64,000 nucleotides of DNA from assembly GCA_950295325.1 (NCBI GenBank), contig OX485806.1, positions 58,523,169 through 58,587,168 on the forward strand, in the 5' to 3' direction. The notes beneath the pieces are model-generated. The model had not been told where the DNA came from. It saw nothing but the letters and a program-made list of their open reading frames with translations, and ran no database searches. The position numbers and the translations under genes are program-made. Below, piece after piece: positions 1-64,000 of this stretch. This stretch comes from Polytrichum commune (Eukaryota; Streptophyta; Polytrichopsida; Polytrichales; Polytrichaceae). How positions within the stretch are numbered: position 1 is the first letter of the stretch; each line of letters starts with the position of its first letter.

Positions 1-276
1 ACTCACTGCCAGACAATTGCCAGGGAATTTAAAGTGAAGTGAGAGACTGTCACTTTTGCATGTACTGGAATGGAGTGATCTTTTAGATGTTTTTATCCCT
101 TGCCCATAAATTAATTGTCATATCGAAGTTGAAATGAAGTGTTGTACCCTTGTGTTTTCCCTAACAAAACCTTGTCTAAGACACCTAGATGATATAATAA
201 TCACCTTTTAAGTCTTCCCTGATTTGTTCCCTGATTTGTTCCCTGGTTTTGTTTCTAATCCAAAAAGCTAACTACA
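1..276 (+). repeat. 5' LTR, partial
   Basis: From about position 30 the sequence matches the 3' LTR and ends at the same ...AACTACA terminus. Bases 1-29 do not match the corresponding part of the 3' LTR, so one of the two LTRs has been altered there. A 13-base duplication around 222-240 is absent from the 3' copy. Confidence 0.85.
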
Positions 277-279
277 TTT

Positions 280-298
280 TGGCGCCGCTGCCGGGGAA
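280..298 (+). other. Primer binding site, tRNA-Asp type
   Basis: TGGCGCCGCTGCCGGGGAA follows the LTR end by three bases. It matches the primer site known for plant Athila-type elements, complementary to the 3' end of tRNA-Asp, with one difference (C instead of T at 288). Confidence 0.85.
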
Positions 299-522
299 GG
301 CTTCGATCGATTTAAGTCTAGGTGGATAAGCCTGTTAGGAAACATTGTTAGGTTTGGCTTTTTGAATAAGGAATTTAAACTAAGTCTTTGGGAAATTCAA
401 GAAAGTGAAGAAATAAGTTCATAACTATTTTTGAAACTCTTACACGATCCTAAAGTCATAATTTTAATTCATCATTATTGCAAAAAACCAAATGCCTAGA
501 TTTATAACCCAATGTTTAATTC

Positions 523-1492
523 ATGGATGAACCTAAGATATGGAAATCTAGAGGTCATCGTGAGTCCTTAAATTATCCTTTAAAATATACCCCCTTTGGA
601 TTTTCTGAGAGTACCTTAGGAGAGTTAAACCTTGTCGGCTTTGAAGAAGCCGTGGAGAGAATCGTCAAGCGAGTCTGTAAGTGTCATCTTGAAACATTAT
701 CTGACTCGTTATTTGAAGATAAACAAATTGAGTGTGCTTGTCAAACAGAGTCACATTCCCAAATAGTGTGCCAGACTTGCAAAGGTCTAGGACACTGCTC
801 GAAGGATTGTGCAGTGAATAAGCTAAAGTCTAAAACTAAAAGTGTGGGAAAGTGGAAACCAAAAGGGTCAACCCATACAGTTGAGACACAAACTGATTCC
901 CTATGAGTGAATTATTATTTTCACTAATGTGTCAGTTTCCAAAATGTGGCCATGGGAACTTAACCCACAAGGGTTGAATACCCTTGAGAGTGGATTGTAT
1001 CAAGGACCACATTTGTTTACTGCTTTATATCGTTTTTATAAAGCATCATTCTGGGGAGTTGGAATCCACATTGGACCCAACCACCCCCTTTACCCAAAGG
1101 GATTTTTAATCAACTTCCGTAATCTACCCATTCACCTTCAAGAAAATATATTAAATAAGATATGGAATGATGGAGAGGAGTTTAATGAAATCATTATTAA
1201 CAATGGATATCCTAGGTTGAGAGTTGACCTGAGATTCTTGTTCCTCATTTATAGCCAACATAAACTAGAAAACTTCCCGATCAATAAGTTTGGTTACGGT
1301 TGTTGGGATGGAGGGATTTTTACTAGCAATGAAGCTCGTTTCTATTATGGACCTTTCGACCCTTGTGCAAGTGTCAATGTCCCAAACTTTTCCGATTCTT
1401 CACTTCAAGGCAAAAACTTTGTAAACTTCACAAAATTGTTCTTGAACGGGAGAAGGCGGATCGTGAAACACAATAGGCAAAATAGGACGTAG
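523..1492 (+). pseudogene. Leader/gag N-terminal region in two reading frames
   Basis: Two open stretches lie between the primer site and the main gag. Positions 523-906 (127 codons, true ATG) contain a CCHC zinc knuckle (CQTCKGLGHCSKDC). Positions 929-1492 are in another frame, with the first ATG at 944, and are rich in aromatic residues; I recognise no domain there. The order suggests one former gag N-terminal region broken by frameshifts, but separate small proteins cannot be excluded. Confidence 0.45.
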
Positions 1493-1569
1493 GGTCTAGT
1501 TACGTATGAACATATGCAACTTCCATACTGGAAACTGCACATGACAGATCACACGCACAAACAGCCTCA

Positions 1570-3393
1570 GTGAGAAAGGCAGCCAATGGCAAGGCTAGAG
1601 AGGATCGTGCCATTGCTAGGGATTATCGGAGGAAGAAAGCTGAAAGAAGAAAGAGTTGGTTAAGGTCTGTCACTAAGTTGCAAAAAGAACAATCTGATAC
1701 TGAACCAAAAGTAGCGAATTCAGATCCTACAGAAAATAAAGGTCAAGAGGAAACATTATCACCTCTTAAACCTCAACAACTTTATTTTGGTTCGACTTCA
1801 AATAGTTCCCAAGTAGTGACAACTCAACCTCCTGTACTTTCTTCCTATTCGACACCTCCACTTTTACCAACACCAATAGTATCACAACCTTTTATACCAT
1901 TACCTTTACCACCACCAGTACCCCAAGTTGTAATGGCTAATATACCAGGTGCTCCAAGGATATATAACATAGTACACATCCCATATTTCCTTGGAAGACC
2001 GGGATCAGATCCTAACACTCATGTAGCAAAGTTTGAAATTACTTGCCAGGCCAATGATGTTCCGGCTGCTAAATTTCAAGAAGTTTTTGCTGCGTCATTG
2101 CAAGAAGATGGCTTTGCTTGGTATCCAAGACAACCCGCCTTTGCTAACTGGAATGCATTGAAAGCTGCATTCTTGGCTCATTTTAGACCCTTAGGCTTTG
2201 CCACGAGTCTAAAAGAGAAGTTGCGAACTGTTAGAATGGGCATCAACGAGAGAGTTGATACTTATTATGGCAGAATGCAAGATATCTTGCAACGTATGGG
2301 AAATCACCAAATCCCAGATGATTTCCTTATGAGCATATTCATTGGTGGATTATATCCAATGGAGTTGAGAACATATGTTAAGGAGGGAGCCACTGCCACA
2401 TATGCTCAAGCTTACGCCAGAGCAAAAACTTGGGAGGAGTGTAGATTGGAAAATGAGTTGGTCATATATACTGACAATATTTACTCCAATAATCCAATTC
2501 CTTCGCACTCGGGAACTTTTCCCATCAATGAGAATAACCAATATTATGTTACTGACGCACCATACGTGCGAAACCCCACTGCACAGTTATATACACAACC
2601 TACGATTAACAAGGCTCCTCAACAAGAACCCACGAGTGATAAATATGATAATGCTATATGGAACCTGACAAAACAATTGTCAGAATTGTCAGTTAAGGTA
2701 GCCAATAACCGACCTAAGAGACCCCAGCCCACAGAAGAGCGTAATAATGTGTGGTGTCACAATTGTAAAGGTCAGGGACACCTCGCTAATAAATGTCCTA
2801 CTCCGAAAGGATTTAGGACTAAGTGTATATATTGTGGAGGGAATCACGTTGTTCAAGAGTGTTGGAACCTTAAACAACAAAAAACAGTTAATCAAGTGGA
2901 TAGTGGTCAATCTCGTCCTTGGCAACAAGAACGAAATGGACCGGGACCCAATTCTACTTATAATCCTAAGAGAAATTTTAATCGCCGACCAGTACCTTTG
3001 CAGTTCCCAGGGCGTTCCAATTGGAATCAACAAAATGACACCTCCAATTGGAACCGACCTCCACCTTACAATCAAAATTATTCAAGGTTTGATTCAAACC
3101 CGGATGATTCCAGAAAATATCCTGTTTGTTATAGGTGCAAAGAACTTGGACATTATGCTAATAATTGTCCGAATCCTAAGAAACCACAGGATTATGTTCC
3201 TCTGTGCGGTAACTGCAAGACAGCAGGACACCCCACATATGAATGTCCCCATCCTAAAAAAGATTACCCACCTAATGACCGGGATTGGAAGAGGGGGAAA
3301 CGAGTAAGGATACAAGATCCAGGGGATGAAGAAGGAGGTGCTAGAGATGTAAACCACATACAACACTTTTCTACCTCATTACCTAGAGCATGA
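1570..3393 (+). CDS. gag: Gag polyprotein (capsid and nucleocapsid) of the outer element
   Basis: An open frame of about 607 codons with no good ATG near its left end; the first in-frame ATG is near 1933, so translation may begin upstream through a lost junction. A retrotransposon gag capsid segment lies at about residues 120-300, including the WNALKAAFLAHFRP and YYGRMQDILQRM helices. It is followed by four zinc knuckles: CHNCKGQGHLANKC, CIYCGGNHVVQEC, CYRCKELGHYANNC and CGNCKTAGHPTYEC. Such proteins package the element RNA in cytoplasmic particles. A single TGA (3391-3393) separates it from pol in the same frame, so gag-pol may be made by readthrough, or the TGA may be a mutation. Confidence 0.85.
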   Translation: MRKAANGKAREDRAIARDYRRKKAERRKSWLRSVTKLQKEQSDTEPKVANSDPTENKGQEETLSPLKPQQLYFGSTSNSSQVVTTQPPVLSSYSTPPLLPTPIVSQPFIPLPLPPPVPQVVMANIPGAPRIYNIVHIPYFLGRPGSDPNTHVAKFEITCQANDVPAAKFQEVFAASLQEDGFAWYPRQPAFANWNALKAAFLAHFRPLGFATSLKEKLRTVRMGINERVDTYYGRMQDILQRMGNHQIPDDFLMSIFIGGLYPMELRTYVKEGATATYAQAYARAKTWEECRLENELVIYTDNIYSNNPIPSHSGTFPINENNQYYVTDAPYVRNPTAQLYTQPTINKAPQQEPTSDKYDNAIWNLTKQLSELSVKVANNRPKRPQPTEERNNVWCHNCKGQGHLANKCPTPKGFRTKCIYCGGNHVVQECWNLKQQKTVNQVDSGQSRPWQQERNGPGPNSTYNPKRNFNRRPVPLQFPGRSNWNQQNDTSNWNRPPPYNQNYSRFDSNPDDSRKYPVCYRCKELGHYANNCPNPKKPQDYVPLCGNCKTAGHPTYECPHPKKDYPPNDRDWKRGKRVRIQDPGDEEGGARDVNHIQHFSTSLPRA

Positions 3394-3396
3394 AAA

Positions 3397-6300
3397 GTGA
3401 ATGCCGTGACCACGAGGTCTAAAGCACCCCCAGAACCTTATCCTATCCTCGATGAAAATAGTAGTGAGCCAAGTGCTGAGGAACTAAGGGATAATTTACG
3501 AGAAAATGATCCCAGAAATAAGTTAGTGATAGAGCCTAATGCGGTACCTGGAATTGCTACCACACCTATGTCTTTACCACAGGTAGAACTGGTGCAACCA
3601 GTTCTTATCCCTCTACCAACACCACCAATACCCCCGAGGCCTTACACTAGTTTGGAAAGACCAACATCATCCACTAACCCACAGACCCGACCAATAGAAA
3701 CTCGGTCCAAAACGGTACCTTATCAAATACCTCATGTAAGGAATTTCAAGTCTAGGACAAGCTTGAAACAACCCCGAACAATGGAATTAGCTAAAGGGTT
3801 GCAACAATATGATATAATGAAAGATTTGGATAATCTATGTCCTCAAATTACCATGAGGCAACTTCTGGCAGTTGCACCTCAATGTCGTACCACACTTGGT
3901 TCGGCAATGGTACGCAAAAGAGCCAAGGTTGTGGAAGTTAATGATGTAACCCTGAGTCAAGACCCTGGTGCACCGGCAGTGGATGTAATAATTGATGGAG
4001 TTCTAGTAGCGGGATTTCAAGTTGACACTGGGTCGAGTGTCAATCTCATGAGTATAGAGACAATGGAAGAATTAGGACTCACTAACATGGTTCCTACTTC
4101 TATCATCCTTAAAATGGCGGATCATACTTGTACTAGACCTTTAGGGCAATTACCTCAAGTCCCAGTTCAAATAGCGGGTCAGGAATACAATATTGATTTT
4201 GTCATTTTCCGAACCACTGATGCCATACAACCTATACCGGGAATATTAGGAAGACCATGGTTAATAATAGCTAAAGCTAAGGAAGATTGGGGTAAAGGAA
4301 CACTTACCTTAGGTAAAGGCAAGGAGAAAATGGTCTTACCTTTATTTCCTACACGGTACCAAGGCGAGACTCAAGATGAGGGAACCGAATTCACTACTGA
4401 TGGATATGAGACTGAGTATGAGGATAGTCCAATTCAATCTATTCATAACGTCGGTAATCACCAGAGATCTTATAACCCTGTAGGGATAGGAGAATATTTT
4501 ATCTCTATGAGGGACGATGATTTGGATAATGCCATTCTAAGTTGGCAGAATTCTTGCCCAATTAACAACGTTACTATGGTTGAGGAATCACAACCACATG
4601 ATAAAAAATTATTAACCTCTAACCCAAAGAAACGGACTACCCCATTAAAACCCCTCGAAAGTAAATTGCCTTCTTTTGAGGAAGATTGGGAAGATGCCAT
4701 GTTTTCTTACAATACACCTATTAAGAGTTATGTGTCTAAAGATGTTTATAAAGAAATGAATTTGGGAACCGAGGAGGTTCCTAAAATCATTAAAATATAT
4801 GAGAAATTGTCCAAGATTGAATGGCAGTATTGGTATAATTTCTTCAAAAGGAATATCAAAGTATTTGCATGGACATATAAGGATTTGAGAGGAGTCCCTC
4901 CTGAAGTATGCCAACATAAAATTGTACTTGAGGAAGGTACGGCCCCGGTCCGACAAAGACAATACCGTATGAATCCAAAATATTCCTTAATGGTCAAAGA
5001 GGAGATAGATAAACTTCTTGAGGCAGGGTTTATTTACAAAGTACCTTACAGTGAGTGGGTGTCACCCATTGTAGTAGTTCCAAAAAAGAATGGGAAATTG
5101 AGGATCTGTCAAGATTTCAGGAGACTCAATAATGTCACTAGAAAGGATTATTTTCCTTTACCTTTTACGGACACCATGTTGGATGCAGTGGTGGGGTACA
5201 AACGCTATTCATTTATGGATGGTTTCTCCGGCTATAATCAAATTCAAATATATGAACCACACCGTTGGTATACAACATTTACCACGAATTGGGGTATTTT
5301 TGCTTACATGGTGATGCCATTTGGTTTGTGCAATGCTCCAGCCACTTTTCAGAGGGTTATGACATAAACCTTTCAGGAATACCTACGTAAATTTATGGAA
5401 ATATTTTTGGATGATTTTGCTGTCTTTGGTGACGATAAAACCCATGCGGATTATCTCCAAAAATGTTTTGATAAATGTATGGAATTCGGCATTTCAATTA
5501 ATGCCGCTAAGTTAGTTTTCTTAGTACCCTTTGGAAGATTGGTAGGACACATTGTCTCTGAACAAGGCATAGCTACCGACCCCGATAAGATTGCTAATAT
5601 TGTATCTTTACCCATTCCTACTACCGTTACCGAGGTCAAAGGATTTCTGGGACACACTGGTTATTATAGAAGATTCATATTTAGACATGAGATAATAGCA
5701 ATGCCTTTGACAGAACTGCTTAAAAAGGGTGAGGATGTTCCAGTTTAGACGTCCGCATGCACACATGCCTTTAACACACTTAAGAGATAATTAGTGTCAG
5801 CTCCAATCCTCATACCTCCTAATTGGGAGAAAGACTTTCATGTATTTGTCGATGCGTCAAATGTAGCCATTGGATCAGTTCTAAGTCAAAAAGATGAAAA
5901 TGGACATGATCATCCTATTTATTTTGCTAGTCGTCAACTAGTGCAAGCCGAGAGAAATTATACAGTCACTGAACGAGAGGCCTTAGGCATGATTTTCTCA
6001 GTCCAAAAGTTCCGTCATTATCTACTAGGAAATAAATTTGTCTTCCATGTAGATCATGATGCCTTGAAATACATGATTAATAAACCTCAATTGAGTGGAC
6101 GAATTGCGAGATGGGTATTACTTTTGTAAGAGTTTAACTTTACCATTGAAGTTCGACCAGACAAAAGTCATGCAAATGCCGATCATCTTTCAAGATTAAA
6201 TGATGAATCTGGATCGGAACCCATTGATGATTCATTTCCCGATGCCCAATTATTTTATATTGATGTGATTCCCCATGAGTATGCGGAAATTATTGAGTAT

Positions 6301-7525
6301 TTACAAAATAATAAATTTCCCCCAGATTTTAATGAAAAGCAAAAACGTAGATTGGTCTTTAAAGCCATGTCTTATACTATTATTGTGGATACCTTATATA
6401 AACAAGGCAAAGATGGTATTCTACGTCGTGTTACAAGTTCCGAAATCCCTTTGATTTTAAAAGAGTGTCATGATAATATGGCGGGAGGTCATTTTGCGGG
6501 CGATGTCACGGCTAGAAAAATATTACATAGTGGATATTGGTGGCCTACCCTTTTTGCTGACTGTACAACATATACGAGACAATGTGATATGTGTCAAAGA
6601 ATTGGGAAGCCCATCGACTCTTCAGCAATGCCACTTACCCCTATCCTAGCCCTTGCCCCATTTGAGAAATGGGGAATTGATTTTGTTGGACCTATTAACC
6701 CTCCTAGTCGTCATGGACGTTATCAATATATTTTGGTGGCCACAGACTATGTCACTAAGTGGGTTGAAGCCGAGGCCACTCGGAAAGATGATAAACATGT
6801 CATAGCTAAGTTTCTAAGAGAAAAAAACTCTATCACGTTATGGTTGTCCAAAGGAATTGGTAAGTGATCGTGGCACTCACTTTGTAAATGATGTTATTAA
6901 AGAGCTCACGGAGAAATATAAAATTAAACACCGGCTCACTTCCCCATATCACCTGAGAGCTAATGGTCAAACTGAAAAGACTAATGGGATTTTGTGTAAA
7001 ATCATAACTAAGACAGTTCAAAATTCTATGACTGATTGGGATAGCAAATTATTAGATGCATTATGGGCTTATCGTACTACTTATAAAGTGACAACTAAAT
7101 TTACACCCTTTCAATTAGTTTATGGCCAAGAGGCTATACTGCCAGTTGAATTGGAACTCCCTTCATTACGCATCGCCATTGATGAAAGATTAAGTGATGA
7201 AGAATCCCTTCGCGAAAGAATAGCAATGTTAGAAAGGCTGGATGAAATCCGTAATCAAGCCTATCTAAACATGGCTGCCATTCAAAAATGGCGTAAGACT
7301 TACTATGATAGCAAAATGAAAAGTAAAACCCTCACCGCGGATGATTTAGTTTTACTCTACGATAGTCGTTTTCAAAAATTCCCAGGAAAATTCAAACTTC
7401 ACTGGATGGGCCCTTATAAAGTTAAAATTGCACATGATAATGGCTCATTTGAATTGATCGACTTTGAGGGTACACCTTTACCCACACGGATTAATGGCTA
7501 TCGTCTTAAAAAGTATCATACATAA
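3397..7525 (+). pseudogene. pol: Pol polyprotein (protease, RT, RNase H, integrase), broken
   Basis: In order: aspartic protease with DTGS at residues 210-213; reverse transcriptase with the PFGLCNAPATFQ block and catalytic FLDD near 5404-5415; RNase H (VDASNVAIGSVLSQ); integrase with an HHCC zinc site, a catalytic DFVGP block and NGQTEKTNG. The frame has in-frame stops at about 5365 (TAA), 5746 (TAG), 5788 (TAA) and 6127 (TAA). A one-base frameshift lies in an A-run near 6820-6830, after which integrase continues in the next frame to 7525. This copy cannot make a full polyprotein. The domain order and DTGS protease fit Athila/Tat Ty3 elements. Confidence 0.9.
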
Positions 7526-9631
7526 CTGAGGACAGTTATGGAAATACAGTGAGGGGGAGCCATTGAGATTATTATGGTGTATAAATTAAGTATTTATTAT
7601 GTAAAATTTAAGTAATAAAAACCTTACACATTAAGTATTGGGACACTTAGATAGTAAAATAAATTTAAGATTTTAAGTTATTATTACGCAAGGCAACTGG
7701 AAGAGTTAAGTTGTAAGTCAAATAAATTAAATTTCCAAATGGCAATGGCCTATGGGAACCGGTTGGTTGATCCCACCCATGACTCTGAACAGCTAAGACT
7801 ACCTAAATTAAATTTGAGGTAGGCAATAGGCTTAGGCACTTAATTAACGAAGTGGTTGAGGAGAAGTGACGGCAGGTGGGCTATAGGCTCAATTAGTGTA
7901 CCATTAGTGACCACCTACCCATCATTACACGGTGAGCGGGAGCCGCCAAGGAGGCGGACGGCTTCAAACAGTTAGGCTCAACCAAGATTCAGGCAATAGT
8001 CTATTGAGGAGCTGCAATTGAAGGGGCGGGGACAGAAGGGGAGAGCGAAGAGTCGTCTTCTTCGCGTAGTAACAGGTATGGTTGCCAACCTGGTGTGTTT
8101 GTTGTGTAAGTGAGATCATGTTTTGCTTTAAAGATTGTCTATGATATTGCAAATGCATGAACGAACTTAAAGACTATGGCCCTTCGGAGATCAGAGCATG
8201 GAAACTTGCATCAGACTATGGACTTGTGGTAACAATGAGAAACCAATGCGGTTCAAGGCTATAGTCTGAATAAAAGAGAGAAGTCAGAGAAGAGAGATAC
8301 ATGCGGCTCTGTAGTATGCAAAGACTATTGCCATATCATGTTTTAGTTAGAGGACTGGAGACCTTGGAAGTTCTTGGTGACGCACTGAGAGCTTGGAGTT
8401 CTCAAAGACTATAGCCTAATGTGTTGCGGCAACGCCGGTTACTTGGATCAGACAATTGCCTCAAAAGATAGATCAAAATAGAGAGAGAAAGGAGGATAAA
8501 GTCTGGTTCAAATCAGGTCATGGCCATAAGCATAGTAGCATGATACATGAGTTCTTAGGGGCCAGATCAGATGAGAGACCTACTTCAGAAAGACAATGGC
8601 CTTGTTCCGGGAAGAAATCAGATGTGAGGAAAAAATGACAGAAGAAAGATGTCAGAAACTTTCATGTCAGCCCAATAATGTCCCAAAAGTAAACAGTAAA
8701 GGTCTTTCCAGTAGCATTGTGTTTTAGATGTATCATTGGCCTTATAGGAAGTGTTATTGAGAGTCCGAACAAGTCTGAAAAGATGGTCTTTATTGCAAGA
8801 AATAATGTTTAGGAAGATATGAGTTTTTTAGGCAAAGAAGTGAGGGTAATCCAAAGAAGTTAGCATGTGAAGAAAAGTTGTTGCCAAGGAGAAAAGTTAC
8901 TAAGTCCCAATGTAATGCTAGGAGAAAGTCAATAGTCTTGATTAAAAGCAGGCAAAGTTGATATACAATGCGAGGCAATAGTCTGTGAGGCCACCTGAAA
9001 AGAAAGTAAGAGGGACGTTCCGAGAGACAATAGCCTAGTAAGGATAACCTCCAGAAAGAGTGATTCTTTCACAGGGTAGAGGTAGGGCCCACTGCTGCCA
9101 TGTAACTTTTTGTCATCATCTTCTTTAACCCTGCGTCTCTGAAGAGAGAAACTTAGGAAGTCAATAGCCTGAGTGATGTTTAAGAGGTCCGTTATCCTTC
9201 TGAGAGATTATGGCCTTGCCTTATTAGCACTTGAACTTAATAGGACAACAAGATTTAACTTGATGGAAAAGTTACCAAGAAGCCGATACGGAGAAGGTGA
9301 CTAGATAAAAAAAAAAAAAAAATTTGTTCTAGAGGCAATCAACTTGAACTGGAAGAGATAAAGGAACCTATATTAGCTAAGACTGAGAAGAGGATATTTA
9401 CAAGTGGATTGTGACTGGATTGTGCAGAATGCATGACAACCTCTTTGGGGGAGAACAGACTATAGTCCGAGCCAAGGACTCCCGAGTGACCCAAGGCAAT
9501 AGCTTTCTGTAGTAAAGACTGAGTTTATAGGACAGACGATAGCACGGTGAATAGAGACTTGGTAACTAAAGGCGATAGACTTTGGCCGTCAAGACTGATC
9601 TTACCATACGAACTATAGACTGCAAGGGAAA
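7526..9631 (+). other. Non-coding spacer between pol and the 3' ORF
   Basis: About 2.1 kb with no convincing gene. It is densely sprinkled with the 10-bp dyad motif described separately and contains one A-run of about 18 bases near 9309. Long regions downstream of pol are typical of Tat/Athila elements. Confidence 0.7.
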
Positions 9632-11733
9632 ATGGGACCAGGGGAAACAGAGAAGGAGGAAGAAACCCCAAGACGATGGAGTGTGAAGCCCGTTGTGTTA
9701 CCTGATATCCCGTTGGCATTAAAAAGAGCATGGAAGGCCAACCAAATTAAGCTGGAAATGGCAGGGGTGTTTGAGTATTTGTGTTGGGTTTAGGCGATCA
9801 CTAAGGTGGCCTTTGTGGGCCATGTACTCCAATTTTTGGAAACGTACTCTTTGGGTATGGAAACGGCAAAAGTCGATGGCCAAGTGATTGAGTTTTTTGC
9901 CCCTGCGATAGGAAGACAATTGTGGATCCCATCCGATGGGATAGCGGAAGGACAATTGCTTGCCTTGACGAGAAAACAACACGAAATCATTTTTGAGGGA
10001 GAATTCCCTAAAAATACCCGGATCTAGAGGGGAGACAAGGCCAGGCAACACTGGAGGTTATGGTTCAAATTTGTGAACAGTTACTTGATTTTTCGACCTC
10101 ATCCTGAGACAATAGCCCAAAAATATGTCGTGGCCGCCGTTCAGACTTGGGAAGGGAAGAGGATCAATTGGTCCCAAATAATTCAACAACAAATGCATGC
10201 TGAGATTCTGCGGGTCAAGGTGGGAGTGCCACGGACAGTGGAGTTGTACTCAGCCTTTTACATATATTTTTTCTGCCGTGATGTCCCTACACCCCGAGGA
10301 CGACAGGACGCACCCTCGACGTCCCAAGCGGTGAGCCCCGTGCCGTCAAGCCCGGGAAATTCAGAGGAGCTGGTGGAGGACAATCACAGACTTAGGTTAC
10401 AGTTGCAAAAGTGTCGGGATACGTTGCGGGAGAAGACGGATCAGCTATGGGCGAAGAGCGAATTGCTCATTACCTGCCAATCCGAGAACGTGAAACACCT
10501 GCAGGAGTTGGCTGAGGCTATCCCAGAGAAGGTGGAGCACCAAAAGAGGCTTGAAGATAGCACAAAGACTATAGCCTCGAACCATGACCAGCTGGCCGCT
10601 CAGGAGAAAGAGATTATGGCCCTGCAAAGTAGGTTGGACCAGCAAGGAGGTGAATCCGAGCAATTAAACGATTGCCAAGACCAATTAAGGCGAGTTACAG
10701 AGGAGAAGGAGAAGTTAACCGAAAGGTTACGATCCTTGGAGGAAGAATTGACGCAGCAAAAAGCGTTGGCGAGTAACCTGAATGCGAGGGAACAATCGTC
10801 CATGACCTCGGTGGTTACCAGTCCGATTCGAGTTACTCCTGCGCCCAAAAAACTCTGTTTGGAATTGTGGAGCTGGGAATCCAGAGGACCGGTTCCCAAA
10901 GAATTTTTTGAGTTGTATGAAAGACAATGTCAATTTTTTCTTTTGTTTATAGGTTTGAAGAAGTCTGAATGGATTGACCATAGTCGTTTTAAAGAGCTGT
11001 GGCGTCAAAGTCTAGACTTGGGGATAGAAAATTTGTTTGTAGAAATTCTGGCCCGAAAACATATTAACCTTTCGGATCCCTACTCGGCTTTTATGGTAAT
11101 TGGGGATGTAGGGGCTAGAGTCTTGTTGTATTACGCGTCTCTAGAGCAGCAATGGGTCTTGAGATGTCAAAATACTAACCTTGTAGCGAAAAGAGAGGTA
11201 TCTTGGCAAGAATATGGAGTCCAAGTAAACTCACAATTTTATGGTCAGCCCCTAGAGAGTCTACAGTTTTGGCGGGATACTTTACAAGAATTGCTTAACC
11301 GAGTTAGGCACCCTACTTTTTTGACCAATATAATGTCCGCCAATGTTCAACGTCTATCCCTGTCACCGAGTGCGGCGTTTACCGGGTCTCATTATTTTTT
11401 TCAAATTGAAAAGACCACTAACAGACTAGAGAGGTATTTGATGGAGGTGAACACACAAAAGAAGCCCTTATTGAACCTCCATAGCCAAGTCCAGTTTGAA
11501 CTACCCCCAACTAACTTTTTGCCTACCATACCCCAGCTGCAAGTACCCGTAGTGGGGAGCCCATTGACTTTAAGATACCTGGGGCAATACGCTAACATGT
11601 TTGATCACCCGGGTGAGGAGCCTATACCCACCTGGACAGCCATCACCTGGCTACTTGAAGACTATGGCCTTTCCCGTAATGAGGAGGTACCGGCCGATAT
11701 TCAATACCGGAGACTTTCAAGACGATGGCCTGA
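7741..11733. repeat. Dispersed 10-bp dyad motif RRCWATRGYY
   Basis: Exact matches start at 7741, 7992, 8172, 8257, 8407, 8592, 8974, 9026, 9458, 9495, 10108, 10567 and 11660. One- or two-mismatch versions occur near 7822, 7879, 8321, 8450, 8928, 9161, 9206, 9535, 9570, 9873, 10612 and 11720. The pattern is nearly its own reverse complement, with half-sites GRC and GYC around an AT-rich centre. It continues from the spacer into the downstream ORF. About 0.25 exact matches would be expected by chance in 4 kb at equal base use. Confidence 0.8.
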
Positions 11734-12074
11734 TGGACCACCAGCGGGGGTGGCGAGTCACCCACATTTTTGTCCGTGCCCCAGAAGAGGCAGGTGGAAT
11801 CCGGAAGCAACATTGTCAAGTGTCGAGTACAACTGGCCGTTAATTCAAGGGCCCAAATCAACACCAGCGGAGTGCAGAGCGACTTACAAGCATTTTTTCC
11901 AAGAGCACATTCATCACCGCGACCCTGTTTGTTTCCGAGCAGCCGTGTTTGCTAATGTGTTGGCCGATTGGTGTGGCCAGTGGAATGTGACCATTGATGT
12001 CAATCGTTTCCACGAAAGTCACCTTGAATTTTTACTCTTGTTGAAGTTGATGTATAGGCCTACGAGGTGGATTC
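9632..12074 (+). pseudogene. Long extra ORF downstream of pol, 5' part (coiled-coil protein)
   Basis: A frame from an ATG at 9632 runs to the insertion point at 12074, with in-frame TAG stops at 9791 and 10025. After a compact N-terminal part there is a long heptad-rich coiled coil (about 10370-10790, many Leu/Glu/Lys/Gln) and then a globular part. I do not recognise a family. The frame is cut by the nested element and resumes at 24846. Extra ORFs after pol are known in Athila/Tat elements, some called env-like, but I see no transmembrane segment or signal peptide. It could be a captured host gene or a lineage-specific structural protein. Confidence 0.6.
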
Positions 12075-12615
12075 TGTCGTGTAAACTAAGATCGTTAAAC
12101 ACAACAGATCGAGTGTCGTTGTCAACATCAATTAGCAAAATAAAATAGCAAACTAAAATGCTAAACAACCACCTCTTCAAGATGAGGGTTTATCTCTCCA
12201 AGCTTAAGAAACTAAAATGTCTCCTTACAAAGCTTAAGAAACTTTAAAATTCACACACAAGAGTCAAGCTATCTCTCACTCCACGAAAGGAGAATCCAAG
12301 AGTGCAAGTGGTGGAGAAAGAATGCAAAGGCTTTACTCATAATCTACTACACCATAGCCATGAGAAAGCAACAACAAGCTCTCTCTCTCTCTCAAAACAC
12401 ACTCACAAGACTTGACTTGACAACAATGGCAAGTCAAGAGGCCTTCCTCTCCATACAACCCCAATCCTATGTGGAGTTCATCCATGGAGTGGATGAACAA
12501 CTAACTAGGACTCCCAATGGAGTCTGTTACTCATCCCAACACACATGGACTCCTAATGGGGTCCATTTACTCCTAAATTGACGTAACTTAGCCCCCGATG
12601 TTACCTCACGTGACA
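12075..12615 (-). repeat. 3' LTR of the methyltransferase element, complete (541 bp)
   Basis: On the minus strand it starts TGTCACGTGAGG and ends ACACGACA. It consists of a 434-bp part A (12182-12615), also present at the other end of the element, and a 107-bp part B (12075-12181), repeated just inside the element. A 73-codon open frame in part A is on the opposite strand and looks incidental. Confidence 0.85.
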
Positions 12616-12617
12616 GC

Positions 12618-12724
12618 TGTCGTGTAAACTAAGATCGTTAAACACAACAGATCGAGTGTCGTTGTCAACATCAATTAGCAAAATAAAATGGCAAACTAAA
12701 ATGCTAAACAACCACCTCTTCAAG
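12618..12724 (-). repeat. Extra partial LTR copy (part B only)
   Basis: It is 107 bp and identical to 12075-12181 except at one base (12690 versus 12147). It is separated from the complete LTR by only GC (12616-12617). A purine-rich tract resembling a polypurine primer site lies just before it on the minus strand. Confidence 0.85.
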
Positions 12725-13048
12725 TGCCCCCACTAGCAGATAAGGAGCCCCTCCAATCGGCTAGGAACAAACACACTCATCGGTAGAGTTGTTGAACATG
12801 ATGAAGTTGTTGCTACATCTATACATATTTAATTGGGTAGTAGTAATCGAAGGAATTAAACTCGTGATTGACAAAGTAATCCAAGAACTGTAGGTTGGGT
12901 GCAATGTGAACCCCATCCTTAATCGCCTTCAACAATTAATGTTGAATTCTTGGATAACTCTTTCAATATGGTCTTAATTCCATAAAATTTCCAACCAACT
13001 AAATAACAACTTCACCACTAAAACATGTGGTAAACATCCACAAAATTC
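12725..13048 (-). other. 3' untranslated region of the methyltransferase element
   Basis: About 320 bases between the pol stop codon and the partial LTR copy. On the minus strand it ends in AGTGGGGGCA, a plausible polypurine tract. No gene is seen. Confidence 0.6.
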
Positions 13049-16000
13049 TCAATCATGACCATTAACGGCCACGGAATGAGAGGCTTTCCGACAACGAGGA
13101 CAAACCCAATTGCCAGAAGGAAGAGTAAAAAGGGGAGGTGTCAAACATGCCATATGCCATCCACGTTGACATTGGTCGCACAATAACATTGTTGCAGCTC
13201 CTTTCTTCTCTCCACAAACATAACAAGGCAGACCCTGTGGTACAACCGCCAACTCGGGATGCACAGAGCTGTCGATGGGAAGGTGACATGGAGCACAATT
13301 CTTTGAATGCTCACGACATTCCCGTCCATCCTTGCCTTCAAGCAATAATATACCACTTGGCAAGACATCTTTTACCCGCAAAATCGTGCACCCAGCCTTG
13401 ACATCCAATGTCGTAGGCGCCTCCCGTTGCAAGTAAACATAATCCCCTTTGGAAAATCTACGAACCTGAGGTCGATAAGCTCCACTGCGGCTCCGGGCAT
13501 ACCGTAATGTATCACGATGTTGAGCAATATTTAAGTTCTCCATAGCCATAGGCATGGCCTTTTGGAAGAACGTTGCTCGGTCATGAAGACATTGAGCCCA
13601 AACATCTGGATCATCCAAGTTTACCACGGGAGCCAATTTCTCTCGCACCGAGCTAGGTAAAATTGGTTCCCGTCCATACAAGAGTTGGTAAGGACTATAG
13701 GATGCCAAAGATGCTTGCCTGCTGAAACGATAACCCATTGCTATCCATGGTAACATCAAGTCCCAATCGCGATGGTTGCCATGAAGCAATCCATACTTCC
13801 GCAAACCGCGCTTAACCGTCTGAACAACTCGTTCAGCTAAGCCATCTGCCTCAGGGTGATCTCTGGAAGTTGTCCGATGATCAATCAAAGCCTTGGTACA
13901 CAAAGCCTCGAAAGATCCAAGGAATTCTCTCCCTTGATCCGTCAACACCTCTGCAGGTGCTCCAAGCCGTGCCAAAACTCGATCAAGAAATGTCATAGCC
14001 GCCAATTCTGAGGAATTTTGGGGAAGAGCCACGAGTTCAATCCACTTACTAAAATGCTCCACCATCACAAGCACATACTTGGAACCACGTGGAGTGATAG
14101 TAAGCGGTCCGGAAAAATCCAAAGACCAACGATATCCCAAGCCCATAATAGGTAAAGGCTGAAGTTGAGGTGACAAAGTATTAGAACTTGACCTGACCCG
14201 GTCACATACTTCACACCGAGAAACATAAGTGACAACCTGTTGATACATACCAGTCCACCAATATTGGTTGCGCAACATAGAGTGCGTCCTTCGCACTCCA
14301 AAATGTCCAAGCTCCTCGTGCACTTGCCGCACCAAAGAAGCTCTTTGATCTGGCCTTGGAACGATGCGCCTCGTTCCGTTCGGCCACACACGAAATAACA
14401 AGCTGTTTGCCCAACGAAACCTTGTTATCCGGTGACTAACTCTAACTCGCTCCATAGCAGATAGTCCAAGAGGAAATATCCCTTGTTGAAGTTTGTGCAA
14501 GACCGTCTGGTCTTCCCACACATCACTAACAACGAGAGATTTATCAACCTCCTCATCTTGTTCTTTTACAAGGATCTCAGCAGCCAATCCCGACATCATT
14601 GTGAGATATGTGGCAGTATACCAACCCGGCACTGCCTCACGATCACAATCTCCATGCCACCTGGCTCCAGTTAAATCTTCATCTGAAGGACTTGGATTGC
14701 GAGACAATCCGTCTGCATCCAAGTTGGCAATTCCTGCTCGGTGAACAACTTCAAAATCATATTCCTGAAGTAACAATGCCCACCTAGCAAGTTTCCCGGT
14801 GAGCTTATCTGATTCCATAAGCCATTTTAAAGGCTGATGATCAGTCACCAAAGTAAACTTTTGCCCATACAAATAAGGTCGAAAATGTGCAATGGCCCAA
14901 ACGGCCGCCAAGGCCTCGCCTTCATAAGAAGAATAATTAGATTCAACACTATTATTGCTTTTAGATGCATAAGCCACCACATATTCCTTTCCCTCTTCAT
15001 CTTTCTGTGTCAATACCGCTCCCAATCCCACTGCACTCCAATCCGTGTGCAATTGAAAAGCTCTAGACACATCCGGGTGTCGAAGCACTGGCGTTGAACC
15101 GAGCCTCTGCTTCAATGTATCAAATGCCTGTTGTTGTTCCCGACTCCAAATCCATGGTTGGTCTTTCCCCGTGAGAATGGTAAGAGGTTTGGCAATCAAA
15201 CTAAATTTTTTGACAAACCTCCTATAATAATTTGCCAATCCTAGAAATGCACGAAGCCATGGTACATCACTAGGTGCGGGAATTTTGTGCAAAGCATCCA
15301 CCTTCGTCTGTTGCACACCAAGACCGCCAGGAACAATCATGTGGCCTAAATAGGGCAATTGATCATGGGAAAACTTACATTTTCCATGATGTAAACGGAG
15401 TCCCCACCGTTGAAGTCGTTCAAATACCGCTTGCAAATGTCTCACATGATCCTGTGGACTATTACTAAAGATGATAACATCATCAATGTAACATCTAGCA
15501 AACAACAAACCAGCCAATAATTGGTCCATCACCCGCTGAAATTCAGCTGGTGCATTCTTGAGACCAAATGGCAGAAATTTCCAATGATAAAGCTGATCCT
15601 TGCCATCTTTATCAATTCCCCAAAATGCGGTCTTCACCCGGTCCCCCAACAACAAAGGTAATTGGTGATAACCAGACCTCAAATCCAGAGTGCTGAAGAT
15701 TCTATAAAATCCCAGTGCATCAAACAACTCCTCCGGCATCGGCATTGGATATCGATCCGACTTGGTCTTGCGGTTGACTGGACGATAATCACCACACATC
15801 CGTTTTTCCGTCCAGTTGCCAAAGATATCCTTCTTTAACGGCATAACCGTGGCACAAGCATACTCTCCATTGGAGAGTTCAATCAATTCCGCTGCCAATA
15901 ACTCTTGACATCGAGTTTGAACACCCAACCTTTCAGAGGTACTAAGTCTGTACGGCCGTCTGAAAATAGGGTGGTCGTCCTCGAGTTGAATACGAACAGG

Positions 16001-16180
16001 TTTACCTTTATATCCTTCAAGATCATGAAGACTAAAGGCAAAACAATTACGGTAAGAGCGAATAAATGCCCGTACCTTTCGTGCTTCGGCACCAGTAAGC
16101 TTTGGCCCCACTTTAATTGGCCAATCGTCAAACTCCGTGGTTTTCTTCTTCATAGAAGGATTGCCACTTGGTGCCAGCAC
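13049..16180 (-). CDS. pol: Pol: reverse transcriptase, RNase H, integrase and C-terminal PHD finger
   Basis: 1043 codons without a stop. RT has FLPFGLKNAPAEFQ and catalytic YIDD at residues 231-234. RNase H has its first Asp at 380 (HTDWSAVGLGAVL). Integrase has an HHCC zinc site (H621, H626, C656, C659) and catalytic D688, D748 and E783. The last 58 residues form a C4HC3 PHD finger (from about residue 986): CYVC, CDQC, HMAC and CPRC pairs with the expected Trp before the last pair. PHD fingers usually read histone H3 tails. Here one may guide integration or recruit the enzyme to chromatin, which is inference. Only a TAG at 16193-16195 separates this frame from the upstream methyltransferase part, so the start at 16180 is only the first ATG-like position, not a proven start. 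Confidence 0.92.
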   Translation of the reverse strand: MLAPSGNPSMKKKTTEFDDWPIKVGPKLTGAEARKVRAFIRSYRNCFAFSLHDLEGYKGKPVRIQLEDDHPIFRRPYRLSTSERLGVQTRCQELLAAELIELSNGEYACATVMPLKKDIFGNWTEKRMCGDYRPVNRKTKSDRYPMPMPEELFDALGFYRIFSTLDLRSGYHQLPLLLGDRVKTAFWGIDKDGKDQLYHWKFLPFGLKNAPAEFQRVMDQLLAGLLFARCYIDDVIIFSNSPQDHVRHLQAVFERLQRWGLRLHHGKCKFSHDQLPYLGHMIVPGGLGVQQTKVDALHKIPAPSDVPWLRAFLGLANYYRRFVKKFSLIAKPLTILTGKDQPWIWSREQQQAFDTLKQRLGSTPVLRHPDVSRAFQLHTDWSAVGLGAVLTQKDEEGKEYVVAYASKSNNSVESNYSSYEGEALAAVWAIAHFRPYLYGQKFTLVTDHQPLKWLMESDKLTGKLARWALLLQEYDFEVVHRAGIANLDADGLSRNPSPSDEDLTGARWHGDCDREAVPGWYTATYLTMMSGLAAEILVKEQDEEVDKSLVVSDVWEDQTVLHKLQQGIFPLGLSAMERVRVSHRITRFRWANSLLFRVWPNGTRRIVPRPDQRASLVRQVHEELGHFGVRRTHSMLRNQYWWTGMYQQVVTYVSRCEVCDRVRSSSNTLSPQLQPLPIMGLGYRWSLDFSGPLTITPRGSKYVLVMVEHFSKWIELVALPQNSSELAAMTFLDRVLARLGAPAEVLTDQGREFLGSFEALCTKALIDHRTTSRDHPEADGLAERVVQTVKRGLRKYGLLHGNHRDWDLMLPWIAMGYRFSRQASLASYSPYQLLYGREPILPSSVREKLAPVVNLDDPDVWAQCLHDRATFFQKAMPMAMENLNIAQHRDTLRYARSRSGAYRPQVRRFSKGDYVYLQREAPTTLDVKAGCTILRVKDVLPSGILLLEGKDGRECREHSKNCAPCHLPIDSSVHPELAVVPQGLPCYVCGEKKGAATMLLCDQCQRGWHMACLTPPLFTLPSGNWVCPRCRKASHSVAVNGHD

Positions 16181-16192
16181 AGCCTGTGATTG

Positions 16193-16781
16193 CTAGTCTG
16201 TGGAGAGGGTAACACCTTTGCCCCCATCATCTACACTTGAATCCAAATGCGTATCCTCTCCACTACAATCAGTTTGTGTAGCTAAATAGCTACCCACATA
16301 TGAAGTATCACCAAGAAATAGAAGTGGAAACATTTTATGGGCCTCCAACTTCCCAAACTCTTGGGCCAAAGCTGAAAAAACACGTTGGGCTCGAAGCTCT
16401 TCCGCAACATGAAGTTTCAAAGGAAATAATCCCTCGGTGTCATTGACCTCAATGTGATCCTTGGATTGCGGCTCCATTGCCCCCTGACCATTGTTCTCTG
16501 CCCTCAGAGTAAGCAATTGGTCATCCATACGTTGTTGAGCAGCAAGACAAATTCCAATTATCCACACAATGCTATTAAGATCCATAGCTTGCCCCAATAG
16601 GAAATGTCTCTGACCTTCCTGAAGCCTATGAGCAGCCGTGGTACCTGTAAGAAAACCCATGGCGCGTTCCCGCTCATCTGCCGTAGGCTCCTCATAAGTT
16701 TGGGATTTTGAGTCCCAAACCATGCCAGGTCCACGAGATCGAAATGCAAAAGACTGTGGATATGTCACAAAAGTAGGTAGT
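16193..16781 (-). pseudogene. C5 DNA methyltransferase, C-terminal part (motifs IX-X region)
   Basis: An open frame that reads in from the solo-LTR insertion point. It contains RERAMGF and LLGQAMDLNSIVWI, matching the conserved C-terminal block and motif X position of conventional-order C5 methyltransferases of the DNMT3 type. If the solo LTR and its target duplication are disregarded, the frame is continuous with the part at 19625-19800. It ends at a TAG (16193-16195) that lies in frame with RT. CAG to TAG is a simple explanation, but a natural readthrough stop between the methyltransferase and RT cannot be excluded. Confidence 0.75.
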
Positions 16782-19619
16782 TGTGGTACTTTTGGGCCAC
16801 CCCCTTTCGAGGGAGCCTAAAAGTATCACACAAGCCCTTCGGTGAAGGTGGCCTGCATTTGCAGGCGCCCAAGCCGAACCCGGATGATAGGTGTATAACG
16901 TGAGTAGTTAGATTTTTAAGGGAGATTAAATATGCGTCGTAATACCTCCGGAGGTTAGGCCTTAGTTTTTTACTAGTGTGGCTTTAAACTCCACTAACCA
17001 ATTTCATATCTAGTTCTAACCTTAACCTACAACCTATTCTACGCGCAGACGCACCAGCCTTGAAACCAAGGCAATCCTAATTTGTGAATTGGGATGGTTC
17101 TGATACACCCAACCGGGTGTGACTCATACCACCCTAACTCAACGAACGGAATAACGATAATTTGATGGACCATTCAATTCTTCCTATTTATTTATTTAGT
17201 TCTATTTAGTTTTCTAAGCGGGGGAACTTGGCCTAAGTCCCACCCTTCACACAAATTCCTTCTTAATTACTTACTTTTGTTTGCACGTCCTAACTTACTA
17301 CATTAACATATTAGGCATCACCCCTTACCTCGGGTCTCTTGCCAACAAGGGTTTACGATTTATTTGGTATGTTTTTATTGTTAAATGTGTTTACACTGGA
17401 TAGACCACGAAATGCAACTCAATGGGACCAGGGTGACGGGCGACCTGTAGGTTCAACCTGTTGCGCAATCTTCATAAATTGGGGCCATTACTCCCAATCT
17501 ATGGGGCCAACAACATAATAGTGGATTCGCGGGTCATTAACCCCACCTTTCCACCAACAACATTCAGAGTGGTCGTGTCGGTGATTAATCCGACTTACCA
17601 CACACGAAACTTGCTAATAAATGAAGCTACTACCACAAAACATACCAAGGGCCCCGAAAACAATGGAATTGGGTACTCCCTTGGCGGTCAAGTGGTCAAG
17701 CCACTTGACCTTACGAGATAGGTGAGTGGGTTTAGAGATGCGTACCTTAGCCGTGCTCCCTCCAATCCTAAATGGAAGGCTTAAGGTTAGTTAATTTACC
17801 TCAATTTTCCTCGGTTGATTTGGGCTTGATGTAGGCCGAGCCGCTACCTTCTTCCTTGCTCCACTTTCCGAGCGTCGACCTTGCCTCCTTCTTTGTAACT
17901 AGTTTGGTAGTAAGCGTACCTTAGTTAACAATTAAAATATAAAGTGTTATTCTTCCCTGTAATTTAATCCTAAGCATAATATTTATACTTAGTGCACCAA
18001 ATTATCTTTCCAATGATCTAAAAATCACTCTAATCGGATAAGAAATGCAAAAGTTATGAGGGTTGGAAGTGTGAGGTCGATTCAACCGACCCTTCCAACC
18101 CACCTATCTACCTTCTAACTTCAAAAATTCATAGCACATTCCTTACTACTTGGATCTAGGCTTTCCTTATACCATTGGAAAGCTATGAACAAGCTCTAAC
18201 TAGAAAAAATTATGACATCAGCAGGTTAAGGTAATAGAAATTCAGCGGACTCCTTGTAACACAGCAGTCAATCAAGAAGGCTTAAACTATGTATCTCGCC
18301 TTCAACAATTCATATCTAATTCAAATCTTAGTCAAATCAAACGTTCTATATGACCCTGGAGAGATATTAAAAATATTTATTTGATAAAAATATGTGATTA
18401 GAAAGGTAAGCCGAAGTGAACCCAGCAGGTCCTCTGTAATGCAGCAGTCAACCAAAAGTTCTCAAACTATGTGTCCCATCTTGCACAATTCATATCTAAT
18501 TCAAATCATGCTCAAATCAAATGTTCTAAGCCATTTTGGAAAGCTACACAAAAGTTCTACTTGGGAAAAATATAATTTCTTGGAATTAAAATTCCTATTG
18601 GGCTCGCAGGTCTGATCCAGCAGCCGCTACCCACAAGACCACCCAGTTTTTCTACTCCATCTTTGAAAATCCATAACTAATTGTCATCTCAACCAAATCA
18701 CAAATGGGAAACGGCTATGGATAGCTATATGAAATCTCTCTAAGAGAAAAATGATAAGTATCTTGTTCTAGCTTTTGAACTAAGCCTTCAGGGCATTGGC
18801 AGATGAGGTCTATAATGCCTCTACTCAAAATTCTACCATCCAACCTACCTCTACAAAAGAAGGAATCATTTTGTTGGTGTGTTAATAAACACACATTCTA
18901 ACTAGGAGAGAGAGTAGAGGAGGTTGTCAAGCCTTTCTTTTAGACCATTGAGAATACATGCTAAAGGATTTTTTCCTAACTACATTGAAGCAGGGCTTCG
19001 CCCAAAAACTAGAGAAAGAGAGAGTGCTACAAGGTGGAAGGAGGGGTTTTTAAACCCTCTCACAAAAGGGTTGGACCCCTCCTCCACCGGATCCATTTTT
19101 CAAACCCTTTCCCGAAATTTTGGCTCGGGGGTTTTCCCGGTTGAGGTTGCCACCCTCTCGCCGAGGTGGCTCCGACAAAAAACCTTTAGAAATCTTTCTA
19201 ATTTTTCCGCCATCGAGTTGGCAAGGGGGCAAGTGGGCAAGTATCCCCCTTGCTCTCTTTCTTTTTTGTCTTCAAAATTCTTCACGCCGATTTTATCTTC
19301 TTACGTAAAACACCTCCAATAGTCTTGTGTGCCTCACACTAACTAATAAACTAACACTTGCTTGGCTAGCATCTACTAACATTTGCTTAATAACTAGCAT
19401 CTACTAATATTTGCTTAGCTAGTTGTTTTTACTAGCTAGCACATTTTTTCTACTTTGCTATCTTCTAGCACTACTTAGTTTCATTTTGACCTTCCTTCTT
19501 CTAGGCTAAATGCTAAATGAACTAATTTTCCCTAAATTCCCTATCAATTCTAACTTTTAATGCTAACATTCTAACTAAAAGTGATCCCGCAGAGTGGTGG
19601 ACCACTCAAAGGGTTCACA
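16782..19619 (+). mobile_element. Solo LTR, 2838 bp, copy 1
   Basis: It begins TGTGGTACTTTTGGG and ends GGGTTCACA, with a perfect 5-bp target duplication GTAGT (16777-16781 and 19620-19624). It contains no element internal region. It is nearly identical to the inverted copy at 51084-53922 and related to 44230-47026. Small open frames within (17461-17721, 18924-19322) occur in the other copies without recognisable domains and are probably not genes. It interrupts the methyltransferase domain of its host element. Confidence 0.93.
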
Positions 19620-19624
19620 GTAGT

Positions 19625-19803
19625 ACACCTCTCGGAATTCCCACCTTGTTAATTAATGCAAATGGCAAGGTGTCATCCTTGGTAACTGCCAAGGAAGCAC
19701 GATGATCATCTAAAATGTCATCCACCTTGCGATCCATAAGGCAGGGAATGTGGACAATCGCCGCTGAAAACACCCGAGGTGATACCAAGTTGGTCCAAAA
19801 TCA
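19625..19803 (-). pseudogene. C5 methyltransferase target-recognition region after a premature stop
   Basis: About 58 codons in the same frame as the upstream methyltransferase part. They lie between a TGA (19801-19803) and the solo-LTR insertion. The TGA directly follows HRPR, the motif VIII position, so a Trp codon (TGG) mutated to TGA is likely. The stretch falls where C5 enzymes have their variable target-recognition region. Confidence 0.65.
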
Positions 19804-22800
19804 ACGAGGCCGATGAGCAAAGGATCCCAAAGATACAGCATCCAGAAATGTTGGAGTACCCAGAATTTGGTTAATGTACTCACCATCCTTCACCACTTTG
19901 TGCCGGGTATCATCCAATAATGGTACATTTTCGAAAATGTACCCTAGCGGAGTTGATTGGTAGGTAAACCACCATTGCGTCAATCGCATCAAAACCGCAA
20001 ACAAACTAGACCTAGGATCATCCAATCCCTGGCCAGTTCCTGCCCGCGAATGGCCTTGACAAGGCCATCCTGCAATAATCAAATCCACGTGGCCCAACCT
20101 TCTCAAATCCTCATCACTAATCATAGTGATATCTTCAGGAAGTTGACCACAACATCCATGAATGGCAGAGGCTGACAATTGTGCGGGGTATCTCAACAAC
20201 AATTGTTGGATGTGGTGTCGGACGGCTTTGTTGGCTGCATACCCATTGTCCACATGAATATATCGCCAAACTGTAATTCCAGCTTCCAACACTGCCGCCA
20301 AACCTGTGCCAATGCCTCCAAAGATCTCCACAAGGACAATACCTTCAGGTGATGGTTGCCAACGAATGGGTTGAGCAAAAGAAAATGAGGATAAAGTTGG
20401 AGGTGCCTCTCCAAGCTCCAAATCCGCTACAATGTGTCGACAATGGTCGGATAATTCCTTAGGAGTTCGCCATGGTGGAGGTGGATCCTTGAAATGTCGA
20501 GCAGGAATTTGAAAAGATGGTAAAAATTGTTGTTCTGCCGCATTACAAGTGTAGTCCATTGTTTCCTCCAATAAAACTGGAGCACAATGCAAATCTGCAA
20601 CTGAACCGCTGCAACCAAACATTGCCTCCGCAACCATAGTCATAGCAGTGGCTGCAAATGTGACGGGAATAAATACCTTCCTGCCATCTCCAGTGGACCA
20701 TCCCGGTCTAATCCATGCCTCTTCCGTCCAATTATCCAAACCAAAGCCAAGTGGGTAAAGAGCTTGCTGACCAACAAGTATATCATAGTTGGTAGCATTA
20801 GTAACAACACACTTCATTGACATATGAGTGTAAGTAGGCCCTGCCCCCACATGAAAAATCAAACGTAGAGGTGCCTTGGTGTAACCTGCTGCACGTTCAG
20901 TGCCCCCTACTGAAGTCACAATAGTAAATGGACAAGGATCCAAGCTTGCTGGCGTCAATCCAAGACTGTCAGCAAGTCCTTTGCCAATCATAACCGGTTG
21001 AGCACCGGAATCCATCATAACTCTCAGTGGTGTAGCACGGATAGTGGGCATATCCGTGCGTGAAACGACAAACAAAGATTTGTCGTTCATCAGCCGTACA
21101 ACTCCAGGTTGCAAATTATGCCGTTCGCGAGCAGGCCTTGCAGAAATGTCTGCAAGATATGCCGCTCCCGACGCATAATTCGAAAACGACGTATCCACTG
21201 CTGAAATTGATGCTGGAGGAATATCAGTTTGCTTACCAAAAGCAATGATCGCCGCATCCGCAAGACTCGCTCGCAAATTGGCTAAGTCCTCCACCTCCTC
21301 AACCACAGGTACGTCAACCACAGCTTGGGATACTTGAAGGGATGGCAAATCCGCCTTACCTTCTAACATTCTCCCGGCTAAATGAAAAACTGCAGCAGGC
21401 TTGAAATCCGAAGCCATAAACTCCAAACCCGAGAAAATTGGCATATGGAGAAATTTATATGCCAATGCCTGCGTAACATCCTTCAAGATGGAATCCCCAT
21501 CTCTCAAAGGTACAGGGTTTTTAACCCCAACAACAGTGGTGTTTACCAATCCAAATGAAAGAGGTAAACGTGCTTGACCAATTTGATCAGCTGGTCCGGC
21601 ATGGCGAGGATGTAGCACCTCGTTGCTACCACCACTCGTAGAAGCCACCGCATCTGCCAATGTTTGTGAGCGAGTAGAAGCCGCCGCCACCACCTCCCCA
21701 GCTGCTCCAAACATATACATGTCCGAACCCGAGGTGCCACCACCCACATGCGGCTCAGAAATTTGAGCAAAAGATGCAGAAGATTTGAGCTTTTGCTCAA
21801 GCTCTGCCATCTTAGCCTCAAGACTCTGCTCCCTTGGAGACTTTCCAGTGACATAACTGGCAGGCCGCATCTCAGGATGAAGTTGGAAACAATGATCCAC
21901 ATCGTGATTAGTGCCACCACAATGGTTACATTTCAATTGTCTCTTCTTAGAATTGTCCCCTGCCTTTACTGGTTCCATCTTTTGTTTTAATTTTCCCAAA
22001 GGCTGAGTTTTCTTCTTCTTAGGACAATTGGGATCATTCTTCGAATGACCAGCTTCTCCACAACCCCAACAATGCAAAATCTTTTGCTCCTTGACGGGTT
22101 GAGTCTCAGCTAAACTACTAGTAGCTGTGACAATTCTTCTTGGTTTCGGACTCTCTGTCATCCAAGATACCATATCCGTGGCATCATGTTGGCAAAGAGC
22201 CCGATCACATCTCTCGACCACGGCAAACGCTTGTGCAAGCGTAGCCCGGCCCTCGTAGTCGAGGATAATCTGAGGTGATGCCAACTCAAGTAGCCGCTTG
22301 TCAATCTTAGACAAAAAGATTTTAACAAGCTGACTCTCAGCAAAAACACCTCCCGACTCCACAGCAAATCGCGCGAGTCGCGTATACATGGTCCGTGGAG
22401 TATCATCCTTCTTTCGGCGGAAATGCTGGATGCGCTGCATCTGGTCTCGCCGAAACCCACCATACTCCACTTCCAAATGTGCGACAAATTCAGTAAGGGG
22501 ATTAAACGGAGGTGGTGGACCAACAGCCGTCAATGCTGCCTGTGTAGCATGTGCCACCCGTGAAAGGGTTGCCGTGCTACTGCTAGCCACCATTGGCCCA
22601 AGTGCCAGTTCCGTGTCCTTAGACTCCGCCGGCGATTCCTCCTCCTTTAAGGTGGGTGGAGCTAAGGTAGCAACCGCCCCATCCTTAAGGGCTGAAATGA
22701 GCTCAACCCGAGCCTCCCAATACTGCTCCACCTCCCGAAGTTGTCGCTGATGACCCTCTGTCCAACGTTCATAAGTTTGGAGTGCCTCATACTCCAAATG

Positions 22801-23133
22801 TTGAGGCAGAAGTTCAAAGGCATACCAATCATTGAAATTGGAAGACCTTTGGCATTTCTCCTTAATCCAGGTACGAAACCGGAGTTTCCAATCGGGCAAG
22901 GAAATGCCCCCAGCTCGACCTGAAAACCGATCACGCACTGAATTGTGGCGATCGTCCTCCATTTCGTCGAACGTGCCGACACTCCAAATCCGAAGCCTAC
23001 TAGTAGTGTCCAACGCCGAAATAGGCTCAAAAGCCTCGTTGGTATCTACCTCTGGCTCAAGATTTGTGGTATGCACGTCCTCCAAGTAATCTGGTGATGG
23101 AGATCGATAATATCGGCTCCTAGTTTGCACCAT
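19801..23133 (-). CDS. Gag, aspartic protease and C5 DNA methyltransferase catalytic region
   Basis: 1110 codons from ATG at 23133. The gag part has two zinc knuckles (CWGCGEAGHSKNDPNC near residue 354 and CNHCGGTNHDVDHC near 403). An aspartic protease has its MDSG motif near residue 704. From residue 931 a C5-cytosine methyltransferase follows in conventional order: motif I FGGIGTG (938-944), motif IV with catalytic Pro-Cys-Gln (1024-1026), motif VI ENV (1068-1070) and motif VIII HRPR (1107-1110). The frame then stops at TGA. Order I to X without circular permutation suggests a DNMT3-like rather than a plant DRM origin; this is inference. The methyltransferase sits between protease and RT, so it would be made as part of the polyprotein. 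Confidence 0.92.
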   Translation of the reverse strand: MVQTRSRYYRSPSPDYLEDVHTTNLEPEVDTNEAFEPISALDTTSRLRIWSVGTFDEMEDDRHNSVRDRFSGRAGGISLPDWKLRFRTWIKEKCQRSSNFNDWYAFELLPQHLEYEALQTYERWTEGHQRQLREVEQYWEARVELISALKDGAVATLAPPTLKEEESPAESKDTELALGPMVASSSTATLSRVAHATQAALTAVGPPPPFNPLTEFVAHLEVEYGGFRRDQMQRIQHFRRKKDDTPRTMYTRLARFAVESGGVFAESQLVKIFLSKIDKRLLELASPQIILDYEGRATLAQAFAVVERCDRALCQHDATDMVSWMTESPKPRRIVTATSSLAETQPVKEQKILHCWGCGEAGHSKNDPNCPKKKKTQPLGKLKQKMEPVKAGDNSKKRQLKCNHCGGTNHDVDHCFQLHPEMRPASYVTGKSPREQSLEAKMAELEQKLKSSASFAQISEPHVGGGTSGSDMYMFGAAGEVVAAASTRSQTLADAVASTSGGSNEVLHPRHAGPADQIGQARLPLSFGLVNTTVVGVKNPVPLRDGDSILKDVTQALAYKFLHMPIFSGLEFMASDFKPAAVFHLAGRMLEGKADLPSLQVSQAVVDVPVVEEVEDLANLRASLADAAIIAFGKQTDIPPASISAVDTSFSNYASGAAYLADISARPARERHNLQPGVVRLMNDKSLFVVSRTDMPTIRATPLRVMMDSGAQPVMIGKGLADSLGLTPASLDPCPFTIVTSVGGTERAAGYTKAPLRLIFHVGAGPTYTHMSMKCVVTNATNYDILVGQQALYPLGFGLDNWTEEAWIRPGWSTGDGRKVFIPVTFAATAMTMVAEAMFGCSGSVADLHCAPVLLEETMDYTCNAAEQQFLPSFQIPARHFKDPPPPWRTPKELSDHCRHIVADLELGEAPPTLSSFSFAQPIRWQPSPEGIVLVEIFGGIGTGLAAVLEAGITVWRYIHVDNGYAANKAVRHHIQQLLLRYPAQLSASAIHGCCGQLPEDITMISDEDLRRLGHVDLIIAGWPCQGHSRAGTGQGLDDPRSSLFAVLMRLTQWWFTYQSTPLGYIFENVPLLDDTRHKVVKDGEYINQILGTPTFLDAVSLGSFAHRPR

Positions 23134-23289
23134 AAAATAATCACTTGAGTACCTGCAACTATCTACAAGGTAATGGCAACATGCACATGTTGCGGGCTAT
23201 CTAAATGGCAATCCCTTGCCAAATGCCAAGTGTTTATGCCCCCAGAATTCCAAAATTGTGCAAAGGTTTGAGATTGGTAATTAAAATGA

Positions 23290-23575
23290 AAAATCAGCGT
23301 TGAAAAGACTCATTTCCAAGGTGATTATGGACTCCAATCAACAAACTAAGTGCACCAATGGACTCCTAGGAAGATTTCACACAAATTAGGCTTAAATTTC
23401 ACTCCAATCGGAGTTAATTTGCTCCCAAAAACAAAAATCAGCGTTGAAATTAATAATTTCAGCAATGATTTTGAATTCCAATCAACAATCCAATTACACC
23501 ATTGGATTCCTTGGCAAATTTCACACAAGATAGGCTCAAATTCCACTCCAATCGGAGCTAGTATGCCCCCAAATT
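23290..23575 (-). repeat. Imperfect tandem duplication of about 140 bp
   Basis: Two units (about 23290-23429 and 23430-23575) share AAAAATCAGCGTTGAAA, a TCCAATCAACAA block, an ACTCCAATCGGAG block and a final CCCC/AAA segment. They lie just upstream of gag in the leader. Confidence 0.75.
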
Positions 23576-23639
23576 TGAACCTCAAAGTTTGTGAGAATTG
23601 GATGCCAAGTTTGAAAGGTGAAAGTAAAAATGTGAAAAT

Positions 23640-23900
23640 AAAATAAAATAGAAATAGAAATATTTGTTTTAATTAAACAAAGAAAAAACAAAAACAAAAA
23701 CAAAAACAAAAACAAAAAACAAAAACGAAAAAAAATAAAAATAAAAATAAAACTTAATTAACTTAATTAATTTAATTTAACTCAACCTAACTTAATTAAC
23801 TTAAACTAATGAACCTAATTTAATTAAGCTAATTAATTTAATTCACTTAAACTAATTAACTAACTTAATTAACTAATTAAGTTAACTAACTTAATCAAAT
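23640..23900. repeat. Low-complexity AAAAAC and TTAATTAAC sequence
   Basis: An AAAAAC-type simple repeat (about 23690-23750) is followed by degenerate TTAATTAACT repeats up to about 23900. Confidence 0.85.
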
Positions 23901-23926
23901 CAAGGGCTTACCTTGAAACAAGGGGG

Positions 23927-24015
23927 GGGGCCAGGCTGGCACCACCCGCCCCTGCCGGCCCGCTGCCAGTTCGCCGTGGGGCCCGGCCGCCGCCCGCCCG
24001 CCCGCCCCCGGCCCG
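23927..24015 (-). other. GC-rich, CpG-dense block in the element leader
   Basis: About 90 bases of nearly pure G/C, with roughly 14 CpG sites, sit in AT-rich sequence. On the element's sense (minus) strand it carries runs of three or more Gs at short spacing (GGGGGCGGGCGGGCGGG), which fits a G-quadruplex pattern. Confidence 0.75.
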
Positions 24016-24411
24016 GGATCTGCCACAGAGTTTAGAACCGGAGCTCCAGGAGGGTCTGGTGAGCTCCGGATCCGTCCGGAGCTCAAATTAAATTAAAACT
24101 AAATTGGATTTTGATTGTGGTTTATGTTTGTATTTAAATTAAACTTTGCTTCACAATTTGCAAGCAAGAAAATGTGACTTGAGAATCTCGAAACTAAATG
24201 GAATCTCAAGATTCAAACATCAACAATTGAAGAAAATACAAGAGACAACAAAAGAAAAATGGGAAGATTTCTCTCAAAATCTTCTTGAGGATTGCAAGAA
24301 ATGACGAACTAAGCTTTCAAACACTTGTATTACTCATTTGCTCTCATTACTGGGCCATTCTAGCTCAGAAATGCAACCAAAAATGAAAAATTTGAACAAT
24401 TGTTGTCAAAT

Positions 24412-24845
24412 ATGAGGGTTTATCTCTCCAAGCTTAAGAAACTAAAATGTCTCCTTACAAAGCTTAAGAAACTTTAAAATTCACACACAAGAGTCAAGCT
24501 ATCTCTCACTCCACGAAAGGAGAATCCAAGAGTGCAAGTGGTGGAGAAAGAATGCAAAGGCTTTACTCATAATCTACTACACCATAGCCATGAGAAAGCA
24601 ACAACAAGCTCTCTCTCTCTCTCAAAACACACTCACAAGACTTGACTTGACAACAATGGCAAGTCAAGAGGCCTTCCTCTCCATACAACCCCAATCCTAT
24701 GTGGAGTTCATCCATGGAGTGGATGAACAACTAACTAGGACTCCCAATGGAGTCTGTTACTCATCCCAACACACATGGACTCCTAATGGGGTCCATTTAC
24801 TCCTAAATTGACGTAACTTAGCCCCCGATGTCACCTCACGTGACA
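24412..24845 (-). repeat. 5' LTR of the methyltransferase element, part A only (434 bp)
   Basis: It matches 12182-12615 over its full length with one base difference (24832 versus 12602). The 107-bp part B that ends the other LTR is missing; the sequence passes directly into the leader at 24411. Confidence 0.85.
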
Positions 24846-25103
24846 ATTCGGATGGTTGAAGTTATGGCCATGACTCATTTCATCGCCGGAGCCCACAAGT
24901 GTTTGATAAATGAATTTCCTTATACACGGGCTGGACCGTTTGAGCGATTCCTGAGATGGCAACGAATGAATGCACCCGAGGTAGTGGCCCGCGACGAGGA
25001 TTTACAACGGGCAATTGAGAAGATGGAGACAAGAGAGTTGAAGAGAGCAGCCGAAGATGCAGCCCAACGTAACCAACCTCCACCGAAGTTGCTAAGAAGA
25101 TAG
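24846..25103 (+). pseudogene. 3' end of the outer element's coiled-coil ORF
   Basis: After the nested element the frame of the ORF at 9632-12074 resumes through the shared ATTC and runs to a TAG at 25101-25103. It ends in a charged, helix-prone tail rich in Arg, Glu and Gln. The clean continuation supports both the insertion boundaries and the reality of the ORF. The product remains unrecognised. Confidence 0.65.
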
Positions 25104-25126
25104 GTTGATGGGGACATCAACAAGTT

Positions 25127-25139
25127 AAGTGGGGGGCTA
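25127..25139 (+). other. Polypurine tract of the outer element
   Basis: AAGTGGGGGGCTA lies directly before the 3' LTR start and after the last ORF, the expected place for the plus-strand primer. Confidence 0.7.
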
Positions 25140-25450
25140 TGTGATAGCAAATTTTAGTTTACATTTTTTGCAAATCAGATTTCAGTGTAAAAAGGGTTAA
25201 ACTTTGTATCGGAATCCTAGTGAAGTGAGAGACTGTCACTTTTGCATGTACTGGAACGGAGTGATCTTTTAGATGTTTTTATCCCTTGCCCATAAATTAA
25301 TTGTCATATCGAAGTTGAAATGAAGTGTTGTACCCTTGTGTTTTCCCTAACAAAACCTTGTCTAAGACACCTAGATGATATAAGAATCACCTTTTAAGTC
25401 TTCCTTGATTTGTTCCCTGGTTTTGTTTCTAATCCAAAAAGCTAACTACA
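25140..25450 (+). repeat. 3' LTR of the outer element (311 bp)
   Basis: It starts TGTGATAGC and ends AACTACA. Its last 245 bases match the 5' LTR. Confidence 0.85.
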
Positions 25451-25723
25451 TGAGCCTCCTTCCATCCTCAAGCTTCGGAACACTAGAGCTTCCATTTTGG
25501 CATGGCTTCCACTCGCGGCTCTCACTCTTCCTACCCGCTTGCCGTCCTGATGTTGCCTACTCTTCTTTCTTCCACGAGTGTCAAATGCCCTCCAACTCAT
25601 GCAAGTAGGATTTAGTGTACCAACCTAGTTTGCTAATCCCTCCCTCCTCTACTCTCATGACACTCACCCCTCTTGGAACATCACTTCCTTTGTAGATCGA
25701 TTTCGCATGTTGTTCCTACCCGA
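25451..25723. other. Flanking sequence between two transposons
   Basis: CT-rich sequence with no recognised gene. It joins 43084 onward if the CACTA element is removed. Confidence 0.6.
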
Positions 25724-25744
25724 TCCCACTAGAACAAAACGCAC

Positions 25745-28700
25745 ATTTTATGACTGCAATTTATGACTACTTTAAGTCATAAAATCCCAAAATATGACTG
25801 ACGAGGCTCCGGATGAAGATGACGCGCACGGTGACAGGGTCTAGTCATTACCGATGAGTCGCTTCGGACATGAGTCATATGAATATATACGGTTGTGGGG
25901 CGTATAAAAGGACAGAATCTACGATCCCCACAGCACGTGGGGCATACCTTGACTAGCCTTGGAGTTTGTGTCCTTCTTTGACCTGCCCAGGTAGAAAAAA
26001 TACCAATCCGACGTGGCATGTGACTCCATGTAGTCATGTTTTCTGTTGACATGTAATATGATTTGCCTGTGTCATAATTTTGCCGACGTGGCAAGCCACG
26101 TGGAATGTGACTGCTAGTTTTTTGACTGCTTGTAGTTATGTTTTTTGGGGCATTAGTCACATTATTATATGACGTCTTATAGTCATATTCTTAATAACAT
26201 GTGATGCACAATATGACATGATGGAGTGATATTCTCTGAGATGGAAAGTCACATTACGTAGTTCTTTGTGCGTGGTTGTAACTGTATTGAGTTAGATTCG
26301 TATTACTTGCAATTCTGAATGTCAGTCATATTTCTGGACACATTCCAAGCAATGACGACACATTCAAGTCATGCGCTACATGACTGAGCCAAATAAAAAA
26401 TTGAACACATAAATTGAACAGATAAATATAAATAACTTGAATGATATTATATAGTCCATGTCTCCAAACATATCAAAATGTGTTCATCTTTGCCACATTT
26501 TCCATAAATGCGTAAACTACCGAATTCTAAGAGGCTTGTTGAGGTTCCTCCGGGATAGCCTTCAGTGCTTCCATTGGCCACTTGGTGATGAACTTCAATG
26601 CATCGTCCAAATGCAGCATCGGCATATCGTCGTCGTTGTTGCCCTCGTACAGCAACACGGATTCTACTCCAGGCTCGATTGAGGACACGCAAACTGATAC
26701 GTTGCCCTCCTTAATGAGTCGCCCGTGGAGTGTTGCTGTACAAGGGCCACGATGATGCCTTGGCCTTGTTGTCCTCGTCCAAGTCAAACAATTTGACATT
26801 GGATCCCGTGGCCAATGACAAAGGTGCGTCCTCCACCAACGCATTAGCCGTCTCCGACAATACGGGAGTGACCTCCTGTGCCTGCGTCTACATTCGAAGA
26901 CGTAATTGTCAACAAACAAAAATAATTCGTATGGAGTTACAACTGCTTCGATGCTCAATATATGACCTCACAGTAGGCTATGATTGCATAATATGACATG
27001 ACATACTCATATAACGCACCAAAATCATGATATATAATAACAATGAGTAATATAATTGCGACCTATAACTGACCATAGTCATATGACTGGACATAGTCAT
27101 ATTGTATGACTATAATAAGTAACATATTTGCCTAGGGTCCTGATATTACTTCGTAGAGTGACATATCTATGCGGACATATGTTATCAATATTTTCTCTGT
27201 CTGCGATTGGAATGAGAACCAAATAGAAACAAAAATATCCAATAGCAACTTTAATGTGTAGTTATTCTCAAAAGTGGGGTGTCGATGAACCTACCAAGTT
27301 CGCAAGTACCGACACTAGACCAACCTCCTTGGTCAGATATGCCACGCAATATTCAGTGTCGGATTGTTTGCGGGCCAATGCTTCGAATGGCCCGCAGATT
27401 CTGCAGAGGAAGTCATCGTTAGGATTTAGGGGATCCCATTGCGGAACGTTTAGGACATTTGAGGGGGGGGGGACCGCGTCGTCGCCGTTACATCGCAATC
27501 GAATTGGAGACATCGTGTTGCACCGTGGGCGGGGTCCGGAATCATACTAAATAGATTGTGGAGGTCTCGTATTGGGTTCTGGAGGGGATAGGATCTCCCC
27601 CACAAAAAGCTCCAATGAGCTGTCGTTCCGTCTGCAAGAAACACAGCTACAACCTCTAGTACGGTCTGCTCTACGGGCGACCATATCCCGACATCAAAAT
27701 TAGAGCACAACATCGATAAAAACTTGCCGCACTCGGTTCTTTTTTTTATTTTTACATTCAGGTCCTTAGCGTGGTGGATCACTAGATCCGGGCCCCACTC
27801 TCTCCTATCGTGCAAAGGTCTGATATCGCAAAGAAGTCCTATGACATTCAACACTATAAATTTCCTATGCCCGGAGTCCGACACTCTTACGGAGGGGACC
27901 TTCGCGGCTAACGGCTGGATCTTTGGAGCATTGGCAGCCTTCTTCTTCTTGATCTTCTTCTGTGGACTGCCTCCTTTATGTGCCTGTTTCCCCACCCTCT
28001 TCGCCGCAGGCTCCTCGTGGTCCTCATCCTCCTCTAATTCCACGGGTTGTTCCTGACTCGCTCCAGACGTCATAACCTGGAGCGCCACGACCCAGTAACA
28101 CAAATACAAAAGATTATGACTCGGCCCTATCATACATGACTACTTGTGATAACCTCATGTCATGTTATATGACTGCCTAGAATCATATTATATGACTGCC
28201 TACAGTCATATTATGTGACATAGTCATATGACTGTCCAATGTTGAGGCCAAATCTAAGACATGAAACTTGCGAGTAAGTATAACTACCGGACAAATATGA
28301 TGAGCATATGGCAAGAAGGCCAACCTCTTTCTGTCGAGCCATTGCACGCCAGGTAGGCCGTGCATTCCGGTCCGCCAATAGCTTCTCTGCTTCGCCTTTC
28401 CTCTTCTTGGCAATGGGTTTCTCCTTTCAAATGTCGGGTTGGTTGTCCATATCTGCTAGGGTGTTACGCAGGGGCTCCGATGCAGCAGTCCATCCAGTAT
28501 GCCGGGATTCCGCCGCTTCCTTGTTGCTTGCATGTCCTAATGATCCACATGAGGCATGTATTAGTGAACGTTCTTTCTACATGACATACAACATTGTTGT
28601 AGCAAAGGTGTTCCAGGCCTGTACTCGAAGCGAGTACCAGAGGCGATGCAGACGCAACCTTCTCGGCGGTTACTTGGATCACATCGACTCCCACTTCCGC

Positions 28701-29100
28701 CGTGGCACGCGGTTTCAAGGGCCCCGTCGTTCGCTTCTGTACCTTCTGTAGTAACTGCCTCACCATAGCCTTCACATCCTCCAACTCCCCCTTCATGCTA
28801 TCCTGGAAGTCGTGCAGCTCGCTCCGCGTAACTACAAGGCCTCTATCTCCCGGTCTTGCATTTGGGAGTGGCCCTCTGGACGACAACGACTAGCCCCGTC
28901 CTTATTTACCGAGTGTTGCAAGCTCGGTTTCCACCTCCAGTTGCGTCGGGGGCCGCTTTAAATCTGCGGCCTGTGAAAGGAGCAACTGTGGATCCATGAA
29001 AAATGCGTAAACTTACCAAACCCGTCCAATATATGACTGTGAAGTTTAGTGTATTCATATAACTCAAAATATGACTAGGTGAAGTCACAAAATTACTTAC
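25745..29100. repeat. CACTA left subterminal motif repeats (TATGACT/AGTCATA)
   Basis: TATGACT and its complement recur in both orientations, for example near 25749, 25793, 27070-27120, 28150-28230 and 29030-29080. In CACTA elements such subterminal short repeats bind the element's own TNPA-type protein; the role here is inferred. Confidence 0.7.
26527..28133 (-). pseudogene. 3' part of the CACTA minus-strand gene, unrecognised
   Basis: Two open stretches (27450-28133 and 26527-26958) carry an acidic segment, a Lys-rich stretch resembling a nuclear localisation signal (KKIKKKKAA) and a C-terminal part ending PEEPQQAS. TATGACT repeats lie between them, as expected for introns or degraded sequence. 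I recognise no domain. They follow the TNPA-like exons on the same strand and could be the end of the same gene or a separate one. Confidence 0.4.
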
Positions 29101-29507
29101 AAGTCTAGAGCGCACCTCCCCCTCGGACCTTCTGGAATAGGATAATGTCTGCACCGTCTGGCGTGCAGCTTTCATGCGCGTGGCCTCCGCGATTTTATCT
29201 GTCCGGACAATTAACCGCTTGAAGTTGTCCACGTGCGCCTTCTTCACGTACGGTGGGAGCGGGCCACCGCTCTCTATTAGTTTTTTCATGTTGGACCTAC
29301 GAGTCCGCATCTGCTAGCGCAAAATCTGGAAAAATACCGCTTCAGGCACGTCTCTGAGTCCACCACGGTACTCGAACTGTGCGGCCATCTTGTCTTTAAT
29401 CGCCAACAACAAGGGCCGTGGGTGTGCCTTGAAGTTGTCGACGCTCCAATCGAGGTCGCGAGAGTATCCGCGTAGTCGCGTCAGCCAGTCAGGCCTGTGG
29501 ATCCCTA
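28464..29507 (-). pseudogene. CACTA TNPA-like protein (plant transposase Ptta/En/Spm type), fragment
   Basis: Minus-strand exons include a basic block MRTRRSNMKKLIESGG, then a Met-Lys-rich helix, and a clear splice donor (CTT|GTAAGT, donor at about 29103). Next comes a segment ending in a coiled coil (FQDSMKGELEDVKAMVRQLLQKV). The layout resembles the En/Spm-related transposase_24 family, which binds subterminal repeats. The upstream part is cut by the MULE insertion at 29508-29516. In-frame stops (for example near 28906) show that it is degraded. Confidence 0.5.
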
Positions 29508-29516
29508 TCGGGCACC

Positions 29517-29598
29517 GAGGGAAGCTATCTTATAAGCGATGAGCGGTGAGCAGTAAGACATGAACGGTGAGCAATACGACATGAGCAGTGAGCGGTAA
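29517..29598 (+). repeat. MULE left terminal inverted repeat
   Basis: It starts GAGGGAAGCTATCTTATAAG and then has degenerate copies of GAGCGGTGAGCAGTAAGACAT. The right end, read inverted, is CGGGGAGTGCTATCTTATGA plus GCGGTGAGCGATGAGCGG. Confidence 0.85.
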
Positions 29599-31146
29599 TA
29601 TATGAATAATGAATTCAAAAATAGTAAAGGTGCATGGGTTTAGGGTACATGAACTAAATATAGTACTACATGAATTGAAGATTTTCAAATGTAAAGAGTT
29701 CAAATGAAGCAAGAAGGAATCGTATTACCGTGGATCATTGGAAATACTTCCAGTCCATTGCTAATTTTTATTATAACAATCCAAACCAAAACATGTCATT
29801 TTTTGACATTCAAATATATGGTACTTAATAGACCATTTACAATACTACTCACACTCTACAATACCAGCAAGTCAAGTAGTCGCATGACCTTGTTATAGGT
29901 ATATGTAGGTGCATGAATGAACTTGTCACTCTCGTAATCCACCTTACACAAAAATCTAAACACATAATAAAGATGTTTACAATACACCCATTTTCCTTTC
30001 TTTCCCAATGCATGAGAGGACATTTTCGTGAAATCCGGGCATGTGCAATGCGGGATGTCGCCAATTGTGACATGATATGTGATATCTTGCTTGGAGACAA
30101 TGTTGATTATCACTCCAAAGCCCGGATATGGAATGGTAGTGACCCCAACCACATAGTAACACTCCATGAGTCCGGCACTCTCCCATTTGTTTTTGTGATC
30201 CGCTAGCGGTGTTGTTGGATTACGACGCACTGTCTTCCCAAACCTGAATGTAGGGTGGGCATCCGGGTTTGGTGGCATAGAAAAATGCGAGCGAGGGATG
30301 GGGAGAGTTGCAATTGTTGAAAGCCTACAACGAGGGGACAATGCCTCCCTCTGCTGTAGTTGAAATCCAACATCTTCAAGTGCCAAAACCTCCTCTCTCG
30401 ATAGATTGGTACCTATCTTCATCGGCCATATGTTGGGTACTATAGGCCAGTCCAACACATATTTCTTCTTACTGCCACTCACACAACGCTTGATGTCGTC
30501 AGGGCAAAACCAAAATTCATACTCCACATTGTTGGGAGATCGAAATTCCTTCCTGAGCCCTTTGTATGTTGGGGCAGGTGTGCCATGTTTCCCAGTCCCG
30601 ATTTTAGCATTGCACATAGTCCATGTAATGGCCTGTAGTGCCCAACATCGTTTGGCTGAGTTGGGTGGTAATTTTGCAATGTGCCAGTTGGAAGTAAGAC
30701 AATCAGTCTCTAACACGGATGTAGTATGAGCCACACCATGAATTGCAGAACTCAACGATTCCTCTATGCGTTGACGAGTTGCTCGGGTGTTGGGACGAAG
30801 AATGGAATACTTCACTTTGTCGGGTCGATGAGAGTCACAAATCAGCACCCGGTGGTAGGTTGAGTTTGCGTTTGGTGGAACCAAAGAGTTATGACCCTTC
30901 CAATGCACAATCTCTAGTGTTGACGTCTTCTGCCCCTGGGTAAGACTTCATGGCATAAGCCAACATTTTTGGATCTCCACACCAGGCAGCTGTTTTGAGT
31001 TTCAAGGAGGCCGAATCAGGACCTTTACCATCAGACCCCCCTTTCAACCATGTCCGGTAATTTGCAATTTGCATGAAGGCACGGATCATGTCGTCCACTG
31101 TAGCTTCATATAAACAAGTCATCTTGTTGCCGGACTGTTGGAGCCA

Positions 31147-31515
31147 TTTGTTGTGTACAGTCTCTGCAAGGTTGCATGTTGGCATTTCCGCACACTCTTC
31201 TATTGTCATATCCTATGAACAACACACAAATACAAGAATAAAACAAACATAAGATAGATTATATATCTAGGTTTGGGTCGTTCGACCCAAAATGGCTACC
31301 ACATTTGGGTCGAACGACCCAAACTGCCTACAAGGTTTGGGTCGAACGACCCAAACTGCGTGCCACGTTTGGGTCGTTCGACCCAAACTGTTTGTTGTTT
31401 GTTGTGTACAGTCTCTGCAAGGTTGCATGTTGGCATTCCCGCACGCTCTTCTATTGTCATATCCTATGAACAACACAGAAAGACAAAGATAAGAAAAACA
31501 TAAGATATATTACAT
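31147..31515 (-). repeat. Partial exon-intron duplication in the transposase gene
   Basis: About 115 bp covering an exon start and the adjoining intron (31147-31265) is repeated at 31392-31515 with a few changes. Each copy has a usable splice acceptor (exon start at 31212 or about 31463). The phased palindromes at 31271-31388 lie between the copies. Confidence 0.8.
31271..31388. repeat. Phased palindrome array B in a transposase intron (4 copies)
   Basis: Four 22-bp inverted repeats with arms GTTTGGGTCG and CGACCCAAAC around TT or AA start at 31271, 31303, 31335 and 31367, exactly 32 bp apart. Confidence 0.92.
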
Positions 31516-33663
31516 TGAGTGATGAAGTTTGATATGTACTTACAAGTAGCATATGGCCACCCCATTGTCTGTAACAAAAGTGCCAAAATCCCAACCACTC
31601 TGAAAGGCCAAGGATGCCTTCTTCGGAGGCAGCTCCAGATGACAACCACCAAGAACGAATAACATGGTACTTGGTCTCAGCATCGTCCATTGTTTTCGCG
31701 TCTTTGTAATCCTTGCATATTTGTTTATGTTGAAATTGCAAGGATGGTTTGATATACTTTTGGGTCACCTTATCCAAGCTTGCAGATCAATGGAAAAGAC
31801 ATGTACGCTCACGTGCAACCATGGGTAGATTTGGATCACCATCCCCGTAAATCGCCCTCACCGCAATCCAATTAGCTTGAACATTATCAGCCATAAACCC
31901 TTTGAAGTTTACGTTTGGTACACCATTTTCTGCCATGACAGCATTCAAATTTTTCCAAAAGAGAATTTGTGCTGCACCATCTTCAGATTGCATGTTACAA
32001 CACGCAATAGTCAACACTTTACAGTATCGACTGTCGTACATATGGCAAACCATGGTCGTCCAGTCCTTCAAACGTTTGACATGGTCAAACATAATCCATG
32101 AATTCTCCATATCCCCACCGACTTGCATCCTCTTCACAAGCTCCACACCACTACCTGGAAGGTCTACAAACATCTTGAAAACAAACATTTTGTCCTTTGA
32201 CTGCCCTGGGAACCGACTACCATGGACGAATTTGAAAGCAGAGTGGTCTTTGAGCGCCATAATACTATCCATAGTTCCCATTCCACTACACAAAAAACGT
32301 TTTGATCTAGATACAAAGTTACGATAATTTGGAGACGGAAAAGTGCTGAATTTGTCCATGACGACCTCTAGGGATGAACCAACCAAGAGATGGCCTTCGA
32401 CATTTGCGGGAGATTTGAGAAGGTAATTGGCCAAGAATTGTTTGCTCGCCGCCATAACTATGGCTGAATTTTTTGCTGTGGGTGTTTTCAATACTTCATT
32501 TGCAACGCATTGGTATGCCATGTCCAATGATTCACGGCATGTGTCATTGGCCACAGGGTGATCATGTACACCAAGATGAATACAAGCCCTGGACATTCCA
32601 ACGGATGTGGAGTGGATGTATACGATTCGAGCATTACACAAAGCAATGCACACAGGTGTGGAACGACATACCTTACACTCGACAGTGGACTTAGTAGGGG
32701 GAACAACACCCACAACAAATGGGATAGGAGTTGAACCGGCCCATTCAGTGTTGTTCCGGAGGCCCCCATTGCGATTCATGTAATCACAGTAGTCATTATG
32801 ACATTGGAGATGACCAGCACAAGTAGAGCGCCGGAATAACAGTCCAAAGTCATTTTGGATATTTGTGGTTTTGGTGGTGCACCAAGGGTGACCGTCGCAC
32901 ATCTTGTCCATGCCGTCCATTGAGCGACCATACGTACTTGGAGCTTTGAGTGCCACAGGAGGCAAGAGAAACAAAACATCACCATTAAAAGAAGATGGTA
33001 AGTATTTGACTTCACGAACATCTATACTGTCAAAATCAATGGATGCAAGATCGGACTTTGATTTTTTTCTTGACTTTGTCAGCTTCAAGGCATCAATCAT
33101 AGTTAACCCTGTAGATGAAGGTGAAGGGTGTAGTGGAGGACGTTGAGAACCACCTTCTTGTACATAAGACCTCAAGGGGATTTGGCTACATGTATAGGAA
33201 GTTGGGAAGGAGTAGAATGAAAACTTCTAAATGGAAATGGCGATGTGTTTGAAAGATCAACAGATGTACAAATGTCATCTTTAGAATCTGATAGCACAAA
33301 CACACTATCATCAAGGGGTTCCACCTTAACAGGTGCGATAGAGGGAATTTGAACTGTGGATGTACCGGATTCGTTTGTCAAAATGACAGTGGAAGCTTGC
33401 ATCTGAGACTCAGAAAGTCCTATCACCATAAATGAACCAGGTCCTAAGATCCACATAAAACCAACATCAGTTCTATTTTTTGGAACCAAAATCATTTCAT
33501 ACACCTCTCCATCTGCAGAGTACATCTCATGCTCTAAATACATGGTTCCTATCCGGAGGTTGAATCTCAAACTAAGTAAATCCTCTGAAACACTCACATG
33601 ACCATCATCTTGGAGTGGCAAGATGAAGGGACCAAAAGATCCATGAGCTCTAATGGTAGCCAT

Positions 33664-34970
33664 AGAAAATCAAAAGAACATATGAACAATACATCACAAA
33701 AATATGGGGTGAATGTTGCTTTTGTATAGAGTTGTGTGAGGAAATGAATGGAAATGAAAACGTGTGATACAATAATGGATGGAGATGAAAGCGTGTGATA
33801 CATAGCATCTAATAATACAGAAGTGGACATAACACAATAATAGTCAGAAAATATTTACGAGCAAGATATACACAAAATGGCGTCAAATACTAAAGTTAAC
33901 TCAGTTCAACGTTCACATAATCTGATAGTGCATAAGTTGTAAGTTAGGACGGAGAACCTTGTACGTTCACTCACATGTCATGTAGTAGCAATTTATAGAG
34001 GTTATAAATTGGAGAGGAGAAACCCTATACATTAATGCACATGATATATAACAGAAATTTAGGAAGGCTAGAAGTCAGGAGGAGAACGCACAGGGTTTAT
34101 AAGAGCAACTTAGGAGGCAAGAAGTTGGGAGGTAAAACCTTGTACGTTAACACACAGGGTTTATAAGAGCAATTTAGAGAGGCCAAAAGTTGGGAGCCAA
34201 AACCTTGTGCGTTAACGCACAAAGTTTGTAATAGCAACTTAGGAAGGCCAAAAGTTGGGAGGAAAAACCATGTGCGTTAACGCAGTTTGTAAGAGCAACT
34301 TAGGAGGAAAAAAATTGAGAGGTAAAACGACTAGGAGAGCCTAAAAATAAAACAGATATCTATTGTATGAATTTAAATTGATGTTCAGAGCGTAGGAGCA
34401 AAAAAACTATTCAAAACGGGGTTAGAATGCAAGAAATGATAAATATGTCTACTCAAGTATTCATGCAATACGTTATAGGAGCTAGAAAATGACACAAAAT
34501 AGCATAATTTTCTTTTTGCCCCAAAACCCAAAATCTACAAGGTGGCCCAAAACAAGGAAATAGATAGAAGAATGAGAAAAGAAAATGATTTCAAACCAAA
34601 ACAAAATATAAAAGAATTTGTAGCTACAGAGATTTAGATAATATAGCATATATATATATATATATATTTTTGGACCCCATTAGCATTTTTTCTAGATTTT
34701 ACAAGTTTTGGCAAATCTACCAATTTTCAAATTCATGTCTCGGCCCTGTGCGTTAACGCACAGGGTCTATGCGCTAACGCACAGTGGCCTTAAAGTTGCC
34801 AGCGCAGACCTTGTGCGTTAACGCACGGGGTCTATTTGCTTAGCTAGAGGCTTCGCAAAGTTGGGCAAGTAAACCCTGTGCGTTAACGCACAGGGTCTAC
34901 GCTGACAACTTTCTAGCGGCTATGCGGGGCCACAAAGAGCCACGTTAAATATGGCTGCAGGGACGAGTAG
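33664..34970. repeat. MULE intergenic region with palindrome array A
   Basis: A stretch of 1.3 kb between the divergent genes. Tandem units of about 60-65 bp (33950-34320) each hold a variant of the dyad TGTGCGTTAACGCACA. Perfect or near-perfect 22-bp palindromes with arm CCCTGTGCGTT stand at 34744-34765, 34809-34830 and 34874-34895, with a further half at about 35299. An AT dinucleotide run lies near 34650. No gene is seen. Confidence 0.85.
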
Positions 34971-34977
34971 TATAAAT
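34971..34977 (+). promoter_or_regulatory. Candidate TATA box of the methyltransferase-like gene
   Basis: TATAAAT lies 566 bases before the start codon. A possible 5'-UTR intron (donor near 35071, acceptor TTTTAG near 35527) would bring the start codon close to the leader. This is inference from motifs only. Confidence 0.4.
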
Positions 34978-35131
34978 TGCCACACCCCCAAAGCATTCAG
35001 TCTTTTTTTTCTCATCTGTCGGACCTGAGCTTGTCGCTGTAAGCTCTCTCATCTACAGGTGCAGTACAAGGTTTGTTTGCACTTTCGTGATGACTGGGTA
35101 ATTGCGCATAATCAGGCGTAAATTGCGGACA

Positions 35132-35283
35132 GTTTGGGTCGTTCCACCCAAACTATGAGCATGGTTTGGGTCGTTCCACCCAAACTATGAGCATGGTTTG
35201 GGTCGTTCGACCCAAACTGGCTGTAGGCGGTTTGGGTCGCTCGATCGAAACCGCGTGGACAGTTTGGGTCGTTCGACCCAAAC
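35132..35283. repeat. Phased palindrome array B upstream of the methyltransferase-like gene (5 copies)
   Basis: The same 22-bp dyad as at 31271-31388 starts at 35132, 35164, 35196, 35230 and 35262 (spacing 32, 32, 34, 32). The first two have one changed base in the right arm and the fourth is degenerate. The array lies inside the putative 5'-UTR intron. Confidence 0.92.
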
Positions 35284-35536
35284 CTCGCGCCCAACTTTGG
35301 TTAACGCACAGGGTCTGCCCTTGTAGTTTTGGGGTGAGCGGCCACCCTAATCGTATAATATTTAAAGGTGCAAATGGCAATGTCTAGAATAATTTTTGTC
35401 ATTCTTCCCTGTGTTCGTGGTATTATGTTGTTATTGTTGTTGCTATTGTTGTTGTTTTTATAATGTTATTGTTAATGTGTTGCTACTAGTTTTGAAATAT
35501 TTATGACACTTATTTCATTTGTTTTAGAACCAATCA

Positions 35537-38500
35537 ATGGATTTGGAGAGAACGACTCCTATTTCTACTGATGATGATTCCACAATGCATTCAACTCAAG
35601 ATCGTCCATCTCAACAAGTTCATCATCATCATGACATATCGTCAAATCTTCATAATAAGAAAAATAAAAAAATAAATGAATCCCTCGATGATTTTGACTC
35701 GGATGAAGATAATGATGGTGACAATAAAACTTATCAAAAGAAAGTGTGGGAACTTACAAACAAACGTAAGGTTAATTGCACTTCCACAATTTCCTCAATC
35801 CGTGCTGGACCTAATGCTCGCTTGCGTGCACCCTTATGTCGCATGGTTCCTATGCCGATTGTGCGTCCTGCTTTGAAGGGTGACATTACTAAATTGGAGG
35901 CTGATTTTTTCAATGGTTATCGTGATGGAGACCGTGTGTTTTATATATCGGCCACCGATTCTAAGGAAAACTTTCAATTCGTGAATGATGAGGTTCGTGC
36001 ATCTTGGAGCCCAAATTGGGCTCAAGCGAATGCCTTGTTTGAATCTCAATTGGATACAAATTTGTCATTGACGTCATACAAGAACAAGATGTTTTTTATA
36101 TGGGATGGAAATCATAGATTTTTTGTTTGGAAAAATTATATTAACCACGTGTATACCGAAGATTATGAACGTCATGCCTTTGTGGATTCTATCATTTTGG
36201 CGCCCGAGCCTGACGACATTCCAAGTTTGTTGACTGCTATGCATGACATCAACAAGTAATGTTCTTACCTATTTTTTTACACTTATTTCTAGTTTATATT
36301 TTTTTTCCAAATTATATCATCATGAATCTAATCAATTTAATGATTTTTTCAGATCAACCGAAAATTCTCACGTATCCACCAATTTGGTGCATACTTTATA
36401 TCGGATGCAAAGTATTGGCACCATGCCTTTGACTTCCTTCAGAAAGCAACTGGATCCAAAGAATTATAAACGATGTGAGGAGAAGTCCGTCGAAACTTGG
36501 TATTCTTTGACACGACCACTTTTTTTGGATTACATGTACAGTGTAAGTTCTTCTACCATTGCTAATATGTGCCTTATGTTTATTCATCTTCATTTTACAT
36601 TACATCTATATGTACTTATAAATATTGACTTTTGTTTGATTTTTCAGCAAGAACTTGCTGAGGCTAGCGATATTGCTCTCAACCAGTACAATGAAACTCA
36701 TCCTCTTGAACGGACATCAGACGGAGTTTCAAAAGCAATGTCCGCAGCTGTCAACAAAAAATGTGCAATGTTATCTTCTAGTTTTACGAAACAACTAGCG
36801 ATTGCCAACATCAACCTTACATCTGCTTTTCTTGAAGAAGTTAAGCACCATTGGAATTCATTTTCGGTGCCTGAAATGCTACAAGAGAAACTTCATCGTG
36901 TTGCTGTCAGTAATGTAGATGCAGAAGTCAAAGTTGGATGGCTCAAGCTTTGGAATGGCAATAGATTTGACAAAGATGCATTGCATTTCCCGAAATCGTC
37001 CCTCTCTGATTCTGCACTTGATGATTGGTTATCAAAGTCTACATATTGGGCACAGTTGGAAAAAAAAACTATCGAAGAGCTTCAAAGTATTCTTTCATGT
37101 CCTCTTCAGTTGCCTGCAGATGTGCCTACTCTCTCCGAGTATATCCAAACCTGGAAGTTTGCGGCTTTCAATTCAATATTCTATCGTGAATTCCAAAGCG
37201 GAAAAGTTAAAAAACACAACGGTTGGGATGAGCAACCTAATATTGATCTTGCTATGAAACGTGTATTATACAGATACAACCTAATCTTATTATTTTTTTG
37301 ATTTTTTTGATTTTATTTGTCAAATTGTCATGGAATATTTGACTTACAATATTTTTGTGTGTAGGTATTTTCGATATGTTTTGATTCCACATAAATGCGT
37401 TATAGGGAAACCTCGTTTTTTCCCAAATTGGCGTGACACTGATGCAGGAGATTCATGCATGTTCACTACTGAGATTTGTTTGGATTGGTCGCTCCCACAC
37501 TATGAGGATTGTGGTTGGTATCTTGATTGTCCTAAGGATGCATGTCCGTCAAGTGAGAAGACAATCCGTCAGAGAAATGATGCTAAAAATGTGGATCCTC
37601 GTGATACTGCAATTTTGCAAGCACAAATTGTGCAGCTTAAACTTAGAGAGCCAGAACCAAAAGAGACAAAACGTCGTAAGAGGAAACATGTTCCTGAAAC
37701 CAAAATACAAGGTCAATCGGAAATTTCACAACATAAAGAATTGTTTGTTATTTCCAATGATTTGGATAAGAATCCACTTGGAGGCAAAAGTTCAAAGTCT
37801 GGGTGCGATGTATTGGAATTTCATTACTCCAGCACCTATGACGCTATTCGTTGTGCACCAACGGATATTTTGAGAAAAAAATTATTCATACTAAAGAACT
37901 TTCTCACGCTCTCGTTTGTTCGATCTACTGTTGTCAAGAACAAGTCTGAAGGGATGGATGTAGGCCCTCCTGAGTGGATCCAATGGCGGAAATTAATTGA
38001 AAACGTAAGTATTATTGTTTTGGTATTTTTTCTAATATTCTTACTTTTATTTGGGTTTTATTTTGTGTCTTATATTATGATATGTTGTGGTATTTCAGTT
38101 CAATGACAATCGCGAATTTTATGTCATGGGAAGTCCGACTCCCTTTGCCGTTGACTTGGTTTTTCTCCAATTTCCCGACGGTCTTGACTTCAACCTCTCC
38201 AATAGACCTGCTGAAATTCCTCTTTGGAATAAATATGACAAGAACTGGATGATTGCAACAATGTCCTTGTGCAAGTCCATCTTGTCTGATGATGGCGTTC
38301 TCATAGTATTTTCTGCTATCGATATGCAAATCAAGAAGGTTTTGAATTCAACCTTACACAACAACAACATGAAAGTTCTTAGGACTTTTATTTGCCTCAA
38401 TTCGTACATGGTGTTCAAGGATCCAGAGTCTCCAACCTACACCGTAAGTATAACACATCACAATTGTTTTTATTTAATTATTTTGGTGTTATTTGCATTG

Positions 38501-39354
38501 TATATAGTTTTAACACAATTTACATTTTTTTGTAGACTCCGGCATTTATGGCTCATGTCTTGGTAAGGGATTTTACTACCACAAAATCCACGAGACAACC
38601 AAACTCCACTTTTTTTGGCACTGGATTGAAAAGCAAAAACTTGCTTTTCAATTTTGTGGATGAAAAAAACATGTTTTTTCAAAAATGAGGAAGACCTTGG
38701 AGGGGGCCATATAAAAAATCGCCACATTTTTTTCAAGATGTTATTGAATTGTTTACACCATCGAATGGACGCGTTGTTGATTTGACATGTTCCACTGGAG
38801 CTTCTATCCTAACAACACGCGCATGTGGCAGACATCTTCTTGCATTTGAGGGTGATAATGACATGTTTGAGTACATATTGAAACCGCTTTTGGAAAACGT
38901 TTTGAAAGAGGGGTCATCTAAGGAGAATATACAAGATCTCACAAAAGAAGATGATGACCTCTCGGATGAGGAGATGCTTAAATTTGAGTGTGAGTAAGTT
39001 TTAATACAATAAATTTTTATTCAATTCATTCGTTTCATTCAATTCATTGGTTCATTTTTATTTCTTCACATTATTTACATGTTTCATCGATTTGATTTTA
39101 GGAATACGATTGGAAAGATGACATGTCTCCCGTTTTGGGCACATAGACAATTCCTACGAAGTCCAAGCCGTAGCCCGCGTCTCCCATCATATGCCGAGAA
39201 TGTTGCAATTGCAATGTTGAATCTTGAAGATTCGGATCCAAATGAAGAATCTTGCTATAGTTCCAAAATCAATTCGCATTGCAAAGGTGCTCGAATATAT
39301 ATAGATAACGAGGCAAAATATAGTTTCATGTCTAGTGCTACTACTGATGAATAA
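35537..39354 (+). pseudogene. MULE-borne ParB-like and N4/N6 amino-methyltransferase-like gene
   Basis: Exons with GT/AG borders: 35537-36255, 36353-36542, 36648-37262, about 37367-38004, 38099-38443, 38536-38993 and 39102-39354. Exon 1 has a His/Asp-rich head and then a ParB/Srx-like core (FFIWDGNHRFFVWKNYI). Exon 4 is Cys-rich (EDCGWYLDCPKDAC). Exons 5-6 resemble the N6_N4 methyltransferase fold in class-beta order: a catalytic-motif position first, where DPPY is replaced by QFPD, and a SAM-binding motif last (VVDLTCSTGAS ... GRHLLAFEGD). TGA at 38686-38688 breaks exon 6 and the exon 3-4 join is out of frame by one base, so this copy looks inactive. The altered catalytic motif may mean a non-catalytic binding protein. 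The domain calls rest on motif reading, not a search. Confidence 0.6.
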
Positions 39355-39496
39355 ATTTTTGGACTTCATGTTGTTTATCCTTCTCAACCCTCTTATTACT
39401 AAACCCTAAAATCATCATTTTTAAGGCCACAATTCCACGGTTATAGGATATTGGTGGCCCTATTACCAAAATTTTCATCTTCCTCACTGCTCATAA

Positions 39497-39538
39497 GTTA
39501 CCGCTCATCGCTCACCGCTCATAAGATAGCACTCCCCG
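39497..39538 (-). repeat. MULE right terminal inverted repeat
   Basis: It is the inverted counterpart of 29517-29560 and ends ATAAGATAGCACTCCCCG directly before the 9-bp target duplication. Confidence 0.85.
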
Positions 39539-39547
39539 TCGGGCACC

Positions 39548-39960
39548 CGGCCTCGTCGACATTGACCCACGAACGTTGACCGTCAGTGGAAGTGTGCAGC
39601 TCGTCACTCTTCTTCAACAACCGCCGCAGGTTCTTCAACTTCGACTGTCAATGCCTCGCGTTTCCGTCACTGCCTTCAACCTTTGCCGTCCGGCCGAGGC
39701 GACGCACCTTCTCGCGAAGTTGTGTCGGATCAGCTCCTTTTTAGCCATACGCCGTAAAATGCTTACCTCCCGGAGCTCCAGCTCGTCAAGGAACTCGTTG
39801 GAGTGCCCTGTGCCATCCTCTTCTTCCTTGTTGTCCGCCGATGCTTTGTTGGCGTCCATCTCACAAGCTTGGAGAGTATCTTGCGTGTCTTGGGACAGCA
39901 AGATATCCTCCTCATCGGCTGCCTTGCCCTTCTTTCCGCTAGATTGCAACGGCCATGACT
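39548..39960 (-). pseudogene. 5' part of the CACTA minus-strand gene
   Basis: An open frame from 39949 to 39635 encodes an acidic, Ser/Asp-rich leader (DEEDILLSQDTQDTLQ) and then a Leu/Arg-rich helix (FLDELELREVSILRRMAKKE). It lies upstream of, and on the same strand as, the TNPA-like exons across the MULE, so it may be the start of the same gene. No domain is recognised. Confidence 0.4.
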
Positions 39961-39977
39961 TGGGTTCATTTGCATTT

Positions 39978-40400
39978 CCTTACATTTGCATTTCCCAAAC
40001 CCTAACCTTTGGATTATTTCTCATATCCACACTAACACTCTTATCATTACACTCACATATATATTCACACACACACACACACATTTTCATTCATTCAAAT
40101 ATACACACATACCTTTGTCAATGCATTTGGTGAAGACATTAGGTTACACATTCCAAACCCTAACCTTTGGATTATTTCTCATATCCACACTAACATTCTT
40201 ATCATTACACTCACACACATACATTTGTCAATGCATTTGGTGAAGACATTAGGTTACACATTCCAAACCCTAACCTTTGGATTATTTTTCATGTCTACAC
40301 TAACACTCTTATCATTACACTCACATATATATTCACACACACACACACATTTCCATTCACACAAATATATAAACATACCTTTGTCATTGGATTTGGTGAA
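39978..40400. repeat. Three tandem copies of a 110-150 bp unit
   Basis: Each unit holds CCAAACCCTAACCTTTGGAT, then ATATCCACACTAACA and a TCATTACACTCACA block with a CA microsatellite. Units begin near 39985, 40137 and 40246. Confidence 0.85.
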
Positions 40401-40800
40401 GACATGGGGTTGCATACTCCAAGTTCCTTGCTTTTGATTTATCTCTTATATCCACACTAGCACTCTCATACTCATACACACATTCTCATTTATTCCCTCA
40501 CACATTTATGGTAAACCTTAATATTGCAAATATTGGGTTCCACACTTTTGGCTTGTCTCTCATATCCACACTTACATTTCCATTCTCACACTCACAACTA
40601 CATTCTCACTCCTACCCACATACACATTCTTACACTAACACACACATTGTCACATATTCTCATTCACACTCTCACACTCTTATACTCACACACATACATT
40701 GTCATTCACACTCTCAAACACATTCTCATTCATACTTTCACATACTCCCTCACACTCACACACACTCAAACACTTATATAAAACCCTAAAACTATTGATA
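40401..40800. repeat. CA/CT-rich low-complexity tract
   Basis: Degenerate ACACTCTCACACTCATAC sequence. Apparent open frames here are by-products of the repeat. Confidence 0.85.
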
Positions 40801-40857
40801 TATTGTGTGAACACAAATTTGCGAATTTTTTAGATTTTTTTGGAATTTTCGAGCATT

Positions 40858-41400
40858 CGTTATAAAACCTTATGGGCAAGGGGCATCGATTACCATTTTT
40901 TAAAGTGGCATCTCGGATCCGAGATGCCACTTTCAAAATGATAATCGATGCCCCTTGCCCATAAGGTTTCATAACCAATTTTAAAAAATCCATAATTATT
41001 GAGCTAATGTGGGAGGACAAATTTCTGAATTTTGTGGAATTGTTTTGAACAAACTATGAAACTTTCCGGGCAAGGGAGATCATTTGTCCTTTTAAAAGGG
41101 GCATCTCGGATCCGAGATGCCACATTAAAAAAAAAACATCTACCTCCCATAAACGTTTACAAACAATTCGAAGAAATTTTAAAAAAATCACACAATCCAA
41201 AACTATTGATATATTGTATGAACACAATTTTGGAATCTTTTGCGAATTGTTTAGATTTTTTTGGAATTTTTGGGCATTAGTTATGAAACTTTCTAGGAAG
41301 GGGGAACAATATATTTTTGAAAGTGGCATCTCGGATCCGAGATGCCACTTTCAAAATGATAATCGATCCCCCTTGCCCATAAGGTTTCATAACCAATTTT
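40858..41400. repeat. Cluster of three fold-back palindromes centred on GGATCC
   Basis: A hairpin of about 118 bp (40858-40977) has a perfect 32-bp core with arm AAAGTGGCATCTCGGA. Related cores lie at about 41097-41125 and 41320-41351. The outer arms (GGGCAAGGGGCATCGAT and its complement) recur with decay. Confidence 0.9.
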
Positions 41401-42012
41401 ATAAAATCCATAATTATTGAGCTGATGTGGGAGGACAAATTTTTGAGGTGCCACTTAGAAATTAAACATCCATCCCCTTGATATAAATGTTTACAGAGAA
41501 TTCAAGTGAATTTAGAGAAAATTTCAAATATTCAATAATCTGTTACATTAACATACACTTGACGCAAGATCTCAAAAAATGGACATGGAGATTCATACAC
41601 ATTCACATTTGAAAGTTCCAAAATATGCATACACATGCTGAAAGGTTGTATGAATGTGAGTGTGTGTGTGTGTGTGAGAGAGAGAGAGATTTATTGTTGA
41701 ATCTAACTTCTATCACACATGCGCACACATGTACACACATACGCACACAATCTTTCCAACATAGACAAACATAAACATACCTTGGTTACTGGATTTGGTC
41801 AATACATTGGGTCATTCACTCCAAGTTCTTCGTTTTTGGGTCCTCTTTCATCGCTCCTCTCCTCTTCGGATTGAGTTTGCGATTCGGTGTTTTGGGTATG
41901 TGCTTCAAGCTCCTGGCTTGTTGCATCTACTATATTCTCCTTGGTTCTCCCGTGTGTGGCTTGTCCCGTGTGTGGCCCCAACGTGGCAACACATCGTTCC
42001 AAAGCATTGAAA
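41401..42012. other. CACTA internal sequence without a recognised gene
   Basis: A GT/GA microsatellite lies near 41655-41690. Weak open frames read toward the transposase remnant but show no domain. Confidence 0.5.
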
Positions 42013-42650
42013 AATAATGTTTACCTTGGGCATAGACGACAACTGCCAATGACCCACGAATGGAGACGACAAAGGTCCATTTTTTATGGGCAACCCGAGA
42101 TGAGACCACCGCCAAGAAGGATGAGTGGTCGAGAGCAATTGCGATATGCGAACAAGCGAGAAGAGTGGATGAAAAAACATTGCACGCACCAAGGTGGACA
42201 TACGAAAGACCCCGTACACGAACACGGAGTGAAGAGGACGACATGTCTATATGACCTTCCATACTGGAAAGTACGTGTGCTATTATGAGAATTATGTGAG
42301 TGGACGTAGTCACATGATTGCACGTAGTAATATTGTTTATGAGAATTATGTGAGTGGATGTAGTCATGTACAGCCACATGATGGCACGTAGTGTTATTGT
42401 GATTCGCACTGTCAAATTTCTGGCTGGCTCGAGTCATTGTGCAGGATCTTCTAATTCAACACACATTAGATGTTATGCACTGTGAGAAAAACATCGCTGA
42501 GAATGTCATGAAAACCATTTTTGGAGAGAAGGACACACTTGGAGTTCGTCTCAATATGAAGGAGGCGGGTATACGCAAGCATCTTTGGCCCGTACCAGGA
42601 AAGAAACCAGGCAGCGTCATTTTACCTCGGTCCTCGTATGTTCTTTCGCA
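42013..42650 (+). pseudogene. CACTA TNP2/TNPD-type transposase fragment
   Basis: Exon 42013-42270 has LGHRRQLPMTHEWRRQRSIF and ends YDLPYWK at a GTACGT donor (42271). The acceptor GCAG (42441-42444) leads into 42445 onward with LDVMHCEKNIAENVMKTIFG. These are signature blocks of the plant En/Spm TNP2 transposase. Only about 160 residues remain where the family usually has 700 or more, so most of the catalytic protein has been lost. Confidence 0.8.
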
Positions 42651-43060
42651 GGTGGTTACTCGCTCGCTTGGTGCCCGGCCCTCCTCCACGTCCTCCTTGG
42701 ATAGGCACGCCCTCAAGGCCGCATCATCCAAGTCCGATCGTTGATTGGCTCTCCGCCGTAGCGCAAGACATTCCCTCGCGCAAACGCACTCGTATTCCAC
42801 TCACAATACCACTCCGTACAATTCGGGAGCGCGTCCAAAAATTTGGAAGAGCGACACGTATTCCGGGTCCGTCAACAAAAACGGTTATAAAGACACCCGT
42901 CGTTCCCAGATGCCGTATACAGTACATTTTCCGAATACGACAGTAAAATATGACTGCGAATCATATTTTTGAATTTCGTCCCCCCCAAAGGTCGAGGCCT
43001 GGCCAAATGTGACACCCTGTAGTCACCAGTCATCCCCAGTCACATTTCCTTAGTCACAAA
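42280..43060. repeat. CACTA right subterminal repeats
   Basis: AGTCAYRT and TATGACT copies (for example near 42305, 42360, 42950, 43020-43060) mirror the left end. A TGAGAATTATGTGAGTGGA unit is repeated near 42284 and 42338. Confidence 0.65.
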
Positions 43061-43083
43061 ATACCCAATCTGTTGTAGTGTCC

Positions 43084-43844
43084 CCACTGGAGTGGCACAG
43101 AACCACAACCACAAGGAAAATTCTACACTACCTCGAAGCTTCTGCCTCCTACCATAAATCTTGCTTCTCATGGATGCCTTTCTCCCTTCCTTGTGTGTGT
43201 CTATCTGATGCCCTAGCGTTGCATGAACTCTAAAATCATCTATCTCTACGTTGCAACGGCACTGTGACTGCTTTCATTCCCCACCGCAGTAGGGTTTCCG
43301 CAAACCCCCCCTCCTCTCTCTCTTGCAACATGCCTAATGAGCCTTACTTCTCTGAGCTCCCGAGACCCCTCCCTCTCGCTTTTTTTTTTCTTGCATTGCC
43401 AGGCATCTATTGGGCGGCCCGGAAAAAAACAACTCCACATGATTTTTTCTCTTCTCCCGTCTACTTGCTTTTTAACTTAACTTTACCACCTAGCTCTTCT
43501 CAACTTATTGTAAGTTTAGTTCATTTTATCTTTTTAATGTCAGTTAAGTTCTCACACTGTTTTTCTCATCGCCCTCACGGTTGTTTTTTAGTCTATTTAT
43601 TCATGTGAGCACACTCTTGGGCTCACATCAAACTATCTCAATCCAAGCATTGTTCATATGCCTTTGTATATATATATGCTTGTGCAATTTTATCTTCAAG
43701 ATCTTGAAGAATTGGTGCTTTGGAGCATCATAGCGTTGGAGGTGTCTAAGGGTATATTTGGTGGTTGTAAGTATTTTTTTTTTGTTGCTTAAATGTGTAT
43801 TTCAATCAAGAGCATGTGACTTGAGTAGACCGATCTGAGAAGGC
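43084..43844. other. Flank of the CACTA element and possible decayed copia 5' end
   Basis: No gene is recognised. About 43620-43690 resembles 49735-49805 (ACTATCTCA ... ATTGTTC.TATGCC ... CAAT.T.ATCTT), which may be remnants of the two LTRs of the copia element between them. Confidence 0.35.
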
Positions 43845-44071
43845 TTCACCTTCCAATATGAATTGCAAAGTGTTGAAAGAATACTAAAAGTGTGTCAAAA
43901 GGCCCATGTTCATCAACGGCTTCAACTTGGCAAACAACGAATTTGCACACATCAGGAGTTGCAACGGACTCACGGAAGAGTGGCAAATCCTTTGCAACAT
44001 TCAAAAGATAAATAATTTTTCCAACATTTTTTTTGTTTACCCTCACATGCAAAATGTAAGAGGGGAACAAT

Positions 44072-44229
44072 TTGTTGGACCACGTCAACAAGGTCAAAGT
44101 GTTTGTAGGTCAGTTGGCGTGTTTGGAGGTACATGTGCAAAAGGAAAACATTGTTATAACTTTGCTCAAGGGTTTGCCGGCCTTATACAAGTACTTGATC
44201 ACCACTTTGGAGACAATGCCCATGAAGGG
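44072..44229 (+). pseudogene. Copia gag fragment, left of the solo LTR
   Basis: The frame encodes LALVQ-type copia gag features: DHVNKVKVFVGQLACLEV and ITLLKGLPALYKYLITTLET, a helix block common in plant Ty1/copia gag. It is cut at the AAGGG target site; the continuation after 47032 reads TMEYVIAHLMHKMLKRKE, the expected next gag block. Confidence 0.7.
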
Positions 44230-47026
44230 TGTGGCGCTTTTGGGCCACCCCCTTCCAATGGAGCCTAAAAATATCACACAAGCCTTTTTTTGAAGGTGGC
44301 CTGCACTTACAAGTGCCCAAGCTGAACCTGGATGATAGGTGTATAACGTGAGTACTTAGACTTTTGGAGGAGAATTAAATATGCGTTGTAGTACCTCCGG
44401 AGGTTGGACCTTTGTTTTTTACTATTGTGGCTCTAAACTCCACTAATCAATTTCATATCTAGTTCTAATCTAAACCTACAACCTATTTTAAGCGCAAATG
44501 CACCACCCTTGGAACCAAGACAATCCTAACTTGTGAATTGAGATGGCTCTTATACACACCAACCAGATGTGACTCATACCACCCCTAGCTCAATGAACGG
44601 AATAACGATGATTTGATGGACCATTCAATTCTTTCTTATTTCTTTACTTAGTTATATTTAATTTCCTAAGAGGGGGGACTTGGCCTAAGTCCCACCTTTT
44701 ACAAAAATTCCTTTTTTATACATTTAGTTAATTTTGTTTACACATCCTACCTTACTACATTCATATATTAGGCATCACTACTTCAACGGTCCAAAGGGTG
44801 GTGTCACCCTACAAAGTTAAGTTTCCGATTTGGATATCTTGCTAACAAGGATTTACGATTTGTTTTGTATGTTTTTAATTGTTAAGTGTGTTTACATTTA
44901 AGTGTGTGATAGACCACAAAATGCAACTTAATGGGCCAACAACATAATAATGGATTCGCGGGTCATTAATCTCATCTTCTCACCAACAACATTCAGAGTG
45001 GTCATGTTGGTGATTAATCCGACTTATCACACATGGAACTTGCTAATAAATAAAGCTACTAGCACAAAACATACGAAGGGGCTTACTTGACCTTACAAGC
45101 CACTTGACCTTACGAGATAGGCGAGTGGGTTTAGGGATGCATACCTTGATCGCGCTCCCTCCAACCCTAAATGGAAGGCTAGGGTTAGTTAGTTTACTTC
45201 AATTCTCCTCAGTTGATTGGACTCGATGTAGGCCGAGTCGCTACCTCCTTCTTTGCTGCACTTCCCGGATGTTGGCCTTGTCTTCTTCCTTGTAGCTAGT
45301 TTGATTGCAAAGCTTACATTAGATAACGATTAAAATATTTTCTTTCTTTCTTTTGCACCGTAATTAAGGCCTAAGCATAACACATTTACTTAGTGCACGT
45401 AATTATCTTTTTAACAATCTAACAATCATTTTAATCAGATAAAAAATACAAAAGTTATGAGGATTAGAAATGCGAGGTCGATTCAACCGATCGTTCCAAC
45501 TCACCTATCTAGCTTCCAAATTCAAAACTTCATAGTAAATTCATTACTACTTGGATTTGGGTTTTTCATATACCATTGAAAAACTATTAACAAGTTCTAA
45601 ATGAAAAAAATATGGTATTTGCAAGCTAATCCAAGATAAATCCAGCAGACTCATTGTCATACAACAGTCAACCAGGAAGTCTTGAATATGGATCCCATCT
45701 TTTGAAATTTTTATCTAATTCATTTCTTATTCAAATCAAACCTTCTCAATAACCTTGGAAAGATAATAAAAATATATATTTAAAAAAAAATGTTATCAGC
45801 AAATTAAGCCAAGATGAATCCAGCAGACTCCTTGTAATGCAACAGTCAACTAGGAAGTCTCAAACTACGTATCCCGCCTTCAAAAATTCATATCTAATTC
45901 ATATATTATTCAAATTAAACGTTCTAAACAACCTTGAAAAGCTAGACAAAATATCTACTTAGAAAAAAATATGATTTTTGAAAAATAAATATTTTATTGG
46001 GCTAGCAGGTTTGTTTCAACAGCCACTACCCAAAAGAACACCCAAAGGAACATCCATCTTTGGAAATTCATAACTAATTGCTACATTAACCAAATCATAA
46101 GTGGAAAAATGGCTCTAGATAGCTATATAAAATCTTTATAAGAGAAGAGTAATAATTATTTTGTTCTAGATCATGAACTAAGCGTTCAACCAATCGGCGG
46201 CTGAGGTCTACAATGCCGGTTAGATTGCAATCATATAATCAAACCTATCTCTACAAAAGAAATGGAGAATTGTTTGTGTATTAACAAACACACATTCTAA
46301 TTAGGAAAGATAGTAGAGAATTTTCTCAAGCTTTGTTAGTAGGCCATTTAAAAGGCAAGATAGAAGTTTTTCCTAACTACATAGAAGTAGAGAGATATAT
46401 AGTACCAAATGGAAGGAGGGGTTTTTAAACCCTCTCAAAAAAGTTTGGACCCTTCCACCACCGGCTCCATTCTTTAAATCTTTCTCCAAAATCTAGGCTC
46501 GGGGGTTTTTCCGGTTGAGGTTACCACCCTCTCGCCGAGGTGGGTCCACGGGAGACCTTAAAATTATTTATAAATTTTCGCCATCGAGTTGGCAAGTAGG
46601 CAAGTAGTCCCTTTGCTCTCTTTATTTTTTTCCTAAAAAATTTTCATGCCAATTTTGCCTTCTTACGCCAAACACCTCCAATTGTCTTGTGTGGCCCATT
46701 TTAACTAATAAACTAATATTTGCTTAGCTAGCATCTCCTAATTTAAATCTTAGCTAGTTGTTTTTACTAGCCAGCATGTTTTTTCTACTTGGCTATTTTC
46801 TAGTACTACTTAGTTTTCATTTTGGCCAACCTTATCCTTCACTAGATTTTTGTTTCTTCCGGTTGAAGGCCCGAAGTCCTTGGTAATTCACCTTCCTTCT
46901 TCTATGCTAAATGCTAAATGCTAAATGAACTAATTTTCCCTAAATTTCTTATCAATTCTAAATTTTAATGCTAGCATCCTAATTAAAAGTGATCTTGTGG
47001 AGTAGTGGATCACTCTGGGGTTCACA
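44230..47026 (+). mobile_element. Solo LTR, 2797 bp, copy 2 (diverged)
   Basis: It begins TGTGGCGCTTTTGGGCC and ends GGGGTTCACA, with target duplication AAGGG (44225-44229 and 47027-47031). It aligns along its whole length with copies 1 and 3 but has many substitutions and small indels, so it is clearly older. It sits inside the copia gag. Confidence 0.92.
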
Positions 47027-47031
47027 AAGGG

Positions 47032-48370
47032 GTTGACGATGGAGTATGTAATTGCACATTTGATGCACAAGATGTTAAAACGTAAGGAGAAAAAACCCCA
47101 ATGATAAAAAATGCGGCAATGGTGTCGCGTTAAAATAAAGTGGGTGATCTATTTTTGTAGAGAGGCGTAACGATCTATTTCTATTGCGGCATACCGGACC
47201 ACATTGTATGATTTTGTTACAAAGCAATAAACATGGAGAGGGACATTGCCAACAATGCATAAGACAAAGATGAATTCGCATTTGCAACGCAACATGGAGC
47301 GTTTGCAAATGAATCATGGATTCAAAGGCCACAAAGCACATGACTTTACATAGGGCACCATTACCTACGAGGTGATTTTTCCATACAATGTGCATTTGAA
47401 TGATGATAGAATCGCTAAAGCTATCAAAATGGGGTCCATTGCTATTGGAGTTGAAATGAAAGACAAAATGTGCAAAATTTGTATCACGGATGTATTTCAC
47501 ATGTCCAAGTTGCAAACCAACTTGGTCTCGATGAGCAATTTTTTGTCAAACGGGTTGAAGGTGCAATTTTTCATAAACAAATGCATTGTGGGAGGTGTGA
47601 ATGGCAACGTAGTTGCAATAGCTCAACGCAAAGAGAAATTTGTATCAAATGACCTTCACAGAGGTATGCGAAGTGGATGCGGCCAACTTTGTGTGTTCAT
47701 GTGCAAGAGGCAGTCCGGTGGAGAAACTAACAACAAAACCCTTAGAGATTGTGCATTCACATATTTGTGGCCTCACATGAAAAACATATCCGTGGGAGGA
47801 GCAAAGGGTTTTGTTACTTTTGTTGATGATTCTTTGAAGAAAGTGTGGGTTTACATGATAAAATCCAAAGGAAAGTTGTTTGAGAGGTTAAAAGAGGTTT
47901 GAACATTTGTAAAAACGCAATCGGAGCATGAAATCAAGGTATTGCAGTTGATGAGCGGTGGGCACTCTATTTTGAAAGATTTTGAGGTATTATGGATAAA
48001 ATATGGCATAGAGAGTTTGCCTCGAAACATTGGACCAACATGTGTGCAAATTGAACTGTTGTCACAATGGTAATGCGTATGTTTGAAGCTCAAAACTCAA
48101 GAAATCACTTTGGGCAGAAGTTGTGGCTAATGCGGTCTACACATTAAATTGTTGTCCGACAAAGGTTTTGCGCTCTATTACACCCGAAGAAACGTGGAGT
48201 GGGAGGAGGTTTGTGTTGCGCACATATGTGTGTTTGGAAACATTGCTTATACAATGGTTCCGGATGCAAAGAAAGGCGAGCTCGATGCAAAAAAAATCAA
48301 ATATTTATTTCTCGGATATTATGAAGGTATGAAGGCATATAGGCTGATGTGTTTATAAAAGATAATGAGA
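47032..48370 (+). pseudogene. Copia GAG-pre-integrase and integrase remnants
   Basis: 47372-47900 carries MSKLQTNLVSMSNFLSNGLK and a VVAIAQRK block (GAG-pre-integrase), then GGAKGFVTFVDDSLKKVWVY, the integrase core start where the usual DDFSRK is changed. After stops, 48095-48370 has AYTMVPDAKKGELDAKK and YLFLGYYEGMKAYRL, the integrase C-terminal part. Multiple stops and frame changes make it non-functional. Confidence 0.75.
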
Positions 48371-49090
48371 ACATTAAAAACAATTTGGATATGAATCCAA
48401 GTGGGAGAAATGATGGCCCTATGATGGTGGTGATGGAAAAATCTTCCTTAGGGGCAGGCATTGACAAAAAATTTAGAATTGGGAAAAAATGTAGGGTGGA
48501 TTTTATTCAAGACACATAATTTTTATTATTTTTTAGATATACAATAGCATTTTCTAAATTTGAATTTGGAAATTATATATAATGTACGTTGTGGTTAATT
48601 TGTGATAAGTTTTTTAATATAAATAATTATAATGAAGTTTAGATTTCATTTATTTGTAGGTTCAACATAAATCATCTGCCATTGGATGATAAATAAACAA
48701 ATTGCATGTGGACATATCGATATATTTGTTAAATTGGGCCCTTTTGGGTGAAAAATAACGTCATCCGATAATGGAAGGGTTGGTTGGTTTATTTAGGGGG
48801 TTCAAAAACCATGTGTAGTATGCTAAAGTTTAGGTATGATTGTATGTGTGTAATGTGCAAAGTAATATCTACGTAGTGTAATATATGTGCAAATTTTTCA
48901 CACAAAACTTTTATTATTTATAAATAAGATAAGGTGATTATAATTATGTGATTTTAAAATTTATATATATAATGATAGGGTGTTAGAAAATACCATCCAG
49001 TAGAAATTTAACTCCTTATAGGGTGGAAAATATTCAACAAAGGAGGGTAAATACCCCCCGCCCTATTAAATAAGGGGTTTCACACATGTA
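48371..49090. other. AT-rich sequence within the copia relic
   Basis: No gene or clear repeat is seen. It separates two copia coding remnants and is either an insertion or highly decayed pol. Confidence 0.5.
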
Positions 49091-49164
49091 TACATAAATC
49101 AAGTGTAGGTGCACCCCCTGTGGAATCTTCCAAATCGCCTTTGTTTGATGGTGATGGATGATTT

Positions 49165-49400
49165 GTGGATGGCAGGGAGCAAATGGGAGGTAATGTTGTT
49201 GCAATTGAAGAAGCACATGAAGGACCAACAAACCGTGACGTTTTTATTGAGGGAGTTAGCGAGGACTGGCAATATTCCACCAGGGAGCAACGACTTCTCA
49301 AAGATGAAAGAACCACATTTTGCCTCAACACGATGAGGAATATGCCAATGTGGCAATATTGGAAAGTCCTTTAAGTTGGAGTGAAGCAATTAAACATATA
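49165..49400 (+). pseudogene. Copia pol linker remnant before RT
   Basis: Frames here contain EDWQYSTREQRLLKDERTTF and, in another frame, NVAILESPLSWSEAIKH. The latter is the conserved stretch before RT in plant copia elements. The RT itself is absent. Confidence 0.5.
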
Positions 49401-51078
49401 TGTGGAAACTAATAGGCAATGTTCAATCCTCACTATATAAGGTTGAAAAACTAAGAAATTCATTAGTATTACAAGTCTTCGAATACTCGCAATGTGGGAG
49501 TGCTCAAGGTGGAGCATAAGATTGCTCGTAATCAATAGAAATGTAATACTACAAATAATTGTAGAAGGTAGACCATTAGATTGCTTGTAGTCAATAGAAT
49601 TATAATGAAAGAAGCATGAGAAATAATAAGGTTAAAATAAGGCAAGAACATTGGTCCAAGAAGGATGAAAGTTATCCCATATTGTCTATGTGAACAAAAA
49701 AAGGAACAATAAAATAAGAAACAAGAAGAGCATGAGACTATCTCATTTCATGGATTGTTCCTATGCCCTTATGTATGTGTATATGTGTATGCAATCTCAT
49801 CTTTAGACCTATTTACTTCCAATACATTATGGGTCCTATTGATTTCCAATATTTGTTGCAATGTCCCTCCTTTAAATGGCAAGGAAGGCAATGTTTGAAT
49901 AAACTCTTGAACCCCACCTTTGTTTCGAATGCCAAATGGGCCTAAAAAAATGCATGCAAAATGTCAAAAATATGAGAATTGGATACCAAAATGGTTGCAT
50001 GGCTTTTACGAGGATAATATCCCCATTAGTTTTATTTTTTTATGCCATATTATCATCAAAGCTTTGAGAAAAACAAGTGGGAAATAATTTCCATACAACC
50101 CTCTAACCCACCATGCAATGTGCAAAAAAATTATTGACATCACACAATTTAATATCAAAAAAATTGGATTTAATAAAAAAATCAACTTTCCACAAGTATG
50201 GGTGCACTATGTGTTTGGATGGATGGAAGAATGTTTAGACTTTAATGAGCATCATACAAATTTGTCAGACAAAAAATGTCAACATTCATAGTTCACATTA
50301 TAATTTTGTAGTATATGAACTTCAATCTCAAATCATTCATACACATACTTTTGTTAACACTATCATTATAAGTATATTGTTTTTTGTAAATCATTTTTTT
50401 GATAAGTTATAATAATAATGAGAGTTAATGTAGAAAATACATGTTCTTGAGGTTTTTTTTCTTTTAGCTCAAAGTTACTACTTGAGATATAAATATAACT
50501 CTTATAATTGTATTAAGAAAGCATATGAAAAGTTTAACTATATTGACATAATCATAAATTCAATTTTTCTCATACTTGATGGTATATCATCATAACACAC
50601 CTCATGTGAACAAAATATTCTTCTGTTATTAAAACACAACTATAATTTCTTTGTTATGATAATCATATTTAACACTCCCGGTTGAGGAACTCAATCACAA
50701 GTGTTCCTTTAAAAAAAAGAATAAACTTGATCCTACTTTTATCAAGTCATTGATAAGAGTTAATGTCAATTCAATGTCACTTTGTCTCTCAAAGTTCCAT
50801 TAATTCTTCAAGTCTTGAGCGCTTAATTCTCACCCTCACACTACTCTTTTGAGTGTTTGCTCAAAAGAGGCTATTTTCCTCTCAAATGTCAACTTATTCA
50901 AATCTCATGACATCCAACAACTCACAAAGGATTGAAAGAAAAAAAACTATCATTGTTTGAGTGCAAAGAAATTATATGTATATTGAGAAGAATGCCTCAA
51001 AAAACATGAGATACAAAATAAGCTCAAGTGTTGTTGACATTCAATCTTAAGATAACTTCGTTGCTATGGAAAGAGGTA
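49401..51078. other. AT-rich intergenic sequence
   Basis: About 1.7 kb; I see no gene, RNA gene or structured repeat, apart from the possible copia LTR remnant near 49735-49805. Confidence 0.6.
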
Positions 51079-51083
51079 TTTGC

Positions 51084-53922
51084 TGTGAACCCTTTGAGTG
51101 GTCCACCACTCTGCGGGATCACTTTTAGTTAGAATGTTAGCATTAAAAGTTAGAATTGATAGGGAATTTAGGAAAAATTAGTTCATTTAGCATTTAGCCT
51201 AGAAGAAGGAAGGTCAAAATGAAACTAAGTAGTGCTAGAAGATAGCAAAGTAGAAAAAATGTGCTAGCTAGTAAAAACAACTAGCTAAGCAAATATTAGT
51301 AGATGCTAGTTATTAAGCAAATGTTAGTAGATGCTAGCTAAGCAAGTGTTAGTTTATTAGTTAGTGTGAGGCACACAAGACTATTGGAGGTGTTTTACGT
51401 AAGAAGATAAAATCGGCGTGAAGAATTTTGAAGACAAAAAAGAAAGAGAGCAAGGGGGATACTTGCCCACTTGCCCCCTTGCCAACTCGATGGCGGAAAA
51501 ATTAGAAAGATTTCTAAAGGTTTTTTGTCGGAGCCACCTCGGCGAGAGGGTGGCAACCTCAACCGGGAAAACCCCCGAGCCAAAATTTCGGGAAAGGGTT
51601 TGAAAAATGGATCCGGTGGAGGAGGGGTCCAACCCTTTTGTGAGAGGGTTTAAAAACCCCTCCTTCCACCTTGTAGCTCTCTCTCTTTCTCTAGTTTTTG
51701 GGCGAAGCCCTGCTTCAATGTAGTTAGGAAAAAATCCTTTAGCATGTATTCTCAATGGTCTAAAAGAAAGGCTTGAGAACCTCCTCTACTCTCTCTCTCC
51801 TAGTTAGGTTGTGTGTTTATTAACACACCAACAAAATTATTCCTTCTTTTGTAGAGGTAGGTTGGATGGTAGAGTTTTGAGTAGAGGCATTATAGACCTC
51901 ATCTGCCAATGCCCTGAAGGCTTAGTTCAAAAGCTAGAACAAGATACTTATCATTTTTCTCTTAGAGAGATTTCATATAGCTATCCATAGCCGTTTCCCA
52001 TTTGTGATTTGGTTGAGATGACAATTAGTTATGGATTTTCAAAGATGGAGTAGAAAAACTGGGTGGTCTTGTGGGTAGCGGCTGCTGGATCAGACCTGCG
52101 AGCCCAATAGGAATTTTAATTCCAAGAAATTATATTTTTCCCAAGTAGAACTTTTGTGTAGCTTTCCAAAATGGCTTAGAACATTTGATTTGAGCATGAT
52201 TTGAATTAGATATGAATTGTGCAAGATGGGACACATAGTTTGAGAACTTTTGGTTGACTGCTGCATTACAGAGGACCTGCTGGGTTCACTTCGGCTTACC
52301 TTTCTAATCACATATTTTTATCAAATACATATTTTTAATATCTCTCCAGGGTCATATAGAACGTTTGATTTGACTAAGATTTGAATTAGATATGAATTGT
52401 TGAAGGCGAGATACATAGTTTAAGCCTTCTTGATTGACTGCTGTGTTACAAGGAGTCCGCTGAATTTCTATTAGCTTAACCTGCTGATGTCATAATTTTT
52501 CTAGTTAGAGCTTGTTCATAGCTTTCCAATGGTATAAGGAAAGCCTAGATCCAAGTAGTAAGGAATGTGCTATGAATTTTTGAAGTTAGAAGGTAGATAG
52601 GTGGGTTGGAAGGGTCGGTTGAATCGACCTCACACTTCCAACCCTCATAACTTTTGCATTTCTTATCCGATTAGAGTGATTTTTAGATCATTGGAAAGAT
52701 AATTTGGTGCACTAAGTATAAATATTATGCTTAGGATTAAATTACAGGGCAGAATAACACTTTATATTTTAATTGTTAACTAAGGTACGCTTACTACCAA
52801 ACTAGTTACAAAGAAGGAGGCAAGGTCGACGCTCGGAAAGTGGAGCAAGGAAGGAGGTAGCGGCTCGGCCTACATCAAGCCCAAATCAACCGAGGAAAAT
52901 TGAGGTAAATTAACTAACCTTAAGCCTTCCATTTAGGATTGGAGGGAGCACGGCTAAGGTACGCATCTCTAAACCCACTCACCTATCTCGTAAGGTCAAG
53001 TGGCTTGACCACTTGACCGCCAAGGGAGTACCCAATTCCATTGTTTTCGGGGCCCTTGGTATGTTTTGTGGTAGTAGCTTCATTTATTAGCAAGTTTCGT
53101 GTGTGGTAAGTCGGATTAATCACCGACACGACCACTCTGAATGTTGTTGGTGGAAAGGTGGGGTTAATGACCCGCGAATCCACTATTATGTTGTTGGCCC
53201 CATAAATTGGGAGTAATGGCCCCAATTTATGAAGATTGCGCAACAGGTTGAACCTACAGGTCGCCCGTCACCCTGGTCCCATTGAGTTGCATTTCGTGGT
53301 CTATCCAGTGTAAACACATTTAACAATCAAAACATACAAAATAAATCGTAAACCCTTGTTGGCAAGAGACCCGAGGTAAGGGGTGATGCCTAATATGTTA
53401 ATGTAGTAAGTTAGGACGTGCAAACAAAAGTAAGTAATTAAGAAGGAATTTGTGTGAAGGGTGGGACTTAGGCCAAGTTCCCCCGCTTAGAAAACTAAAT
53501 AGAACTAAATAAAGAAATAGGAAGAATTGAATGGTCCATCAAATTGTCGTTATTCCGTTCGTTGAGTTAGGGTGGTATGAGTCACACCCGGTTGGGTGTA
53601 TCAGAACCATCCCAATTCACAAATTAGGATTGCCTTGGTTTCAAGGCTGGTGCGTCTGCGCGTAGAATAGGTTGTAGGTTAAGGTTAGAACTAGATATGA
53701 AATTGGTTAGTGGAGTTTAAAGCCACACTAGTAAAAAACTAAGGCCTAACCTCCGGAGGTATTACGACGCATATTTAATCTCCCTTAAAAATCTAACTAC
53801 TCACGTTATACACCTATCATCCGGGTTCGGCTTGGGCGCCTGCAAATGCAGGCCACCTTCACCGAAGGGCTTGTGTGATACTTTTAGGCTCCCTCGAAAG
53901 GGGGTGGCCCAAAAGTACCACA
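51084..53922 (-). mobile_element. Solo LTR, 2839 bp, copy 3 (inverted)
   Basis: It reads TGTGAACCC...GTACCACA on the plus strand and has a perfect target duplication TTTGC (51079-51083 and 53923-53927). It is nearly identical to copy 1 in inverse orientation, so the two form a 2.8-kb inverted repeat about 31 kb apart. Confidence 0.93.
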
Positions 53923-53927
53923 TTTGC

Positions 53928-56490
53928 TCTCAAAAAAATTCACTCTGTATAAAGTTTTTTTTTCTCAAATCCTAAACCATATTTTGAGTGGTTGCTATCT
54001 CTTCTTTCTTAGATATCAACCTATCTATGACGGTTGTGGATGATGCTTATCACAAAAGGATTATAACCGTCAAGCTACTTATGTACATATTTATAAGTTT
54101 TCAACATATCTTTGTGGTGGCTACATGGTAGGTGGGTAGAAGATTCCCTTGAAAATTGTTTAATCCTCAATACATAATTACCGTGACGCAATAAATTGAG
54201 TTGCATGAATCCACGTCAGCTAAGCTTGGTCCATCCCCGTAGATAAGGTCGCCTAAGACCATGCAATCTCCTCATATTCCCTTGAAATGGGCTCCTATGA
54301 CCGTGTCAAAGGCCTGAGCCTGTGGCCGGTACTTAACCTTATTCGGCTCTTTTACCCGTGGCTTCTTGGCCTCTCTCCTGGCTCATTCCCTTAGCTTTCT
54401 GGCCATGGCCTCGTTCCTAGCTCATTTCCTTAGTTTTTGATTTTTGGTCTTGCTTTTTGGCTTATCCTTCGGCCTAAGCTCTGTTACCTTGGTTTCACTC
54501 TTAACCTAATCCTTCACATCACTTATTTTTACAAATTTTCCAACAATCCCCCATTTAATTATGATCTTCTTTTAATCATCCTATCCCTTCATTTAATGTC
54601 CAAGTATTTTTTTTCCATATTCTTTATATTTACCTTTACTTTATATTTTTCTAACATTTACATTAAATTAGGCCTAAATCTCCTATGTTTACTCAATCAT
54701 TCTTTAATTTTTGAAATGGTAAATTTGTCCCCTTCCTAGTTAAAATCCTACTCTTGATTCTTCACCCCCTTCACAACTTGCATAGACTAAGTGGAAAAAT
54801 CCTCCTATCTTGATTTCAAGTCCATTAGTCAATAATTTCTCTTAAATTTCTTCATGAGTTACCAATCGTAATTGGTGAGTTTATTTATTTATTTATTAGT
54901 GTTTGATTCTACCCGGTTTAATTGGAAAATTCTTATGATATGAAATCTTAGTTTTAAAACTTTAGGATAGGTGACAATTGATTTGGCCTACTTGGCAGTG
55001 TTGTGTGAATCATCAACATGATCTACCCTTCATCCTATAATTTTTCATTGCATAATGGTCCTCCTTCACTTCGATTAGATTCCACATGACTTCCTTCGGG
55101 TACACTTTAATGAGCTACCAATCTAATTTTAATTGAGTATTAACCTTGGTAGGATGTTTCAAGTTTTATCTCTTTTAATTTTGAATTCTTTTCTTGGTCA
55201 TTTCTTTTGTTTGTTCAAGAAACTATTTTGTAATATTTTCAAAACATATAAAAAGGTTCAAGTTTCTCTATGCTTGTTAATTTCTTGAAGTAGTTATCTT
55301 TTCACTGATTCAAAAGTCTTAAGTGTGTTTTATTGTATTTTGATCTTTGCGTTTTCCAACTTAAGTCTCAAAACCTAATATTTCAACTATCGATTGTGAA
55401 TTCTTCTTAGTAAATTTTTTTCAAGTTGCATTTCTCCAAGTCTCAAGTAGTCACGTAGAATCCATTCTCCATGCATCGTAAAATCCAAGTAATCTTTAAG
55501 TGTCTAATTCTCACATTTATTCAAATTCTTGACTCAAGGATGATGACATCAACATCCTCATTGCTAAGTTGGTTTTGGTCTATACAATCATGTGGGTGGA
55601 AACTGCAAGAAATTTCCTCTGCAACAAGACCCCCCTATCAATAAGGAGGACCACGTCCAAATCTTGAAAGCATTATTGGACAGTCTAGCCCAAACTAAGC
55701 ATAAAGATTTTACATATGTATAGAGTTTGAGTTGGACCGTCCAATAATGATTATGTAACTTAATTTCTCTATGATTTTAGTTTGATTTAACTTTGTGTTC
55801 ATTATTTGGGTTGTCCTACCATAATCATTCAAATTTGAATTCTTATTTGAGTTGTGCCCTTTATTTGTGCATGTATTGATGTGGGCCATTACAACTAAAT
55901 GTTTGCATGTTTGATTTTCACACACCATATCCTATTATTTATGTGACTTTGTCTATGTTCTTATATATGTAAATGTCTTCTAATGACAAAAAAAATCTTG
56001 AATAATCTAATATAGTGTTAAATGTCAATTTGGAGTTTTGATCAAATTATATTTGATGGAATTGAAGTTAGTCAAAATAAAGATTCTACAACTATCCTAT
56101 TACATTGATCAAATGTATATCAAAATCAGGAATCATGAATTAAAATTTAAAATGCGAAATAAGACATGATAATAATATTTATTAGATTTTACTTATTTCT
56201 TAAAACCTTTATAAAAATGCCTACCATGGGCCGCAACTACTCATGAACCTTAAAAGTGGGAACATGGGAAACTTCAATGTATGTAGATAGGAAGAACATT
56301 TCAAATACTTTAGATTTAGAAAAATAGAATTAAGCTTTTACATCAAGTTTAAAGTTTTATTTTTAGTTGTACAAAAAATTATTTTAAATAAGGAAAATAC
56401 CTAGATGTCAAACACTATATAAGAAGGCCAATATAATGGCCCTAATACACTTCATTTGCCCTGAGGATTTTCCATGAGTGTCCTAGCTCT
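53928..56490. other. AT-rich intergenic sequence
   Basis: No gene is recognised. A short degenerate repeat (GGCTCATTCCCTTAGCTTT-like, about 54370-54470) is the only structure noticed. Confidence 0.6.
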
Positions 56491-56492
56491 CC

Positions 56493-56685
56493 AACATTAG
56501 CATTGGCACCCACGGTGCATTAAAAACCCCTAACATTAGCATTGGCACCCACAATGCATTAGGAAATCCTAACACTAGTATTGGCATCCACGGTGCATTA
56601 GGAATCCTAACACTAGTATCAACACCCACAGTGCATTAGGAATCTTATCACTAGTATTGGCACTCACAATGCATTTTAAAACTTA
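56493..56685. repeat. Short tandem repeat, about 40 bp x 5
   Basis: Units contain ATTGGCACCCACGGTGCATT with variants, each followed by AGGAATCCTAACACTAGT-like spacers. Confidence 0.85.
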
Positions 56686-59600
56686 CATGCACGGAGGAGA
56701 ATGCACAAAAAAATTCAAGAAGATAAAGACTTAGAAAATTTTCAAAAATAAGAATTCTCATAAGCATCAAATAGGAACTAAGATACTTACCACAATTTGT
56801 AGGACAAGCACTTGAGTTTACCGGATGAAATCAAGGTCTCACATCAACAAAACATAATTGGAGAATGACATCAGAGATCTAATCGGTGTCAAGGGCAAAC
56901 CATCATTTGAGAGGTGATAAGCACAAGGCCACCAAGTAGGCCGAATCAAACATCACTTCACACTCAAACTAATCCTAGGATTTCACATCATAAATAATAA
57001 TGAAGTGGATTTAGACTTCAAGTGAGAGAACATACCTACCATTATAAATAAAAATCTAAAGGAATAAATTTTTTTTTTTACCAAGTAAATGATGGATAAG
57101 AGGATCTAGGACCTAGACCATGTGAATGACAAAGAAGGTGAGAAATCACTTAACCTTTAAATTATACTTAGGGGGATTGAAGTTGAGGACACATGACTAG
57201 TGTTATCCTAGAGATATCTAACCTTGACATTAGGGTCTTAGGGAAACATAAGCTTGCAAAACTTTGAGCATTGAATTCTAGGGCATATTTAAAATGTCTT
57301 AGAAATTCGTTAAACAAAAAGGGAAATTCACACCTTGTCATTCAATCAAGATTTCAAGGAGTTACAAGAAACTAATTTGATGGCTCAAAGAGATAGAAAT
57401 AGTAGAGAGCATAAAGTGTTACAATTAGGTGATAGTTTGAACCCTCAAGGTGTTTAAAGTAAACCTGGAAGAGGATACATTCCTCAACTCTGAAACTAGA
57501 GATACTTAAGTCATGAAACTAACATAGAAACTTATCCTTGGCAGATTACTTAAAGGTTCTTAGAATTGTTTGAAGTCCTAATTCTCGTAGGAATGAATTT
57601 TGTGTAACCGATTCACAACATGTTACACTATCTAAGGTTGAGGGTAGGTGGAGACCTCAACAAGTACAAATATTGGTCATAATATGATAATAAAAAAAAT
57701 TATGGTTTTATATTCACAATATTGAAATCAAAGTCTTCAAATTTTATGATTATAAGAATCCATGGTTAAATCTATCATATATCCTAACCAAGATACAATT
57801 TGACAAATGTGAAAGCATTTTCCGTGAAATCCCTAAGTGTCACGGTGTCAAAGCATTATCATAACATGGACATCATGAATTCAATGAGAACATTCAAGGG
57901 TAGTAAGAGATATGCCTCACCAATTTGATTTAACCAAAAAAAACCTTGAAACCAACAATGAAGGCCTTAACTTTGAATGGAAGAAAGATGAATGCAATAC
58001 AATGATATGTTTATGAAATATCACAATAAATTGAATATAATTTATTCACAATAATCCAAATTATGTCAGTTCAATATTAAGGAAGATCAATGGGTATATT
58101 AAGATGTGACATATACAATAAACCAATACAAATTGAACGAGCTTTATAAAAATAAGTACAAGCCTAAAAGTTCATAGTAAATGTGTTGAACAATTTTAAA
58201 ATGACATGTGTTCAATATTGATCTAAACTGGAGTATAGAATGGTATTGTATTAGAATAGGATAAATTCTTCACAAACAACAATAAAATCTACAAGGTTTT
58301 ATGATGTTTAATCAGTCGTAATTTAAAAATACATGCAACATTGTAATGTATGTTGTTGTATAGAAAATCTCACAGTAAGAGATTAATCTCAAAGCAAATT
58401 ATTCATGACCATAAATTGAACGATATGATTTATTGTTCAATTGATGTCTCTTGCATTTAATAGTTCAAATGTTGCTTGATTATCTATTTATTATGGAACC
58501 ATAGCCAGTATTATTGATATATTAAAGTCAATTTTGGCTTCATTAGGTCAGATTGAAACATTTGTTGACATATATGAAAAATTAACCACATAAAAGTGAA
58601 GTAGTTTGAATTTCAAGAAGGTTCAAGAAAATTAAAACTTTAATTACAACATTACACATCAACCCTTGAGCCAAACTCTAAATTCTACAATAATAGGAGT
58701 CAATCTAAATAGTATGGGAGATGAAACCACATATTTATCTAACTAATATCTGTAGTTCAAATATGCCAATTTTTAAATTTTAAATTCCAAACCCAAATTA
58801 AATTTTCTGGTTGTGATTTGTGTGATATTTGTAATAGTTGGTCCTTAAAATGGGGATAGACCCACTATTTTCGTTTAAATATGACTAATCAGACCACTAG
58901 ATATTATTTGCATAGAATTTGGGAAGTAATATTAGTATAAGTGTTCTTTTAGTAGAAATCATAGTAGGATAATTGAGGCGTGGGAATGGACCCACAAGAG
59001 GGTAGCAACATTGAACCCTACACCAACTACGGGTATAAGACTATTATGGATACTAGGTTAAGGTATAGATTTGGTCTAAATATTGTTGTTACTGTATAGT
59101 ATTGTATCCTCTAATAAACACCTCTATATATATCTTAACACTGGCACTTGTTAACATTTAACACGTCCTATGTATAATAACAACCCCACATATTAGTATG
59201 TATTTTGGCATTGTGGTAATTTTATGCTCAAAGTATAATTTTTGTAATTGCCAATATGCAATAATACAACAAAGATAATAATATCATAAAAGAAGACATG
59301 TGTACATTTTCCAAAAATTAGAGAAGAACCAAAATTCAATTTTTCTAAATAAAGCTCCTAAGACATGAGCAACCCAACAAGTGAGGTGGATTTATGGTAG
59401 ATATAATTCAACATCTGTTGCATACATACTTCAATAGATTTCTTAATTTAACAAGGATCCAAAGTCACATCATCCACACCCTCCCACCCACTCTGATTCA
59501 TCAATTTTGAAAAGTAGAAATATAAACTCATAATGTGCACGTATTATCTTTCTTTCATTGAAATTAGTAAAAAGGGAACAAGGAAGGCCTACCAATCAAC

Positions 59601-60531
59601 TTGCAACCCACCCTCTAAAACAAGCCCCATCCAACACCTGCTGAACTCTTCCAGTTTTTTACCCAAGAGAGCTTCAGATGTTGCAAATTCTCGACCATTA
59701 TACTGTACATGTCATTGTACATTTTATTGATTTTGTTTTTGCATTTTACAGACTAAATCCAATATACTGGATCTCACAGTTGGCAAGCTAAATTTGTTTC
59801 ACTCCCCTTGATGCTCTGCTTTGTTGTAGGCAGCCACTTCAACACTATCACATCAACTCTACAATTTGACAAACAATGTCATGACAAACTAAATTTTATG
59901 ATTTGTACGCGGATTGCATCAAAAAAGTAGAAATGTCCTTCATGAGCGCAAAAATGGGTGGTCATTAAGGTGATTTGGTTTTCCAATCATTTGAGAGGAC
60001 CTATCAATGTTTGAGACAAACCTGAAACTAGAATTGATGGTTGATGGCTCAGAATATATAGATCAGACTCATTGCATATTGCATACGATGGGCAAATTTG
60101 AGGCTGTTAAGAGTTGTTCAAACCATAGTACAAACACCCAACAAGTGTTTCCAAAGACCTAAAGCTATGTGTGCAGAGTGGGTTTTACACAAACTCAATG
60201 GCAATCTTGTTCTAGACACCATCCGGAATTATTGACAAGTATCTAATGCACCAGTGCTGTTGCTTATGTAACCTCAACTTACTTATACTCGAATACACCT
60301 CATTTGGACTTCATGTCTCAGCTCAATGTCTCATGGCTACAAGACTTCTGAGTGTTAATGATTTGCATAGATGAACCACATTGCCAGCATTACCGCCAGG
60401 GAGTACTCCATTATTTTAGCATGAATGTCCTTCACATTTTCTACTAACAAGTGCAGATAGCCTGGGAGGACATTAGTGCTGGTGCATGTATAACTTGCTT
60501 ATGTGGATATCAGTAGTGGTGCCTTAATCTT
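56686..60531. other. AT-rich intergenic sequence left of RCE1
   Basis: Open frames are short and no family is recognised. The part nearest 60531 would contain the RCE1 3' UTR; I cannot place its end. Confidence 0.55.
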
Positions 60532-63123
60532 TTAGCCCCTCCACTTGCAGTGACCAAAACAACAATTGCAGTCACTAGGAGGGACTATGTTATTATACAA
60601 CAAAGGAGATGTAACTGGCCGTAGAAGATAAATGAAGCCTCCCAAACCAACAAGGAACGCAAATCCCAACACTGCACAGGATATCCACCAGGACACTTAA
60701 AAATGTCAGGTTCGAAAATATATTCTTGCAAATATATTGCCAAGACTGTTCAAACTTGACCATAACATAACTGTACACCCTGGATGATTTGATCAGCAGA
60801 AAATTTAGCAAGGTTGGATTGACAAGCCTTTCATAAATAACCACCCTCAACAGCTCTAAATACAGTAAGATCCACATATTGGCAGCTGGAACACCGAAGA
60901 AAATTGATAATTTTACCAAACTAATGGCCTTCAACAAAAGCAGAGGATGAAATTCACACTAGGTGGTGGTCTCTGCTGACGCAGATTTTGTGGTTCTCAA
61001 CAATGGGCCCCACACATTGATTGTCACCTCATGCATGCCTTGTAGAAACCAATGTAAACCCTATATGGAGATTCCAGAAAAATCAAAAACCCAAGCCATA
61101 AACAAAATATGTTTAGCAAAACCTTTGGTATGGGAAGAACTGAAGATGTCCCCAAGAGCTGGCAAACCCATTACGTTGCACAACACATGAGCAACAATTG
61201 GTGCCACTAAGTGCCCTGCATGTCAAAACAACCATATCAGTGAGTATATTGTAATCACAATGTCAGGAATGCTTATTAATTGTTTAGAAAACTCCTTTGT
61301 ACATATATTGAAACCTTACACAAAATTGCATAATAAAACAGGAGTGCCTAATAATGATGAGCTACGCTTCAAAGAACACCACATTCTGCATTTAAGCATT
61401 ACTTCTCTATCAGATGAGCAATGTTGGTTACTAAGTCACATATGGTTCCAGCTTGCTATATTGTGCTGTAATAGACTCCCTGGAGCAGCTTCTTCAGCTC
61501 ACCCAAGGCTGTTGACCAAAAGTATCATTCATAACAAAGTTGTGGTTTGAGACCTCAAAGCATCCATAATTTACATGGATTTTGTATGAAAACAAGCAAA
61601 ACTCACCTCTCTTATGCCTAGTAGTAACTTCAATTCATGGTCAAGGTCAACATACCTGTGCGAAGAAAAAGATAAGCTGCATACCATCCAAAGATTGTAG
61701 TATAGGCAAACCTGAAACCTGTGAAACAATCGAAAGTTTTCCAAATTACCAGTTGCATTCACATACTCTAATAAGACAATTTATAAGTGTACCATGTGAA
61801 CTCAATCACAATTGCAATGGGCAACTGACAACTTTGCAAATATTCATGTCCCTCTGATCTACGAAAAACCTGAAAGCTCACTTCATTGGCTCACAAATTC
61901 ATATATGAATTTATGAATTTATTCAAATTCCACTAGCATTTTGGACATATAGTTCACTTCAAATATTTATTCAGTCCAAGGCAGGGGCATTCAAGTTGAT
62001 TCTTACCCACAATGAATGCTGCCTTTTGATAATCTTTCTTCTCAGGATAAACCACCTCCCAGTAGTGATTTAAATGTGCTGCCAAGCCAACTCCATCTTG
62101 AACGATTTGGAACCCAAGGAGTCTACAAACCCAGTGCACATGTGGTTCAACAAAGCCAATGCGGATTTTGGAAAACTAACCACAATCTCAACAATCATTA
62201 ACCAGTATGGGAGTAGACAGAAAGCATCCCAAAGAAGTTTTAAGTTGCTTTCATGTTATCTTGAATGCTTTCTGGTTACTGCAGCCACTTGCAAGTACAC
62301 ATGTCTCTTTAATTAATTATCCAACGCCAAAAAAAAAGCCTATCCATGTAGGTTCACCAGAACCCACCCTATATTTATTTTCTGACGTAGACTAGACCGG
62401 CATCCAGGAGCCTACTCTAAGATATTTTCAATCGGTGGTGAATACATTGGAGAACATAGATTATCAAATAGATGCAGTCCACAGAATTGAGGTTTGACTT
62501 TACCAAGGCCAAAGAAAAGTGGGCAAAAAAGCATAACTTTGGTTGGAGAATAGCCTGCACACAACAACAGAGGAATCATGCAAGCTCGAAACACCCACTC
62601 CTCAGTGACCGGCCCCTGTTACAATCATTTGAAAGGGCATTAAAACTAGGTTAAGCAAAATATGAATTGAATTTACTGATTAATAATTAAGAACATCAAT
62701 TACCTTGATAGCACCTTAGAATTTTAGCTAAGTAAATTCCCACGAAACAAAGTAATGTTGATTTTAGGAAAATCCAAGAAAATTGTAACCTCACATATGT
62801 TGTGGGGTTAATGTCCATGAATTTAATGAGCTGTAATCACCAGATCATCTCCCATGAAAATTCAAAAGGAAGTTGGATAGAGAGAGCAATTTAAGGAAAG
62901 ATTGTACCACAACAAAGTTTCGCCATGCAAATACGTCAAAAACAAGTGACCATGTTTCAGCTGCAAACTTTGTAAATAAACTCTGGACAAACCCTGTCCC
63001 ACGTAATCCTTGGAAATCTAATGCATCGGAATCTGCAGTTGATACAAAGTCGAGAGATGCCATAACCAGGGGGCCGAGATACAGGAGAGCAGTCAAGAGC
63101 AGAGGGTATGTAGTCGCCTGCCA
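60532..63123 (-). CDS. RCE1: CAAX prenyl endopeptidase RCE1/FACE2, 3' six exons
   Basis: Exons on the minus strand with GT/AG borders and matching phases: 63123-62908, 62615-62504, 62078-62007, 61718-61656, 61215-61123 and 60671-60532 (TAA at 60532-60534). They encode 231 residues. Catalytic features of the CPBP/RCE1 family are present: TEEWVFR (EExxxR), FFGLAHLNH and HVLCN (HxxxN). Several hydrophobic segments fit a multi-pass ER membrane enzyme. RCE1 removes the last three residues of prenylated CAAX proteins before carboxyl methylation. Plant RCE1 is about 300 residues, so roughly the first 70-80 are missing; they probably lie beyond 64000. No stop or frameshift is seen, and this is the only intact-looking host gene in the window. 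Confidence 0.9.
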
Positions 63124-64000
63124 CTGAGGATAAAAAGGGGAGGAAATAGCCGTTTAGAGACAAATTTACACAAATCATCAGGAAATAAACGCAGCTGCAT
63201 ACCAATAAGATTCCAAGGAACACTACCAGGCAGCTAGATCATTTTCTGTGCTGAAGAATTATATAAATGTCTATGTACCTAAACATTCTTCTGGATTATT
63301 TACATGATCCACAGAAAAGCAAGATCCTGAACTCAGCTGACAATATCATGATGGAGGGAATGGATGCATAGAATGTCATTATAAAAGAAAAGAACTTCAT
63401 TCATCAAATACATTAATACAGAAGGAACAAATTCTTGAAGTGAAGGGATGCATCTAAATTCTTAAGGAAAAGATTGACTTAAATCCATGAAGTTACCAAA
63501 TTATAGACATCAATTGGCAATAAAAATAAATTAAGAGATTAAATCTTAATATATAATCTAATAATTCGTTTACAATTGGGCAGTTTCATATCAATTTCTG
63601 ATGTAAGATACATGAAGTTGCAATACCTGGAAATGGACAAAACTATAAGGAATTTTGAGTAGTGAAAACATCTCTACTTCCAACCTCACGTGGTACTTCT
63701 AAAAGTGTCCAATCAGATCATGTTCAAAAATCTCCTTTCAACAGCAAATGGCCATTGGTCTCTATGAGGTCACAAGCTGATTTAGATCACAAAGAAGAAG
63801 GCAGAAGTACCAAGTGATCAGTACGAAGGCCGAAAATGGCAAGGAGAGATGGTTTGTTGTAGCTCAGTTGCCCTTCTACCTTCATGAAACATTAGAAATG
63901 AAACATCAGCTAGATTCATTGACAAATGAGTTGCAATCATCTCCTCCAGTAAGTCTGCTAGACATGCGTCCAAGAAACTCTGAAGGGTACCAAACCTGTC
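63124..64000 (-). other. RCE1 intron and upstream sequence
   Basis: Sequence before the exon at 63123. A usable acceptor (CCTCAG) ends at 63124. I found no exon resembling the RCE1 N-terminus up to 64000, so the preceding intron probably extends past the window. Confidence 0.5.

Follow-up and report, generated by a model that had tools for sequence, protein, structure and literature searches.

In the parts of de Mendoza et al. (2018; PMC5890265) used here, the retrotransposons encoding a cytosine methyltransferase (DNMT) come from dinoflagellates and one charophyte alga. KnitGypsy-Dnmt3 of Klebsormidium nitens is described there as an intronless polyprotein with Ty3/Gypsy domains, a DIRS-like repeat layout and, in the Pol ORF, a DNMT3 of normal motif order evolving under purifying selection; no activity was seen in yeast, a result which the same paper calls inconclusive. 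SymbioDIRS-Dnmt3 of Symbiodinium has repeats in the order A-coding-B-A-B (PMC5890265). The element described below resembles SymbioDIRS-Dnmt3 and SymbioLINE-Dnmt in encoding a cytosine methyltransferase and, for the DIRS type, in the repeat order. However, according to the same source, those elements use a tyrosine recombinase or are LINEs, while the present one has an rve (DDE) integrase and 4-bp target duplications and hence falls outside the DIRS order, which is defined by a tyrosine recombinase and the absence of target duplication.

The window, the whole 64,000-nucleotide stretch of Polytrichum commune DNA that was analyzed, contains a Ty3-type element on the minus strand at 12075–24845 (12,771 bp, including a 2,838-bp insertion), delimited by its repeats, ends and target duplication. 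A preliminary description had assigned the feature to 16193–23133; the location was correct, but the element is larger. Its domains follow the order gag-protease-DNMT / RT-RNase H-integrase-PHD finger, and its repeats the order A-coding-B-GC-A-B. The LTR-like repeat A begins with TGTCACGTG in copy 1 (24412–24845, minus strand) and recurs as copy 2 (12182–12615, minus strand); the match extends over 437 bp at 99.5%, the first 434 bases differing by one mismatch. Repeat B ends with TTTACACGACA in copy 1 (12618–12724, minus strand), and its copy 2 (12075–12181, minus strand) forms the 3′ terminus, as given by the repeats and the empty-site test. The dinucleotide GC at the internal B-GC-A junction (12616–12617, minus strand) was delimited by comparing the junctions of copies. 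Exact target site duplications ATTC lie at the 5′ end (24846–24849) and the 3′ end (12071–12074), and removal of 12075–24845 rejoins a 766-aa ORF of an invaded element. This empty-site test, together with the ends of 18 copies, rules out an ordinary LTR element. No tRNA primer site was recognized in a search after repeat A.

A minus-strand ORF occupies 19801–23196, in which the gag frame has its first ATG at 23133. The 5′ part of ORF1 (19804–23133) encodes gag with two CCHC-type zinc knuckles (22024–22071 and 21889–21930), an aspartic protease with the active site DSGA (20998–21018) and DNMT motifs I–VIII, as seen from profiles and sequence. Both gag knuckles and protease had been noted in the preliminary description; the protease profile PF13650 scores 23.1 bits (E 1.3e-4), just below the cut-off of 24.3. 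The first part of the DNMT (19804–20367, minus strand) was delimited by PF00145 and our own profile, and the proposed check against PF00145 gave a match of 42.4 bits (E 8.1e-11) versus the cut-off of 22. Of the motifs claimed earlier, I (FGGIGTG), IV (PCQ) and VI (ENV) are present, and VIII is represented by a motif VIII-like block. The expected C-terminal block lies beyond a solo LTR, at 16196–16776 on the minus strand (own profile and sequence); it carries motif IX, ERERAMGFLTGTT, and motif X, GQAMDLN, followed by the tail of ORF1. In the window, the DNMT is indeed placed between the protease and RT.

The 2,838-bp solo LTR (16782–19619, minus strand) was recognized by repeat matching and by its ends. 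Its identity is well supported by the TG...CA termini, the 5-bp duplications ACTAC at 19620–19624 and 16777–16781, and a second occurrence in the window at 51083–53922 (99.3%). The interruption of the DNMT by this LTR was known from the preliminary description; an in-frame TGA at 19801–19803 (minus strand) is an additional break. Relatives do not bear out an origin of this TGA by CpG decay.

The motif order I-IV-VI-VIII-IX-X spans 320–336 aa and is normal, not rearranged as in the DRM type. By profile and predicted fold the domain is assigned to the DNMT3 class: its sequence and predicted fold display the DNMT3 fold and catalytic residues, and the catalytic motif order and predicted fold are shared with animal DNMT3A/3B and with plant DNMT3 as presented in the parts used here of Yaari et al. 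(2019; PMC6453930). It differs from DNMT3A in having PCQ in place of PCN, and from DNMT3 enzymes in being part of a retrotransposon polyprotein whose ORF contains no ADD or PWWP domain by Pfam.

ORF1 ends in TAG CAATCA (16187–16195, minus strand), which copy comparison and the CAR YYA rule identify as a candidate leaky stop. A UAG followed by CAR YYA is the Type I leaky stop rule, the context of TMV, as given in the parts consulted of PMC2754532; the stop and hexamer rule are common to TMV and the element, but here they separate gag-protease-DNMT from the RT of a retrotransposon, and read-through is suggested by the context. TAG CAR YYA ends ORF1 in all 18 copies read, in the window and in L007, and the hexamer of subfamily 2, CAATTA, fits the CAA UYA of TMV. 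Plain decay as the source of this stop is ruled out by its retention in 18/18 copies, including seven with open frames on both sides. The gag-protease-DNMT frame of the preliminary description stands, while the final stop before RT (TAG, 16193–16195) is a conserved feature and not decay. The DNMT does not share an ORF with RT, as TAG splits the two in every one of these copies. ORF1 is cut short ahead of the leaky stop in three of the 18.

ORF2 (13049–16192, minus strand, 1,047 aa) is in frame with ORF1, so a read-through product would join DNMT and RT. Pfam profiles place in it reverse transcriptase (PF00078, 15335–15811), RNase H (PF17917, 14759–15073), an integrase with H2C2 zinc-binding and rve core domains (13853–14353) and a C-terminal PHD finger (PF00628, 13091–13225), all on the minus strand. 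The first three constitute the Ty3/Gypsy domain set. The closest solved relatives of the PHD finger include those of CHD4, PHF12 and PHF21A. In the window subfamily, a Met occurs at residue 14 of ORF2 in 11 of 12 copies, and therefore separate initiation may be possible there.

The genome-wide copy search suggested earlier covered 408 Mb with seven chromosome-size scaffolds. PF00145 gave at least 123 hits there, the inner repeat junction pattern matched 242 times (up to two mismatches; none for the reversed control pattern), and 18 copies were read. The window element is best explained as a broken member of a Ty3-type family that is present in many copies and was active recently. The join of gag/RT with the DNMT recurs both in genome copies and in proteins of other organisms. 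This rules out a chance match and a misassembly that fused gag/RT to a bacterial gene. The outcomes that the preliminary description had set against its own reading fail as well: PF00145 matches, and the join is neither an assembly artifact nor a one-off insertion. Beyond that description, the present analysis adds the leaky-stop context, the A-coding-B-GC-A-B layout with 4-bp duplications, and a second DNMT layout, between RNase H and integrase.

DNA methylation is the main weapon of plants against retrotransposons, so a retrotransposon keeping a DNMT under selection is a puzzle. Dinoflagellates and the charophyte alga are hard experimental systems; bryophyte elements, represented by gene models of Marchantia polymorpha and by young open copies here, make the question accessible to ordinary plant genetics and to methylome sequencing. 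With hundreds of copies, some of them open and recent, it becomes testable why a parasite carries a silencing enzyme. Moreover, the combination of DIRS-like ends, DDE-type integration and a DNMT ahead of a leaky stop raises the question of how the element replicates.

Judging from sequence, we consider it probable that this family keeps its DNMT3-class enzyme for de novo methylation of itself. ORF1 would yield Gag-protease-DNMT, and a minority of ribosomes would pass UAG-CAR-YYA and append RT-RNase H-integrase-PHD. As ORF1 ends in the leaky context, the DNMT falls on the abundant Gag side, and the stop context suggests its production in excess of RT. The cDNA ends would be rebuilt using the internal B-GC-A copy. 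The integrase would then insert the A...B ends, which together with the 4-bp duplication are observed directly, the PHD finger probably directing insertion via histone H3, and the DNMT would methylate the new DNA of the element or the insertion site.

The same probable excess of a Gag-side DNMT over RT would also suit an enzyme with a trans-acting role, directed either at the host, whose silencing it might alter or overwhelm, or at the RNA of the element. RNA methylation is discussed for LINE-type enzymes in the cited parts of de Mendoza et al. (PMC5890265), and DNMT2 and DNMT3 have a common core fold. We find this unlikely, as in sequence DNMT3, which acts on DNA, is the nearest relative and is much closer than DNMT2, and as the enzyme and pol trees split the same two layouts, which speaks for a function within the cycle of the element itself.

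The preliminary description had presented a methyltransferase in a Ty3-type polyprotein of a land plant as either widening the picture of de Mendoza et al. or revealing an independent capture. The named relatives are mostly liverworts or moss: among the matches listed (the best 120 of 204 in one listing), nine of the ten name-bearing relatives are of these groups, the named matches including Marchantia, Riccia, Calypogeia and Sphagnum. The remaining named relative, a bin labelled as bacterial, is taken to be mis-binned; no Klebsormidium was among the named relatives in these matches. In other polyproteins the DNMT sits between RNase H and integrase. Both layouts share the pol profile, most polyproteins have the PHD finger, and the two layouts split in the DNMT tree (0.967) as well as in the pol tree (0.979).

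Compared by its published description, KnitGypsy-Dnmt3 shares with the present family the Ty3/Gypsy domains, a DNMT3 of normal order under purifying selection and the unusual DIRS-like repeats. It differs in that the element here resides in a land plant, shows 4-bp target duplications and ends its pol with a PHD finger ("PHD" is absent from the main text of PMC5890265). The DNMT here belongs to a gag-protease-DNMT frame that a candidate leaky UAG closes, and that of Klebsormidium to the Pol ORF (PMC5890265), as might be expected had a bryophyte family taken a host DNMT3 separately. Still, such a capture seems improbable given the common repeat layout and Ty3 domains, the shared pol profile and the concordant trees, and the widened picture is favored. 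The family is probably old and of the green lineage. In a literature search of titles and abstract starts, with most subscription journals outside its scope, no title among the matches listed concerned land-plant DNMT-bearing retrotransposons.

More tentatively, these could be an ancient retrotransposon lineage of its own in green plants and algae, lacking true LTRs, with B-GC-A-rebuilt ends, a DDE integrase and, at the Gag level, a DNMT3 as constant as RT, new copies being methylated before or at landing and the PHD finger choosing the site. If so, a new copy would arrive pre-marked as silent chromatin, and the parasite would bring both reader and writer of the host silencing code.

It is quite improbable that, within the Gag polyprotein, the domain now has a structural or nucleic-acid-binding function and can dispense with catalysis. 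It does lie within a Gag-level product, and relative P0168 retains it yet is altered around motif IV. On the other hand, those relatives shown that span the motifs retain, in both layouts, the Cys of motif IV (as PCQ, ECQ or something very similar) as well as EN(V/T/A), and copy comparison points to purifying selection across the domain, with dS in the selection analysis at 2.2, near saturation.

Finally, although B-A-B was first met in one copy, and the layout A-coding-B-A-B, present in the window and 13/18 fetched copies, is replaced by A-coding-B in 4/18 and ambiguous in one, the view that an ordinary LTR element was duplicated locally or misassembled is refuted almost beyond doubt by the identical GC in the window and all 13 fetched copies having such a junction, by the 242 junctions genome-wide, by 4-bp duplications bracketing the start of A and the end of the last B in 18/18 testable copies, by the same layout in the second subfamily, and by restoration of the 766-aa target ORF only when the outer B is counted within the element. 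The B-GC-A junction is also found in L007, and the 4-bp duplications are as expected of a DDE integrase.

The ratio of observed to expected CpG is 0.68–0.73 in the coding parts versus 0.57–0.61 in the flanks. As the coding values are not lower, there is no sign in this ratio of extra CpG decay, which was considered as a footprint of self-methylation. Among recent copies of subfamily 1, amino-acid changes exceed silent ones (47 versus 31), suggesting that many copies are decaying; in subfamily 2 the counts are 68 and 84, respectively.

The Ty3-type retrotransposon runs as a single unit from position 24845 down to 12075 on the minus strand of the window. ORF1 (ATG at 23133, minus strand) encodes gag with a pair of zinc knuckles, followed by an aspartic protease and a cytosine methyltransferase (DNMT), and ends at a TAG (16193–16195). 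ORF2 follows directly after this TAG on the same strand and in the same frame; it combines reverse transcriptase (RT), RNase H and integrase with a PHD finger. The match of ORF1 to PF00145 (E 8.1e-11, 42.4 bits, Pfam cut-off 22) stands beside gag, protease, RT, and integrase, and the C5 methyltransferase that the preliminary description placed within a Ty3-type polyprotein is thus real. In this copy, the DNMT is interrupted by an in-frame TGA (19801–19803, minus strand) and by a solo LTR (16782–19619, minus strand, with a 5-bp duplication), beyond which lie motifs IX and X and then the ORF1 end. Self-comparison of the window revealed a second copy of the solo LTR at 51083–53922 (99.3%) and a diverged relative at 44230–47026.

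The same comparison yielded two copies of a 437-bp repeat A (24409–24845 and 12179–12615, 99.5%) and two of a 108-bp repeat B (12617–12724 and 12074–12181), arranged as A-coding-B-GC-A-B, where GC is the dinucleotide at the internal junction. Repeat A at 24409–24845 is strongly depleted in CpG (observed/expected 0.21), whereas repeat B shows no such depletion (1.17). Both outer flanks carry the 4-bp sequence ATTC. Excision of 12075–24845 together with one ATTC makes the interrupted ORF of the target transposable element continuous over 766 aa; with the outer B kept as flank, the frame stops within B in all four trial joins. Therefore, the outer B is part of the inserted unit, and the element ends in unlike repeats. 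The target ORF, split into 10028–12074 and 24850–25103 on the plus strand, has a coiled-coil-like part, and its portion at 10028–12073 matched no Pfam family above that family's cut-off.

The genome assembly spans 407.8 Mb, with 406 Mb contained in seven scaffolds that are each 42 to 78 Mb long. A PF00145 search gave 353 candidates; all 123 that were scored exceeded the cut-off, a lower bound that may include host DNMT genes. Among these 123, 36 had stop-free frames of at least 1,000 aa, nine of them of 1,386 aa. The B-GC-A junction, with up to two mismatches, occurred at least 242 times, compared with none for a reversed control pattern. For ORF2, 3,974 candidates were found (a lower bound) and 44 scored; leaving aside the window copy itself, identity was 94–97%. 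A count by eye gave 21 of these 44 as free of stops, the window copy among them.

For close reading, 20 copies were chosen for their long frames, a choice that favours well-kept copies, and 18 were fetched: 12 of the window subfamily and six of a second one, the two sharing 63–64% protein identity over a 320-aa DNMT core (three pairs). Duplications of exactly 4 bp lie beside the start of A and the end of the last B in 17 of 17 testable copies (18 of 18 with the window), one copy being left out as its 5' end was outside the fetched stretch. Thirteen copies have the A-coding-B-GC-A-B layout, each with GC between B and A as in the window, four are A-coding-B, and one is ambiguous. In the four A-coding-B copies (at C6:31.14, C2:22.81, C4:18.57 and C3:13.10 in the genome), the 4-bp duplications are perfect. 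These copies are consistent with recombination of one B with the other, but a repeat-free form may instead have inserted directly. The A repeats are identical over 430 bases in four of the nine window-subfamily copies compared, hence insertion was recent. Young copies of this subfamily carry 47 amino-acid changes versus 31 silent ones, and therefore many copies are decaying.

The ORF1/ORF2 boundary reads TAG CAR YYA in all 18 fetched copies, including three whose DNMT frame is already broken upstream. The hexamer after TAG is CAATCA in the window subfamily (CAACCA in one copy) and CAATTA in the second; L007, a contig with a related element, has TAG CAATCA. CAR YYA after UAG is described as the essential read-through context of TMV, with 32% read-through in a plant assay (PMC2754532). 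Seven window-subfamily copies combine an open ORF2 (1,047 aa) with an ORF1 frame of 1,356–1,386 aa. ORF2 of L007 and of the second subfamily has no methionine before residue 117, and the first one lies within RT, which counts against separate initiation there; a methionine is present at residue 14 in the window and in 11 of the 12 copies of its subfamily. Given the conserved leaky-stop arrangement, we infer that the DNMT would be produced with Gag and protease, in excess of RT and integrase.

What is observed comprises the domains and their frames, the conserved context of the leaky stop, the ends with their 4-bp duplications, the number and youth of the copies, and selection; the steps of the probable cycle are inferred. 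Gag-PR-DNMT would be the major product, and the internal B-GC-A copy would template new ends. In DIRS elements, an internal repeat copy has likewise been proposed as the template for new ends. That GC is missing from the outer ends is consistent with integrase trimming before joining. The PHD finger of ORF2 (PF00628, E 4.3e-10) has CHD4, PHF12, PHF21A and KAT6A among its nearest solved relatives, several of which read unmodified H3K4, and it may help to choose insertion sites in the manner of integrase chromodomains. The DNMT, whose activity is predicted, may methylate the landing site or the new element DNA. In the 2018 study, DIRS-type enzymes produced CG methylation in yeast, and for KnitGypsy-Dnmt3 no methylation was seen there, an outcome that its authors called inconclusive (de Mendoza et al., 2018; PMC5890265). 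The CpG content of the window element showed no footprint of self-methylation.

Three protein searches with the DNMT as query, which cover DNMT-bearing relatives, returned 20, 204 (120 listed) and 42 proteins. Nine of the matches listed are plant-named: six are models from Marchantia polymorpha, and Calypogeia fissa, Riccia sorocarpa and Sphagnum troendelagicum contribute one each. Together with the seven large scaffolds, these names indicate a bryophyte host, probably a moss; a chromosome number of n = 7 would be in line with Polytrichales. Of the two readings initially offered, a widened range of DNMT-bearing retrotransposons or an independent capture, the former is favoured. P0021 is named as a protein of an Obscuribacterales MAG, and L007 lies within a 'Synechococcales' MAG; one of the two bears the name bacterial DNA cytosine methyltransferase. 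Both look mis-binned and are probably plant retrotransposon DNMTs, L007 being almost certainly of plant or algal origin despite its cyanobacterial bin.

Mapping of pol profiles separated two layouts. Protease-DNMT-RT, or fragments of it, is found in the window, L007, P0116, P0148, P0151, P0152, P0154 and P0166, and P0168 (DNMT-RT) is counted with them; in P0151 and P0154, DNMT leads into RT with no intervening stop. RNase H-DNMT-integrase, or its fragments, is found in P0155 to P0165, P0096, P0153 and P0167. The first layout is grouped in the pol tree (support 0.979) and the second in the DNMT tree (0.967), both being unrooted FastTree trees of profile columns built without host DNMT3. As both trees separate the layouts, they favour a single old association in which the DNMT would have moved once. 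Compared with the main text of the 2018 paper, and as far as our literature searches show, several points are new: the occurrence in land plants, a family that is both large and young, the placing of the leaky stop, the presence of a PHD finger, split repeats that are flanked by 4-bp duplications, and a second layout.

Two RNase H-DNMT-integrase polyproteins, P0156 and P0159, have an extra stretch past the PHD finger with the motif DPWCGTGTI/DFWCGTRTI, which looks like a second methyltransferase; in P0156 it had no Pfam match, and in P0159 it had weak ones under the cut-off (UPF0020, E 0.035). A G-patch domain is recorded for P0155 and P0159, in the latter between DNMT and integrase.

The window also contains a second Ty3-type element (1510–7525, plus strand) with gag, zinc knuckles, protease, RT, and integrase; its four scanned ORFs gave no DNMT match. 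Adjoining ORFs at 35528–38566 (plus strand), three of which were tested and had no Pfam match, look like a single mobile element of no known kind. At 29856–33226, on the minus strand, there are MULE-like ORFs with a weak SWIM match under the cut-off.
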